A stretch of 64,000 bases of DNA from Tubulanus polymorphus. Its lineage: Eukaryota > Nemertea > Palaeonemertea > Tubulaniformes > Tubulanidae. The DNA is taken from positions 21,874,485 through 21,938,484 of the forward strand of contig NC_134027.1 of NCBI RefSeq assembly GCF_964204645.1. Reading direction: 5' to 3'. Numbering within the stretch: position 1 is the stretch's first letter; each line of letters opens with the position of its first letter. Below, piece by piece: positions 1-64,000 of this stretch. The position numbers and the translations under genes were made by a program. The notes below the pieces were generated by a model, which saw nothing but the letters and a program-made list of their open reading frames with translations, did not search any database and was not told the origin of the DNA.

Positions 1-200
1 CCATCGACGTTCGAGTGACGTCATTAATCTCGGACGCCGCGTCGTCTCCTTGGAGATTCGTGATTAGGATTAAACTCGTTACTCGAGAGAGGGACTGTTC
101 GCTGCGTGCGTTTCGTATCTCGTATAATCATCCTGCCAGTACGTCACGTATATATGGGTCGCTCTAATTTTCGCAGATGAAAAATCGCAATTTGTCGCTT
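1..200. other. CpG-rich edge with a CRE-like palindrome
   Basis: A perfect TGACGTCA lies at 16-23, and CpG density is above the surroundings. It could be regulatory for, or part of, an upstream TBC1D30 exon. No coding frame is recognised. Confidence 0.2.
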
Positions 201-495
201 TTAACCCTTCCAGTGCGTCTTCACCGCTGTGCGGTGTATGAATCGTTGATGGATTTTGCTAATACACCGCACTGCGGTGTATTGATGTAAATAGTAATTG
301 GTTTTTATCTCTATTAAAGATGGCAGCGCATGTCAAACATAGTATAATATTAGTAACTTACGATACACCGCACCGCGGTGTAGATGCAATATAGTGGTAT
401 TCCCGTTATTAAACACACTAGGGTGGAATTTTTCAAATGTTTCAAATTATCTCAAGCGCTATAAGGTATTTATTAGTCAGCACTGAAAGGGTTAA
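201..495. mobile_element. TTAA-flanked piggyBac-like MITE, copy 1
   Basis: TTAA at 201-204 and 492-495 flank an element starting CCCTTCCAGTGC and ending GCACTGAAAGGG. The target site and terminal CCC are typical of piggyBac-type transposons. No transposase is encoded. Two internal palindromes, ACACCGCACTGCGGTGT (264-280) and a variant at 365-381, are the hallmark of this family. Confidence 0.75.
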
Positions 496-810
496 GGCGG
501 TCGCTGCTGGCTACAAATATACTCTAATATACTCACTCGTACTGGTAACAGGTAAAACCCCTCATAATCTTGGTAAAATGGGTTTTTTATCCGAATTGTT
601 GATGTCCTACCAGTATTAGTGAGCAATTGATATGTAACAAAATAGCCTGAGTATGAGTAGAATATTCACCAATGCTCAGAGAATGCATCTTGGGGAATAG
701 TTTAATAAAAATATTTCTAGGAGAGGAACCTTGGACACCGCTTTCCGGACACCGCCTTTTTTATAATTTAAGAATGCCCCTTTCAAAATCCTGGCTACGG
801 GCTTGCCGCC

Positions 811-1163
811 GGTAAAAATCCACCCTAGGTAAAAATCCCCACAAATTTGATTTCATGGCAAAATTCAATAAAATATTTTAATATTCTTACGATAATCTGT
901 GACTTTTGCCGAGCTACGTGCATAAAAATGATATTATTCTGTGACTTGTGGCAAGCAACATGCATATAAAATCATATCGTAATTTTTGGAAATTTCTATA
1001 AGTAATTTAGTTTTAAAAGTAATAGTAATATATGTATGTACCCTAAATATTGTTGTAAAAAGCATCATCTCATTTTCGTTTAGGTTTTATACTAAGGTTT
1101 GGTAGAAAACTGAACTTGGGGGGATTTTTCCTGGGGAAATTCTACTGGGGGGGGATTTTTACC
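811..1163. mobile_element. Inverted-repeat element with GGTAAAAATCC ends
   Basis: The left end has GGTAAAAATCCACCC then GGTAAAAATCCCC. The right end is the inverse (GGGGATTTTTCC, then GGGGGATTTTTACC). The AT-rich interior has no frame. Confidence 0.45.
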
Positions 1164-1674
1164 AACATTCCGTTGTACTTCCAGTTCTGTGACCAGTGCC
1201 ACTATATTCATAGCTGCTTCTTTTTGACGGTTTGATATTCGCACTCTGGCACACTGGGGCACACTGGAATCATGACATGGTTCATGAATGGCTGGCGATG
1301 TGAACGAGTTCTGTTTCATTCTCAATACTCATTGGTCAATAATAATTTCGAAAAAATTTGAACGAAGGCCATGTAAAAGCTCCAGTGCCAACCTACGGAT
1401 TTGTAGCGATACTCGGGGCTGGTACTGTATATCAAGCCAGCAGCTGAGTATTAAATGAATTATTTATTCATATTCAGTTATTTATTTATTGTAGTGACAC
1501 GTACATCATATTTGAATATAACCCATAAGCACTCCGGAATTTCTCTACGTAGTGTCTTTTACCGTTCTCAGAAAAATCAAGGGGAAAACTCACTATGTTT
1601 TCGTATGATAAAACATTCGATGAATTAGGCCACCAAAAATGACCTTTCGGCCCCCTCCCCTCGAAAATATCCGC

Positions 1675-1948
1675 ACCTACTTGGCACGGATTACGCCCAA
1701 GTCAAACGTGTGATCGCACCTAATTAGCACGTTCACACCTAAACTACTCACTCCATACTAAACAATGCTCAAACAAAGTGAATTGAGTCACTCCCAGAAC
1801 CAGTTGCAATTCACCAGCAATGATTTGAATTTGGCTCGGGCCTGGTCCAATGTTTTTGTTCGGGCCTAAGGCGTGGGCCCATTTGGCACCCATGTGATCA
1901 GTTGCCAAATTAAGCCCGGGGCAAAAATGCTTATGTGATCACGGCTTA
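1675..1948 (+). mobile_element. GCCGYGATCACA MITE family, copy 1
   Basis: Right end TGTGATCACGGCTT. It contains the family core (ACTAAACAATGCTCAAACAA, then CCAGTTGCAATTCA, then repeated GGCCCATTTGGCAC units). The left end is degraded. Confidence 0.6.
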
Positions 1949-2078
1949 AAAGTTAGCGCTCAGATCATCATGTTCATACTCCAAATACTCAAGAATTTCA
2001 AATAGGAAGATGCCGATGTGTCTGTACGGATATTTGGTGTCTAGAACGATAACCACACTCAACGTGGTGAATGGATAA

Positions 2079-2466
2079 TTAGATAAAAACCCACTATTGA
2101 CAGATTAAAAATTTAAAAACAAGAATTTATTTATTCAATCTAAAATAAATATAAGTCACGACGTTTTGATCTCACCCTAGAGATCATCGTCAGGTGTGAC
2201 ATATAGACTAAAAACAAGGGTATATATACAAAGGAGAACTGGTTAATTGAGTAAATTGGTGAGTGAGTAAATAATTAGTGTTAATTTCTTCAAGGCATGA
2301 AGAAGTATACTTAGAAAGAAGGGAATTGTGCGGAGAAAAGCCATTATTCAAATTGGTACTAATATCTGAGTGACGAGTAATTAGGGCAGACTCAACTATG
2401 TGGCGTTTAGTGTAATAAATTCTTGTTTTTTAATTTTTAATCTGTAAATAGTGGGTTTTTATCTTA
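2079..2466. mobile_element. Element with ~50-bp inverted repeats and an internal hammerhead-like motif
   Basis: The left arm (AGATAAAAACCCACTATTGA onward, to about 2131) and the right arm (about 2412-2464) are inverted copies. Inside, the minus strand of 2160-2202 has CTGACGA, an inverted TGATCTC/GAGATCA stem and AAAAC. This is close to the CUGANGA...GAAA core of hammerhead ribozymes found in Penelope-like elements. Confidence 0.5.
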
Positions 2467-3157
2467 TTCTTATTTAGTTTTATACTATGCTTATGTACTG
2501 TCCACTGAAACCATTTTGTGTAGCAGTTAAAAAAAGAGTTGGGGCAGATTCGAGCGAGTTGAGGAATATAATGGGCAGCTACAAATGACCACCACCCTTC
2601 TCATTATCGATAAATCAAACGATTCAGTTAAATCGTTATCGTTCATCGCAAGCTTCCTCATTCTCAATGAATCAGTAAAATTATGATAAGTTACAAATGA
2701 AACCCTTCTCATTACCAATGAATTCAATGATTCAGTAAAATTATGCTTACTTGATAGCAGCCTGTTTGTTATCAGTGAATTTCGATGATTGCGGGACATA
2801 AAACCTTCGCTCAGAAACCCTATCAAGTCGAGAGAAAGCGGCAATGTTTTATGACACTCACTTTATTTTGCTGGAGATGGGTCATTCGAGGTCTCTTTGG
2901 TTGAATTTTTTTAATAATTGATTATTATAAGACAATTTCTCGGTAATAACAACATCCGAGCGTAGATTTCTATCTGTCTTTGGAAATGCTGTATTATCAC
3001 GCGACAACGGTGTAGTTGTGATGACTTGATAACTTAGAACACAGCCACAATGGATTCTTGGTTCGTTGTATGGATTCTCATTATCGTGGCAGTTATTGCC
3101 TGAACCCAGCGCTAACAGGTGTCAGAAAAAATGTAAAGCGCAAAACAGGAGATGCCT

Positions 3158-3392
3158 TTTTTGGCACAGATCAGACCCGAGTCAAATTAGCTCAGTGCCT
3201 GATTAGAGAGCGCGTTAACGGTCTGGACACGGTCTGGAGTCACTACAGGAACCAGTTAAGCATTCACTCGCTACAATTTGACTAGCGCTGAAATTTGGCT
3301 CAAGCCTGGTCCAAAGATTTTTTTTTATTCGGCCATTTTTGGCACCCGTTCGAGTGGTTGGTTCAAATGTTCATGCGATCATGGCAGCTGTA
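3158..3392 (+). mobile_element. GCCGYGATCACA MITE family, copy 2 (deleted)
   Basis: Shows the left GACCCGAGTCAAATTAG block and the right TTTGGCACCCGT...GCGATCATGGCAG end. The middle AACAATGC block is missing. Confidence 0.5.
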
Positions 3393-3983
3393 ATGAAAAA
3401 AAATTAACGAGCAAAAAGTCACATTTTATCTCATATTACGCATTGTTATCGCTTGACATTTCAGCGATCTCCTGCACGATGGAAATGTTGCGGCTAAATT
3501 AACAGTCTTTCATCAGATACGAACATGACAATTTTATTATAGGTGGGCGGCTGGATGAGTGGGCGGTGGATTATTCCTGCTGACACGTGCGCTGGATTAA
3601 TGTACTGATTGCATTCGGATGAAAAATCATTTATTAGTTTAAGCCACCGGAAAAAGGCACGGAAGATGTCATCAGTGGTACTGTAAACGTCGCATAATTC
3701 ATGCTTGTGACTAACTCGGACAAAAAGGAAATAATTTTCCGACTTTCCGATGCATTTTCTGATCCTTATCAACATTGATCAAACTCTACAGCCATGTTGT
3801 GTCAATTTATAGAGAATCCATCACTAATATAATAAGAAAGATGAAGTCCATAAAGTTTGCTTTTAAACTAATAATTTATTGATAAGGTAATAGTCGAAAC
3901 GGCGAGTCAATGAATCGTCAGCTGAAACTTTTGGGACTTCGTCTTTCGTTCTATAAGTGTGGTATCCGCTAAATTTCTCAGCC

Positions 3984-4270
3984 TTAACCCTTTCAGTGCT
4001 GACTAATTAATACCTATAGCGCTGGAGATAATTTGAACATTTTTAAAAATACCGACCTAGTGTATTGAATAACGGGAATACCACTATAGTGCGTCTACAC
4101 CGTGGTGCAGTGTATCGTTAGTTACTTATATTTCACAATGTTTGGCAGGTGCTGCCATCTTTCTATAGACATAAAAACTAATTACTTCAAACACCGCAGT
4201 CCGTTGTACTAGCAAAATCCATCACCGATTTATACTCCGCACTGCAGTGTAGATGCCCTGAAAGGGTTAA
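3984..4270. mobile_element. TTAA-flanked piggyBac-like MITE, copy 2
   Basis: TTAA at 3984-3987 and 4267-4270, termini CCCTTTCAGTGC and CCTGAAAGGG, 279 bp between. It contains degraded CACCGTGGTGC-type and CACTGCAGTG-type palindromes and is inverted relative to copy 1. Confidence 0.75.
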
Positions 4271-5909
4271 CTTGGACCAATTTTGCTGGTCCTAGTTTGG
4301 TCCCAATTTCGCTGGTCCCAGTGAGTTAGGCGGTTTTTACTGTAGTATCAATCTTGCATCTATCTTGTGAGAAGCGCTTCCCAGGAAACTGAATTCACAT
4401 CAAAACTGAATTATGTTGGAAACGGCAAATGTCGATGACCAACAACAAAGACAAACAAAAGCTTTCATTTTTTTTTTTGGATTGAAATGAGACTTTGCTC
4501 GGCAAGAGGAACACTTGATTCAAACTAAGAACAAACACTTCAAAAGCAATCCCCATAAGGGGGCTGGGTTCGTAGGTGATAACTCTGTTGATGAAATTCA
4601 GTACCTGTGCATTTTAATGGGAGTTTGATGCCTTGAAGCCTTCAAGATTAAAAAAACCATAACCACTTCAGAAGTTAGGCCTATTGGGAGCAAGAGGTTC
4701 TTTGCCCCTCATTATTAACCTCACTCAGATCTTACATGATAATAAGGTCTAAGTTGAAATGTAATGAAGATACGTAATTTGATAATGCCTAGTGCGCCCA
4801 ATAAGAAAAATTTTGAAACATGCTTATGAATTTCATTGTTTTCTCCATCCGATATTGCACGTAGCAAAACAAGAAACGTTCCGAAACAAATCTACACCAA
4901 ATCACGAATCGCCACCTAGATCACATGATATCAAAATGGCCATGATTTTGATGTGTCATGTGATCCGCTCATTGTTCGTTACTGATCGGTTAATATATAT
5001 CAGTGTTTCTTGTTTAGCTATGTACATCAGCGCTTGCCACAATCGGAGCAATGTTTCTTGTTCACAAAACTGTGTTTCGATATGAATGTTGTTTCAAAGC
5101 AACGCACTATATAGTCGTGTAACAAGCTCGGAACGCCATTTCTGTTTCATGTTTTCATGCGTTCGGCTTACGCCCTTTTTTGTTACATCATTTCGACACT
5201 AAGCAAGATATTAATGTTACATAAAAACCAGAAAGAAAGAGTTTACACTTTTCATATACGGGTATTAACTCAGCTTGACAGCTCGGGGCGTCGTTTTTAA
5301 GCATGCTGCATGGTATGATATATCTCAGAAATACCATATAACTATTTTATTATTCGCTGATCAATCAAACTATAAACTTGATATGTCGAGTCTCGTATCA
5401 GTGCCGACCAATCACGGCGTTACCGTCCCGATCCTCAACGACAGCTGAAACCTCGCTCGTTTGCTGCTGTGCGAATCCTCGAATTACGATGCTCGTGTGT
5501 TCGTCCTATAATCCTTTACTTAGCAAATCAGTCTTAGAACAAATTGAAGAGAGAAACTCATTATTAGGAAGGAAAACAATTTCAATTGAATTAGATGAGC
5601 TATTTTCGCGAAAGTGATTTCATACGATGCTACAAACAGTTTTAAAAATGGCTCCTAGAATCGAGTGAAAACGTCAAAATGCTTGCACGTATTTTCTTTC
5701 TAATTGTCGGTTTTTCTTCAATTTAGAATATAGGTAGTCACTCCCCTGTAGATATCGTTAGGAACACTACCTTCGTAAATGTTTGGTCTTTTGTAATTTG
5801 AAATCAGACCTTCTAGCTGGTTTTAAAGACCAAAGGCCAGGAGAGACAGGAGAGACAAGGAGAGACAGTTAAAAGAAAGTAAAAAATGCTTGGGGTAAAT
5901 TTGTTGTAT

Positions 5910-6208
5910 AGCCGTGATCACAGGATGATTTGCCACGAATCAGGCTCCGAATTTGGCCCGTACGCGTTCACACGGAAACCTATCATTTGATACTAAACAA
6001 ACAATGCTTAAACGAAGTGAGGTGGGTCATTTCTGGTAATAGTTGCAATTCGAACGCAATCATTTGCCCCATGCTTAAATTTGGCTCGGGCCTGGTCCAA
6101 CGTTTTTGGTCGGGCCAAATAGGCTTGGGCCAATTTGGCACCCGTGTGAACAACAGTTGTTCCGGGTCAAATTTGGAACGGGCCCAAAACGCTTGTGTGA
6201 TCGCGGCT
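5910..6208 (+). mobile_element. GCCGYGATCACA MITE family, copy 3 (most complete)
   Basis: 299 bp, starting AGCCGTGATCACAGG and ending TGTGATCGCGGCT. It is flanked by TAT on both sides (5907-5909, 6209-6211), a possible 3-bp target duplication. The interior is built of short, mutually inverted GGCCC/GCCAAATTTGGC units. It carries no coding capacity and ends about 90 bp before the first TBC1D30 exon in the window. Confidence 0.7.
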
Positions 6209-6295
6209 TATGAAACTGGCTGCGTAGTTATTATAGAATGGCGCCTTCGGTTTTTATGCGATGTTTTTTATGTTGGAACGAATTTCTAATTTCAG

Positions 6296-9200
6296 GAATC
6301 GACACGAGAATTAAGTTCAGTATCGAACCGATCGGGGGAGACGATGCCTTTCAACAATGGAAAGATGCCATGAAAGCCGTCGCTCGGTTACCGTTGGGAA
6401 TACCGAATGAATTCCGAAAGAAAGTACGTATATATCCATTAACCCTTTCCGTGCTGACTAATTAATTCCCTATAGTGCTTGAGAAAATGTGAAAATTTGG
6501 GAAAATTCCACCCTAGTGTGTTGAATAACGGGAATACCACTATAATGCGTCTACACCGCGGCGTGGTGTATCATTAGTTACTTATATTTCACTATGTTTC
6601 ACTATCTTTCAAGAGAGATAATTACTAATTACTAATTAAATCAATACACCGCAGCGCGGCGTACAAGCAAAATCCATCACCGATTTATACACCGCACTGC
6701 GGTGTAGATGCACTGAAAGGGTTAAGTAGTTCCGGTGATTGCAATGAATAAAGCTGCCTTTTGATTAGGCCGGGCTTGATTAAAGCGCAAATTAGCCGTT
6801 AATCGTTAGAAGAGCGATTAATTATTCACGGCGTAGATGAAGTCCCATTTCATTGATTTAAAGATTTCAGACACGATTTTACTGTACGCAGCACGTAATG
6901 TACTTGCACGCAGAGTGCGATATTGAATGAGGATTCAGCGGTGCCAAATAATCCAGGGTTTAACTTTAACAGTCAAACTTGGTTGAAACTCGTCATCGTG
7001 ATAGTCGTCCCATCACACGAACACGATTTGGCCCGCACCAAATTGATCCGTGCCTAAGAAGAGAGCGCGTTCACACGCAAACCATTCACTTGATACTAAA
7101 CAATGCTCAAACAAAGCGAAGTGGGTCATTTCTAGTACCAGTTGCAATTCAAACGCAACCATTTGTCTCGTGCTAAAATTTGGCTTAGGCCTTGTTCGAC
7201 ACTTTTGGTCGAGCCAAATCAGGTTCGGGCCCATTTGGCACCCGTGTGAACATTTGAGCCAATCAGCGACGAGTATTAAGTCTTATGACTTTTAGCATTT
7301 GGTCACATAATCAATAGCGCTAGACTTTGAAATGATCGTAGTCGACCTGAGTGCTCTTATGACTGTGAGACACGAATCGACAATCTGTTGTTCTTACGGC
7401 GATCGGATCATAAGTCGACCTGAGCGTGGCTTAAGTCATCATTTTGATGTGCGATAGTTCGACTGTATGTTACTATTGCGAATGGACTATTAGACCCAAT
7501 GCGCACAACAGAGGGAAACACCGAAATAATAGACAGAAACATGTTTCTGAGCATTTCCCCATATCATGTGCTTTTACGAGAAACATGGTTTTGGGAAACT
7601 GTGTCCCAGAGGTCAGACATGTTTGGTTCTGTATAGATTCCCTGCATCGTGTGCCTATATGAGAAACATGGTTACGTGAAACAATGTTTCTGAGATCAAC
7701 CGCGTTTGTTACTGTATTTCCGTATTTTCATGTTTCCATCTGCGATGTGCAAACTGGGCCCAGGTAGTTTTGCAAAGCTAGCTGAGTTCAACTAGATTGA
7801 GGTCCTTCATCAAGGACTAATGTCTCAGTTTCAACTTGAAATGGTGTCTCACTTACGATGCAACCCCTATCAATGAAGACTTTTGGGAAATCCCTCAGTA
7901 CGTTTTAAAATCGATGTTTCAATTCAAGTCCCAATCCATTCCGGTATCAGGTATGTACTACCGAAACTGACTGAGCTAGGCCACCTAGCTCAGTCTTCTC
8001 AAGCAAAGTTCAAATAGACATTAAAATCGTAATCACGTTTTTCACGAAACAAGCAGTCGGTGTTGAGAATTCCTGAATCTGCTGAAAAAGAAAAATTATG
8101 GATGATCATTTTAACGCGCGCATCGATGAATAGTGTTTCTCCTGTAGATCGAGTGGGTGTCGCAGCACTTTTAACCGTTGCACACGACGCCATCGGCTAT
8201 TGATCTTTCCCTCGCTGCGGGTTTCTCGGCTAGAAGTAGACGACGTTTGTAATCATATTTCCGTCACTTTCTGAGAATCGCGTCGATCGATTGAGTGGCG
8301 CGGTCGAGGATAAACATACTATAAGCCTTCGAGGAGAGGGTCGGGGAAATAGACCATACGGAAACGGGCAGAAGAAACCGGAGAGATCCAAAGGAGGGAA
8401 CGGATTAAGGTTGAGGAGATCCGAAGGAGGGAACGGATTAAGGTTGAGAGATTTGCGTGACCGCTGAGCGTGTTGAGTGGTGTAGAAGAGTGGAAACGCC
8501 AGGGGAAACGGAAAAGCGAAGCCAAAGAGAAACACAGTGACACAGTATCTTATCATCGGTGCTCTGATGATGTTGAGGATCACGTTATAGTAATCGTGAA
8601 TATAGCCGTGATCGTACAAGCGCTTTTAGCCTGGGCCGGATTTGGCCTGTGCCAAATTAGGCCCGGAACCACTGTTCACGCTGGTGCCGAAGCCTGTGCC
8701 TGTTCGGCCTGAACAACGAAACATTACGATTGAAACTTCATGTTCAGTGTTTATTTAAAAATGAGATTTAGTTACGATAGTATTTGCTAAGTTATACAAG
8801 GAACATCTCTTGAAGGGATATTATCAGAGGGTTGGACAAAATCGGACATAGGTTTTAACTGAGCAGTTGGTTGGATTTATATTGTGGGTTTTCACTCAAT
8901 GATGTTCGTAGAGACTGGAAATAAGCCGCGATCACAGGGAGACGATTTGGCCCGTATCAGGCCCTAGTCAAATTTGGCAAACTACCTTCTCGATACTAAA
9001 CAAAGTTGCAATTCAATCGCAATGATTTGAACTGTGCCCAAATTGGGCTTGGCCCTGGTCTGACGTTTTTGGTCGTGCCAATCAGGCGCGGACCCAATTG
9101 GCACTGTGTGAACAAGGTTCTTCCGGGCAAAAAGTGCTCATTCGATCGCGGCTATGGTGTCAACTATTTACAAAATTGAGTGAGAGATTTGCATGTGAAC

Positions 9201-12200
9201 GCGCTCTCTAATTAGGCGCTGGCCAAATTTGAGTAAGGTCTGATCCGGGCCAAATCGTCTCCATGTGAGGTCGCGACTATAAACAGAGCTAAATGCCGCG
9301 TTGAGGTGACTTAGTACCTGTCAATAGTAATCACGTATACCCCCACTAATTAACGAAATGAATCTCGCCAGAGGAGATATTTCCTAATAAGGAACGGGAA
9401 CAAATCAGTGTCATCAAACCATTACGAATAATGAGCTAGGGAAGGGAGTTGGCGGAATGTCGATACCGTATAACTATCACTGCGGTGTTAGTTGAAAAGG
9501 TGAACGGATATGAAAGTTATATTAAAGCACTAGCTCTTAACAATTACCTTAAAGGGCGTGGGCAATGAAATTGATGTGATATACGTATGACCTTAGGTTG
9601 TTCATTTAAGATAAACTCTGTTAATGAAGATATAGAATGTATTACATTATAGAGTTCTTTCCGTGAAACCGGACCATTTTCCTTACCTTGAACTAAACAA
9701 TCAATTTTTGTGATCAAAATTGTCTCTAAAAATGCCGGAAAATCAGTAAGATATTCCGAATTCAGAAGTGTCGCCGTGTTTCGAAATGAATAGATTTCTA
9801 TCTGCAGTCATTCTTATTTGCATCGTTATGTGTATTCTCTCTCCCGAGAAAAACAAAACCTTAACTCTAACGGATGATAAACATAAGAAGCGCATTGACT
9901 TCAATTGACGTCAAACTGTCGTCAACCGTTCACAAAAGCAATCATGCAATTTCATCCACGATACAAGTCTGACTACTTCCATCCGATAATTCATGTTTCG
10001 AGTTCTGATGGGTTCTATTTCGGGATGTCTTTGATAATTCATGTTTCAAGTTCTGATGGGTTCTATTTCGGGACGTCATTGATAATTCATGTTTCGAATA
10101 AAGTTTTGAGTTCTGATGGGTTCTATTTTGGGATGTCTTTGATAATTCATGTTTGAAATAAAGTTTTGAGATCTGATGGTATCCATCTTGGGACATGGTT
10201 GATAATTCATGTTCCGAAAAAAGTTTCGAGATATGATGGGTTCTATTTCGCGCTATCTTTAATAATTCATGTTTCGAGATCTGATGGGTTCTATTTTGGG
10301 ATGTCTTTGATGATCAATGTTCCGAAATAAAGTTTCGAGATCTGATGGTTGTTTCTATTTCGGGACGTTTTGATGATTTTGTTGTCGTGTCGCCAGTATC
10401 CAGTTTCGCGTCGGTAGAACGCATCGTGTTCAAATCGTAAAATAGACCGGTTATTATCGAATTTCCGATGTACGGATGATGTAATATGCGGCGATGAATT
10501 TCTGAAAGCGTCTTTTTTTCTGATATAAAATTCTATATCGTTTTCGTTTCAATTGGATCATAAATAATGCAGATCGTCGGGATATGCCGGGATCGGTCCC
10601 ATAAGTCCGATAATTGAAATTTCGAAAAAATTTGTTCGAAGAATTTATCGAATTGACGATGTGGATGCTCACTGAGCTCCAGATTGAACTATGATGCAAT
10701 AATTCACAAAATCAGGGGGCATAGCCAGGATTATCCAAGGTTCATTTTTTGAGTAAGCAGAACAGCCATGCACTACCCGTAAGGTTTCATAGGGTTTAAA
10801 AGGTAGACATGGCCTGTATCCTTTACAAAAAAGGCCTGTATTTTGGGGCTCAAATACAGTCGAAATCCTGAATTTTTCCGGGAGAGGGGGTTTACATTGT
10901 TCACGTGATTTAGGGCCAGTTACGTGCTCCTGCCTTAAAAATCCGGTGCAAGTACTAAATAAATGCTTCTTAGTAATCACTACTGTTGAGGCAAATCGAT
11001 CCTAGAAATATCTCATTATGAAGTGAAATTCGAATTCAACCCTTTCAGATTAAAGCCACATTCACACTTACGTTAGTTAAACCATTTTAACCTATAACTA
11101 TTTACATATTCCTTAAGCCGAGGGCACACTGTAAGAAAATCAAAACAAAAAACAGTTCAGTTTTGTACACAGACTATTCCCCAGTGTGTACACTTGAGCG
11201 TTTTTCGATAACACAAGCGATTTTTGGTCCGAGCCAAATTTGGCATGAAACGACTGTTTACACGGGTGCCAAATGGGCGCGCGCCAAAAATGTCGAACCA
11301 GGCCTGAGCTTAATTTTACTACGGGACAAATGATTGTGTTTGAATTGTTACTGGTTTCGGAAACTGCTCTGCACTTGGCTTTGTTTAAAGCATAGCATAG
11401 TATAGAGTGAGTGGTTTGCGTGTGAACGCACTCTCTAATTAGGCACCGGCTAATTTGACTTGGACCTGATCCGTGTCGTGAAGTTGTGTTCAATTCTGCG
11501 TACAAGTTTGAGTGGGACCAGTTTCACTAAAAGTATCAAATCTTAAATCGATTTAATTCAGACTTCATGTTTACTCATTCTCAAAACTATCCTTATTGAT
11601 ATGCCCAGCCCTGTGTTGTTTCGTTAAATCTATGTATTCAATCTTAATTGAAATTGATAAAATGTTTTGAACTCCGATTACTTAAACCTACCTATTGTTT
11701 GCGAATGAACGATTTCCACAGCGACGGATAAATTAAAGTGAAGCTTTTAAGCGTAATGATCTGGCGTGAGCGCAGTTGGTAAGACCGCGGATATATGATA
11801 ATCTTGATCATATACCTCCATGTTAAAACCTAATCACTTAATGGATATAACTGCGTCTCACGAATACTGCTACTCGCTCGTACAAAGAATTCTCATTTCA
11901 AATTACTAGGACAGAACTTTCGAGCTCCCGTCCGTACAATAGCCGCGATTGCAGGGAGATGATTTAGGCCTAATCGGGCTAGAGTCAAATTTGACCCGTG
12001 TCAATTAGAAAGTGCGTTCACATGTTTTTTTTAATCTTAAAATAGGGAATTTCCCTGTTATTTATTTGGCTGGTAAATTTTCGTTTGATTTTTTGATTGA
12101 GTGTCCCATACAGACCCACCACACCTGCGGGGAGTGAAACAAGGGGTTTGATTTTGAAATAGGAAATCGAAGTACAAATATAGTTGTGTGATCGGCGGTC

Positions 12201-15200
12201 GAGTTAACTGAATTTTTTTTTTTTTAAATCGAAGTACATAGTTGGAAATTCGGTTCCGGTTCATTCAAACAATCTTACATTCAGTCTGAACCGGCAAGCG
12301 ACTGACTGGGGTGAATTTTCTTGGCTGCCTAATTTAATACATCGAGATTTTGGAACGTTAACCTCTCACCACTCGATGATACTAAACAATGCTTAAACAA
12401 AGCGAAGTGAGTCACTTCCGGAACCAGTTGCAATTCACACACTATAATTTGATCCGTGCTATCATTTGGCTCCGGGCTGGTCCAATGTTTTCGGTTGGGC
12501 CATGAGGGCACGGGCCCATGGTGAGTGGGCACCTGTGTGAATGGTTGTTCTAGCCCAAATTTGACACAAAAATGCTTGTTTGATGGCGGCTGATGAATAC
12601 TGCCAGTTTAGATACGGCGTGAATAGAAATCTACCTTTTCGTAAGTTTGCTCCTTCTGATATTATTATTTTGGCAGATAATTAAGTAAATTACCAAGTTA
12701 GTGATACTAGACATTTTTCCTACGTTACAAATTCAAACATTTTTTCCTTATGCCGCTTTCATAGGCTTCTGAATCTTTTGCGCTTGCTAGAGGCCGCGAT
12801 ATCATCAAATGCTATGCATATATCACATGCCACGATGGAGACATGAAATATTAGAAGATAAAACCAATTCTGCTAGATTTCTGAAGATTGATTATTAAAA
12901 CTGTTACATCAACCACTGGTGGCCTGCAGGATAGATCGCTGCGTCGAGCAACCTTGATGTTTCATATTATTAATCATAGCTTTACCCGAGGCCATTGTCG
13001 ATAGATTGATGATAAAAAGTGTGCTCTGTTTATCTTGTAATGCACAGATATCAGTCGTGCATGCGTGGGTTGAAACACAAGGGGATGTTAGATAAGCATT
13101 GTGTGGCGGCTTCTTTAATATGTGACTGTATAAATGATGTAAAACTCGAAAAGAGAAATGTCATTAAGCAAAAATGAAACTCTGTCGTCGTCAGGATTCA
13201 AACCATTTATTGTTGTACGGAGAGCTTAGAGTAAAAAAATCATCTTGGCGAAAGTTGAATCGTAGAAATGAACTCAATCACTACAAGATCTTTACGTTAT
13301 AAAGAGGACAGATTTTTTTTCTTGTAAAAATGCGGTGGACTTGTGCTCAAAATGATTTTTAGAAATGAAAGTTGAGAAAATGCCAAGGGATTCAAGCCAT
13401 ATGCCGTGATTTATCGGGGTCGATTCGGCCGAGGCCAGATTGGTTCAGATCAGGGATGAGGCGCGAGTTATTTGGCCCCTACTTAATAAGAGTAAACCAT
13501 GTAAACCACTCACTTGATACTAGACAATGCCTAAACAATGTCAAGTAAATCACTTCTGGAACCAGTCGCATTCCAAATGCCATAATCTTAACCCTTGCTA
13601 AATTTGGAACGAGCTCAGGCTAACGTAAGTCACGGGCCCAATTTGCATGTGTGTGAACGGCTGTTCGGGGCCTCATTTGGCACCGGCCAAAAACGCTTGT
13701 GTGTTTGTGGCACTTGTGGCAATTGTTGAGCTCAGATACTACTTATTTTCTGGATTCAAACTTTCCAATCTTTTGTTGGTGGAAAACTGGACAAAAAACA
13801 GTTATGTCAGCCTCAGAGCTTTTCTTATTTTGATTTTTCTGTTGTGTACTGAAATGTGCCAGGCGTTACTGTGCGTCTTACGCTGTTGATTACTGATTGA
13901 TTTGAACAATTTCTTTGATATATCGATAAAACTTCTTACTGATAGCCTTTTTCAGAGGCTGACAGTCTTTCACACTAAAGATTCGAAACCATCAATTAAT
14001 TGTTTGGCAGAAAACTGAAAGAGACTAGGATGTCGTCACTGAATACAGCCCTTTGTTTAATGAGAGGACCAGCTACAAGATTCTTGTCAGCAGCAGATCT
14101 GCGTCAATTATTGAGTACTGGTTGATACATCAGTAATTGAATTACCTGGGAGACTTCTGCTATATAGCCTACTGTTTGCCAATACGTTCTGCTGTGGTTC
14201 TGTTTGAAACCGATACGTTCTACTGCGGTTCTGTTTGAAACCTATATGTCCTGCTGCGGTTCAGTTTGAAACCAATACGTTCAGCTGCGGTTCTGTTTGA
14301 AACTGATACATTCTGCTGCTGTGGTTCTGTTTGAAACCAGTACATCCTGCTGTGGTTCTGTTTGAGACTGATACATTCAGCTGCGGTTCTGTTTGAAACC
14401 GATACATTCTGCTGTGGTTCTCTTTGAAACCAGTACGTCCTGCTGTGGTTCTGTTTGAAACCAGTACGTCGTGCTGTGGTTCTGTTTGAAACCCATATGT
14501 CCTGCTGTGGTTCTGTTTGAGACTGATAGATTCAGCTTCGGTTCTGTTTGAAACCGATCCATTCTACTGCGGTTCTGTTTGAAACCAGTACGTCCTGCTG
14601 TGGTTCTGTTTGAAACCAGTACGTCCTGCTGTGGTTCTGTTTGAGACTGATAGATTCAACTCCGGTTCTGTTTGAAACCAATATGTTCTACTGCAGTTCT
14701 GTTTGAAACCAGTATGTCTTGCTGCGGTTTTGTTTGAAACCGATATGTTCCGCTGCGGTTCTGTTTGAAACCAATAAATTATGCCGAGAGACAATTGAAG
14801 CAAATTTTCTAATTACTTCAGGGGAAATGGTCCATTCTAAAATTCAGGACCAAACTGGACGTTTCGGTCCCACTCCGTGCGGTGGCGCCACCCCGTTGGA
14901 TTTACGCGAAGCAGCAGAACACAAACACGGCCATTCTCTCAATTTTCAATGATAGAAATCGTGTCAATTATTCAATTATTTCGGCTGTTAGGGTTTTAAG
15001 GCACAATATAAGTTGATGATGTGATATGGCGATGTTAATTAATGATAATTCCGCAGTGAAGCTAGTCACGAACGGTGCCGATTGAGTGTACAGCTGCCAA
15101 AAACACTGAAATGTGCGTAGTTGCGTAACTATTTGCAGTGAATTGCAGACGAAACATGAAGCCTTAACGGCCGTTTAAAAAAAAATTATACCAATCGCAA

Positions 15201-18200
15201 TTGTAAAATAAAAATGAGATAGAACCTAAGTTAAAATTCTGGCCATTTCTAAAATGTTATTGATTATTATTACTAATTTTTAGTCAGTGCGGAACGTTTA
15301 GTTTTCCAACAATAATGAGGGGTGGTAGGTAGTCATGCAATTCAAGTCATCATTTATTACACGTTACTTCCGTGTTGTTGAAAATCTCGCGAGTCCTGGA
15401 CTAAACTCCAATGAACAATGTGATCTGTGTGCTGGCCACCAAAATGCACACAGATCACACTACACTACCCATTACACACTCCAGTACCCACAGCTTTCAT
15501 ATATCCATCCAAATATTTAGTGGCTTTCTTCCTGGATCAGTCTTATTTGACTTATTTGGTCCGTTCTTAATCGAAATGAACTAAATTAAGACCGTTCTAA
15601 ATAATATAGTGTATGAAAGCAGCTATGTTACTTATGTACGTGCTGTTGCATTGAAGAGTACCGGTTCTGCACACGCATCCTAGTCGAAATAAAACCCCAA
15701 GGTGCAGTTTCATGAATAGTAAAAGCTTAAAATGGTCGAATTTGAATCAATGGCCTCATTGATAACCGCTTGAGTTTATTAAATCTTTTCATGAATCCGG
15801 ACCCAGTTTACATTTTGGTTGAAATTGTCGCAGGACGGTCGTAAAAATGTGGCACCAGGAACTGATGGGTTAAACCCATAACTGGAAGTAATGTCAACTT
15901 CTTTTTGTCGCCGTCGCCAGCTGCTTGTGTGATTATCTAGTTCGTAGGCATCCTCTACGCGAACAATCTGTAGTTTTCTGCCTCATTTCATCTGGCTCTC
16001 GATTAATCTTCATTAACATTCCCGTTCACCGAGTTATTTCGCACACGGGGGAATTTATTCAGCGTCGACTCCTTGTATCGTTGCATTCTTTTTAATCGCG
16101 CCTCTAATGAAGGAGCTGGATACCTGATGGAACCCATAGGTAGTTTTTCGTAGAGCTGCCCGAGTGACAAATTACCCAAATATTGATACTATCCGAGATA
16201 TTGCCATCTCTGATTGGTGGATTACACACAGATACAACTATGACTAGAACAGTTTTTATACTGCAATCTTAAAAGTAAAGGTTGACTTGGTTCACTTCCA
16301 AATGATCCAACTGAATTAGGTACCCTACTGTGGCAATTGAGGATTCCACTTATGGCAGGCGAGGATCTACCAGGTTCGCTAGTAGATAGTTGGTCGTCCA
16401 CCATTTCTTCTACATTTCAATCAAATCTAAATGAACTTTTCTCTTAAATGAATCAATCATTTATACTGGTATCTGAGTTGAAGAATGACAGTATTGTATA
16501 TATGGTGGGCGCTGTGAATGTATTGATTCGGTTGTCAAATAATCCAGTTCAAAGTTCATTGAAAATGAACTGATTTTGGCGACGGGTGACGCGATAGCTG
16601 GATATGTGTGCCCATAGTTGCCTCTGAGTTCATGTTTGAATAGACGATGACTTTAAGATACTACCTTGCATGACTCCACTAGTTAGACCGACTTATTCCA
16701 AGATGAGGCATTCCGTTGATTTCGGCTACAAGTTTTCGTTCAGAGATAACTTCTGAGCCATTTGAGCGACCTATCATTGATACTGTTTCCTAATAGCCTG
16801 TTTTGTAATGGCTGATGTTGTGCCTTATCAAATGCTTTGTCGAAATCCACCGTTGAACAGGATTCTAAGACTGTGCAGAAAACCCGTTATCGTTGCTTTG
16901 CAGCTATATTTTACCATTGTGATTATAATCATAGAACTGTAAGCGAACTTCTCTTCATTTCTATGTTATGAAGATGACAGCGGTGGTTAAAGCCAGGCAT
17001 ACGTCGGCACTTGCGACTGCCATCTACTATTCTCTGTGACTGCCAGCAACTTGTTAGTACTCAATTCTCTACAACTGCCGGCAAATCGTTGCAACTAACT
17101 TCTCTGCAACTGCCAGCGATGATCATGTCGCAAAATCCCTCAATTTATATGACTTCCAGCGATTCTTTGCGACTGCCAGTAACACATGTTGTACTCATCT
17201 TTCTGCAACATGAAGGGACTATTTTACTAGTCGCAACCAATGTATTGCCATCACCGTAGCGCATTTGCAATCAGCTGTAACTGATCGGGTTACATTGCGA
17301 GCAGTCATCAATCAGCGAACCTACACCCGCCTTAAAACGGCTATTTCAGATGTCTGGGAGTGACATTGATCAAGGTGAAAGGTGTTCGCAATCTCAGTGG
17401 GTAGGGTAAAAGAGGAGTGTTTGAAAGTAAATACTAGACGGTGTCTCGGATGACTCTGAAAATGTCTCACGAACCACATACAAGCTCTTCAGTTCCGAAC
17501 ACATTTTGTAAGCAAATATCTTCAAGGTCTCCGTTTACTTGACGTGACTTGTCACTTATGAGTGTATAATATGCACATATATTAACACAATTCAGTTGAT
17601 TCTAGTTGTCAGTATTTCGCTGTACGCCGAGTATCAATAAATGTTCTGCGTTTTGAGCAGAACCCGGGTACGAATGAATGTATATATACGTACTAACGAT
17701 AATGTATTACACGACGGAATACCAGTCACTTACTACTTGTGTTATCGATTACAGATCAAACATTCTCATACAGTTGAGCAGTTTGATGGGAGACTGATAT
17801 CCGCCCCTCGAGGCTTCTGTGTTCTGTATTCATTTCCATATATCGGTGAAACCCGCTGTTGGATGACTATTTATAAGTGAACCACACTATTCATGAACCC
17901 TCCAATCTCCATACCTCTCATCCTTTAACCATTGTATTGGTGAACCCTCTTTTCAGTGAACCCCGGAGATGTCTCATTTAAGATTTTCCCATTTCAATGA
18001 ACCCTTTAGATATCTCACTTATGAATGACCCTTCTAGTGGACCCACTAGATATCTTAATCCATCAACGCCCCGGATATCTCATTAAATGAGTGATCCATT
18101 TCAGTGAACCCTCTAGACATCTCATTATAAGCTGCGAACACACGAGAATTTTTGGCCCAAACAACTGTTTACATGGGTGCCAAATGGGCCCAAGCCTGTA

Positions 18201-21200
18201 TGGCCCAACCAAAAACGTTGAACCAGGCCCGAGCCAAATTTTAGCACAAGACAAATGATTGCGTTTGAATGTCAACTGGTACCAGATATTACACACTTCG
18301 CGTTGTTTGAGTATTGTTTAGTATCGAGTGAATGGTTTGCATGTGAGCTCACTCTCTAATTAGGCACGGGCCAAATTTGACTTGGGCTTCATCCGTGCCA
18401 ATTTGGCCCGGGCCAAATCATCTGGGTGTGATCCCTTTTCAGTTAAACCTAACAATCAAGGTCTACATGAACGACTTGCAAGCCGAAAGGGGACATTAAT
18501 TCAGTCAGTATAAAGCTTCCAGCACTTACGTTAGATTGTTTCTTATATATTTTCAGGTATGGCTAAGTTTAGCGGATAATCACATACAAAGTTTACAAGT
18601 CGATTGGGAGAAAACAACGCGATTTGCGTTCAATGAAAAAAGCAACCCGGATGACAACAAACTCGGGCGACAAATCGTCAAGGTAATGAATTGCAGCCGT
18701 GTGCGTTTTCTAAGTGACCGCGCCATTTCGGTGGTCGAACGAAATAAGCAGGGATGAGATGCTAAAAAAATGTGAACATTTCTGAAGTAAATTTTTATGC
18801 GAAATCTGAAAAAATCGGAAACAGAAAATTGCTGTTTTAGTTTTCTTTATAGGCTGTAAGTATATGTTCTTCTATCTCGGGGCTCTGCGTTGACCCTAGT
18901 TCATAGTAGATGTACATGTTCATAGTCTAGTGTCAGTAATTACAGGCCAAAATTTTTACACTGTCTTAAACATGTTTAATTATGCAATTCTTGCATAAAG
19001 CCTCGTTGAAAATGGAGAAATTGCTTTGGTATGATATGTCTTGTTTGAAAAATTCTTTTTTTGGTATGAAAAATGAAAAATTCTGTTTTTTGGTGTGAAG
19101 AAATCCGAAAAAGTGGGAAAAGACAATGTGAAGAAGTGTGAAAATTCCAGAATCTTGCATCTCATTCCTGAATGAGTGATTTACATGATAGACCCTCGAA
19201 GTTGGTAATCCTCTGTTTTGCTGTTATGTATAGCAAGTTTCCAGGGCTGGTTGACGAATGATGGTGTCGCGTGCAACACCTCCATAAAAAGCGCTGAGAA
19301 GGTTTCAGCCGTCTCATAACACAACACAACTTACTCGAAATACAGGAAAATAAATAGCAAACAAAGCGATTTTAATTCATACAAGACACTTTGAAATCTG
19401 TCGCCTAGTAATCAAATTTCTCGGCGAGTAATTGGAATAATAATATGATTTCCTGGGTATTATCGGGTTAAGTGGTTTTCGTGAGACCCCACTCCCAAAG
19501 GAAGATATAAGAGATCATTAAATCCAAATTTACTGAAGATGGCATTTACTTTGAATTATTCAGCATTTCACTGTTGCTCGTGCGGCAGTCAGTCTTTTAT
19601 TAGTCTTGATATAACGATCGCCTGGTTATGAAGAAAAATTCAACGATGCAATAAAAATGTCCGAAATTGATCGATGACGAATGGAACTAATAACAGTAAG
19701 ACAGAAGAGAAAGATGTGGTGCAGCAGCAGCGGCGGATTTTATCGGTGAATTTCGCTTTAAGTCGTTCGCGGAGAATGTCCTCTGCAGACTTCCGTTCTG
19801 ACGCGGGCGAGATTAAAATGATCGGTGTAATAAAGCGAAAGTCTATCGTGTTCACTTTCTCGTTTTCATTTTTATATTGTCCTGATCATCGGTTTCACCG
19901 CAGTGCGACCGTGTTCGTCTAAACCAGACCTGTATTTATAGCACTTTTTCATTCGTTTTTGTTCAAAAATTGAGGCGAAATTGACGGAGACTGAAGCAAA
20001 ACTTTCTTCCGTTTTAACCCATATATCATACCGGAAGCCATGAAGTGCTCCTCTTTGCATTTCACTTTCAACAAAACAAAAATTTAGGGACTCCCTCCCG
20101 AGACCCCTATTATGCGCCTCAATTACTATGCGCACCTCGCAATTTCATATAGATTACCTCCTCCCCATAGACTTGTCTGGCTATGGGCATGTAAGCCGAA
20201 GGCGCACTACAAGGCAATTACAAAGCAACCAACAGATTGTGGTTTATTATATTTTTTTATGAATCAATATGATCATTATGCCAACTGGAAGTAAAGCCTA
20301 ATGCAAACAGCAAGAATAAACTCTGCCAAGTGGAAGTAAAGCCTAATGCAAACAGCAAGCATAAACGTGAAACAGATTTTTGTTTTTGCGTTGTGATGTT
20401 TAGTTCGAAACAAGAAACAAGAAACATACGGTACCGAAATGAACCTGCCGTGCTACAATTTTGATTGAAATGTTTGTAGAAGTCGAATCGGGAAGTCCAC
20501 ATTCTACTTGCAAACCTCGAATACTGATTGAATCTGGTAAAGATAGTACATATGGAACACTAGCGCACCTAGTGGATCTACGATTGCCGAAGGCGGAATC
20601 CTCGATTGCCATTACATACTTATTTCTTTTTCAAATGTGAAAATTTAGAAGTGTGTAAATACAAAAACCATATCCTCTGACTATATAAATAGTAATATTG
20701 ACTAGGCGGAATATAAATCTAGAAATGTTTGTAGCGATAAAGATGTGATTTAGAGGAGTTTTCTTTTATCCGTGTGTGATGAAACAACGCCCTCAAGGGG
20801 CAATATTGATTTTGGATGAAATGATTTTGTATCTCCCTGGAGTTATATGAAACGTTCATTGGATTTTTAAGACACTCTCGTGAATGTTGGTCCCTCGATG
20901 GTTTTTAGAGCTATCGAATCGCGCGGTTTGCGTCGCGTTTCTTGACGGCGAAATTCTCCGCGGATTTCAAGCAAATCGGCATGAAACGACACATCGATCT
21001 TACCGAAAACTAGCAGTGCTCGGATTAACCCTTTCAGGGCCTAGTTAGACCTCTATGAAAACATTGCGGACAATTTCGCTGATTTTCACAATTGTTCGGC
21101 TATCAAGCTGTGCATAGGGCAGCCTTGTGACTGCTGGAAATATGACCATTTTCAATGACCATCGTGTCACAAAGATCAATCAATCGGCCTTGCCCTTTAG

Positions 21201-24200
21201 ATACTAGTTGCAACTAGTCGTACATGTTCTACTTGGCTCAGGACATCCTTACGACTGCTAGCAACGCGATTATCATCGACCTTTATAAACCTTGAAAACT
21301 CGGGTCGTCAGAAAAATCTGGAGAAAAATCTAGGACTTCAACAAATTTTACCAAAAACCTGGAAACATGGGAAATTTTGATAATACTATTTGCCACAATA
21401 TATTTCCATTAGTATATAACTTAATGAAAAATGAATGATGATACATAACATTTTAAACTTAGAAGTTTCTTTGATTCACTAACCAAATCACATGGAAAAA
21501 TCAGGGAAAGCTTGTATATGTAATAATAATAGTAATAATAATGTCACATTTATACATTACGCCTGTTTCACTAATAATAATGTTCACCAGCGCTTTGTAT
21601 GGTAGTAGTGCTGAATTCACAGAGCATAGGCTTTGCAGAAAAGCAAATGTTTTACTCTCTGTTTGAAAGTGTTGATTTCAGTTATATTCCGTATATTTGC
21701 GTCGAGAGAGTTCCACAGAGTTGGGTCAATACATTGGAAGCTACGTCCAACAAAGGTTTTAAGACGGTAGCGATACGTATGTACGGAAACGAGGCTGAGA
21801 TTGCGCGAACTAGTCAAACACCATCGCTGACAATTATGTCATAGTCGACCTAATCGCCAATTAGCAACCATTCGCATCAGAATCAGGATGCATCGCACAG
21901 CAACCTACGCCTCCCTTTAGCTACCTAGATACCATCTATCTGTTTAAAACGACATTGCGGTCGAAGTTGGATCCGGGCATAGCAGTGAAAAGTGATGACT
22001 GGGTGAACTTGGTTTTGGTGTTGGTTAACACGATCGTCCATCACAGGAACTTTGTTTCTGGTTAGCTCATTCATGGACCAAGTTTATATAAAATGAGGTA
22101 CCCGGGCAAACCAAATGGAGCAACAATGTACTCCCACTCAGTGTATGGTATATATTTTGATTTTTTTTATGTCTGTAAGAAAATTTGACTCAAAATTTAG
22201 TTGAAAAATAGAAGAAAGCAAAGCATGGTAATGGAGTAACCATTAGCAGTGCCAGTACCTCATTCCATGGCTCATTCTGAAATTGCAGAGAAAGGATAGA
22301 AAATTAGATATAACCTTAGTCCTAAAAATCAGAGAAAAACGGGTGGTGCCTAGGTTTTCAAAGGCAGACTATAATTATTTTTGAAAGTGCAAAAGTATCG
22401 TATCATCATAAAGATTGTTTCTTGTTTGTTATTCACAGTAATACATACAATTTCACATTTGATGAATACTGGATGTGTGGTTTATCTAAGAGATACTGCG
22501 ATAAGGAGGTTTCTGTTTCCTAGATTCCTATTTTTGTGAATCTAGGAATGAGCACATTCTACCATCTTACAAACTATTATAATGTAAATTAATGCAAACT
22601 TTTTTTCAATTTTTTTCGCTCAGGATTTACATCGGACAGGTTACAGCGGATTTAGCGGGCAGGATAACGAGGAAGACCGTGCAGTTTTAAAGAGAGTCTT
22701 ACTGGCGTACGCTCGATGGAACAAACAAGTCGGTTACTGTCAGGGGTTTAATATGCTCGCTGCTCTTATACTTGAGGTCATGGAACGCAAAGAAGACGAT
22801 GCTTTGAAGGTAGAAATCCCTACCCGACCCTTCCTATCATCAGACCTCTTCAAAAATGTAGCCCCAACCCACTTTTGAACAGTGATCGTAAACAAATGTA
22901 TATTTTCGGCCTTATTTAACTACAAAATAATTCTTTGAAAAAGATAGAATACAATCCGAAATAGTACTTCGAACTCATGAATTAAAAAGATTTTTCGTAG
23001 GCAATGCCCTCGCCAAACCAGCTCCAGTTTTCAAGGTAAACCGCTTTACCCATGGGAAATTTTTTTATTTCTTGAAAATGCTTTTCCAAGTAATCAAAAA
23101 AAGTCTTATGTCGATAGCTACACTGCTACGTAGGCAGATCAAAGGCTTCCTGAAAATTTTGGTCCTAACTGTAGCTAGTAAGTATACAAATGAAATCAAT
23201 ACTTTCTATGAACATGTTGTGCAGCACGTTACTTCATCTTTGAGTGTATTTCGGTCACTTGAGTTGCGATGGAAGCGTATGAACTCGGCGACTAGTTCAA
23301 ACAACTCCATTGTTAAATCTAATCTTCACGATTGACAGTTTTATCGAGGATTTATTTCCTTCGACTACGAGGACGGTCGTCCGGAGAATTACTGCTGCGT
23401 TAACCGCGCGCAGGCCGGCGACGATATCAAATCCAACCGTCATAGAATTTGTCGTTGTGCGGGTTATGTTCCCGAGTCGTCGGTCGTTAATTTTCTACTG
23501 ATTTAGTGCCGCAGCGACGATTATTGGATGGAGGACGACGACGACGAGCATTTCGATTCGAGCGAGAAATTGTTGAGTTTCCCTTTGAGTAAATTCTGGT
23601 CAGCTCTCTGGATACATGTAACAATCCATTAGCTGAAGAGAAATGCCATTTTAATGTCCAGAATTCAGAGTAGGTGCATCGGCATTTACAGCATCTTTTT
23701 AGAATTAGCTTCTTCAGGCAAATACTCTAAATGCCATCCGTCACTATCTATTTCAAACGGCTGCTTTTCCTACGGCAACTACTTTAAGATCTTTACAAAA
23801 ATCGTTACTTATCCTACAGTCTTTATCGGAGCTAATCCGAACTTGGTATTGATGGCAAGGCTTACCATTCTTATTAAAATCCCTATTTTTCCGACAGTTT
23901 TTATTGGATCTTTTCCAACCTTGGCATTGATGTGCTTTAGGGCAACCCCGGATTAGAATTAGCGGTTTTCATTTTGCATAAATTTTGAAAGTAGGACTCG
24001 GTTCCGAGGACGTTCAGTTCCAAGATTTGGGACTTAAAATAAGCCATATCTGACTTCATTTTTATCCTATCTACAAACTGGAAAGAAATTGTAGTCTGAA
24101 GATTTTCATGTGATTAGCAGCAGTTATAGACGTTCGAAGGGCGTGTCCGAATCAGACAATATCTGAAACATGTTACTGATATTTGACCCTAGTCACGGCA

Positions 24201-27200
24201 TCGATTTACTAGACAATATCTATATACACTCAGTGACAGTATTCAGCTTATATTAGTCCAGACCATCCTTCCCGGCAGGGATTTAATGGCATCGCTTCAG
24301 CCACCAGGGCACGAAACCCCGCCATTCTAGACCAGGTGCGCAGGTACATGCGCAGATTGCCACAAAAAAAAACTGGCGGCACCAATCAATGCCTATTGTA
24401 TAATCACTGAGGCAAATTTCAGTGGAAAAACCTAAAAAAGCTAAAATAAAACTGAATTTCTGATTGGCTATTAATGACATCATCTAAGCTACGCATGTAG
24501 CTGCGCACTCATCTTGCTACGCATGTAGATGCTACGCATGTAGATGCCATCGGGTTTGAATCCCTTCCTGGGGAGGATGAGTTTAGGATTTCGAAAAGAA
24601 TTTTACTTTTGCAAAATACTAAGGACTGCGTATGTACTGTTAAATAGCTTGATTTATACTTATTCGTAGAATGACCATTTTTCTTTTAAATTGCAGGTGA
24701 TGATATTTCTGATTGACGATGTTTTGCCGGAGAGTTACTTCGCGAACAATCTCCGAGCGTTATCCGTAGATATGGCTGTATTTAGAGATCTGCTGCGCAT
24801 TCAGCTGCCCGATTTATCTCGTCATTTAGACGACCTGCAAGCGCGAGCCCGCGATCACACTGGTATGTTGATTCACTTATAGAGGGCACCACCTGTGCCT
24901 GTGCATATCATCATCGTTCATCTGCTGGGGTTCGAACCTGTTGGCATCACAAGATCCTGTCAGAGCACAAACCCCAAGCCCCCCCCCCCCCCAGTTATTT
25001 TCTCATATAGCTTTAATTTCATTATTAGCCAATCAGAAATCAAGTTTCATTTTAGCCCAGGTTATTCGAAACATGAATTTTCATAAGCAATTATACAAGT
25101 TAATTCTTATGACTCGCATATCTGTGGGTTTAAATTTCTATTTTGGATATGATAAGCACAGAGCTGCCAACTGTTCCTGATTTCAAGTATTTGTTACTGT
25201 TTCATAACGAGAAATCTTAATTTGATATGTTTGATGCATACAGAAATATGAAAGATGTTACTGAGGGTCTGACTTATGATTACTGATCGATGAGTTTCTT
25301 TCATATTTCGACGAAATATTACTGAAAGAAATTCTATTTGTTACTGATAGCACTTATCAGAGGTTGGCAGCCCTGTAAGCAGGGTGGCAGGTTAAGTTAG
25401 AGAAAAGAACTAACACATTAGGGAAGCAAACAGGTTCGAATGCCGGAAAATGAAAGTACATTTTAAATTTCTGTTTGAATAGTCAGTTCAATCTGAATAG
25501 TGCCAGCTCTGTGCATTGCTGCTTTGCAGCTATGTTTAATTTATTGTTTTGCGTTTTTTTAGGTGCTGACTATGAACCTCCGTTGACGAATGTATTTACG
25601 ATGCAATGGTTTCTCACATTGTTCGCTACGTGTCTTCCTAAACAAACAGTTCTTAGGGTGTGGGACTCGGTATTTTTAGAAGGCTCAGAAATTTTGCTGC
25701 GGACAGCTATCGTAATCTGGGATAAACTGACTCAGTAAGTACCTTCCTTTATTACCATGGAACAATACGCCTCCCGTATAATATTCATTGAGTTCTATTT
25801 TTATTGAGAGAGGGCAGCACTTAGTGAAACAGTAAACTCTGAGTAACTAGCTATAAACGCGTTGCGAGGCAGACGCAGTAAATACACTGCAATGTGATGT
25901 TTGAATACATCAATCGAATTATAGGCTAGGAGAGTATGAGCACTGACATGGTGCACCAGAAATCCCTTGAACGTGATACCTAGGATCCGGCTGGCAGTTG
26001 CTAGCTAAAATTTTACTCTAGATTAAAAATTTGTGGATTTGTTTCATTAATTTGCTCTTATCTCGATATTTCATTGTTGAAGAGGGTCCTGACCTCTGGC
26101 ATTATTGGCCAATAAGGTCAAGAGTATTTCAGAGCTATAAACTCTGCAAGCATTCTCAAATAAATCCGTACATCTGCAAAGGCTTAAGGCCTGTTAATGC
26201 ACCAAAGTGTCTTATATGTTCTGGCACAGGACACCCAAACCTCCGGCTTTTTCAGTGTGGCTCACTGTTCTGTTTTGGAGGACTTTTGATTATTGCCTCT
26301 GTTATTGGGAAAATAGTGTCTCCTTAGATCTGCCCAGACTGCGGTTTATGCCGTCTAGTATGATGACCCAGTTTCCCACCACCAGTAGTCTTGTCTTAAA
26401 AATTAATTCACTGTCGAACATTGAAATTGGAGATTCAAATATCTTGGTGAATCAATCTGTTCCCTGTGACCTGTCATTCAATGCTTTTTAATGATCTATT
26501 GTTGTATTCACTTTTATAGACGGATAATGAGCGTTGAAAGCGCTGATAATTTCTATTCTACGATGGGCTTCCTTACTCAGGACATGTTAGATAGTAGAAT
26601 GTTCGATGCCGATGACATTATCAAGGTAATTGTGAAAAATTGATCTTTCTGGCAACCCTTGTACAATTTCTCAGTTTAATAAAACTCAAGGGTAATGAGG
26701 GCAATACGTGTAGCTGTGTGGAACATGAGCTGCACTTCGTCCTCACGCGAAGCGAATTCAGAAATCTTTGAATTATTTTTGAATTCAGAAATCTTTGAAT
26801 TTTCCAATGATATAAGCAGTGAACCGGAATTGATACATTTGGGGAAGTATGATAAATTAGGGTTTGAATATCATATGCAATTAGATAATTATATATGTAT
26901 ATTACGGTACTGTTTTCCTGTGCTTTAGAAATCCTTTAAAATTTTTTCTTTGTTACTGCATTAATTGTTTTCTGCTGATTTGTTGTTTCATCGACGATCA
27001 TGTCATTTAAAAATGATGATTAGAAAACTTAAACTTTCAAATTCTAAGGGTTAGGTCGAAACGGGGGTATCCTTGCTTGCCGTATTGCAATGGGCAGTCG
27101 TGATTCTTTTCGTTTTCATTTCTTTCAATCAGGCCGTATACAGTATCGCGGCGTTCCCGATGCCGCAAATTCGTGAACTCAGAGAGAAATACACGTACGA

Positions 27201-30200
27201 CATCACGCCGTTCACGGCCGCTATGAGCGAAGGAGCTCGTAAAGCCAGCCGCAGTACGACCAGTATTTTCAGCGATGATGACGACTTCGACGACGAAGAC
27301 TTAGAAGCCGTCACTTGCTTATCAGGATTCTTCCCTCCTCAACCTCAACAAAGATCTAAAGGTACGTTTTGAAAAAAGACCCCGCACTTAACGGAACAAC
27401 AGGTGCTTTAAAAAACTGTTTCATTTTAAAACCTTTGGTTACCTTCAAATAAGATCGAAAATCGATTCTATACCCACAACCCTAGACCCGTAAGCAGGCC
27501 CTTCTAGTCTTAGACTACCTCGAAAGCTTTGAGTATTCGATATGCTACTCCATCAAAGATCTACTAAAGGTATGTATAAACATGACATGATAAATACCTA
27601 TGTACAACTGTATCTACTAACCATATTGGTACGTTGAATGTCCCATACGTATGTTAAATACCCCATTGGTTCATTGAATATCCAATCGATAGATGAGCAT
27701 ACGCATACGCAACAAGTTGAATGTCTCATTGGTACGTTGAATATATCATTGATATATTGAATGTCCCATTGGTACATTGAATACACCATTGGTATGTTGA
27801 AAATGCCATTGGTATGTTGAATGCGCTATTTGTATGTTGAATACACCATTTGTACATTGTACCGGTATACCCCATTGGTAAATTCAATACACCATCAGTA
27901 TGTTGAATACCTTGTACGTTGAAAAAACCTTTCGATTATGTGTTGACAATCATTTTGACTTGATTGATATACGCAGTTTTCAGGGCTGGGCTCTATTGTT
28001 AGCATAATTTCCAGCAGTAAAATTCTCAGGAGATTCACCCCTTAAAGTAAGCAAGTTTGAACGAAAGTATTTCATTTGAATACGTGTGTGGCATAACATA
28101 TTGCGGTGGTGGCAGAATTAGCCACCTGCAATTAAAATCTATATACAATGGGCAATATGTGAGTAGATCTGTAAGTGGATTCTAACTGAATAAGAGCCCT
28201 TCATGCAAATGGAGGTGACGATCGAAAAAAACAATTTGACGAATTAATGGATTAAAGTTAAAGGTTTCAAAGTGTCAAATGATTTCTGGAATCTAAAACG
28301 TGGTTGAAGCTAGGAATGAATCTGTAAATTCTGATAGAACTAAGACAGGTAAATGTAGAATGGAAATGTATACATATATGTATATATCATTGCCGTATGT
28401 ATGCAGCTGGTTGTGCAAACAATTCATCGTAGTGAAACAGTTCTTGTTGTCGCTGCTCGTGACAGAAAGTGCTGTTGCAGCTGGTATTCTAAAAAAACAG
28501 ATTATATGTCGCAATCAAAAAGAGAGAGAGGGAGAGCAACGAGCTAACTATGATCAAAACATATAAAAAGATGTTCGCGTGTAATTGCGCAAGTTTCGAC
28601 GACGATTTTGGTTTCGGTTTTTTAGGTATGTCACAATTGATATATACGGTATCTAGTAGAATAAGCATATAGGTCACCAATTTAACTAATTTACCCAGTA
28701 AACATAGATAGAGGTAAATAGATAGATAGCATTTCATTGGTAAACTATTTTTATCAAAGATACAGGCCTTGCTACTAATGTATAGAAGCTTCATCAAGAT
28801 TTTTTTAATTGCTTGGTTTATGGGGTAGACCTATCAAACATCATTTTGGAACCTCACATTTTTCAATTTTCTCATCATTTAAGCCAGGATTCTTATTTGG
28901 CAGTGAAGAAAGGAACCAAAGAAAAATTTTTGTCTCATTTTCTCAGAGCATTCGTTCCCATGGACAGGAATAAATGAGAAAAAAAAAATTATTTCCATTT
29001 GATTTAAATGATGAATTTCATCGGCGGTTCCTGTAAACCAAGCTATTTGAAAAAAGCCCCAGGTGAATGAAAGTACTACAGCAAAACCTCTCTACAGTGT
29101 ACACTTGGTTCCGGACAAGTAGTATAACAAGATAACAAGACGAGTAGTACTATATAGGTAAACTATTTATTTGACGCACAAGTTTTCGCTACTAATGTAT
29201 GGAAGCTCCACCTGATGATAGCTTCACCTGAAAGCTTGTGCGTCAAATAAATAGTTTACCTATGTTGTACTACTCGTCTTGTTATTTACTCTGCCTCTTT
29301 AGTATGAACATTTTGTCCGGTTTACACGGTTACTCTACGAATTTATACTGAAGAGGTGTTCACCGTAGAGAGGTAAAGTAATGGGGGTTCAAATTTGGTT
29401 TGTTCCTAGAAAAAAGCAGGGTCGCCACTTACCTGGATATGAAGGAAAAGTCAGGGAAATTTAATCACTTCCTGCAATTTGTTTAATAGATAACTCTATG
29501 ATTTACTACCTAAGACTTAGGCCCCTCTCCGATTGTGCTCTCCCGGAAGAGGAATTGTCTACTTTCTCTTTCTATTTCCAGCAGTTCTGCCAATTCGTCC
29601 ATCTCTGTGATGGCAGAACTGAACTATTACTACCTAGGAGAATATTCCATCTTTCGGAAAAGTTCAATCAAAAAGTTGACTACTTTAAGTTGATTATGTA
29701 ATTTTGACAATAGACTGTTCTATTACCCAAAGTCTAAAGTATATTTAGTTGTCAAAACCGCTTAATCCAGATCAGTTTAATAGCAATATTTATCTAATCC
29801 GAATGTTGTTTATATTCCACTTTAATGTGTGTAGAATGTAAAATAGGACGATTAATTTCATCGGTCTCAAATTATCCAGATTTAACCCTTTCAGTGCTGA
29901 CTGATTAATATCATTAAGTGTGGGAGATAATTTGAAAATTTTTGCTGCAATCTTTCATTAGAGATAAAAAGCTAGCAAACTCCATCACAGATTTATACAT
30001 CGCACTGAAAGGGTTAAGCAAGTTCTACTGTTCTCAGTGAACTATATTTAAGGAGTGTACCCATTACTTCTAATTTATTTGTAACGCGTGCGTTTATTAT
30101 CGAAGTCCGGATGAAAGTGACACGCAAAGTATATATGAGTAAGTAAAAAGAGTAACACACATCTGATACAACAGATGATCGTAGGAATGATCTACTGCTG

Positions 30201-33200
30201 GTCACAGATGTAATTTATGTCTGGGAAATGAATAATCTTCCCTTGCGTGTCTAGTCTCAATCAGAAAATCGCTTTGTCCTCTGTAAGGTAAGTTCGCATT
30301 TTCGCAGAAGATTCTCTTCGTACCGGTGCGTATAGGAGGCTAGGTTGATTATTATAACTTCAAACAGCTTAGGATCCGGTGACGTGCCGGTGTTTCAGTT
30401 AGATTTTACTCATAGTTATCGTTATGAATTTATTCCGAACAACCCAGTTTCACAGTTATGAGTTTAATTTGACTCTGCACCTAGTTCCACAGTTGTAGTT
30501 TCAATTTTACCCAGGATCGAGTTCCACTGTTAATCGGTTTAATTTGACTCTGCATACCCACATTTATAAAGAAGGTAAGTTTCAATTACAGTAGACTGTT
30601 TGCCCGGAGCTGATAACCCGCGCAAAATGTTTGAAATTTTTTTTAAATTCGTGCGGTAATGATCGATTCCCTGCTCTGAAATTTTCATCTCGGAGAGAAT
30701 TGGTCGGTACTGCGGAGTCTGGGGCAACATAGTATAGACCTCAGATATCTAGTTATCCGCCTTTTTAGCTGGTTGCTAAAACATCTGAAAACAGTAAGTT
30801 TGAATAGAGGCTTGAAAGAAGCTCCAAACAGAATACAGTAAAAACCATACATAAATTGGATTTCCATTAGTCCAATAAACACTTAAGTTACAGTTTATGG
30901 TCTGAATGTCTTGAAATGTATGAAATCCACTTTCTATGGTGGCAGAACTTGAAGTATGTGCAGGAGCGGATCCAAGGTTAACGGAAAGGGCTGTCCACAT
31001 ACACTATGATTTTTATAACCTCTTTAATGGTGAAAAACCTAATTGCCACTACAAAATTTTAAAATTCTTTCAGTTGCTCAAGCTTAATTTTGACTTTTCT
31101 TCCCAAAGTATTCAGTCTGGAATATTTGGGGATGGAATGAAGAAACCTCAACTTTTAGGGGGGTATCTGGACCCCACAGACACCCCACCCCTCTACCCCC
31201 TCCATCCCCCTCCACTGATGAGTTATCTCGTAGTCAGCGGCAACATGATGATTATACCACTACATTTTATAACAGGTAGCACTGCTATTCTAAATTACCA
31301 TTCAGACAGTTTTCTTTGCGTTCGTATTTTCAGGTGAACCGACTACCGACGGCACGACGATGGTAAACGACATCTCGAACGTGAGTCCGGGCGCGTACGC
31401 CGCGAACCCTCACGAGCATAAATCGCTATCTCCGGCGTATATGGAACGAATGTGCACCGATATCAACTATCTGCAGAAACATTACCAGAAATTACGTCAA
31501 AGACAGCGTCAAGCGCATGTCATCATCGCGAGTAAGTATATTGGAATCGGTGATAAGGTACCGTTTTCAACCCTCTTCCCTTCTAACTTTCGGGTAGATT
31601 TTTTGCCGAAGCCATTACAGTCGATGTGGATTTCATTTGATTTCGGATCTGGCACATCAACACTGCTGTAGGTTCAATTCGACTTCAGAATTAGTTCTAA
31701 TGTTGTTGGGGTAAATTTGACTGGAGACTCAGTCATATTTTGTGGTTAACCCTTAAACTAACCCTAGGGTTTAATTTGAAATCAGAGATTGAATAAATCT
31801 ACCCTAAGTCAACCAGAACCCAGGGGCTAGTTCCATAGTCAGGGCTTAGACTTAAGACCAGTCTTAGGCGTCTTAGTTCTATAGCCAATCTAACAACTTA
31901 AGACCAGTCTTAAGATTTAGACAACTTTTGGTCTTTAGTCTTGACTGTGGAACCAGCCCCTGATCCATAGTTCTTTGGTTAAGATTTGACTTGGAGATGA
32001 AACATTGGAAATGAACCAATTTCAACTCAAACTTTAAACCCTTTCAGTGCTGACTAATTATACCCTAAAGTGCTGGAAATAATTTGAAATCATTTGATGT
32101 ATCATTAGTTACTAATATTTCGACATCTTTAACAGCATTTGATTTTGACACTAAATGCACATCTGTTGAGCTTTATTTCCTAATCCAACTAAACTAATCA
32201 ATAAAAATCGAATCTTTTCTCATTTCGTTTTAATTTGTGGCAGACGATTTCGAAGCGGATCCGTTGTCGTCACTATTGGTTACTGCTAGATTGAGCGATA
32301 CAATTCAATATCGTGTCGTACCAAGAGTTAGTTTAATTCCCGGATAAATATCGAATCCGGCATCTAATCTTTCCATACTCGCATTCGATAAAAGTACATG
32401 TATTCATTTATGCTGGTGGTTATGTTTCTGATTTTGTTTGAATGTTTTTGTTTGAGTTCAATGACTTTACCCTTTCCGGCCATACAGTAGCTCCTCTAGA
32501 AAAGAAAACCCTCATTTCTGGCGTATATAGTCAAAATTCACCTGGATTTTCACTAGAAGTACCGGTAAGGCGCTACCAATGATCGGTGGTATTTCTGTAG
32601 ACTATTGCAATTTAAAACCGTAAATAGAAATTGATGATACAAGGAAAAGAAAGTGACACAAAACACCAGTCATGTTGAAAAACCTAGCTCAGGCCGGAAA
32701 GGGTTAAATCCATTGCTTAAGCAGTATATCGGATCAGAATGGTCATATGATAACGAGGTGTAGGTTGGCCTGTGACTTGTTGCAACTTGACTCTACAACT
32801 GCCAGCGATTAGCTGTCGACCAACGCGTAATTGTGACTGCTAGGGTTAGTTAACCCTAGCCCTGCATCTGCCGCAAAGAGTCGCAACAAGTCGTACATGT
32901 TTTACTTTCTGTGACGCTGTGCGACCGTCTCTTGCAGTTGCTACCAAAATTTGCTGCTCTTACGACTGACTGAGACTGGTCGCATACTATCGTTGACGAT
33001 CTATATGCTCATTCGCGACCAGTTGCATGTTGTGTTGCAAGAAATTGTGAGTTGACCACGCCCGCCTTGAGGAAAAGCCACTGTTGCTTTTTGAATTTTC
33101 ACCATATCAAATAACGTCGAATCAAAAATATGAGCCAATCTGCGTTTCGGATTGGACACACATGATTATCAATATGGCAGCAACGTCGAAACTTGGCCCA

Positions 33201-36143
33201 AGATTTTTATAGTTTTTTTACTTTCTTATCGGATTATAGAGGAAGCTTGTTATTAGGAAATATACTATGGACCTAGCATTACTGGTCTTGACATTTAAAA
33301 ACATCTACGTCTTGGAATTTATGGAAAAATTCTGATATCATTGAATACATATAATGTATACATCTATGAATATAACATATATATGCGCAATGTTCTATTA
33401 ATCAACCTGTATTTATGCATAGTATGATATATTACTCGATACGATTTGAAGGAATTAACTACAACTTAAACCGAGGGTCTAGTGGCTTAAATTATTGTAT
33501 GCATTTAATGTTAACCAGCATTAGATACCGCAGTGCAGGGAACTAGTAAGTGAAATATTGTTTAAGCCATATCATTTCAAAGTTGTCCGTATCCAGTTAT
33601 GGAATTGTGAGTTTAAACGTGACTTGAGAGTTGATTATCTAAGAAATGAAACAACTGTGGAACTGGACCCACTTCCACGTTTAAGTTTTGACTCAAGAGT
33701 GAATTCATCAACGATAACTCTTGACTTCGATCTTCACTCGGAGCCATTGAACTGGTATCATTTAAATTTGAACTGTTCACTGTTTATTAATTCTCATACG
33801 CCGTGATCACACGGATAAGATTTGGCCTGGATCAGGCCCGAGTCAAATTTGACCCTTGCCTACGTGACAATTAGAGACGTAAACTACTCACTACTAAACA
33901 ATGCCTCGACAAAGCGAAGTGAGTCACTTCTGGAACCAGTTGCAATTCACATGCGATAATGTGACCAGTGCTAAAATTTGACTCGGGCCTTGTCCGTTGT
34001 TTTTGGGCAGACTAAATTTCGCCCGGGCCTAAAACGCCAGTGTGATCACGGCTGTATTGTTGCGATGAGTATCTAATCACTGGATAACATCAAACCACTT
34101 GCGGTCCGAGAACTGGATCATGTATATATTTCAAATACTTCAACAACATATGATTTCAACTAATCAAATTTTTGTTTCATTAATATTCTTAACAGGAAGT
34201 CATCGTTCTGGTAATCTGCACTGAGAATTTATTTTATAGCATATTTTTGAAACTGCGCACACCCGGTCACATTAAATTTCTCATAGCGGTTATTCAAACG
34301 AACACTCGTGGACCTGGATTTTTCTAATGTAGATCATCGCACATATAGATTATTATTTATGATACTTTTTTTGGTAAACAGCATTTGTTACGCTTCAAAG
34401 ATTTAACTTCCATGTTGGCACAATATACTGAACCCTAGGGGCCAATTTTATAGACCAGTTTCAACCTTAACTCTGGTGAGTTTTTTACAGACCAGTTTAG
34501 CCCACCGAGATTAAGTCAGGTTAGATATATAAGATTGGTCCCTGGTCAGTGTTTTTTTTTTTTAATGTAGATTGGTTTATTCCACATAACAACTTCGAGG
34601 TTAAGAACACTAATGGATTAGAATTAGTTTTGAATGTTTCTTTTACAAATATAGCCAAACGCTTTAAAGTTACTCATTTTAGATCATTTTAAGGGAAATG
34701 TAAGCCTTCATTGGCTTGAATTTATTCATGCACTTGAATTTTTCAGTCACTTGGATTCTATACCCGGCTATCATTAAATTTGACTGTCGTTCTAAGTTAC
34801 TTTATTTCATTCTTTCAGATGCACAAGCCCGTCATGCAGCCAGAAATCAGGCACAAGCGAAGCCAAAACTTGCCGCGGCTATACCACCTATAGAAAGTCC
34901 GGTGGCCGTAAATCATTTATTCATTCCGAAAAAAGGCATGGGAAACAAGAACCGTAAAATCACCGAAGCTCCGCGCATCGCTCCGATGTTCCCGCACAGC
35001 AGCCTGATTACGACGCAATTACACTACCGTCCTCCATCGGCGGGAAAAAAGAAAAAACACGAACGCAAGCTGAGTTCGTCGTCGTTCGATAGCGTCAGTA
35101 GTAACATCACGCGCGGCTCGTCGGTGACCAGCGACGGTCCGTGTTCAACAACAAGCAGCGATCGCCGCGGCAGCAACGCCTCGTCGACGTGTACGTTAGA
35201 CTCGCAGCAGACGGAAACGGAAATTCGACCAGCGGATGGCGAATGCATCGAGGAAGAGATTAAGGAGGGCGTTAGCGTTGATAACGAGGGTGCACACTTC
35301 GACGTAGATGGCGTTGGCGCCGCAAACGAGGGTACCGAGGATGTTAGCGTCGACGTAGATGGCGCTGGCGTGGACAAAAGCGCTAAAAACCCCGATATCG
35401 GCGACTATTCGAAAACTAAGTCCGACGAGACGAGCTGCGAAAACGCGCCAGACGATAGCTTCGGCGATAACAATGATATTGCATACAGCTGCGGAGAATT
35501 AAGCGACAGCACGATACATAGCGAGCACAGCGACGCCAGCGAGAATAGCGTTTTCAAAGAAAAACTGTTTAAAGAATGGAAAAATCACGAAAGCAAACTA
35601 TCGTCGGACTTGGTTTTATTTGAGTCGCGTAGTAATAGCGTCGACTGCGGCAGTCCGACTCGAGATGCCGCCGACGATGGCATGTCGCGTCCCACGCTGC
35701 TCGAATTGTCGCGACGTAAAAGCTACCCGGATAAAGGCCCGCTGGCCATGACGAGTCGCTACGGCAACGAGGATCTATCGGCGACCGGGCGCGACACGGA
35801 CAGTCACGACTCTACGGCGGCATACGTCACGAAGTTGACGTATAAATCTCAGAAAACAGCTCAGTTGGAGAAGGCGCCGATCGCGTCGCCATCAGAAAGT
35901 CCGAATAAAACGTTCAATCCGTTTCCGTTCAGGCATTTAAGCGAAAGTCGCGCGAAAAACGGAATCAAGCTCGGGTTGTATCGCGCGAACGCCGCGCAAC
36001 AATCGGCCGTCGACGAAACGAACGGTCGACAACAACGACAATCATCGGTGAAACAGATCAATCGTTCGCATATAAACGCGTGTTTACATCGTCAGTACAT
36101 GGCCGAAATCAGGGAAACCGGGCGGAAAAATTCCAACCGATAG
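6296..36143 (+). CDS. TBC1D30: TBC1 domain family member 30 (Rab GTPase-activating protein), 5'-truncated by the window
   Basis: Nine exons splice in one frame: 6296-6423, 18557-18682, 22624-22809, 24697-24862, 25563-25734, 26520-26625, 27133-27361, 31334-31531 and 34819-36143. All have AG acceptors and GT donors, and the phases match (0, 0, 0, 1, 2, 0, 1, 1 after each exon). The protein follows vertebrate TBC1D30 from the stretch just before the TBC domain (IDTRIKFSIEP) through the whole domain and into the tail, where AVNHLFIPKK matches a conserved tail block. Catalytic motifs are present: an IxxDxxR arginine finger split over exons 2 and 3 (IVKDLHR) and the YCQ glutamine finger in exon 3. 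The family stimulates GTP hydrolysis by Rab GTPases, and TBC1D30 acts on RAB8A and restrains primary cilium formation. The first exon enters in phase 1, so upstream exons (N-terminal coiled coil in vertebrates) lie before the window. About 877 residues are covered here. Confidence 0.95.
6439..6725. mobile_element. TTAA-flanked piggyBac-like MITE, copy 3
   Basis: TTAA at 6439-6442 and 6722-6725, 279 bp between, termini CCCTTTCCGTGC and GCACTGAAAGGG. It starts 16 bp after the donor of the first TBC1D30 exon, so it sits at the very edge of the intron. The palindrome ACACCGCACTGCGGTGT is intact near the right end. Confidence 0.75.
7005..7256 (+). mobile_element. GCCGYGATCACA MITE family, copy 4
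   Basis: Contains CGATTTGGCCCGCACC, ACAATGCTCAAACAAAGCGA and CATTTGGCACCCGTGTGAAC. Both extreme ends are eroded. Confidence 0.6.
8606..8712 (+). mobile_element. GCCGYGATCACA MITE family, partial copy 5
   Basis: Left end AGCCGTGATCGTACAAGCG followed by TTTGGCCTGTGCCAAATTAG; the rest is lost or rearranged. Confidence 0.4.
8934..9153 (+). mobile_element. GCCGYGATCACA MITE family, copy 6
   Basis: Both ends are clear: AGCCGCGATCACAGGG on the left and CGATCGCGGCT on the right. An inner deletion removes the AACAATGC block. Confidence 0.65.
9172..9285 (-). mobile_element. GCCGYGATCACA MITE family, partial inverted copy 7
   Basis: An inverted left half (GCATGTGAACGCGCTCTC, then GGGCCAAATCGTCTCC) lying 20 bp from copy 6 in opposite orientation. 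Confidence 0.5.
9985..10380. repeat. Tandem array, alternating 48- and 60-bp units
   Basis: About seven units of GATAATTCATGTTTCGAG + TTCTGATGGGTTCTATTTCG + GGATGTCTTT. The longer units carry a 12-bp insert (AATAAAGTTTTG). Both lengths are multiples of 12. Confidence 0.75.
11175..11490 (-). mobile_element. GCCGYGATCACA MITE family, copy 8
   Basis: Inverted copy with GGTGCCAAATGGGCGC and GTGTGAACGCACTCTCTAAT; termini diverged. Confidence 0.6.
11762..11836 (+). repeat. tRNA-derived SINE head (degraded)
   Basis: GAGCGCAGTTGGTAAGACCG is a good tRNA A-box region. The expected B box is only GTTAAAACC. No complete tRNA fold. Confidence 0.4.
11942..12593 (+). mobile_element. GCCGYGATCACA MITE copy 9, split by another repeat
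   Basis: The left part (AGCCGCGATTGCAGGG...GCGTTCACATG, to about 12022) and the right part (GATACTAAACAATGC...GATGGCGGCT, about 12368-12593) are consecutive in intact copies. Here they are separated by about 340 bp of a different dispersed repeat. Confidence 0.6.
12024..12365 (-). repeat. Dispersed repeat R, nested in a MITE
   Basis: Its reverse complement matches sequence upstream of both patatin genes (about 50010-50235 and 59580-59840). Shared blocks are GAACCGGAACCGAA, TATGTACTTCGATTT, GCCGATCACA and TAACAGGGA. No open frame. Confidence 0.6.
13402..13710 (+). mobile_element. GCCGYGATCACA MITE family, copy 10
   Basis: Diverged full-length copy starting TGCCGTGATTTATCGG, with TACTAGACAATGCC and a GCCAAAAACGCTTGTGTG right portion. 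Confidence 0.55.
14165..14780. repeat. Tandem array of ~20 units, 31-bp period
   Basis: Unit core GCGGTTCTGTTTGAAACC followed by a variable RRTAYRTYCTGCTG part. Because 31 is not a multiple of 3, the minus strand reads a 93-bp super-period in all frames without stops. This creates spurious open frames. Confidence 0.8.
16985..17340. repeat. Dispersed GACTGCCAGCAA repeat, copy 1
   Basis: Many degenerate GCGACTGCCAGCAACT units in tandem. The right end has CACCCGCCTTAAAACGG, which matches in inverse the ends of the copy at 32755. Confidence 0.4.
17880..18125. repeat. Degenerate tandem array (TGAACCCTCYAGATATCTCA)
   Basis: Five to six loose units around TGAACCC and AGATATCTCA, directly abutting a GCCGYGATCACA MITE copy. 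Confidence 0.5.
18129..18438 (-). mobile_element. GCCGYGATCACA MITE family, copy 11
   Basis: Inverted copy with CATGGGTGCCAAATGGGCCC and GGGCCAAATCATCTGGGTGT. It ends about 120 bp before a TBC1D30 exon. Confidence 0.6.
20281..20368. repeat. Two-copy tandem duplication
   Basis: CAACTGGAAGTAAAGCCTAA and AACAGCAAGAATAAAC recur about 46 bp later with small changes. Confidence 0.6.
21120..21300. repeat. Dispersed GACTGCCAGCAA repeat, fragment
   Basis: Contains GTGACTGCTGG, GTTGCAACTAGTCG and ACGACTGCTAGCAACGCG. Confidence 0.3.
21521..21845 (-). mobile_element. 3' end of a CR1/L2-like non-LTR retrotransposon
   Basis: The minus strand encodes a reverse-transcriptase C-terminal signature (RSFQ, DPTLWNSLDANIRN, FKQRVKHLLF), then a 3' UTR ending in an ATT-repeat tail (21521-21546). 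5'-truncated, as usual for LINEs. Confidence 0.6.
22624..22809 (+). CDS. TBC1D30: TBC1D30 exon carrying the TBC catalytic fingers
   Basis: This 62-codon exon, in phase 0 at both ends, starts with DLHRTG, which completes the IxxDxxR arginine-finger motif begun at the end of the previous exon (18682). It also holds VGYCQGFNMLAAL with the YxQ glutamine finger. Both fingers are intact, so GAP activity is expected. The acceptor follows a T-rich tract and the donor is AAG|gtagaa. Confidence 0.93.
23339..23632 (+). pseudogene. Unassigned CpG-rich coding-like segment in a TBC1D30 intron
   Basis: Following ttgacag, one + frame reads FYRGFISFDYEDGRPENYCC and on through a Cys- and charge-rich stretch (CRCAGYVPES) to TAG at 23504-23506. 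It continues in the same frame as CRSDDYWMEDDDDEHFDSSE to TAG at 23630-23632. Base composition is strikingly more CpG-rich than the intron around it, and the amino acids look like a real protein. The second half is also preceded by a possible acceptor (ctactgatttag). It could be a decayed gene or retrocopy fragment, or cassette exons of TBC1D30 or a nested gene. I do not recognise the family. No start codon is visible. Confidence 0.4.
24263..24582. mobile_element. Fold-back/SINE-like element with tRNA-like ends, copy 1
   Basis: The left end reads inward as the inverse of a B-box region (GGCAGGGATTTAATGGCATC), and the right end carries GATGCCATCGGGTTTGAATC. The interior has TTCTGATTGGCTATTAATGA, shared with the other copies. 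Confidence 0.5.
24915..25082 (+). mobile_element. Fold-back/SINE-like element, partial copy 2
   Basis: One end (TGGGGTTCGAACCTGTTGGC) plus the interior TTAGCCAATCAGAAATCAAG and CCCAGGTTATTCG. A poly(C) run lies at about 24980-24992. Confidence 0.4.
27590..27930. repeat. Tandem array, ~20-bp units
   Basis: About 16 degenerate units of CCCATTGGTACRTTGAATAY, in a TBC1D30 intron just after the exon ending at 27361. Confidence 0.7.
29131..29286. mobile_element. Fold-back element with a hammerhead-like motif
   Basis: Near-perfect arms of about 55 nt (29131-29190 and 29228-29286) share AACAAGACGAGTAGTAC and ACTATTTATTTGACGCACAA. CTGATGA at 29212-29218 and GAAA at 29230-29233, followed by GCTTGTGCGTC, resemble a hammerhead core. 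A related decayed piece lies at about 28770-28797. Confidence 0.5.
29882..30017. mobile_element. TTAA-flanked piggyBac-like MITE, internally deleted copy 4
   Basis: TTAA at both ends, termini CCCTTTCAGTGC and GCACTGAAAGGG, only 128 bp inside. The central part with most palindromes is missing. Confidence 0.7.
32033..32136. mobile_element. TTAA MITE fragment (left end only)
   Basis: Left part of the same family (CCCTTTCAGTGCTGACTAAT) without a matching right end. Confidence 0.5.
32244..32347 (+). CDS. TBC1D30: Candidate alternative last exon of TBC1D30
   Basis: Within the last intron, a T-rich tract and CAG (32241-32243) precede a frame that is open for 34 codons when entered in the phase 1 left by the exon ending at 31531. 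It reads DFEADPLSSLL, then ends VSLIPG with TAA at 32345-32347. The composition looks protein-like and differs from the AT-rich flanks. It would give an isoform lacking the 441-residue tail. No strong phase-1 donor lies inside it, so a terminal exon fits better than a cassette. I do not recognise it from vertebrate TBC1D30. Confidence 0.4.
32466..32707. mobile_element. Second TTAA-type MITE family
   Basis: Termini CCCTTTCCGGCC (32470) and GGCCGGAAAGGG (ending 32703), with TTTA on the left and TTAA on the right. It shares only the CCCTTTC tip with the family above; the interior is unrelated. Confidence 0.55.
32755..33078. repeat. Dispersed GACTGCCAGCAA repeat, copy 2 with inverted ends
   Basis: Left GAGGTGTAGGTTGGCC and right CCACGCCCGCCTTG are roughly inverted. 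The inside holds repeated GCAACT/CTGCCAGCG units. Confidence 0.4.
33799..34053 (+). mobile_element. GCCGYGATCACA MITE family, copy 12
   Basis: Both termini are intact (GCCGTGATCACACGG and GTGTGATCACGGC), with the family core AACAATGCC...CCAGTTGCAATTCAC. Confidence 0.65.
34819..36143 (+). CDS. TBC1D30: TBC1D30 large terminal coding exon
   Basis: The final exon carries 441 codons plus the stop TAG at 36141-36143. Its acceptor is tctttcag|ATGCAC, entered in phase 1, so the upstream part of the open frame back to 34716 is intron, not an alternative start. It begins with an Ala/Gln/Lys-rich stretch and the conserved AVNHLFIPKKG block, then becomes a disordered Ser/Asp/Glu-rich tail. The tail contains an imperfect internal repeat of Val-Asp-Gly units (about 35265-35375) and basic phospho-site-like motifs such as RRKSYP. 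Codon use is far more GC-rich than the surrounding introns. The function of the tail is not evident beyond family resemblance. Confidence 0.9.
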
Positions 36144-36344
36144 CCAGAGGTGCCTCTATCTGAAAAAACATCTCATAACGTCTCTCCAAAACGTCTCCAC
36201 GGTGAATAATTCGACTCGGTTACTAAGATGATTGAAAGAAATGATTTTAACTTCTAACGGATCAGTTCTACAGTTGCGACTAGACCGATGACGAGACTGT
36301 GTTCGCTCTATTTTCGTCCTAAAAACAGCGGTGGTCTTAGGAAT

Positions 36345-36500
36345 CCGCGTCGTCCCTCAGCACGGATTGAAACCCGATGGCTTCGCGAGACTGCTACAGC
36401 ACAAAAGCCGACCTGATTATGTACTTGCACACCTTATCCGTGATGTCATTATTAGCCAATCACAAATAACGTTTCATTTAATCCCGGGTTATTTTATATA
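36345..36500 (+). mobile_element. Fold-back/SINE-like element, partial copy 3
   Basis: GCACGGATTGAAACCCGATG end, then TTATTAGCCAATCACAAATA and CCCGGGTTATTTT. It lies about 200 bp after the TBC1D30 stop, so it may be in the 3' UTR. Confidence 0.4.
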
Positions 36501-36548
36501 TAGCTTTTAATGTGTGTAAGTACATGTGCACTCGGGCTAATCAGGCAT

Positions 36549-36763
36549 GGCGAACATCGGTTTTCATTGTTAGTCAAATAGTGATCGAAGCTAATTATTA
36601 AACACTATAGTCGTACCGCATTTCACTGTATCGGCCATCTTGGATCACAGCGACGGAGCTCGATCGCGTGGTTCCGGACTTAAGTCCCAACTACCGGTAA
36701 CTGACGTTAGGCTTCACCAAAGTTCGCAAATAGTCGACTAACTCGGATAACCGAAGCTCGCCC
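36549..36763. mobile_element. GGCGAACWTCGGTT MITE, copy 1
   Basis: Ends GGCGAACATCGGTTTTC and the inverse of GGCGAGCTTCGGTTATC. The interior shares GGCCATCTTGGATCAC-type sequence with the copy at 55799. Confidence 0.55.
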
Positions 36764-39700
36764 AGGGTTTGTGTTTCACTGTCATCCGTAGCAAATCCGT
36801 GCAAAGGGAGGATAACGATCCAAAAAACTGATCAACTTGTTTCAGAGATCCTTTATACAATTGCGGATGCTCATTTTACCTGAGAACTTACCGTAGGTAC
36901 AGGTAATCAAAAATGTACTAGCTTGACCCCAGAATCATGTTTTACCTACAACTGAGGAACTGGATCCAGATTATCTAGTCAACAATTCATCGATTTATTC
37001 TTTTTTCTATAAGGGTGTAAAGTTTTTGAGGCATGTTCGAATGAAAGCCAGTCGTTAATGATGACGTAATTAATGATACATACAAATCGTTTAAACTCAT
37101 CACAGTGAATTTCATTTTGAATTCAACTGTGGCCATTAATCATTGATCATTCTGAATAAAGGCGTGGGAAATTAATGGGAATAACCGTAGAATTACCGAA
37201 TTTCTGGGATGACGGCGCGTGAAATTATGAAAACAATGTATTAAAAGTGTTCTAGTCAAGAGATATTATTTATATGAAAAAAATGTATTATTTGATTACA
37301 ATGTATGGCGGTATATAAATATCGGATGTCCCATTAAAAGGGAAACCACTTTTTCACAGCGATAGATAGACATTTTCATCGAGTAACCTTAGGTACATTT
37401 CAAAAAGTCCCTGAAATGTGCATTTTCGGATGCAAAACAGCATGTCAAAAAAATACAGTATCGAAGTCATCATCATTTTATACTTGAAAGAATCTTGCAT
37501 TTTTGCTGTTTTAATTTGAAAATACATGATGAATTTGAGGCAAACGGCTTAGATATTTTCCAGGCTTGCGGATGATACCCAAAGGTTTTTTCTGAGAAAA
37601 TTTACGATGAATACGGTTTATCTATTATTGAGCGACTAAACCTTGTCAACAATCGGTTCATTTTTTTGGGACGACCTATTTATAAGATGTATAAAGATTG
37701 CTAAGGGATTGTATAGTGAATTTGATTTGAATTTATCGATGTACAGTGAACCTATTGTATTTATTATCGATTACGATGTATAGATCTGTTTTTTGTTTTC
37801 CGAATAACGATTAAGTGCTCAAAAAATCACGTACGTTGATCCTCAGACAGAAAATGACAATGATAATCACAAATTCTTCATTTGATCATTTCGAATTGAT
37901 TCGCATAATTGATAAGAAACGTAGAATTTTAATTAGGCGTCGCAATTGTTAATAAGTTGCATCGCATATTTTTCGTCAATAGACTGTAGGCTAGAAGTAC
38001 TTCGCCGTAAAAGAACAAAAAACATTTTAACTTGTTAATTAGTTACCGGTTGCGGTATCATTTTTAGTAATCATTAACTTTCCATGTATTTGATTCGATT
38101 CCAAGGTGAAATAAAATTGTTCGATTATTTTAGATAGAGCGTATGACAATAGAATAACTGAGTAATGACTAAATAGTAAGATAATTGTGATTTTAGGTCG
38201 AGGCCAAGGGGAAAGGGAGGAGGTATTGAATGCAATGAACAGGGAGGCTGGAGAATGGAGGGAATTTTTGGAAAGTAGTTAGGGTAGCAGTACACCAGGG
38301 ATGTCACTAGGTTTTTTTTAAAGGGGGTCAAAATTAATGCCACACTTAGCGCCGTATCCGCCGAGCGCCGAAGGCAAATGAACATTTCTGAATTCTTGAA
38401 ATTGCTTGAATGTTCTTGAAAAGTCTTCGCTTTTTATATTCGAAGCTTTAGAGGGACATTTTCTGAACATTCTAAAGAGAAATATTTATGAAATTTTGGG
38501 AATGTGAAATAAAACAAAGTTTGGAAGTAAAAATTGTGGAACTTGGATTTAGAAAGGGTCTGCACCTTGACCTCCCTCCGGTGACGACCATGTACACTAC
38601 TTTCAGCAGCTGAGCGACAAACCGGAACTATGAAATAGAGCTACACTGCAACTGAGAGCGAAAGAAATATAATGTTTTTTTGAAAATCTCAATATTTTCC
38701 AGGTTTTGTTAATTAAGTATTTACAATATCTTTTTTTGTGTTGACAATTTTATCTCTACAAAGGATAAACATTCTTTCTTGTTCGTATAAGACTATTACT
38801 TCTAGTGGGTAAATGTCATGTATTCATCGTGCTAGTTACTGGTTAGTACCAGCATATATTTTTTTTCTGTTTTCGTTTTCAAATATTATCTGTGTTCAAA
38901 AAGTCTTCTGTTTTGGATGTTTAGAAAGATCTGACATGTCATTTGTAGAAGCTTTATACCACCTGGCTATATTTCGATGGGTACGCATTACGTCTCATTG
39001 AATTATATAGATTGATTGTAGTTACAGTATTCAAATGAAAATTTTTTCGCCAAGAATAGTTCTTGTTGGACACTTTGTCGGTAATGCAGCAGATGTCAAG
39101 TTGACAAAATATTTTACTTTCGTCATCTGGAGCAACCCCGGTTGCACAGTCACAACTTATGTCTATAAGTGGTCTCAAATCAATGACTGGTCTAATTATT
39201 TAGTACATTGGTTTAGATGCAGTCATAGATCTAAGCCTTGCAGCAACGCATCTAGGGGGTCTAGGTCCGTACCTTCCCATTAGTATTACCCTTACCTAAA
39301 ACCTAAAGATTAGGCACTCATTTTCTCTGCAATTGCATCTTTTCTTTTGGGACCCCACGTGGTATTCAGCGTGGCTGCTTTATCCAAATCCAAACAATGC
39401 CCTTGCTTTTCTTTTAGACCCACGCCCTCCAATTTCCTAGATCTGCTGCCTGCCTCGGCGGTACAGCTGGCCATGGACGTCAAATTGTGGCTGGATTACT
39501 GTGCACGCTAATATCTTAGGAATTTCGAGGCTGCTAAATTTTCTGACCAGAAATGGAGAGGGTCAGTGCGCAATGACCATGTAATGATGAGAATGATTGT
39601 GAAGGATTTGTCAAATTCTTGTGAAAGAAAAGGAAGAAAATCTTTTTTTGACCTCTGTTGACCTCTGAATGAAGAGCTTAATGGATCAACATAACGGACA

Positions 39701-40947
39701 CCCAATATGATGAATACCCACAAGATACCCGGTGGTCTTAAACTTATGCAAATGATTGTAAACATGTTTAATTTTTCTCATATCATCTATGTGTTCATCT
39801 CCGGTTGTTACCTTACATAAACATTCTTAGGAAGGGCTAAGAATCTTTAAGAATTGCTCGCGTTGAAAGCATCTGGTTTGCCCTTGACGTTGCTGGTATT
39901 ATTTTGGTGGATATTAATTATTTCTGATACTGAATCTGGAGAAGGGTTTTTCATGCATAAGAAATATATATGATATTATATGATGATATATAAGTTATTG
40001 AATTGTTTTTGTTGACTGATAACTTTACAATAAATAAAAGATTTTTGTATAAATTTCGCTTTTAATTTTGATCAATTCATTGTTGGATCGAGTGCCAGTT
40101 TTCTCTTATAGTATGGGTTTGACATGACCGGATTAAGTTCCACGTGTGGATTTAATTTGATTCAGCTTCGCAGTGGTTGATTCTTGATGTCTTGGTAAGA
40201 AGTGATTTTCTGGAATGATAGGAGGATCCTGACATCATTATCTTGATATCTGGGTTATACTTGTACATGTATCCATCCAATACGGTACGAAAATAATGCC
40301 ACCCAATTTTGCAACATCATAAAAAAATGCCACCAGGATAAAACGAAAGTTATTTCGATACATAAATTTAAGCTTAACTGTAAGGATTATCAATCATCTT
40401 ATTAATTATATCTCTCTTTTTGATATCTAACTCATATTCGATCATTTAGAACCCCTTCCTAGTTTGCTCTTTAATATGTTTAGCTTGTAACTATTTTTAG
40501 GTTGTTACATATGTTTGTTTTATTATATGTTAAAATAAGAAGTTTATTCCTAGTTTCAATAACATTCATTATCAGTAACTAATTGATTATACTTTGGACG
40601 TCTATAATTAAAATGTGGATAGAAGTGTGAAAATATTATCATCTTATTAAGTTTAAACTGTTAAATAAACTGCCCATGGGCAAAGTGTGGTTTACCTTGA
40701 AAGCTAGAGGTTGTTTGGAGTAAGGGCATTGCTTGAAAAATCTTTTTAATTCGTGACTTCAAAGATCCACAGTTTATATTGTATTTTATCTTTCCTAAAG
40801 AATTATTTTGTAGTCAAATAAGACCAAAGATATACATTTGTTTGCGGTCCACGTCTAAAAGTTTGTAGGGTACAGGTAGGCACGGCAGGGAAACTATTTT
40901 ATATTTTCAAAAAAATATGTTTAATATAATATGAAAAAATATTCAAA

Positions 40948-41521
40948 TAAGGCCATCCCAAAATAATTGTCTGTTTGCTGCAACACCGACTCAACTTTTC
41001 AGGATGAGTCGGTAGGTAGGTAGAATTTTTTTTTTGCAAAATTTTTGGGCAAAAAAAAAACAAATTTTTCACCTTTGGGCTTTTTTACATGGAAACAATA
41101 TCGCAAAAAATCATCTACGTTGCGCACAGGAAATTTGTCTAATAGCGTAGATTTCAAGAATTATTCTAAAATTATAACTTCGTCCAGAGCGTCATCTCTG
41201 TCTTAAAAATGAAACGGTACATTGAATATGTGCGCGCTTTCACGTTACCAGCTATTCAGTCACTTTAGTCACTATTAGAATGAATGGCAGCTTATTGGAA
41301 CACTGCCAGTTTCCTGGAAACTTAAACTAGGCCACATGTCAAGGCATGTTTTCACACCATGCACACTAGAATTCAAACATACGTAGCTCATAGTCGGTCG
41401 GCTGTTTTTATCAAAAATAAAATTTATTTCAATGAATCCTAGAAAAAAGTTTTCACTCGGTACCTCTGAAGTCAGGTTGGTCGGGTTACGGCAAACAGAC
41501 CATTATTTTGGGATGGCCTAA
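40948..41521. mobile_element. PIF/Harbinger-like MITE
   Basis: A 568-bp element begins GGCCATCCCAAAATAATTGT and ends with the inverse (ATTATTTTGGGATGGCC). It is flanked by TAA on both sides, the 3-bp target typical of PIF/Harbinger. Inverted ends extend about 45 bp. The interior is AT-rich with no frame. Confidence 0.65.
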
Positions 41522-41842
41522 AATTCATCACATATCAGAGGGTGGCTGAATATTGGGTCTTGGAAACCTCTTCCAATGTTGGCCACGGAAGCTAAAATAT
41601 CGGTGGTACAGAAGAAATCGGCTATTAGATCGTTTTAAGTCCTGGAATTTACCACCACAATATTCAGACCTCGACAGACCTTTTAGTTTGCTGCTTAGTA
41701 TTTTCAGGTCACAAGAAATTACAATTTATTACAAATTCTATCGAACAGAAAACACAGCGCTCATCTTCTGCTATGATTATTCAGCCTATTTTCATATCAA
41801 ACGTTCACGCGTTACAGCATCACCGTAGTGTACTGTACGAGC

Positions 41843-42763
<921 letters not shown>

Positions 42764-43097
42764 TGAATATTCGCTTACACCTCAATGTCAATCAAAACAA
42801 TCACCGGGTATTAAAATGAAACAATACCTATGGCAGATGAGTGAAATAATTACATCCTCACCAGCAATGAGCATTTGAAAACGGCACGTATACGTCACCT
42901 AGTCCAATGAAACGTACACCATTCTATGGCTTTCCCATAATTTTAGTAGCGCCGGAATTCCCCGTATATCCAAAAAACAATCCCATTTGTTCGTAGAGAC
43001 AACGCCCCCCCAATCGAGGTCATTGCAATTTTATACGCGAGAGCTAAGAATTTTCCCGCCAAAAACAGTTTTTCGTAGAATTTTAACTCAGTTGACC

Positions 43098-43246
43098 ATG
43101 TCATCGACGGAGGTTCGCCATGTCTTCAATCGCATCGATTATACGTCTTTTAAGCCGAGAACCAATGAAACAAATGCTCACATAAAAAAACGTACCGCGA
43201 TTTTACATGAATTGGCTCAATGCCAACATCATATCGCTGACAAAGG
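43098..43246 (+). CDS. Possible first coding exon of an unknown gene
   Basis: An ATG in a reasonable context (ttgaccATG) opens a protein-like frame (MSSTEVRHVF...) rich in charged and polar residues, ending at a possible donor GACAAAG|gtaaac. The frame runs on to 43475, but the later part is Trp/His/Phe-rich and does not look coding. I find no convincing second exon before the - strand patatin locus. Function unknown. Confidence 0.25.
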
Positions 43247-44518
43247 TAAACCAAAAAAAAATCAACGGTGGCATTTTTTCTACTGTCATTTTCACTGGTG
43301 GCATCTTTACCGTTTGCCTACATTCATCCAAGACGCTCCATCAGCCCAAAACCTGGCCCGGTCAGGATCAAAGTGGCTGACTGGTGCAAATTGTTGTTTA
43401 GCCAATCGACTCTTGCATACCTTTGAGGTTTTCATGGGAAATTTGGAAAATGCTCTAATTAATCAATCATATTGAGGTTTGAAGTGGTATGTGTTCCTGT
43501 GTACGCCTACGTCACAAGGAAAATTGGATCGCTCGGAAACAAGATGGCCGTCTTACCGTAAATTTTGGTCAAAGGTGAATTTTTCACGGAATTTAGAAAT
43601 CCGCCGAGGATTGGACAACCTATGAAACCTAGATTCTTAGGACGACTCTTAGGATAGATTGGAATTGTTATTCATCAAATCCACTCTCAAGTCGAGCTAC
43701 ACCTAAGCCCATAAAGAACTGCGGAGTAGTCTAGTACCTACCCATTGTTCCTCAAACAAGGAGAAGAAGAAATCATTTACCATAAAACGAATAAATACTG
43801 TAGTCCTAGGCAGAGGAAGCGAATTCAGGTCACCCGCGTCTCTGTAGGATGCTAAACAGCTGGATGCTCACAGCGGGCAACATCTTTTGCATTCCAATTT
43901 ATTTCACAGAAAAGCGTAAGATTGTAAAAGCTTAAACAATTCAAAAAAGAGAGGAAAAATATATAGATTTACAAAATTGTAGCATAGCTTTTCCATGTGG
44001 GCCTTGCAAAGCCTTGTAGGCCGCTAGCGCAGGCATCCAATGAAAGAGAGAAAAAAAGAAAAATAGAGAAGAAAGGAAAGAAAGATGAAAAATGTAAAAA
44101 GCTGATAATCGAATAGGCATTATGTAGCATATTTTCAGAACACACGTTAAACAATCGATCAGATCAACAGTTAACGTTCTTCTCATTTGTTTTCCAGTAC
44201 ACCTACAACATACAACGTGAATGGTCGACCGGGAGTTTGACTTTTTTTACGTTTAAGTATTCCCATCTTCGAATAGAAAAAAACTTCCGAGAACGATTAG
44301 AAGAAAAAGTATTAATTTCAAACTAATTATTGATAACAAGTGAAAATTATTGTTATCTTATAATTTCGGTTTCTCTTCTGAATATGGGGTTTAGATACAC
44401 TCCGAAACTGTGATCAGACAGTAAACTCTTTGATTGATATCATATCAACTGTATCAACTGATATCATATGTACTGTTTATTCTAAATACTTTTGAGATTA
44501 ATATCAGCCGTTCAGTCT

Positions 44519-44749
44519 CTTTATTGTGTAAAAGTGCAGATCCGCACCTCTCCGCGTAAACGGTTCAATCAATTACATGAAATATCATTGTTTCAGATTC
44601 AAAATGTCATCAGCAATTCAGTACATTGCCATTGGCGAATTTTAAGATATTTTCACTAGAGAGAGTAGGAAGATTTTAGCCTAGATTCTGTCATTCAGCA
44701 GATTGCGTCAATCATGAGAGGTGCGGATCTGCACTTTTACCCTTTATTG
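44519..44749. mobile_element. hAT-like MITE with 8-bp target duplication
   Basis: CTTTATTG occurs at 44519-44526 and 44742-44749. The inverted ends between them share 25 bp (GTAAAAGTGCAGATCCGCAC...). An 8-bp duplication is typical of hAT transposons. No transposase. Confidence 0.65.
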
Positions 44750-45081
44750 ATATGTATATAGTAACAATCTATTTTAGCTGATTTGATTGAATACTTTCAA
44801 TCTGGAAATATTACACGTCACTTTCTATCCATATATTGGCAGGTCAAATTACAGCATTCTTTAGCATATTTTCAGAACACACGTAAAACAATCGATGCAT
44901 CAAGCTGAATAATTTTCGAAATACTGTAGAGTGCTCATCCAACCAAGCTGAAAATAGAATTCAATAGGCATTTAACACTGTGATGTTGGTTTATTGAAAG
45001 CCAATCAAATTTTGAGATTTCCATCTCATGACGTGCATTCATCTGCGCTCACTGATTACGCAAAAAGTTTGTTTGAATTAC

Positions 45082-45177
45082 CTTCATGCAGAATTTCATG
45101 TCATCAATATGGAGATCCGAATCATTCGTATTTATGTAGCTCGTGTAGAGACACGCCGTTCTGTCCTTGTCATCGGG
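45082..45177 (-). other. Exon-like 96-bp segment downstream of copy A
   Basis: Minus-strand sequence bounded by gttttag and AAG|gtaatt, 32 codons, phase 0 at both ends. It reads PDDKDRTACLYTSYINTNDS and ends MKFCMK. The TNDSDLHID part loosely resembles an EF-hand loop. A matching segment lies at 53161-53256 below copy B. The phase would allow splicing from exon 9 as an alternative to exon 10. The differences between copies that I compared change the amino acid, so constraint is not evident. Confidence 0.25.
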
Positions 45178-45297
45178 CTAAAACGAAACGTTTTTCAGCG
45201 TAAGTTGCTTTCGGGAGCTCAACGCGATCAGCCGACCGTCCTCGCTTGCCAGGGATTGATTGCTTCCCGGCGAAGCTCACGCCAACACAAACCCTGG

Positions 45298-45450
45298 GCG
45301 AACTTCGCTTATCGGAGTGAAAAGTGAAACCGAATGTTGATTAGTCGGAACTATATTACGGAAATCGTTCGGAAATTAAGCGCATTATTCGGTTATTAGT
45401 TCCGACCACTAGATACGAAAACCGAATTTGACTTGGCTGCAAACCCGTCA
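45298..45450. mobile_element. GGCGAACWTCGGTT MITE, partial copy 2
   Basis: GGCGAACTTCGCTTATCGGA on the left and TTATTAGTTCCGACCACTAG to the right. It lies between the 96-bp exon-like segment and the end of copy A. Confidence 0.5.
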
Positions 45451-45608
45451 TTGGTCATCAGTCAATATGTAGCCAATCAGACGCGTAGCGAATCTGCCGG
45501 CGAAAATCAACATATCTGACCGGCTAAATACATGGACTGGTGGCCGTTGAGTGGCAACCTGTCCGCCACATAAATCTTGGGCGATGTGTGATAACCGGCG
45601 GGAGGAAA

Positions 45609-48600
45609 TCAAACCCCGGCAAACGAGGATGCCCGCCGAACGGCGACACGACGATTACTGACTTTTCTCGAGAGTGTGCTGATACGGGTTTGCATGGCAT
45701 TCACGACGCGGGAAAAATAGTCGAAAAGAGACGTCGGGTTTGAAGCATCAACTTCCGATCCCAATATCAACTTCACCATACTGAAACCACGATCCCTGAT
45801 GAACGACATTACCTCCGCGTGCGAGACCTTGAAATTTCAATTCATCAAGATTAACCGACATTGGTTCTTTAATAATAATAAATAATTATAATAATAATGA
45901 TAATAATAATAATAATGATAATGATAATTATAATGATGATACTGATAATGATAATGATAATGATGGTAATGGTAATGGTAATGGCAATGGCAATGGCAAT
46001 GGCAATGGCAATGGCAATGGCAATGGCAATAACAATAACAATAATAATGATAATAATATTAAATAATAAATAAATTTTTATTGTCCTTAATATAGCGCAA
46101 TTTCTACATAGTATGGATTTAGTATGTATGCACTTTACGGATAAGAAAATAGAAAAATTAAGGATACAATTCTCAGTGAAATGCAAACGTTTCGACTGTA
46201 GGACTAGATCTAATATGAATAGGGAGAACATTCCAAAGTTCAGGAGCAGAAAATTTAAAAGCTCTCTAAACTAATTTACAATTTGTGAGCACGAGTTGTA
46301 AAAATCAGCGGGATAGGCCTACGTATTGGTGCGATGTATACCTGGTTGTTAGAATTCCGATCCAAAGCTTTCAACATTTTATCACATTGACTTCGGTCCT
46401 CGTTAAACAGTAAACGAAAGTCTTCATCTGACAGCAGGTCCTTCTTAAAAAGTAAATCATTAATTAGCAATCATATTATCATCACGTATACGGCCTCTAC
46501 ACATATAAACTTGAGTGTTGTGTGTAATGCAACAAACAGCTTACATTTTCTAAGACAGTTCTCAGTTCGTCCGCGTCGATCAATCTATCATTATTTTTAT
46601 CAAATGTATTTAGATTCTTGATAACCCGTTTAATCGCCCCGGCTAATTTGACTTTCTTCGCATACTCGGTTTCCTGAAATTTTGTCTGCAGACTACGTTT
46701 TCTGGAAAAAGTAAGTTACTACCACAAAACAGGTTAAGATGAGTGCTTGTTACGTGCTTAACCAAAACTGGATCAGAAAAATAAGCGTGGTATATGTCAG
46801 TAAAATGTGATCTATTTTGCCCCATCCGTTCGGTTTCTCTGGGATTTAGTAACGAACTGCATTTGACTAATTTGAAACTGTTGAAATCAATTTGTTAAAC
46901 GTTAACTATATCCTGAAACACTGCGCAATAGTTTGAATGAAAACAATGGATGATTTTACTCATTTAAAACTTTAGAAACTATAAACCGATTCTGGAACAT
47001 CTCCCTTGTGTCTTACCGTGAAAGTTTGGTATCAGGAAATTTGGGCCACTCATATTTCCATTTACCAAAGAAATCACCTTTGCCGGGGTCTTCCTGGTTC
47101 ATGTCAAACTAATTAATAAGTTCATAATTCATTTAAATATCTAATCGGCGTATTCATTACCAACCAAACGTTTTCCATTTGCATTACCACAAGTAGTCCC
47201 AATGTCTTTTTATTGATGGTACCAAATGGTTCTATATTCTTGTCAAACATCGTGAAGTAATCTTTGTCTGGATCCATACTCAAATACCAACCTAAATAAA
47301 GCAACAATATACCGTTATCCAAGTCATTTAGTGTGCAGTTTTCATGATATCATATTTCTTAGCCTCTTTTAATATCAATAGGCAGAAGTGTTATAGATTA
47401 CGTACCGTCGAATGCGCTGATAAGAAAATTGTCCAGCAGACCACCGTCCACGTAATAAGACTCTCGGAAAAACGACGGTTTGATAAAAGCTGGAAACGAC
47501 AATGATTTTAGATTTAGATTTTAGAAATGATTTTTAAAGACGTTTTAGATACGTGTTTTCCTTTGAATACCATGTTTTGACAAAATTGAAGTAGATTCAC
47601 TACAGCCTGTCAAAAATCGACAACTGGCCACGGCAATAAAAAATGCTTCCAACGCACCTGTTCTAGGCTTTGAATTTTCAAAAAAATTCAAGCATATCAA
47701 TAACTGTTCGCTTAGTTTTCTTCTCATGAATTTCAGACTTACGGAGCCCCGGAGGGGACATGATGAGAAATGAATATATTTCTTTTATCAAAATTATTTC
47801 GTTCGAACGAAGAAAGAAAAACATATTTCTCGCCATGTCCCCTCCGGGGCTCCGTACAGAATCCCTGGTGTTACTGTTTTATTTTGAAACGGTTTATTGA
47901 CCTGTGGGCATTGTGCCAAATTACGTGGAAGCGAAGACGATACGATTGCAGCGTACGCTATGGACACGTGCGGCGTCGTCTTTACGTGGAAATATTCCGG
48001 TGTTTGGTGAGTTAGATTTGAAACTACTATGCACAATTCGACACCGAATTGTTTATACAACTGAAAGCATATGAAATATGAAGTGACTATTTTCACTAAC
48101 ATCGATATCGTTTTTAGCGATCGTCCCTCTTGATTTGATTTGTATGGTGGCTAATTCTGGACAGGTTAAACATTTTTCATCCTCCGCGAAAACGCGCAAA
48201 AACAAAATATTCCGTTCTTGCGCGCTTCAAGTTTTGTTTTTGCGAACAAACATTTATTGTACAAGATAGATTCATCAATTATGAAGGCTCCTCGTATTAT
48301 GTCCGAAACTTTATCAACTGTAAATCACAAAATGTTGTGTATGGAATTTTTTTGGTAATAAATGTGATAAATGTATCTGTTTGGGGGAGACGGGGATTCA
48401 CTATACCAACGGCAACTACTCATGTCCCTAATACGTACGCCACAAAACTGATGATTCAATCTCAAACAATTTCAACACTCTAAACCATTCTGTATACAAT
48501 CTATCAATCATGGGCATTGAAAAACTTTGTGAAAATGAGTCCTTTAGAAAGACCATAGAAAAATTGTGGATCAAAAAACTAAGAACACAAAAACCATTGG

Positions 48601-49942
48601 GTATCAATAGCAAACTAATATAGTTGCAATACAAGTCAGATTATTATTGCCCGCTTTTCATCAGCTGTATCTTGTATCATTTGTATTTTTGATATCCTGT
48701 TCTTTTCCTACCTGTGCGAATGTAGTTTTTCGATCTCCGGTCTTCTGCTCGACAAGAGTCTCCAACACTTTGAGACCTCGTTCCCCGTGATGCCAGCCCG
48801 AGTTTTTTATGATCTTCACGAGCAACGCTATTTTAGGAGCATCTGAAAGGTAAACATCAACAGAAGACAAATTGAATCAAGGTTTCAAAAATGAATTCAT
48901 AAACAAACAGATCCTTTCGACCCGATTTAGGCAGGTTATCGTGATTAGTTTTGACGTCACTTTGAGACCGTTCGAGGTATAAGAGCAAAAGGTACGTTCC
49001 ATGAAATCCGGATTGAACATAACATGTTCAATTATTTCTTCAGGGGTCATTCCAATTGAACACATCATGGCTACCACCGACCCGATACTCGATCCCGCAA
49101 AGCGCTTTACATTTCTCAGGACTTCCATATCGCGCAGTGCCTGTAACGAATCGCTCGGAATATGCTAGCTGAGGTTTTCGATTTGGTTGGCACTGAATAC
49201 GGGTCTGGGGCTTTCCCCAAAAATGATTTTGAAAATGTGATACTCAGATTCAGTAATACGATTTCAAACGCCCGAATACCCTCCCCTTCCCCCACGCTAC
49301 GGGACTGCTAAGATACGGATAAGGATACCTTCCGAGATTAATCTAAATGCCCGATTCAGAGAAACGATGATGAGAAAATGATACCTGCACTTTTTCCATT
49401 TTTGAATTAGTTTCGATGTTGATGATGGCAGCAGTTTTTTTAATGATTTCAGATTTTTGTACACTTCTATATAGACAATGATGAGGTAAAGCCCAACACA
49501 CAAAACGCAGGGAAACACAGAATCAAACACGTCTGACCTCGAAGACATTGTTACCCAAAACCGTGTGTCTCGTGAAAACGCGCACGGCACAGGGAAACGC
49601 TATGGAAACACGATTCTGTATCCTGTTTCCGTGTTTTCCCGTCATGTGTGTTGGGCTTCTGAGATGCTTACAAGAAATATGAAACGCGATAGTTATATAT
49701 CTAGAATTATAAGGCTACAGTATCATTCAGTAGGCTATTAGGATATACTTCTCAATCACAAATATTGTTACCAGTAGCGCGCCACAGTACGCCAGCCCTT
49801 TAGTGCCACCTCCTTCAAACACTAGATTTTCGATGTCGTATTTTCGACCGATGAATTTCTTGAACATGGCATCGTCCCTGATGTAGTCGACTGCTTCTTG
49901 CACGCGTAACCTACGCGACGGTAAAGACGCGCCGCCTCCCAT
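45609..49942 (-). CDS. Patatin-like phospholipase with C-terminal EF-hands, copy A
   Basis: Ten exons, read from high to low coordinate: 49942-49772, 49140-48996, 48842-48712, 48060-47925, 47489-47406, 47291-47188, 47108-47017, 46701-46545, 46443-46342 and 45827-45609. They join in frame into 1341 nt (446 residues plus TGA). Residues 1-6 (MGGGAS) fit the N-myristoylation pattern and are followed by a basic RRLR patch. The patatin domain has the oxyanion loop GGGTKG (44-49), the nucleophile elbow GSSIG (Ser75) and the dyad Asp209 in DGG. The PEYF...TTPHVSI region also fits the family. The C-terminal part has EF-hand loop 1, DKNNDRLIDADE (322-333), and loop 2, DRNSNNQVSHAE (368-379), the latter split by the exon 9/10 junction. 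Patatin enzymes are Ser/Asp lipid acyl hydrolases. Calcium control and membrane anchoring are inferences. After DGG, copy A has Leu where copy B and the family usually have Pro. Confidence 0.85.
45868..46272 (-). mobile_element. 3' end of a non-LTR retrotransposon in copy A intron 9
   Basis: A minus-strand frame reads FKFSAPELWNVLPIHIRSS, the LINE C-terminal motif, followed by a short 3' UTR and a long simple-repeat tail (45870-46065). The tail is built of ATT/ATC and GCCATT units. The same intron in copy B lacks it. Confidence 0.6.
46342..46701 (-). CDS. EF-hand-encoding exons 8 and 9 of copy A
   Basis: Exon 8 (46701-46545) encodes a Lys-rich helix, then the canonical 12-residue loop DKNNDRLIDADE. 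Exon 9 (46443-46342) encodes the second EF-hand up to DRNSNNQ, and the loop is finished by VSHAE in exon 10. Loop 1 has Asp/Asn/Asp at positions 1, 3, 5 and Asp at 9 with Glu at 12, the full calcium ligand set. Loop 2 has Asp/Asn/Asn and Glu12. The loops are 34 residues apart, a little longer than in calmodulin-type pairs. Confidence 0.8.
47740..47856. mobile_element. Short palindromic MITE in copy A intron 4
   Basis: Perfect 23-bp inverted ends (TACGGAGCCCCGGAGGGG... at 47740-47762 and its inverse at 47834-47856), with further pairing inside. Copy B has an uninterrupted site at about 56598. Confidence 0.65.
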
Positions 49943-51250
49943 CTCTAGAGTGAATCAACAAAATACAGAAATGGACAAAATGATCCTTAACCTTGCTTTC
50001 CCATCTTGTCGGTTAAGACTGGTTGGAAGATTGTTTGACTGAACCGGAACCGAAAATTCCAATTATGTACTTCGATTTAAACAAACAATTCTGTAAACTC
50101 GACCACCGATCACACAACTAAACCTGCATTTCGATTTGCGATTTAAAAGTCAAACCCCCTGTTTCACTCCCGATAGGTTTGGTGGATTTGTAAGGGACAC
50201 TAAATATACCAATTAGATAGATAACAGGAACAATCGCTATTTCAAGACAAAAAAGAATGAATGTTATCGTATTGCCTATATCATAGATAACATTCATCTA
50301 TTGTTTAATAAGATATACATTAGCGTAACAATCTGTTTTTCTTGTATTGGTCAAGTGAGATACAGTTTAATTATCAGTGGCCAGGGGGTAGCCTGGATTG
50401 TAAATTTTATTAACATTGAGCGCGAAAATACACGAATCTTAGATATCATTTCATTATCACATTTAAACATATCAAAAACAGTTAGTAATTGATCTAGATT
50501 CGTAAAATCGTCCAGCAAATCTATGATTAAAAATGATAGTTAGACCAAAAAAGTGTAGGCCTAGACGCCCTGAATGGTAGCTTTGGGAACGTCCCCCTCC
50601 CCGTTAAAAACGGAAAATACTCAGTTTCCATCATGATAATTGAATCGAATGTCAAATATATTCGAATCGATGTTTTTGAATCCATGTTCAAAACCTATAT
50701 GTTCATCAAAGCTTTAAATTAAACTCATTTTAGTTTTCCATGTTTCTATGTTCTATTATTATTTATGATGTAAAGTCAATGAGCATATTTCATATGGATT
50801 TTATGCTGAATAGATTATCAATAACTATCATCATCCTTACTTCTATTCGAAATAACTGCGTATTCCCTATTCTTTTTCGAGTAATTCTTTTTACCTTAAT
50901 CGAAAACGCGCGAAAATGCTTCTGTGACTGTGTACTGCTTCTCGGCTATTGGTCGTTTGAATAAAACTGTGAACTTGAATAAGAACAGACACTGCCTTAT
51001 ATAACGATTAATGATAGATATTTTTTCAAAGCTGAATAACTATACGGACCTCTACCAGTTTTCTTCGAAGAAAGACATAAAATTATGATTATTTCAGACT
51101 TTATATGCAGCTATTGAAAAAAATACTTTGAAATTGATTTTCACCCGGTCACGTCTCACTAAAAACAGGTTTCTAGGTTCATATATGTCATTTCTCAAAA
51201 GAGATTACATTTAACGATGTATTATATACAATTAGTCCATATCTAGAATG
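49943..51250 (-). promoter_or_regulatory. 5' flank of copy A, conserved with copy B
   Basis: About 1.2 kb upstream of the start codon aligns with 59518-60750 before copy B. It includes repeat R and the block AGACTGGTTGGAAGATTGTT. No TATA box or initiator could be chosen with confidence. Confidence 0.4.
50010..50235 (+). repeat. Dispersed repeat R upstream of copy A
   Basis: Shares the blocks listed for 12024-12365 and lies about 70-290 bp upstream of the copy A start codon. It is therefore present in the likely promoter region. Confidence 0.6.
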
Positions 51251-51761
51251 TTACTACATGACCAAGAAATGACGATCTATATGTAGGTTATCCGTCAAAT
51301 AGAAAAACCTTCCCATTAGGCCTTTCAAAATCACATTGAGCACAGACTTTTGCAAGGGAAAATGAAAGGGCGAAGGGAAAATGAGAAACAAAATGATCCT
51401 TTTTGATATCGCAATTAGAAATGAAGGGGAATTATCTAAAAGTATTTCAAAATTTCTTTTCTGTTATTCCAGCATTTTCCACATGAAATGTTTGAAGGAC
51501 TGTGGGAGAGGAAATTTTACCTTACAAAATAGTTTGATCGAAAAATTACGACGGAAACGTATTTCAGAAAATATTTTTTTTCTTTAAAATTCATATTGAA
51601 ACACATCCGACTGGAAAAAATGTTTGAGAAGGACGTCTTTAATTACGCATATCTCGTTCGTCGAGTTTGAGCTCACAAAAAGCTTGATATTAACCCGTCG
51701 TCCACTTTTTCACGATCAGATTTAAGCCTATTCGACGACCAGCCAACGAAATGAGGACTAC

Positions 51762-51864
51762 CTATTTCATTTGACGCACGAGCTTTCGCTACTTTTGTAG
51801 AGTAGCTTCAGTACTGCGAACTACTATGCATTAGTAGCGAAAGCTCGTGCGTCAAATAAAATAG
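51762..51864. mobile_element. Fold-back element related to 29131-29286
   Basis: 31-bp arms (CTATTT...TTTGACGCACGAGCTTTCGC and inverse) flank a short centre. GTAGCGAAAGCTCGTGCGTC is shared with the other locus. The CTGATGA half is degraded. It lies at the junction between the two duplicated units. Confidence 0.5.
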
Positions 51865-53160
51865 TTAAATAGTTAACCTATAAAGTACTACTCGTTTCGT
51901 TGGAAAATAATTGTAAGAAGGCCAATAGGCTTAAATCTGATCAAATAAAACAGTTAACCTATGAAATACTACTCGGCTCGTTGTATTTATTTTACACCTA
52001 GTTAAAACGGCTCCTCTGCGATTTTTTTTCAATTTTTTCCCAGTATGCCCACAACACAACCAATACGAGACTGGGAATAATTATTATATTGTCATTTCTC
52101 TGATGATGGGGTTTGATAAACTCCGATACTGTCAGACAGTAAACTCTTTGATATAAACTGTAGGCTTTTTACTTGTTAACGCACAATACTGAGATTAATA
52201 TCAGTCTTCTATTATGGGGCTTTGATGACATACATTATTAGGCTTTCATGAATTATATTAATGGGCTATCAGGAAATATATTTTTAAGCTTCAGTTATCA
52301 ACAACAAGTAATGTCAGGACGCTGGATTTCGTGGCCAGTGTCGCTATTATCAGACAAACAACGTTGATGCTTGTGTCATTCATAAACAAGAAATAGAAGT
52401 TATGTAATAAACATATCTGGGTGTGACGCATGAATCCACGTAGGGAAACCTAAAAATGGCGCGGCCATGACCTACGGTTAGCGCAAAAGGTATTTTTAGA
52501 ATGTTGTGATGTGTGTGTAGAAACGTTAACACTCCATACATGGGTCGGTTGAATATTGTTACGTATGAATATGTCAAGATCCGTAAATACCAAACCCTGC
52601 ATGGTAAAGGGCCTGCACACCGTTCTAAACAGTAAACGATATAAAAAGGGAGAGCTAGTCTTTGAAAAAAAGATGGAAAGGCGGGAAAAGATAGAATGTA
52701 TATATCTGGTTATGAGAAAATAAAGATGGATAGATAGACTTAAGAAATCGCTGGAGTTATATACAAAGAGCCTTACAAGCAAATCATGAACTCAGGACAC
52801 TGGTACATAATACGCTACCACAACACTTTTAGTCGCATTATTGATATAAATATAATGATGATTTATTTCTAGCCGATTTGATAGGGTACTTGATATGTTA
52901 CACGTCACTTTCTATCCACATATAAATAGGCTAAATCACAGCATTTTATAGCATATTTTCAAAAAACACGTAAAACAATCGATGCATCAAGATGAATGAT
53001 TTTCGAAATGATGTAGAATGCTCATCCAGCCAAGCTGAAAATGGAATTCAATAGGCATTTAACGCGGTGATGTTTGTATATTGAAAGCCAATCACATTTT
53101 TAGATGAAGTGTATTCATATCCACACTCACTGATTCCACAAAAATGTGTGTTTGAATTAC

Positions 53161-53256
53161 CTTCATGCAGAATTTCATGTCATCTGTATGGAGATCCGAA
53201 GCACCCGTATCTATGTAGCTCGTGTAGAGACACGCCGATCTGTCCTTGTCATCGGG
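53161..53256 (-). other. Exon-like 96-bp segment downstream of copy B
   Basis: Counterpart of 45082-45177, with acceptor gtttcag and donor AAG|gtaatt and the same 96-bp length. It reads PDDKDRSACLYTSYIDTGAS and ends MKFCMK. Loop-like residues seen in the copy A segment are partly lost. Confidence 0.25.
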
Positions 53257-53536
53257 CTGAAACGAAACGTCATTCAACGTAAGTTGCTTTTGGGAGCTCG
53301 ACGCATCCAGCTAACCACCCTCGCTTGCCAGGGTTTCATTGCTTCACGCCGAAGTTCACGCCAACACAAACCCTACATTGGTCACCAGTCAATATATGTA
53401 GCAAATCAGGTACGTAGCGAATCCGCCAGTGAAAACCAACGTCTCTGATTGGCTTAATACATAGAATAGTGGCCGTTGAGTGGCAACCTGTCGACCAAGA
53501 AATCTTGGTCGACGTGTGATAATAGGCGGGAGGAAA

Positions 53537-56500
53537 TCAAACCCCGGCAAGCGAGGATGCCCGTCGATCGAAGGAGTTACGGTTACTGACTTTTCTCGAG
53601 AGTGAGCCGATACGGGTTTGCATGGCATCCACGACGGCCGAAATATATTCGAAAAGAGACGTCGGGTTTGAAGCATCCACTTCCGATCCCAATATCAACT
53701 TGTCCACACTGAAACCACGATCCCTGATGAACGACATTACCTCCGCATGCGAGACCTAAAAATTTAATTTCATCAAGATTAACCGACATTGGTTCTTCTG
53801 AACTATGGCCCGAGCAATTCATAATCGTTAAAGAACTCATTGACAATTTGTGAGCACGAGCTAAACATCAGCAGGAACTAGGCCTATCTACGTATTGGTC
53901 CGATGTATACCTGGTTGTTAGAATTCCGATCCAAAGCTTTCAACATTTTATCACATTGACTTCGGTCCTCGTTAAACAGTAAGCGAAAGTCTTCATCTGA
54001 CAGCAGGTCCTTCTTAAAAAGTCAATCAGCCATCATATTATCGTCACTAATAGGCCTGTATACATATAAACTTCAGTGTATTGTGCGTGATCAAAAATAC
54101 ATAGTATATTTGGTGTGATGTATAGTAACTCGTCGAAAACGATCAAGTTTATTCAATGTCAGGTCGGCTTCCGACCGAAATAACTGCTCAGTACAAACTA
54201 CCAACTAAAGGTATGTCTGTCTGTCTCCTTCTATCTCGACTATGCCTTATACATATTCCCATATAGTAACAAAAACTGCGCATCAAAAACAAAGCTGACA
54301 GACAGTGAGCCGACAAGTTGAGCAACAACATGCCACAAACAAAGACAGTGAGCACATACAACTAATTACCTCCCAAACACGACTGTCTATACAAAACATC
54401 AAGTTGCTATAAATGCAACGAACATCTTACATTTTGAAAGACGGTTTTCAGTTCGTCCGCATCGATCAATCCGTCATTATTTTTATCAAACGTATTTAGA
54501 TTCTTGATAACCCGTCTAATCGCCCCGGCTAATTTGACTTTCTTCGCATACTCGGTTTCCTGAGACTTTGTCTGCAAACTACGTTTTCTGGAAAAAGTAA
54601 ATTACTACCACAAAATGACAGCTTTAGATGGGTGCTTGTCATGTGCTTAACCAAAACTAGATTAGAAAAATAAGCGTAGTCTAGTCAGTAAACGTAATCT
54701 ATTTTGCCCCATTCGTTCAGTTAATTCGGGATTTAGTAATGAACTGCATCTGACTTATTTAAAACTAGAGAAATCAATTTGTTAAACGCTAACTATATCC
54801 TGAAACATTGTGCAATAGTTTGAATGAAAACAATGGATAATTCTAACATTTTGACTGAACAATTTGCCTTGTGTCTGTCTTACCGTGCATGTTTTGTATC
54901 AGGAAACTTTGGCCACTCATATTTCCATTTATCAAAGAAATCACCTTTGCCGGGGTCTTCCTGGTTCATGTCAAACTAGTTAATCAATTAATAACTAAAT
55001 GATTTATTCAAATGTTCAATCGGCGTATTCATTTAGTAACCAAACGTTTTCCACTTGCAGAATATTTACCACAAGTAGTCCAAATGTTTTTTTATTGACG
55101 GTGCCAAATGGTTCTATATTCTTGTCAAACATCGTGAAGTAATCTTTGTCGGGATCCATACTCAAATACCAGCCTAAATAAAGCGACAATTACACCGTTA
55201 CCTAAGTCATTTAGTGTGAAGTTTTCATAATGTCATATTTCTTAGCCTCTCCTTAATTTCAATAGGCAGAAGTGTTATAGATTACGTACCGTCGAATGCG
55301 CTGATAGGAAAATTGTGCAGCAGACCACCGTCCATGTAATAAGATCCTCGGAAAAACGACGGTTTGATAAGAGCTGGAAAGGACAATGATTTTAGATAGG
55401 CTGTGAAGTTATTAAACATCGAACGCTCACTGACAAAGTTCCGCCCATGTCGACCTTAAGGTTATTTGAGCATCGATTTAAAAACTTTTAATCATTGGTA
55501 ACACCACCGACTCATTAGTTAGTGCACATGCTTCCAAACTTAGTTGATTTTGAAGCAAAATTATTGGAAGTAGAAGCAAAATGTTCATCTTAAATACAAG
55601 TTGTGAAATTGCTTCTTTTTGCATCTCATTTTCGTTGCAAAATCTTCTGCCTGAGTACTCCAGGACCCGACATATGCTTGGCTACCAATAAGTTCCACTT
55701 TCTAGAAAAAAAGTTCCACTTCCATGAACATAGTACCATCCCCATGATAATTGACACCCCCCCCCCTCCCATGGCTGGCTAAAGGCCTGACTACTAAGGC
55801 CAACTTCGGTTATCGGAGTTAGTCTAACCAACCGAAACCGAATGTCAGATAGTCGGAACTATGGTCCGGAAATGGTCGACCACGCGATTGAGCGCGGTTG
55901 CTGCAGTTCCGAACTACCTCCAAGATGGCCGACACTGTTAAATACGTTACGACTGAACTATAGTGCGTCCCGATCGGTTATTAGTTCCGACCACTAGTCG
56001 ACTAGCTTCGAACACCGAAGTTCGCCAATGTAGCTGCTAACCGCGAAACGAAATATGAAGTGCGAGAAGTTTCCATAAAGATCATCTATTGATTCGACGT
56101 TTCAACTATAACCTTAGTCATCTTTGATAATTTTTGCCTACTAAAGGGTTTCTCTTTCATGAAATATGAAATATCGTTCCGAGTTTTCCATCCTCCCCCA
56201 GCAGGGATTTGAACCTGATGGCATCGAGATTGCCACGGTACGAAACCCTGCCACACTAGCCTGCCACACTTCACACGCAGCTTAGATGATGTCATTAACA
56301 GCCAATCAGATATCCCGTTTTATTTTTGCCCGGGTTTTCCCATTGATAGTTCTTCCGTGAAATTTACCTCGGCGATTAAACAACAAGCAATCTGATTGGT
56401 GCCGCAAGTGTTCGTGCGGCAAAGCTGCGTATGTACCTGCGCGCCCGGTCTACTGTGGCAGGGGTTCGTGCCGTGGCTGAGTGTAGCGATGTCATCAGGT

Positions 56501-59500
56501 TCGAATCCCTGCCGTGGGAGGATGCGAGTTTCCATTCAACGGCTATTTCATTGCAGCGCACTGGTGTCGTTCCGAGTATCAGCGCTGTTCTCTATTCGTG
56601 AATTTCAGACTCAGTGGTGTTACCGTTTTATTTTGAAATGGTTTATTGTATCAATTCTTTTGTACTAACTTACGTGGAAGTGAACAAGATACGATTGCGG
56701 CGTATGCGATGGACACGTGCGGCGTCGTCTTTACGTGGAAATATTCCGGAGTTTGGTGAGTTAGATTCGTAACTACTATGCACAATTCTACACCGAATTT
56801 TTTATACAACTGAAAGCATATAAAATACGAAGTTACTATTCTGCCCATCATTTAAACCGTTCCAATGCTAAGTGATTCACCAGCCCTCTTTTTATGTTAG
56901 AATTGGTCTCACAATAAAACCGGACTATGAATATGTAAAAAAATTTCGGGTTAATTGATACATAGGCTATTAACACGTAAAGGAAATATTACTCAAAGAC
57001 AAAAGCACGCGTCCCATTTGTTCTGACATTTACCACCTAGAACTAACACCACAATATTCGAAAATCATGCGTCTTCCTAGCGTGACGAATTTTTCTAAAC
57101 TGTAACTGTGCCTGATAGTTGCAGCCGAGAGAAATGAAATAAACACCACCAGAAGATAGAAATTGTCACCTTTCTGACAATACATAACTTTTGATTTGTG
57201 TGGCAAAAGGGGGACGGACGAAAATTAATCGCGCTAAAGTTTTAAGTGTAAAAGAAAATCTGTCCAACAATGCGGCTCCAAATGGCGCTGGTAATTCCCA
57301 ATTAGATATTCTTATGATTTTTTTTCATGGGAAAAAAAATTCGAGAAAAGTTATCGCATTTTCTGTTTCGTGGTTTTCGTCTTTTTACCTGTTCGAATGT
57401 AGTTTTTCGATCTCCGGTCTTCTGTTCGACAATCGCCTCTAACACGTTGACACCTCGTTTCCCGTGGAGCCAGCCCCAGTTTTTTATGATGTTCACGAGC
57501 AACGCAATTCTAGGAGCATCTGAAAGGTAAACAAAGAAATAAGCAGATGACGAATTGAATCAAGGTTCCAGAATTGAATTCATATACTATACCAATGTCT
57601 ATTTCAACTTGACTTTAGAGCACATCGGTTGGCCTAGCTCGATCATTTTGGTGATACAGGTCTTAAAAGGACCGGCAGTTGATCTAAAACAGCGATTATC
57701 AACTCATTTTTCACTATTTCGTGAATGAAATCATTAGCAACGACAACGAGAGAAATCCCACAATAAATTCAGCAAGAACGAGAAACTCGAATAGAAGAGT
57801 ATATATATTTGCGCAACGTTTCGGCTAAAGACTATTAGCCATCATCAGGCGTACTGATAATTCATAATCGTTGTTTTAGACTAACTGCCAGTTGATTCCG
57901 ATCCTATCAAGTCATATATCAGATATGTATACCGCCAAAACTGACCGAGCTAGACCACCCGATATGCTCTAAAGTAAAGTTGAAATAGACATTAGACAGA
58001 TCCTATTTACGGAGGTTACTATGATTAGTTTTGAAAGTCGCTTTGAGACCGGCCGAGTTTCAAAAGCTAACGTACCTTGCATGAAATCCGAATTGAACAA
58101 AAAATGTTCAATTATTTCTTCAGGGGTCATACCAATTGAACACATCATGGCCATCACCGACCCGACACTCGCTCCCGCAAAACGCTTTACATTTTTCAGG
58201 ACTTCCATATCGCGCAGTGCCTGTAACGAATCACTCAACGTTGTATCTAGATAACTAGGTTATCACGGGTTAATATTGGGTGGGATGTTTCGTGTTGATG
58301 TGACAATCATTTAGTCCTAGATATCATTTGGAAGGGTTTAAGCGTCGTTAAAAATGTTATAAGGAATAATTATAAGGAGGCATTCAATTTACGTGGTAAA
58401 AGAAAATCATCACAAAATGAAATACAAAACATCATCAGCCATTTTTAGAAGATGTCTCGCTCTGTGAGGAAATAAGTGAAACTATAGCCTACCATTGGCA
58501 ATTCAGTGAGGAAGTTCATGAACTATTTTTGTTATTACTGTAATTCTGATATGTTTATGTCTCCCCATCAACCAACCCGTCGAAGACGGATATCCTGCTA
58601 ATTCGATATACGTCAAAAGAAACCACATGGAAAAGACTAACGTCGTTCGGATGGAGCCTCGCAAGCCCATAGCGCGAAGAAGGTGGGTGTGTTTTTGATT
58701 TGGTTAGAACCGAAAGCGAGTCTCTAGCTATCCCACAGGAAGATTTTGAAAATTTGATGCTCAGATATAATATGCCGCTTAGGATCGATTTCCATTGATA
58801 TAACAAAGGTTTATTCAAGTGAAATACATGTAGTAGATATATCGTTTCTGCTTAATATTTCCTTTTGAATTGAAAATGAGCGGAAATAAGTTTTCTCATG
58901 CCCGAATACCCAACGCCACTACGGGACTGCTTGGATAAGGATACCTAGCCGTGGTAAATGATATTGAACCTACAGTTGATGATATCTTACATTATGATTC
59001 TAACGGTTTCGAGATTAATCTAAATCACCGATTCAGAGAAACCATAATGAGAAAATGATAGTAAGGATACCTTGCATTTTCTTAATTTTGAATTAGTTTC
59101 GATGTTAGGCACAGGCCAGCAGCAGTCTTCTAATGATTTTAAAATTTTTTGATGACCCTTTTAGATTAAGTAATGCGATAGGGAAACGCGACGAAACACG
59201 ATTCTGTCTCCTTTTTCCGTGCATCCCCGTCATGTGTGTCGGCTTTAGAGATGCTTAAGAAATGTGAATCGCGATAGTTATATATTTTGAGTTATAAGGC
59301 TACAGCATTATTTAGTATTATACTTCTCAATATGAAATATCGTTACCAGCAGTGCGCCGCAATACGCCATCCCTTTAGTGCCACCTCCTTCAAACACTAG
59401 ATTCTCGATGTCGTATTTTCGACCGATGAATTTCTTGAAAATGGCATCGTCCCTGATGTAGTCGACTGCTTCTTGCACGCGTAACTTACGCGACTGTAAA

Positions 59501-59517
59501 GACGCGCCGCTTCCCAT
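53537..59517 (-). CDS. Patatin-like phospholipase with C-terminal EF-hands, copy B
   Basis: Ten exons: 59517-59347, 58220-58076, 57519-57389, 56809-56674, 55373-55290, 55173-55070, 54975-54884, 54587-54431, 54012-53911 and 53755-53537. Each has exactly the length and phase of its partner in copy A, again 446 residues. MGSGAS keeps Gly2 and Ser6 for myristoylation. An in-frame ATG seven codons upstream exists only in this copy and is replaced by a stop context in copy A, so the MGSGAS start is preferred. The catalytic motifs are GGGTKG, GASVG and DGGLLHNFPI, a more canonical patatin signature than copy A. EF-hand 1 (DKNNDGLIDADE) has the usual Gly at loop position 6; EF-hand 2 is identical to copy A. 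Exon 1 differs at 5 of 57 residues. No frame breaks were seen, so both genes look functional. Confidence 0.85.
55799..56026. mobile_element. GGCGAACWTCGGTT MITE, copy 3
   Basis: Inverted ends CCAACTTCGGTTATCGGAGT and CGAACACCGAAGTTCGCC, 228 bp. It sits in copy B intron 4 next to the fold-back element and is absent at the matching site in copy A. Confidence 0.6.
56184..56535. mobile_element. Fold-back/SINE-like element with tRNA promoter-like ends, copy 4
   Basis: The right end has an A-box-like TGGCTGAGTGTAGC and a perfect B box, GGTTCGAATCC. The left end carries an inverted version (GGGATTTGAACCTGATGGCA). Arms are about 90 bp. It sits in intron 4 of patatin copy B and is absent from copy A. 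Confidence 0.55.
57803..57850 (-). ncRNA. Hammerhead-like motif, Penelope-type, in copy B intron 2
   Basis: On the minus strand: CTGATGA (57848-57842), a perfect GGCTAA/TTAGCC stem, then CGAAAC and GTTGCGC. This matches the two conserved core strands with a well-formed stem II. I cannot identify a proper cleavage triplet, so activity is doubtful. Copy A lacks this insert. Confidence 0.4.
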
Positions 59518-59579
59518 ATCTCTAAAGTGAATCAACAAAATACAGAAATGGACAAAATGATCTTCAACGTTGTTAATGC

Positions 59580-59840
59580 AATTTTGTCGGTTGAGACTGG
59601 TTGGAAGATTGTTTGACTGAACCGGAGCCGAAATTTCCCAATTATGTACTTCGATTTTAACAATTCTGTAAATTCAAACGCCGATCACATAGCTATATCT
59701 GTACTTCGATTTCCAATTTCAAAATCAAGCCCCCTGTTTCGATCCCGGCAGGTGTGTTTGGTTTGCAAGGGACACTAAATCAAAACAAATCAAACGAAAT
59801 CTACCAATTAGATAAATAACAGGGACACTATTTTATCACC
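59580..59840 (+). repeat. Dispersed repeat R upstream of copy B
   Basis: Same repeat at the equivalent position before copy B, so it was present before the segmental duplication. It contains TTTCGATCCCGGCAGG, which loosely recalls a pol III B box. Confidence 0.6.
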
Positions 59841-61765
59841 ATTTTAAGGCAAAAAAGAATGAATGTTATCCTATTGCCTTTATTTTAGATGAAAGGTATA
59901 TAACATTTATTGTTTTATGACAGGTACATTAGCGTAACAATTTTTTTTTTCTTGCATTGTGTCAGTCAGATACAGCTGAATTATTAGTGGTCAGGGGGTA
60001 GCCTGGATCGTAAATGTTATTATGAAATTAAGCACGAAAATTCATGAATCTTACGTATAATATTATACCTATCATTTCTAATACCACATTTACAAATATA
60101 AAAAACAGATTAATCGATTTAGACTAGTAAGCTCGTCCAGCAAGTTTAAAGATTTGAAAATGATAGTTGGACAAAAAAGTGGAGGCCTTGGCCTATAAAT
60201 GCTATCTAGCTTTACCATGCGTGGTAGCTTTGGGAATGTCCTCTTCGTTAAAAACCGCGGAAAAAAGTCAGTTTCCATCATTACTTTCTTACAATTCGAA
60301 ATATCTACGTATTCCATATTTTTTGCGAGTATTTATCTCAATTTTGTTCTTGATTATAAACACGCGTAAAAACTTACTTTAACTGTGTAGTGTTTCTCGG
60401 CAACTGTTCGTTTGATGGAAAAATGTGAAAATATGTATAAATATTTTTATGCTACAAACAGGCGCAGTGCCTGATATAGCGAATACTGATAGCCTTTTTT
60501 TTAAAAACTGGATTTAGTAATACGGATCTTGACCCCCTTTTCTTCGAATAAGAACGTAAAACTATGAATATTTCACACTTGATATGCAGCTATGAACATA
60601 AATCCTTTGAAATTGAGTTCATCGGGTTACGCGCCGTTAAAAACTGGTTTCTCAGTACAGATATGTCATTTCTGAAAAGAAATTGCGGATTCAAGGTTGT
60701 AATATATATTACAAGTCATATATCTATAGAAGGCCTACTTTTCCTGGCGTAGCGCTATGGTTTACTGCAGTGGAATATCTTTAAGAATACTTGCAGCTAA
60801 ATTCTTTTGATTTTCGAATTAAAAAACAGAAATACGTACGATTTTCTAATAAGGAAATGAGATATATATTCGATATATGAATGACAAAATGAGGATACGT
60901 TAGATTTATCAACTCATTAGTAGAGATAATCAAAAGAACTTTATTAATTCGAAAAGATGGCCCCAGGACGGCAGTGTTTCATGCTTCGAAATGTGTTTAT
61001 TACGTAATGAAAAATGTTTAGATTTTTTAACTGTATCTCGTCGGCAAATGGGAAAAAATATTTTCTATTACAAGTTATATCTGTTGAAAAAATACCTGAA
61101 TCTTTTTTCTTAATTCATAAATCAGAAACAAATTTTTTCACATGTCCCTAAGACGCTTCCATATGTTTATGGTGATCCACTCGATCAGCAATGGTATTTA
61201 CCATATTGATTTACTAAGGAAATGAGACATAGGGACCGAATATTTTCAACGTTTTAACGAATTTTTCGTATCATCGTATTCGTATTATACTGGTCTTTGC
61301 TAGCGAATTTAGGTAAAAATGTCCCGGGAAATATTGTTCCCGGAAAAAATATCCTAGGAAAAAATGTCCCATTATGCAGAAAAAAAATGTTCTAGTCTAT
61401 CATTACTAATTTAGTAAATTTCCTATCGAAATAACACCAGGGAACATATTTGGTAATCGTGTAAGTTGCACACTAACCATAAGAAATAATTCATTGAGTG
61501 AACTCAAACATAATACTTCAAATTTAAGAAGATTTCTAAATTTATAATACAGATAATTAAATCAAAGTAGAGCCATTTTTGTTATCAAATGTTGAAATTG
61601 TAATTAAAATGTATTACCAAGTTTGTTATGTGGTGTTATTATGATGTGAAATTAACTACGTTACCAAGTAAGTAATTCGGTGCCTGATTCGGACCATACT
61701 AAAAAATTTTTTTGTACGGCTGAAGCACCGATAAAAATTTTTTCACATTGGCCCGTTATTTGGTT

Positions 61766-61840
61766 TTCTCGCGCGAGAACTCAAAACTTTTGGTTTTCTC
61801 GAGCGAGAAGACAAAACATTTTGGTTTTCTCGCGCGAGAA
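61766..61840. promoter_or_regulatory. Triplicate TTCTCGCGCGAGAA palindrome
   Basis: Palindromes at 61766-61779, 61796-61809 (one base off) and 61827-61840, spaced 30 and 31 bp and each preceded by TTGGT. They resemble a palindromic CGCG promoter motif, but no gene start is evident beside them. Confidence 0.3.
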
Positions 61841-63014
61841 TGTGGTGTACCGTGCCAGAAAACAGTAAAGTATCAAACATTTGCATTAACAGCGCATTAA
61901 CAATGTTCTGGTGTGGAGAATGTTGTTAATATCCCGATGAATCTGAGGTACATGTACAAAATAGGAAAATCGATCTGTAGTATTTTCATTTCAGTAAAAT
62001 AATACGCGCGTTACTCTCGCGTTTTTGATACCGCGAAGTTTCGCCAGTGAACAGCCTGGTCCGTTTCAATATTCTGCAATCATTGATTTCTTTTTATTAC
62101 AATTACAATTAGTTTATTCCTCCGCAAATAATGTGCACAGAAAACAAAACAAGAAAGCTACTTGGGATTAGATTGAAACCTTAGAAAATAACACAAATTG
62201 TCGACAAAGATAATGAAATATAAATCATATAATATTTCAGTTCAATAAAGTAATTACGATTTGAACATATCGATAATTGAATTGAATTGTCCGGCAACCA
62301 GTCTCACCCCGATATATTGATGACGTAAATGCAACATCTTATAAAAGTAATTGCTAAGATTTATCATAGATAATTGTTAAAATAAAGGCTACGAAATATA
62401 TTACAAAATAATCACAGTTGTTATTGCTATTTTGAAACGCCAATATTGAAAACGCATAGTGCATGTCGACTTACACAGAACATCTTTTTAGGTGTCAATG
62501 TATGTATACATTAATGTAACGATTTAATTCAAACAAACTAGTCTCCATATTCGTCATAAGAACAAAATGGAGAGCGAAAATAGTTACTACTGAAAAGTGT
62601 TAGGACAGTCTACCCGCCATTAGAATACGACTCAATAAGTGTAAGTAATGATTGGTTAGATTATCATGCGGTATTTCAGTAACCACACCTCTGTTCAATG
62701 ACGAATCGATCAGGAATTAATGAATGCCTTCGCGAAGCACCCTATGACAGGCCCTGTTGATATTTGAACGTGTATAGAAACCGTTGTCAACATCGCTGTC
62801 ATGAGAACGAAAACATATTTTGCTTGGGTACATTTTCTGAAATGGAAACCGTATAATCAGCTTGCGTAAAACTTACTTATTTCCTAGGCGTGTGTATTGA
62901 TGAAAAAGTTTGGCGGAAGGAGCATATCAATCTATACTAAGAGGCTAACGGCGAAACTTTGTCACGAATTGTGCGCTTTGGATTAATAAGTTTTTGGTAC
63001 CAAATGAAAGATTT

Positions 63015-63106
63015 ACGTACGTACGTACATACGTACGTACATACATACATACATACATACATACATACATACATACATACGACGAAATAATAATAATAAT
63101 AATAAT
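63015..63106. repeat. (ACGT/ACAT)n tetranucleotide and (ATA)n repeats
   Basis: ACGTACGTACGTACAT units shade into ACATACAT to 63080, then GACGA and an AAT triplet run to 63106. Confidence 0.9.
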
Positions 63107-63696
63107 TGTAATTTATATTGCCAAAACTTAATTGATAAAACGAAGAGTAGCATTACTTCATTACAAAGTTTTAGAAAGGTTATAAAATGCGATATGCGGA
63201 TAGCTCTAATGTTTCTCAAAACCAGCGATAGAAAGTCTCCTCGGAAACTCGCTGCGTACGAAGCAACAGAGGAACAAAGATATAATCCATTTTTCGCTGG
63301 AATAGTTCAGAATGGGTTCGGAACTTCACCTAAAAAGACATTTGGAATTGAAAATCAAATAATCTCATTTAGTTGTTGCATGTAGTAACACTCTTTAGAT
63401 GACTATTCCTATATCTGGATAGAACTGAAACCCTTGGCAGAATGTATTTATGGCAGTTGTCGCATCCGCATGGATTCCAAAAATAGGTCGTTGTTTTTCA
63501 CGTTGTTATTTGATCCTGATTGTAAACGCGCTGTCGCTGTTCCATCATGAGCAGTGAGTGTTGAGATAATTGCTTAAACGGGTTCCAAATACCATATATG
63601 CCGACATACAGGATAATTTTTGAAAACCGTATTTTGTGCGTACATAGCTAATTCCTTCTGAAATTACTGGAACTTCGTAGCAAACTCAGCGAAAAG

Positions 63697-64000
63697 ATGG
63701 ATCGTTTTTTGATTGCCGTCAGTGTGTATGTTTGGATCGTATTCTTGATGGACATTCGATGTAAGTGTAGGCCTCAATATTAAGATTACATCATCTAATT
63801 CATCGTAGTATTCAATGCAGTATATCAGCATATCTGAATTATAGGCAAAAGCTCAGCCAATGATTGTAAACCATTCTCGAATATTTCCATGAAAATAAAA
63901 CCCGATGAATCGATTTGGGGCCGAGAATCGTGGGTTCAATGCATCGTTGATAACGATGAGGATTTCTGTGGTGAACCACTACGTCTGATTCAACTCCGCA
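63697..64000 (+). CDS. 5' end of a predicted secreted or type I membrane protein (cut by the window end)
   Basis: Exon 1 (63697-63760) starts ATGGATCG and encodes a hydrophobic signal-peptide-like stretch (MDRFLIAVSVYVWIVFLMDI), ending at the donor T|gtaagt. Exon 2 starts at 63845 after ttatag, in matching phase 1, and stays open to the last base. It encodes a Cys-containing extracellular-type sequence with WGRESWVQC and DFCGEP. The spacing around Trp and Cys loosely recalls an immunoglobulin-type domain, but too little is present to name a family. Confidence 0.55.

Follow-up and report, generated by a model that had tools for sequence, protein, structure and literature searches.

A patatin gene family of Tubulanus polymorphus with an EF-hand pair predicted to lie inside the lipase domain

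Introduction

The animal proteins PNPLA1-9, including iPLA2beta (PLA2G6), have the patatin fold with its Ser-Asp motifs, and the label 'calcium-independent' is attached to the patatin phospholipases of animals; PNPLA1-9 are called Ca2+-independent and, to our knowledge, carry no EF-hands. Among bacterial patatins, the effectors ExoU and VipD/VpdC are activated by a host cofactor, and their regulatory parts are C-terminal and are not known to be EF-hands. The CBASS phospholipase CapV is gated by cyclic nucleotides, not by calcium. A patatin with EF-hands was not described in the titles and abstract openings that made up the literature searched, and PMC10470789 mentions an EF-hand once, for a PLC. 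Such a protein, with a built-in calcium sensor, would tie Ca2+ signals directly to the release of fatty acids and lysolipids. Here we describe a gene, copy 1, in a stretch of 64,000 nucleotides of T. polymorphus DNA (the window), for which we put at slightly better than even the chance that its product is a Ca2+-regulated, membrane-associated patatin hydrolase of the ExoU/VipD type with an EF-hand pair gating the active site.

Results and discussion

Copy 1 lies on the minus strand and, as modelled from sequence, has 12 exons and encodes a predicted protein of 476 residues. It is one of six related genes (c1-c6) in this genome, which looks spiralian, and copy 2 stands in tandem with it. The features in the window are the following.

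49772..49942, minus strand: copy 1 exon 1, with an MGGGAS start and, at 49813-49796, the oxyanion motif GGGTKG
48996..49140, minus strand: copy 1 exon 2, with the nucleophile motif GSSIG at 49095-49081 and a weak donor, GAAC/GTACCT
48712..48842, minus strand: copy 1 exon 3
47925..48060, minus strand: copy 1 exon 4
47406..47489, minus strand: copy 1 exon 5, DGG (47448-47440)
47188..47291, minus strand: copy 1 exon 6, in which the first patatin block ends (FGTINKKTLGLLV)
47017..47108, minus strand: copy 1 exon 7, in which the insert begins
46545..46701, minus strand: copy 1 exon 8, EF-hand loop 1 DKNNDRLIDADE (46601-46566)
46342..46443, minus strand: copy 1 exon 9, residues 1-7 of EF-hand loop 2, DRNSNNQ (46362-46342)
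45663..45827, minus strand: copy 1 exon 10, in which loop 2 is completed (VSHAE), the insert ends and the C-terminal patatin block begins, donor AAA/GTCAGT
45609..45662, minus strand: intron 10 sequence taken as a continuation of exon 10 in the preliminary description, a read-through common only to tandem copy 2
45082..45177, minus strand: copy 1 exon 11, absent from the preliminary description, PDDKDRTACLYTSYINTNDSDLHIDDMKFCMK
44900..44947, minus strand: copy 1 exon 12, absent from the preliminary description, LGWMSTLQYFENYSA and stop
52987..59517, minus strand: copy 2, tandem, 12 exons
59517-59347, 58220-58076, 57519-57389, 56809-56674, 55373-55290, 55173-55070, minus strand: copy 2 exons 1-6
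54975-54884, 54587-54431, 54012-53911, 53755-53591, 53256-53161, 53034-52987, minus strand: copy 2 exons 7-12

The preliminary description had joined ten exons by hand and pointed to an identically built neighbouring copy. These ten exons do have AG/GT sites and form a single frame of 446 residues, and the neighbour is there: copy 2 (59517-53537 in that frame) has the same structure and is identical at 391 of 447 positions, stop counted. The 3' end of that model did not hold. Exon 10 ends at 45663 with the donor AAA/GTCAGT, 54 bases short of where the proposed stop (45609) ends, and the frame as described runs on into the intron and misses exons 11 and 12. Beyond this donor only the two tandem copies agree, down to the same stop, and c3, c4, c5 and c6 yield four different peptides with different stops. 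Exons 11 and 12 are present in 6/6 genomic copies; in c5, exon 12 was searched for and found beyond an intron of 2,984 bases, in phase 0 and behind an AG acceptor. We therefore rejected the stop at 45609 as the end of the gene and take the protein to comprise 12 exons and 476 residues, and copies 1 and 2 may have an intron-10-retaining isoform. A search of the window against Rfam gave no match at gathering level.

One frame does hold the patatin catalytic set (GGGTKG, GSSIG, DGG), the MGGGAS start and EF-hands, as had been proposed. The Pfam Patatin model (PF01734) matched copy 1 at 6.6e-27 and 95.4 bits and copy 2 at 105.6 bits (gathering cut-off 27.7), and EF-hand_1 (PF00036) was above its cut-off of 25.4 in both (25.7 and 29.6 bits), as was EF-hand_6 in copy 1 (25.7 bits, cut-off 25). 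The EF-hand_7 pair model stayed under its cut-off of 30 in both (25.1 and 28.3 bits). Across the five copies of alignment A1, from which c3 was left out, each of the four models matched in 5/5 at E <= 0.01, with a best EF-hand_7 E value of 9.6e-11. The patatin signature, made up of the oxyanion motif GGGxxG (here GGGxKG), the GxSxG serine and the DGG aspartate, is intact in 6/6 copies, together with both EF loops. It is exceedingly improbable that a patatin gene and a separate EF-hand gene were joined here by hand: five paralogues keep the EF-hand exons in phase behind the patatin exons, and the c3 chain, compared minus exon 3, is broken solely by the absence of that exon. Since the patatin domain also picks up again after the EF-hands, we rejected this alternative. 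With this exon chain and the EF-hand scores above, the refutation tests set in the preliminary description do not overturn the joined gene.

Among the closest described relatives, the injected bacterial effectors ExoU and VipD/VpdC supplied the best PDB sequence matches (VipD at 3.5e-12), and VpdC gave the best NCBIfam model at 101.3 bits, far under the family cut-off of 1000. CapV likewise has the patatin core and matched at 3.8e-6 and 26.4 bits in NCBIfam, below the cut-off of 200. An ExoU/VipD-like protein without EF-hands encoded on a Nitratidesulfovibrio vulgaris plasmid (WP_271371547.1) is 33.7% identical over query residues 38-222. Among 198 genomes of Bacteroidota, the phylum to which a Paraprevotella genome belongs, relatives were found in 9 at E 1e-12, and a query with the EF-hand pair gave 0 matches in the same number of genomes in a search that had no positive control. 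PLA2G6 (PDB) matched the bacterial profile A3 (L057, L060, L061, L064, P0001, P0006, P0007 and P0008, with P0002-P0005 left out) at only 0.0062. At the other patatin loci of the T. polymorphus genome, the full-length query had no match at E <= 1 among the 50 candidates scored; with so few candidates and matches the size of an exon, this is weak evidence on any grouping with a PNPLA subfamily.

The bacterial ExoU/VipD-like patatins have the same motifs and the same continuous domain path, including the C-terminal block, as the animal proteins, and it is the stretch between that differs. Using hhalign, the animal alignment (5 copies, without c3) and 8 bacterial patatins were aligned in one path over query residues 37-476 (E 2.3e-42), in which the EF region lies nearly all opposite a gap; EF-hand models matched 0/8 of these bacterial proteins at E 0.1. 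At the insertion site the 8 bacterial proteins have a bridge of 13-23 residues, whereas the animal proteins have 147-150 residues with two EF-hands (150 in c2, 147 in c6). Aligned in isolation, the six-copy tail scored 45.1 (P 1.1e-6) against template positions 271-339; among 100 column-shuffled tails, the highest score was 20.6. A first tail test, against six assorted bacterial patatins, had been too weak: three of the real proteins took ranks 1, 2 and 4 of 1806, at E values of at least 0.96, and the other three were indistinct. The test was then repeated with closer bacterial relatives, using an HMM of 8 proteins (seven ORFs from the nine loci L056-L064, of which L062 and L063 had no ORF by the motif filter, and P0001). 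This HMM matched the tails of c6 (3.2e-6), c5 (0.0017), c4 (0.0028) and c1 (0.12), the best of 1200 shuffled tails reaching 1.0; the tails of c2 (3.4) and c3 (4.6) fell among the shuffles, and the second block alone was not significant with the bacterial HMM in c1, c2 and c3 (i-E 6, 63 and 110). Since EF-less bacterial patatins align in one path on both flanks of the EF pair, and given the tail score, the EF-hands are, by sequence, nested within the lipase domain and not appended to it. Judged by these alignments, exons 11 and 12 form the C-terminal portion of the patatin domain, and the EF-hand pair is predicted to sit between a conserved TLGL-type segment after DGG and the last C-terminal block. 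The two EF loops had been placed at the C-terminus; their complete ligand positions stand, and their placement does not, as they precede the last patatin part. The gene would illustrate clearly how a regulatory module can be built into an enzyme instead of being added at its end.

In copy 1, loop 1 is DKNNDRLIDADE and loop 2 is DRNSNNQ and VSHAE, split by an intron. The predicted Ca2+-ligand positions 1, 3, 5, 7, 9 and 12 are filled in both loops in 6/6 copies, and each of the 6 copies carries two, and only two, instances of the loop pattern, compared with 0.005 expected per shuffled protein. Loop starts lie 45-46 residues apart, compared with nearer 36 in canonical EF-hand pairs, so the pair may be unusual. 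Position 6 of loop 1 is Arg in copies 1 and 3, and that of loop 2 is Asn in 5/6 copies. This spacing and the frequent replacement of the position-6 Gly would suit an EF-hand pair that stays loaded with Ca2+ as a fixed structural element, or that serves to dock a partner, with no switching of activity, as would the weaker constraint on the EF part than on the catalytic part (dN/dS between c2 and c4 of 0.40 vs 0.12). We regard such a static role as unlikely, though a serious contender, because the ligand positions are kept in 6/6 copies down to 33% identity (c2 vs c6), and c6 has near-perfect canonical loops.

For the gating of the active site by calcium, we propose that N-myristoylation at the MGxGAS start would keep the enzyme at the cytosolic face of a membrane and that rising Ca2+ would change the shape of the EF-hand pair. 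Because the pair is tethered at both ends in the catalytic domain, this change could displace either a lid or the C-terminal block, giving phospholipids access to the putative Ser75/Asp209 dyad. The sequence itself shows the exon structure, the motifs and EF ligand residues, the placement of the insert and the conservation among copies; the lipase activity, Ca2+ binding, switching and myristoylation in this scheme are predictions. More tentatively, at somewhat below an even chance, the genes would represent an animal patatin family that is Ca2+-gated via a nested EF pair and combines a bacterial-effector-like core with a myristate anchor, as a Ca2+-switched counterpart of calcium-independent phospholipases. 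Scanning genome contigs with patterns specific to the animal family returned one distant protein, and the viral contigs scanned held no relative.

A Met-Gly start is found in 4/6 copies, and MG with Ser6 in 3/6: c1, c2 and c4 begin with MGxGAS and c6 with MG. Met-Gly is missing from c3 (MR) and from c5, which has GTG and no ATG at the aligned start. The aligned bacterial ExoU/VipD-like patatins do not have the MGxGAS start, at which N-myristoylation is predicted. An AG two bases before the ATG is conserved in five copies, so there is room for an upstream exon. These starts would also fit a Ca2+-myristoyl switch, in which calcium governs membrane attachment, following the recoverin-like logic of the preliminary description, and not the active site. 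We consider this very unlikely: the EF-hands lie within the catalytic domain and, in sequence, far from the N-terminus, and c3, which also has no exon 3, lacks Gly2 yet keeps both EF loops.

Pairwise dN/dS among copies 1-4 is 0.24-0.40 overall, and the C-terminal part evolves faster (0.35-1.06). Some copies show possible marks of decay, such as the absence of exon 3 from c3 and of an ATG at the aligned start of c5, and copy 1 itself has a weaker exon-2 donor (GAAC/GTACCT) than copy 2 (CAAG/GTACGT) and P217L, where the other five copies have Pro. It is nevertheless distinctly unlikely that copy 1 is a decaying duplicate and only some copies (e.g. copy 2, c4 and c6) are working genes, as the 476 codons of copy 1 are free of stops and frameshifts and the ratio of nonsynonymous to synonymous changes is the same on the c1 (36/21) and c2 (24/14) branches.

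Genomic copies of the EF-hand patatin gene

Searching the 267.8 Mb assembly (G000) with the full-length protein returned at least 51 exon matches, which fell into six loci, apart from a single match on contig C1 limited to EF-hand sequence; scoring covered the top 50 candidates, which makes the locus count a lower bound. Exon 4 of the sixth copy, used as a query, gave six candidates at six places in the assembly. The copies are:

Copy 1 (c1): within the window, minus strand, exon 1 from 49942
Copy 2 (c2): within the window, 59517-52987, tandem neighbour of copy 1
c3: contig C3, locus L038 (G000:C3:21964000-21973500)
c4: contig C11, locus L039
c5: contig C11, locus L040
c6: contig C10, locus L041

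Exon 3 is absent from c3, where simple-repeat-like sequence occupies the interval, and the frame is consequently broken between exons 2 and 4. This copy starts with MRSGAS in place of MG and is possibly a decaying gene. Downstream of c5 lies a partial further copy, made up of broken parts of both exon 7 and exon 8 (L042 3616-3993, at about 8261.5 kb of G000:C11).

The gene continues through exons 11 and 12

Rebuilding copy 1 on the minus strand reproduced the ten-exon, 446-residue frame of the preliminary description as a single frame with proper AG/GT sites. The stop placed after exon 10, on the other hand, is not the end of the gene, which runs on through two further exons present in all six copies. 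Nucleotide comparison showed that exon 10 of copies 1-4 ends in LSRK|GTCAGT or a similar donor, the corresponding donors being GTAAGA in c5 and GTAAAA in c6, all in phase 0. The conserved stretch below exon 10 was detected by tblastn in c3-c6 and by sequence in copies 1 and 2. A 96-base exon 11 continues from exon 10 in 6/6 copies and is joined in phase 0 by exon 12, which is directly visible in five; in c5 a small HMM located it (E 2.7e-4) after an intron of 2,984 bases that ends in an AG acceptor. We also considered read-through past the exon-10 donor as the protein end and rejected it: the tandem copies 1 and 2 yield a similar peptide with an identical stop, but c3, c4, c5 and c6 give four other peptides and stops. 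Because exons 11-12 are conserved and the read-through diverges in c3-c6, we conclude that copies 1 and 2 encode 476 residues; an additional intron-retaining isoform of these two copies is possible.

The EF-hand pair interrupts the patatin domain

Pfam models confirmed the proposed domains in copy 1: Patatin covers residues 40-221 (6.6e-27), and both EF-hand_1 and EF-hand_6 exceed their cut-offs. For all three models copy 2 has the higher score. Patatin, EF-hand_1, EF-hand_6 and EF-hand_7 each match 5/5 of the 12-exon proteins scanned, a set that omits c3 and in which c5 was entered without exon 12. Both loops have positions 1, 3, 5, 7, 9 and 12 filled, so the EF-hand ligands are indeed complete, and exactly two loops of this pattern occur in each of the six paralogues, as compared with an average of 0.005 per shuffled protein.

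The pair had been described as C-terminal; it sits instead within the lipase domain, whose C-terminal block resumes after it. Exons 11-12 resemble the C-terminal end of bacterial patatins, and for comparison we used EF-hand-less bacterial relatives from plasmids and from 9/198 genomes in the phylum to which a Paraprevotella genome belongs. An HMM built from eight bacterial proteins aligned to c6 in two blocks of conserved order, HMM 4-234 with residues 39-270 (5.8e-45) and HMM 241-321 with residues 401-481 (5.1e-5). The second block gave 0.028 in c5, 0.12 in c4, 6 in c1, 63 in c2 and 110 in c3. For the isolated C-terminal tails the values were 3.2e-6 for c6, 0.0017 for c5, 0.0028 for c4, 0.12 for c1, 3.4 for c2 and 4.6 for c3, the best of 1200 shuffled tails reaching 1.0. 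Profile-profile comparison of a five-copy family alignment with a set of eight bacterial proteins followed a single path over residues 37-476 (E 2.3e-42), in which nearly the whole EF region faces a gap. The Patatin model matches 8/8 of the bacterial proteins in this set, and EF-hand models match 0/8 at E 0.1. Taken by itself, the six-copy tail profile aligned over 69 columns with the extreme end of the bacterial profile and scored 45.1; among 100 column-shuffled tails the highest score was 20.6, at another place. The distance from the TLGL-type segment to the last block is 13-23 residues in the eight bacterial proteins versus 150 in c2 and 147 in c6. We are highly confident that the two domains are joined in one protein, with the EF-hand pair inside the lipase domain.

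Patatin and EF-hand domains are individually already known. No description of their fusion appears among the literature matches listed, which consist of titles and abstract openings and include few subscription papers; similar proteins may well occur in other animals.

N-terminus and selection

The predicted proteins of copies 1, 2, 4 and 6 start with Met-Gly, and those of copies 1, 2 and 4 carry Ser at position 6; c5 begins VGAGAT, without an ATG. A conserved AG is located two bases upstream of the ATG in five copies (1, 2, 3, 4 and 6), and a 5' leader intron or upstream exon is therefore possible.

When copies 1-4 are compared in pairs, overall dN/dS lies between 0.24 and 0.40. By part, the c2-c4 values are 0.12 (catalytic), 0.40 (EF) and 0.49 (C-terminal), and for the pair of copies 1 and 2 the C-terminal part gives 1.06. 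The exon-2 donor of copy 1 is weakened, and its residue 217 is Leu instead of the Pro shared by the other five, but its branch nonsynonymous/synonymous ratio (36/21) equals that of copy 2 (24/14).

A possible calcium-controlled lipase

On the strength of its motifs, the protein is predicted to be an acyl hydrolase that uses a Ser75/Asp209 dyad. In sequence it comes closest, among named proteins, to VipD, ExoU and VpdC, with matches below the family cut-offs; these enzymes are inactive until reshaped by a host cofactor. Since the EF-hand pair is tied into the catalytic domain at both ends and these enzymes are cofactor-activated, calcium might act in a comparable way: myristate would bring the enzyme to the membrane, and the anchored pair would rearrange with calcium and thereby open the active site. 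We lean only slightly towards this mechanism as a whole.

Other features of the window and genome

Downstream of the tandem gene pair, a TG dinucleotide repeat continues without a break for 918 bases (41844-42761). Intron 4 of copy 1 contains an inverted repeat (47743-47853) with perfect 20-base arms (47743-47762 and 47853-47834), which looks like a small mobile element; no further match with up to 3 mismatches was found elsewhere in the window, and it is thus missing from copy 2. The window also holds a tandem array of a 31-base unit (14096-14842) and, scattered over positions 1753, 5992, 7091, 12377 and 33889, a dispersed repeat roughly 126 bases long. A neighbouring ORF at 31294-31671 (+) has a sub-threshold match (26.2 versus 27 bits) to DUF4682, which we take to be a mark of TBC1D30-type proteins, and the long ORF beside it (34704-36143) matched no Pfam family at E 0.01. 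Elsewhere in the assembly, ten Hox genes form a run on the same strand, with a Post2-like gene at one end and a labial-like gene at the other (G000:C6:5317900-5635100, loci L065-L074); among them are Lox4/Lox2-type genes and one of Lox5 type that carries a KLNGP peptide, signatures by which the run is presumably spiralian in type.
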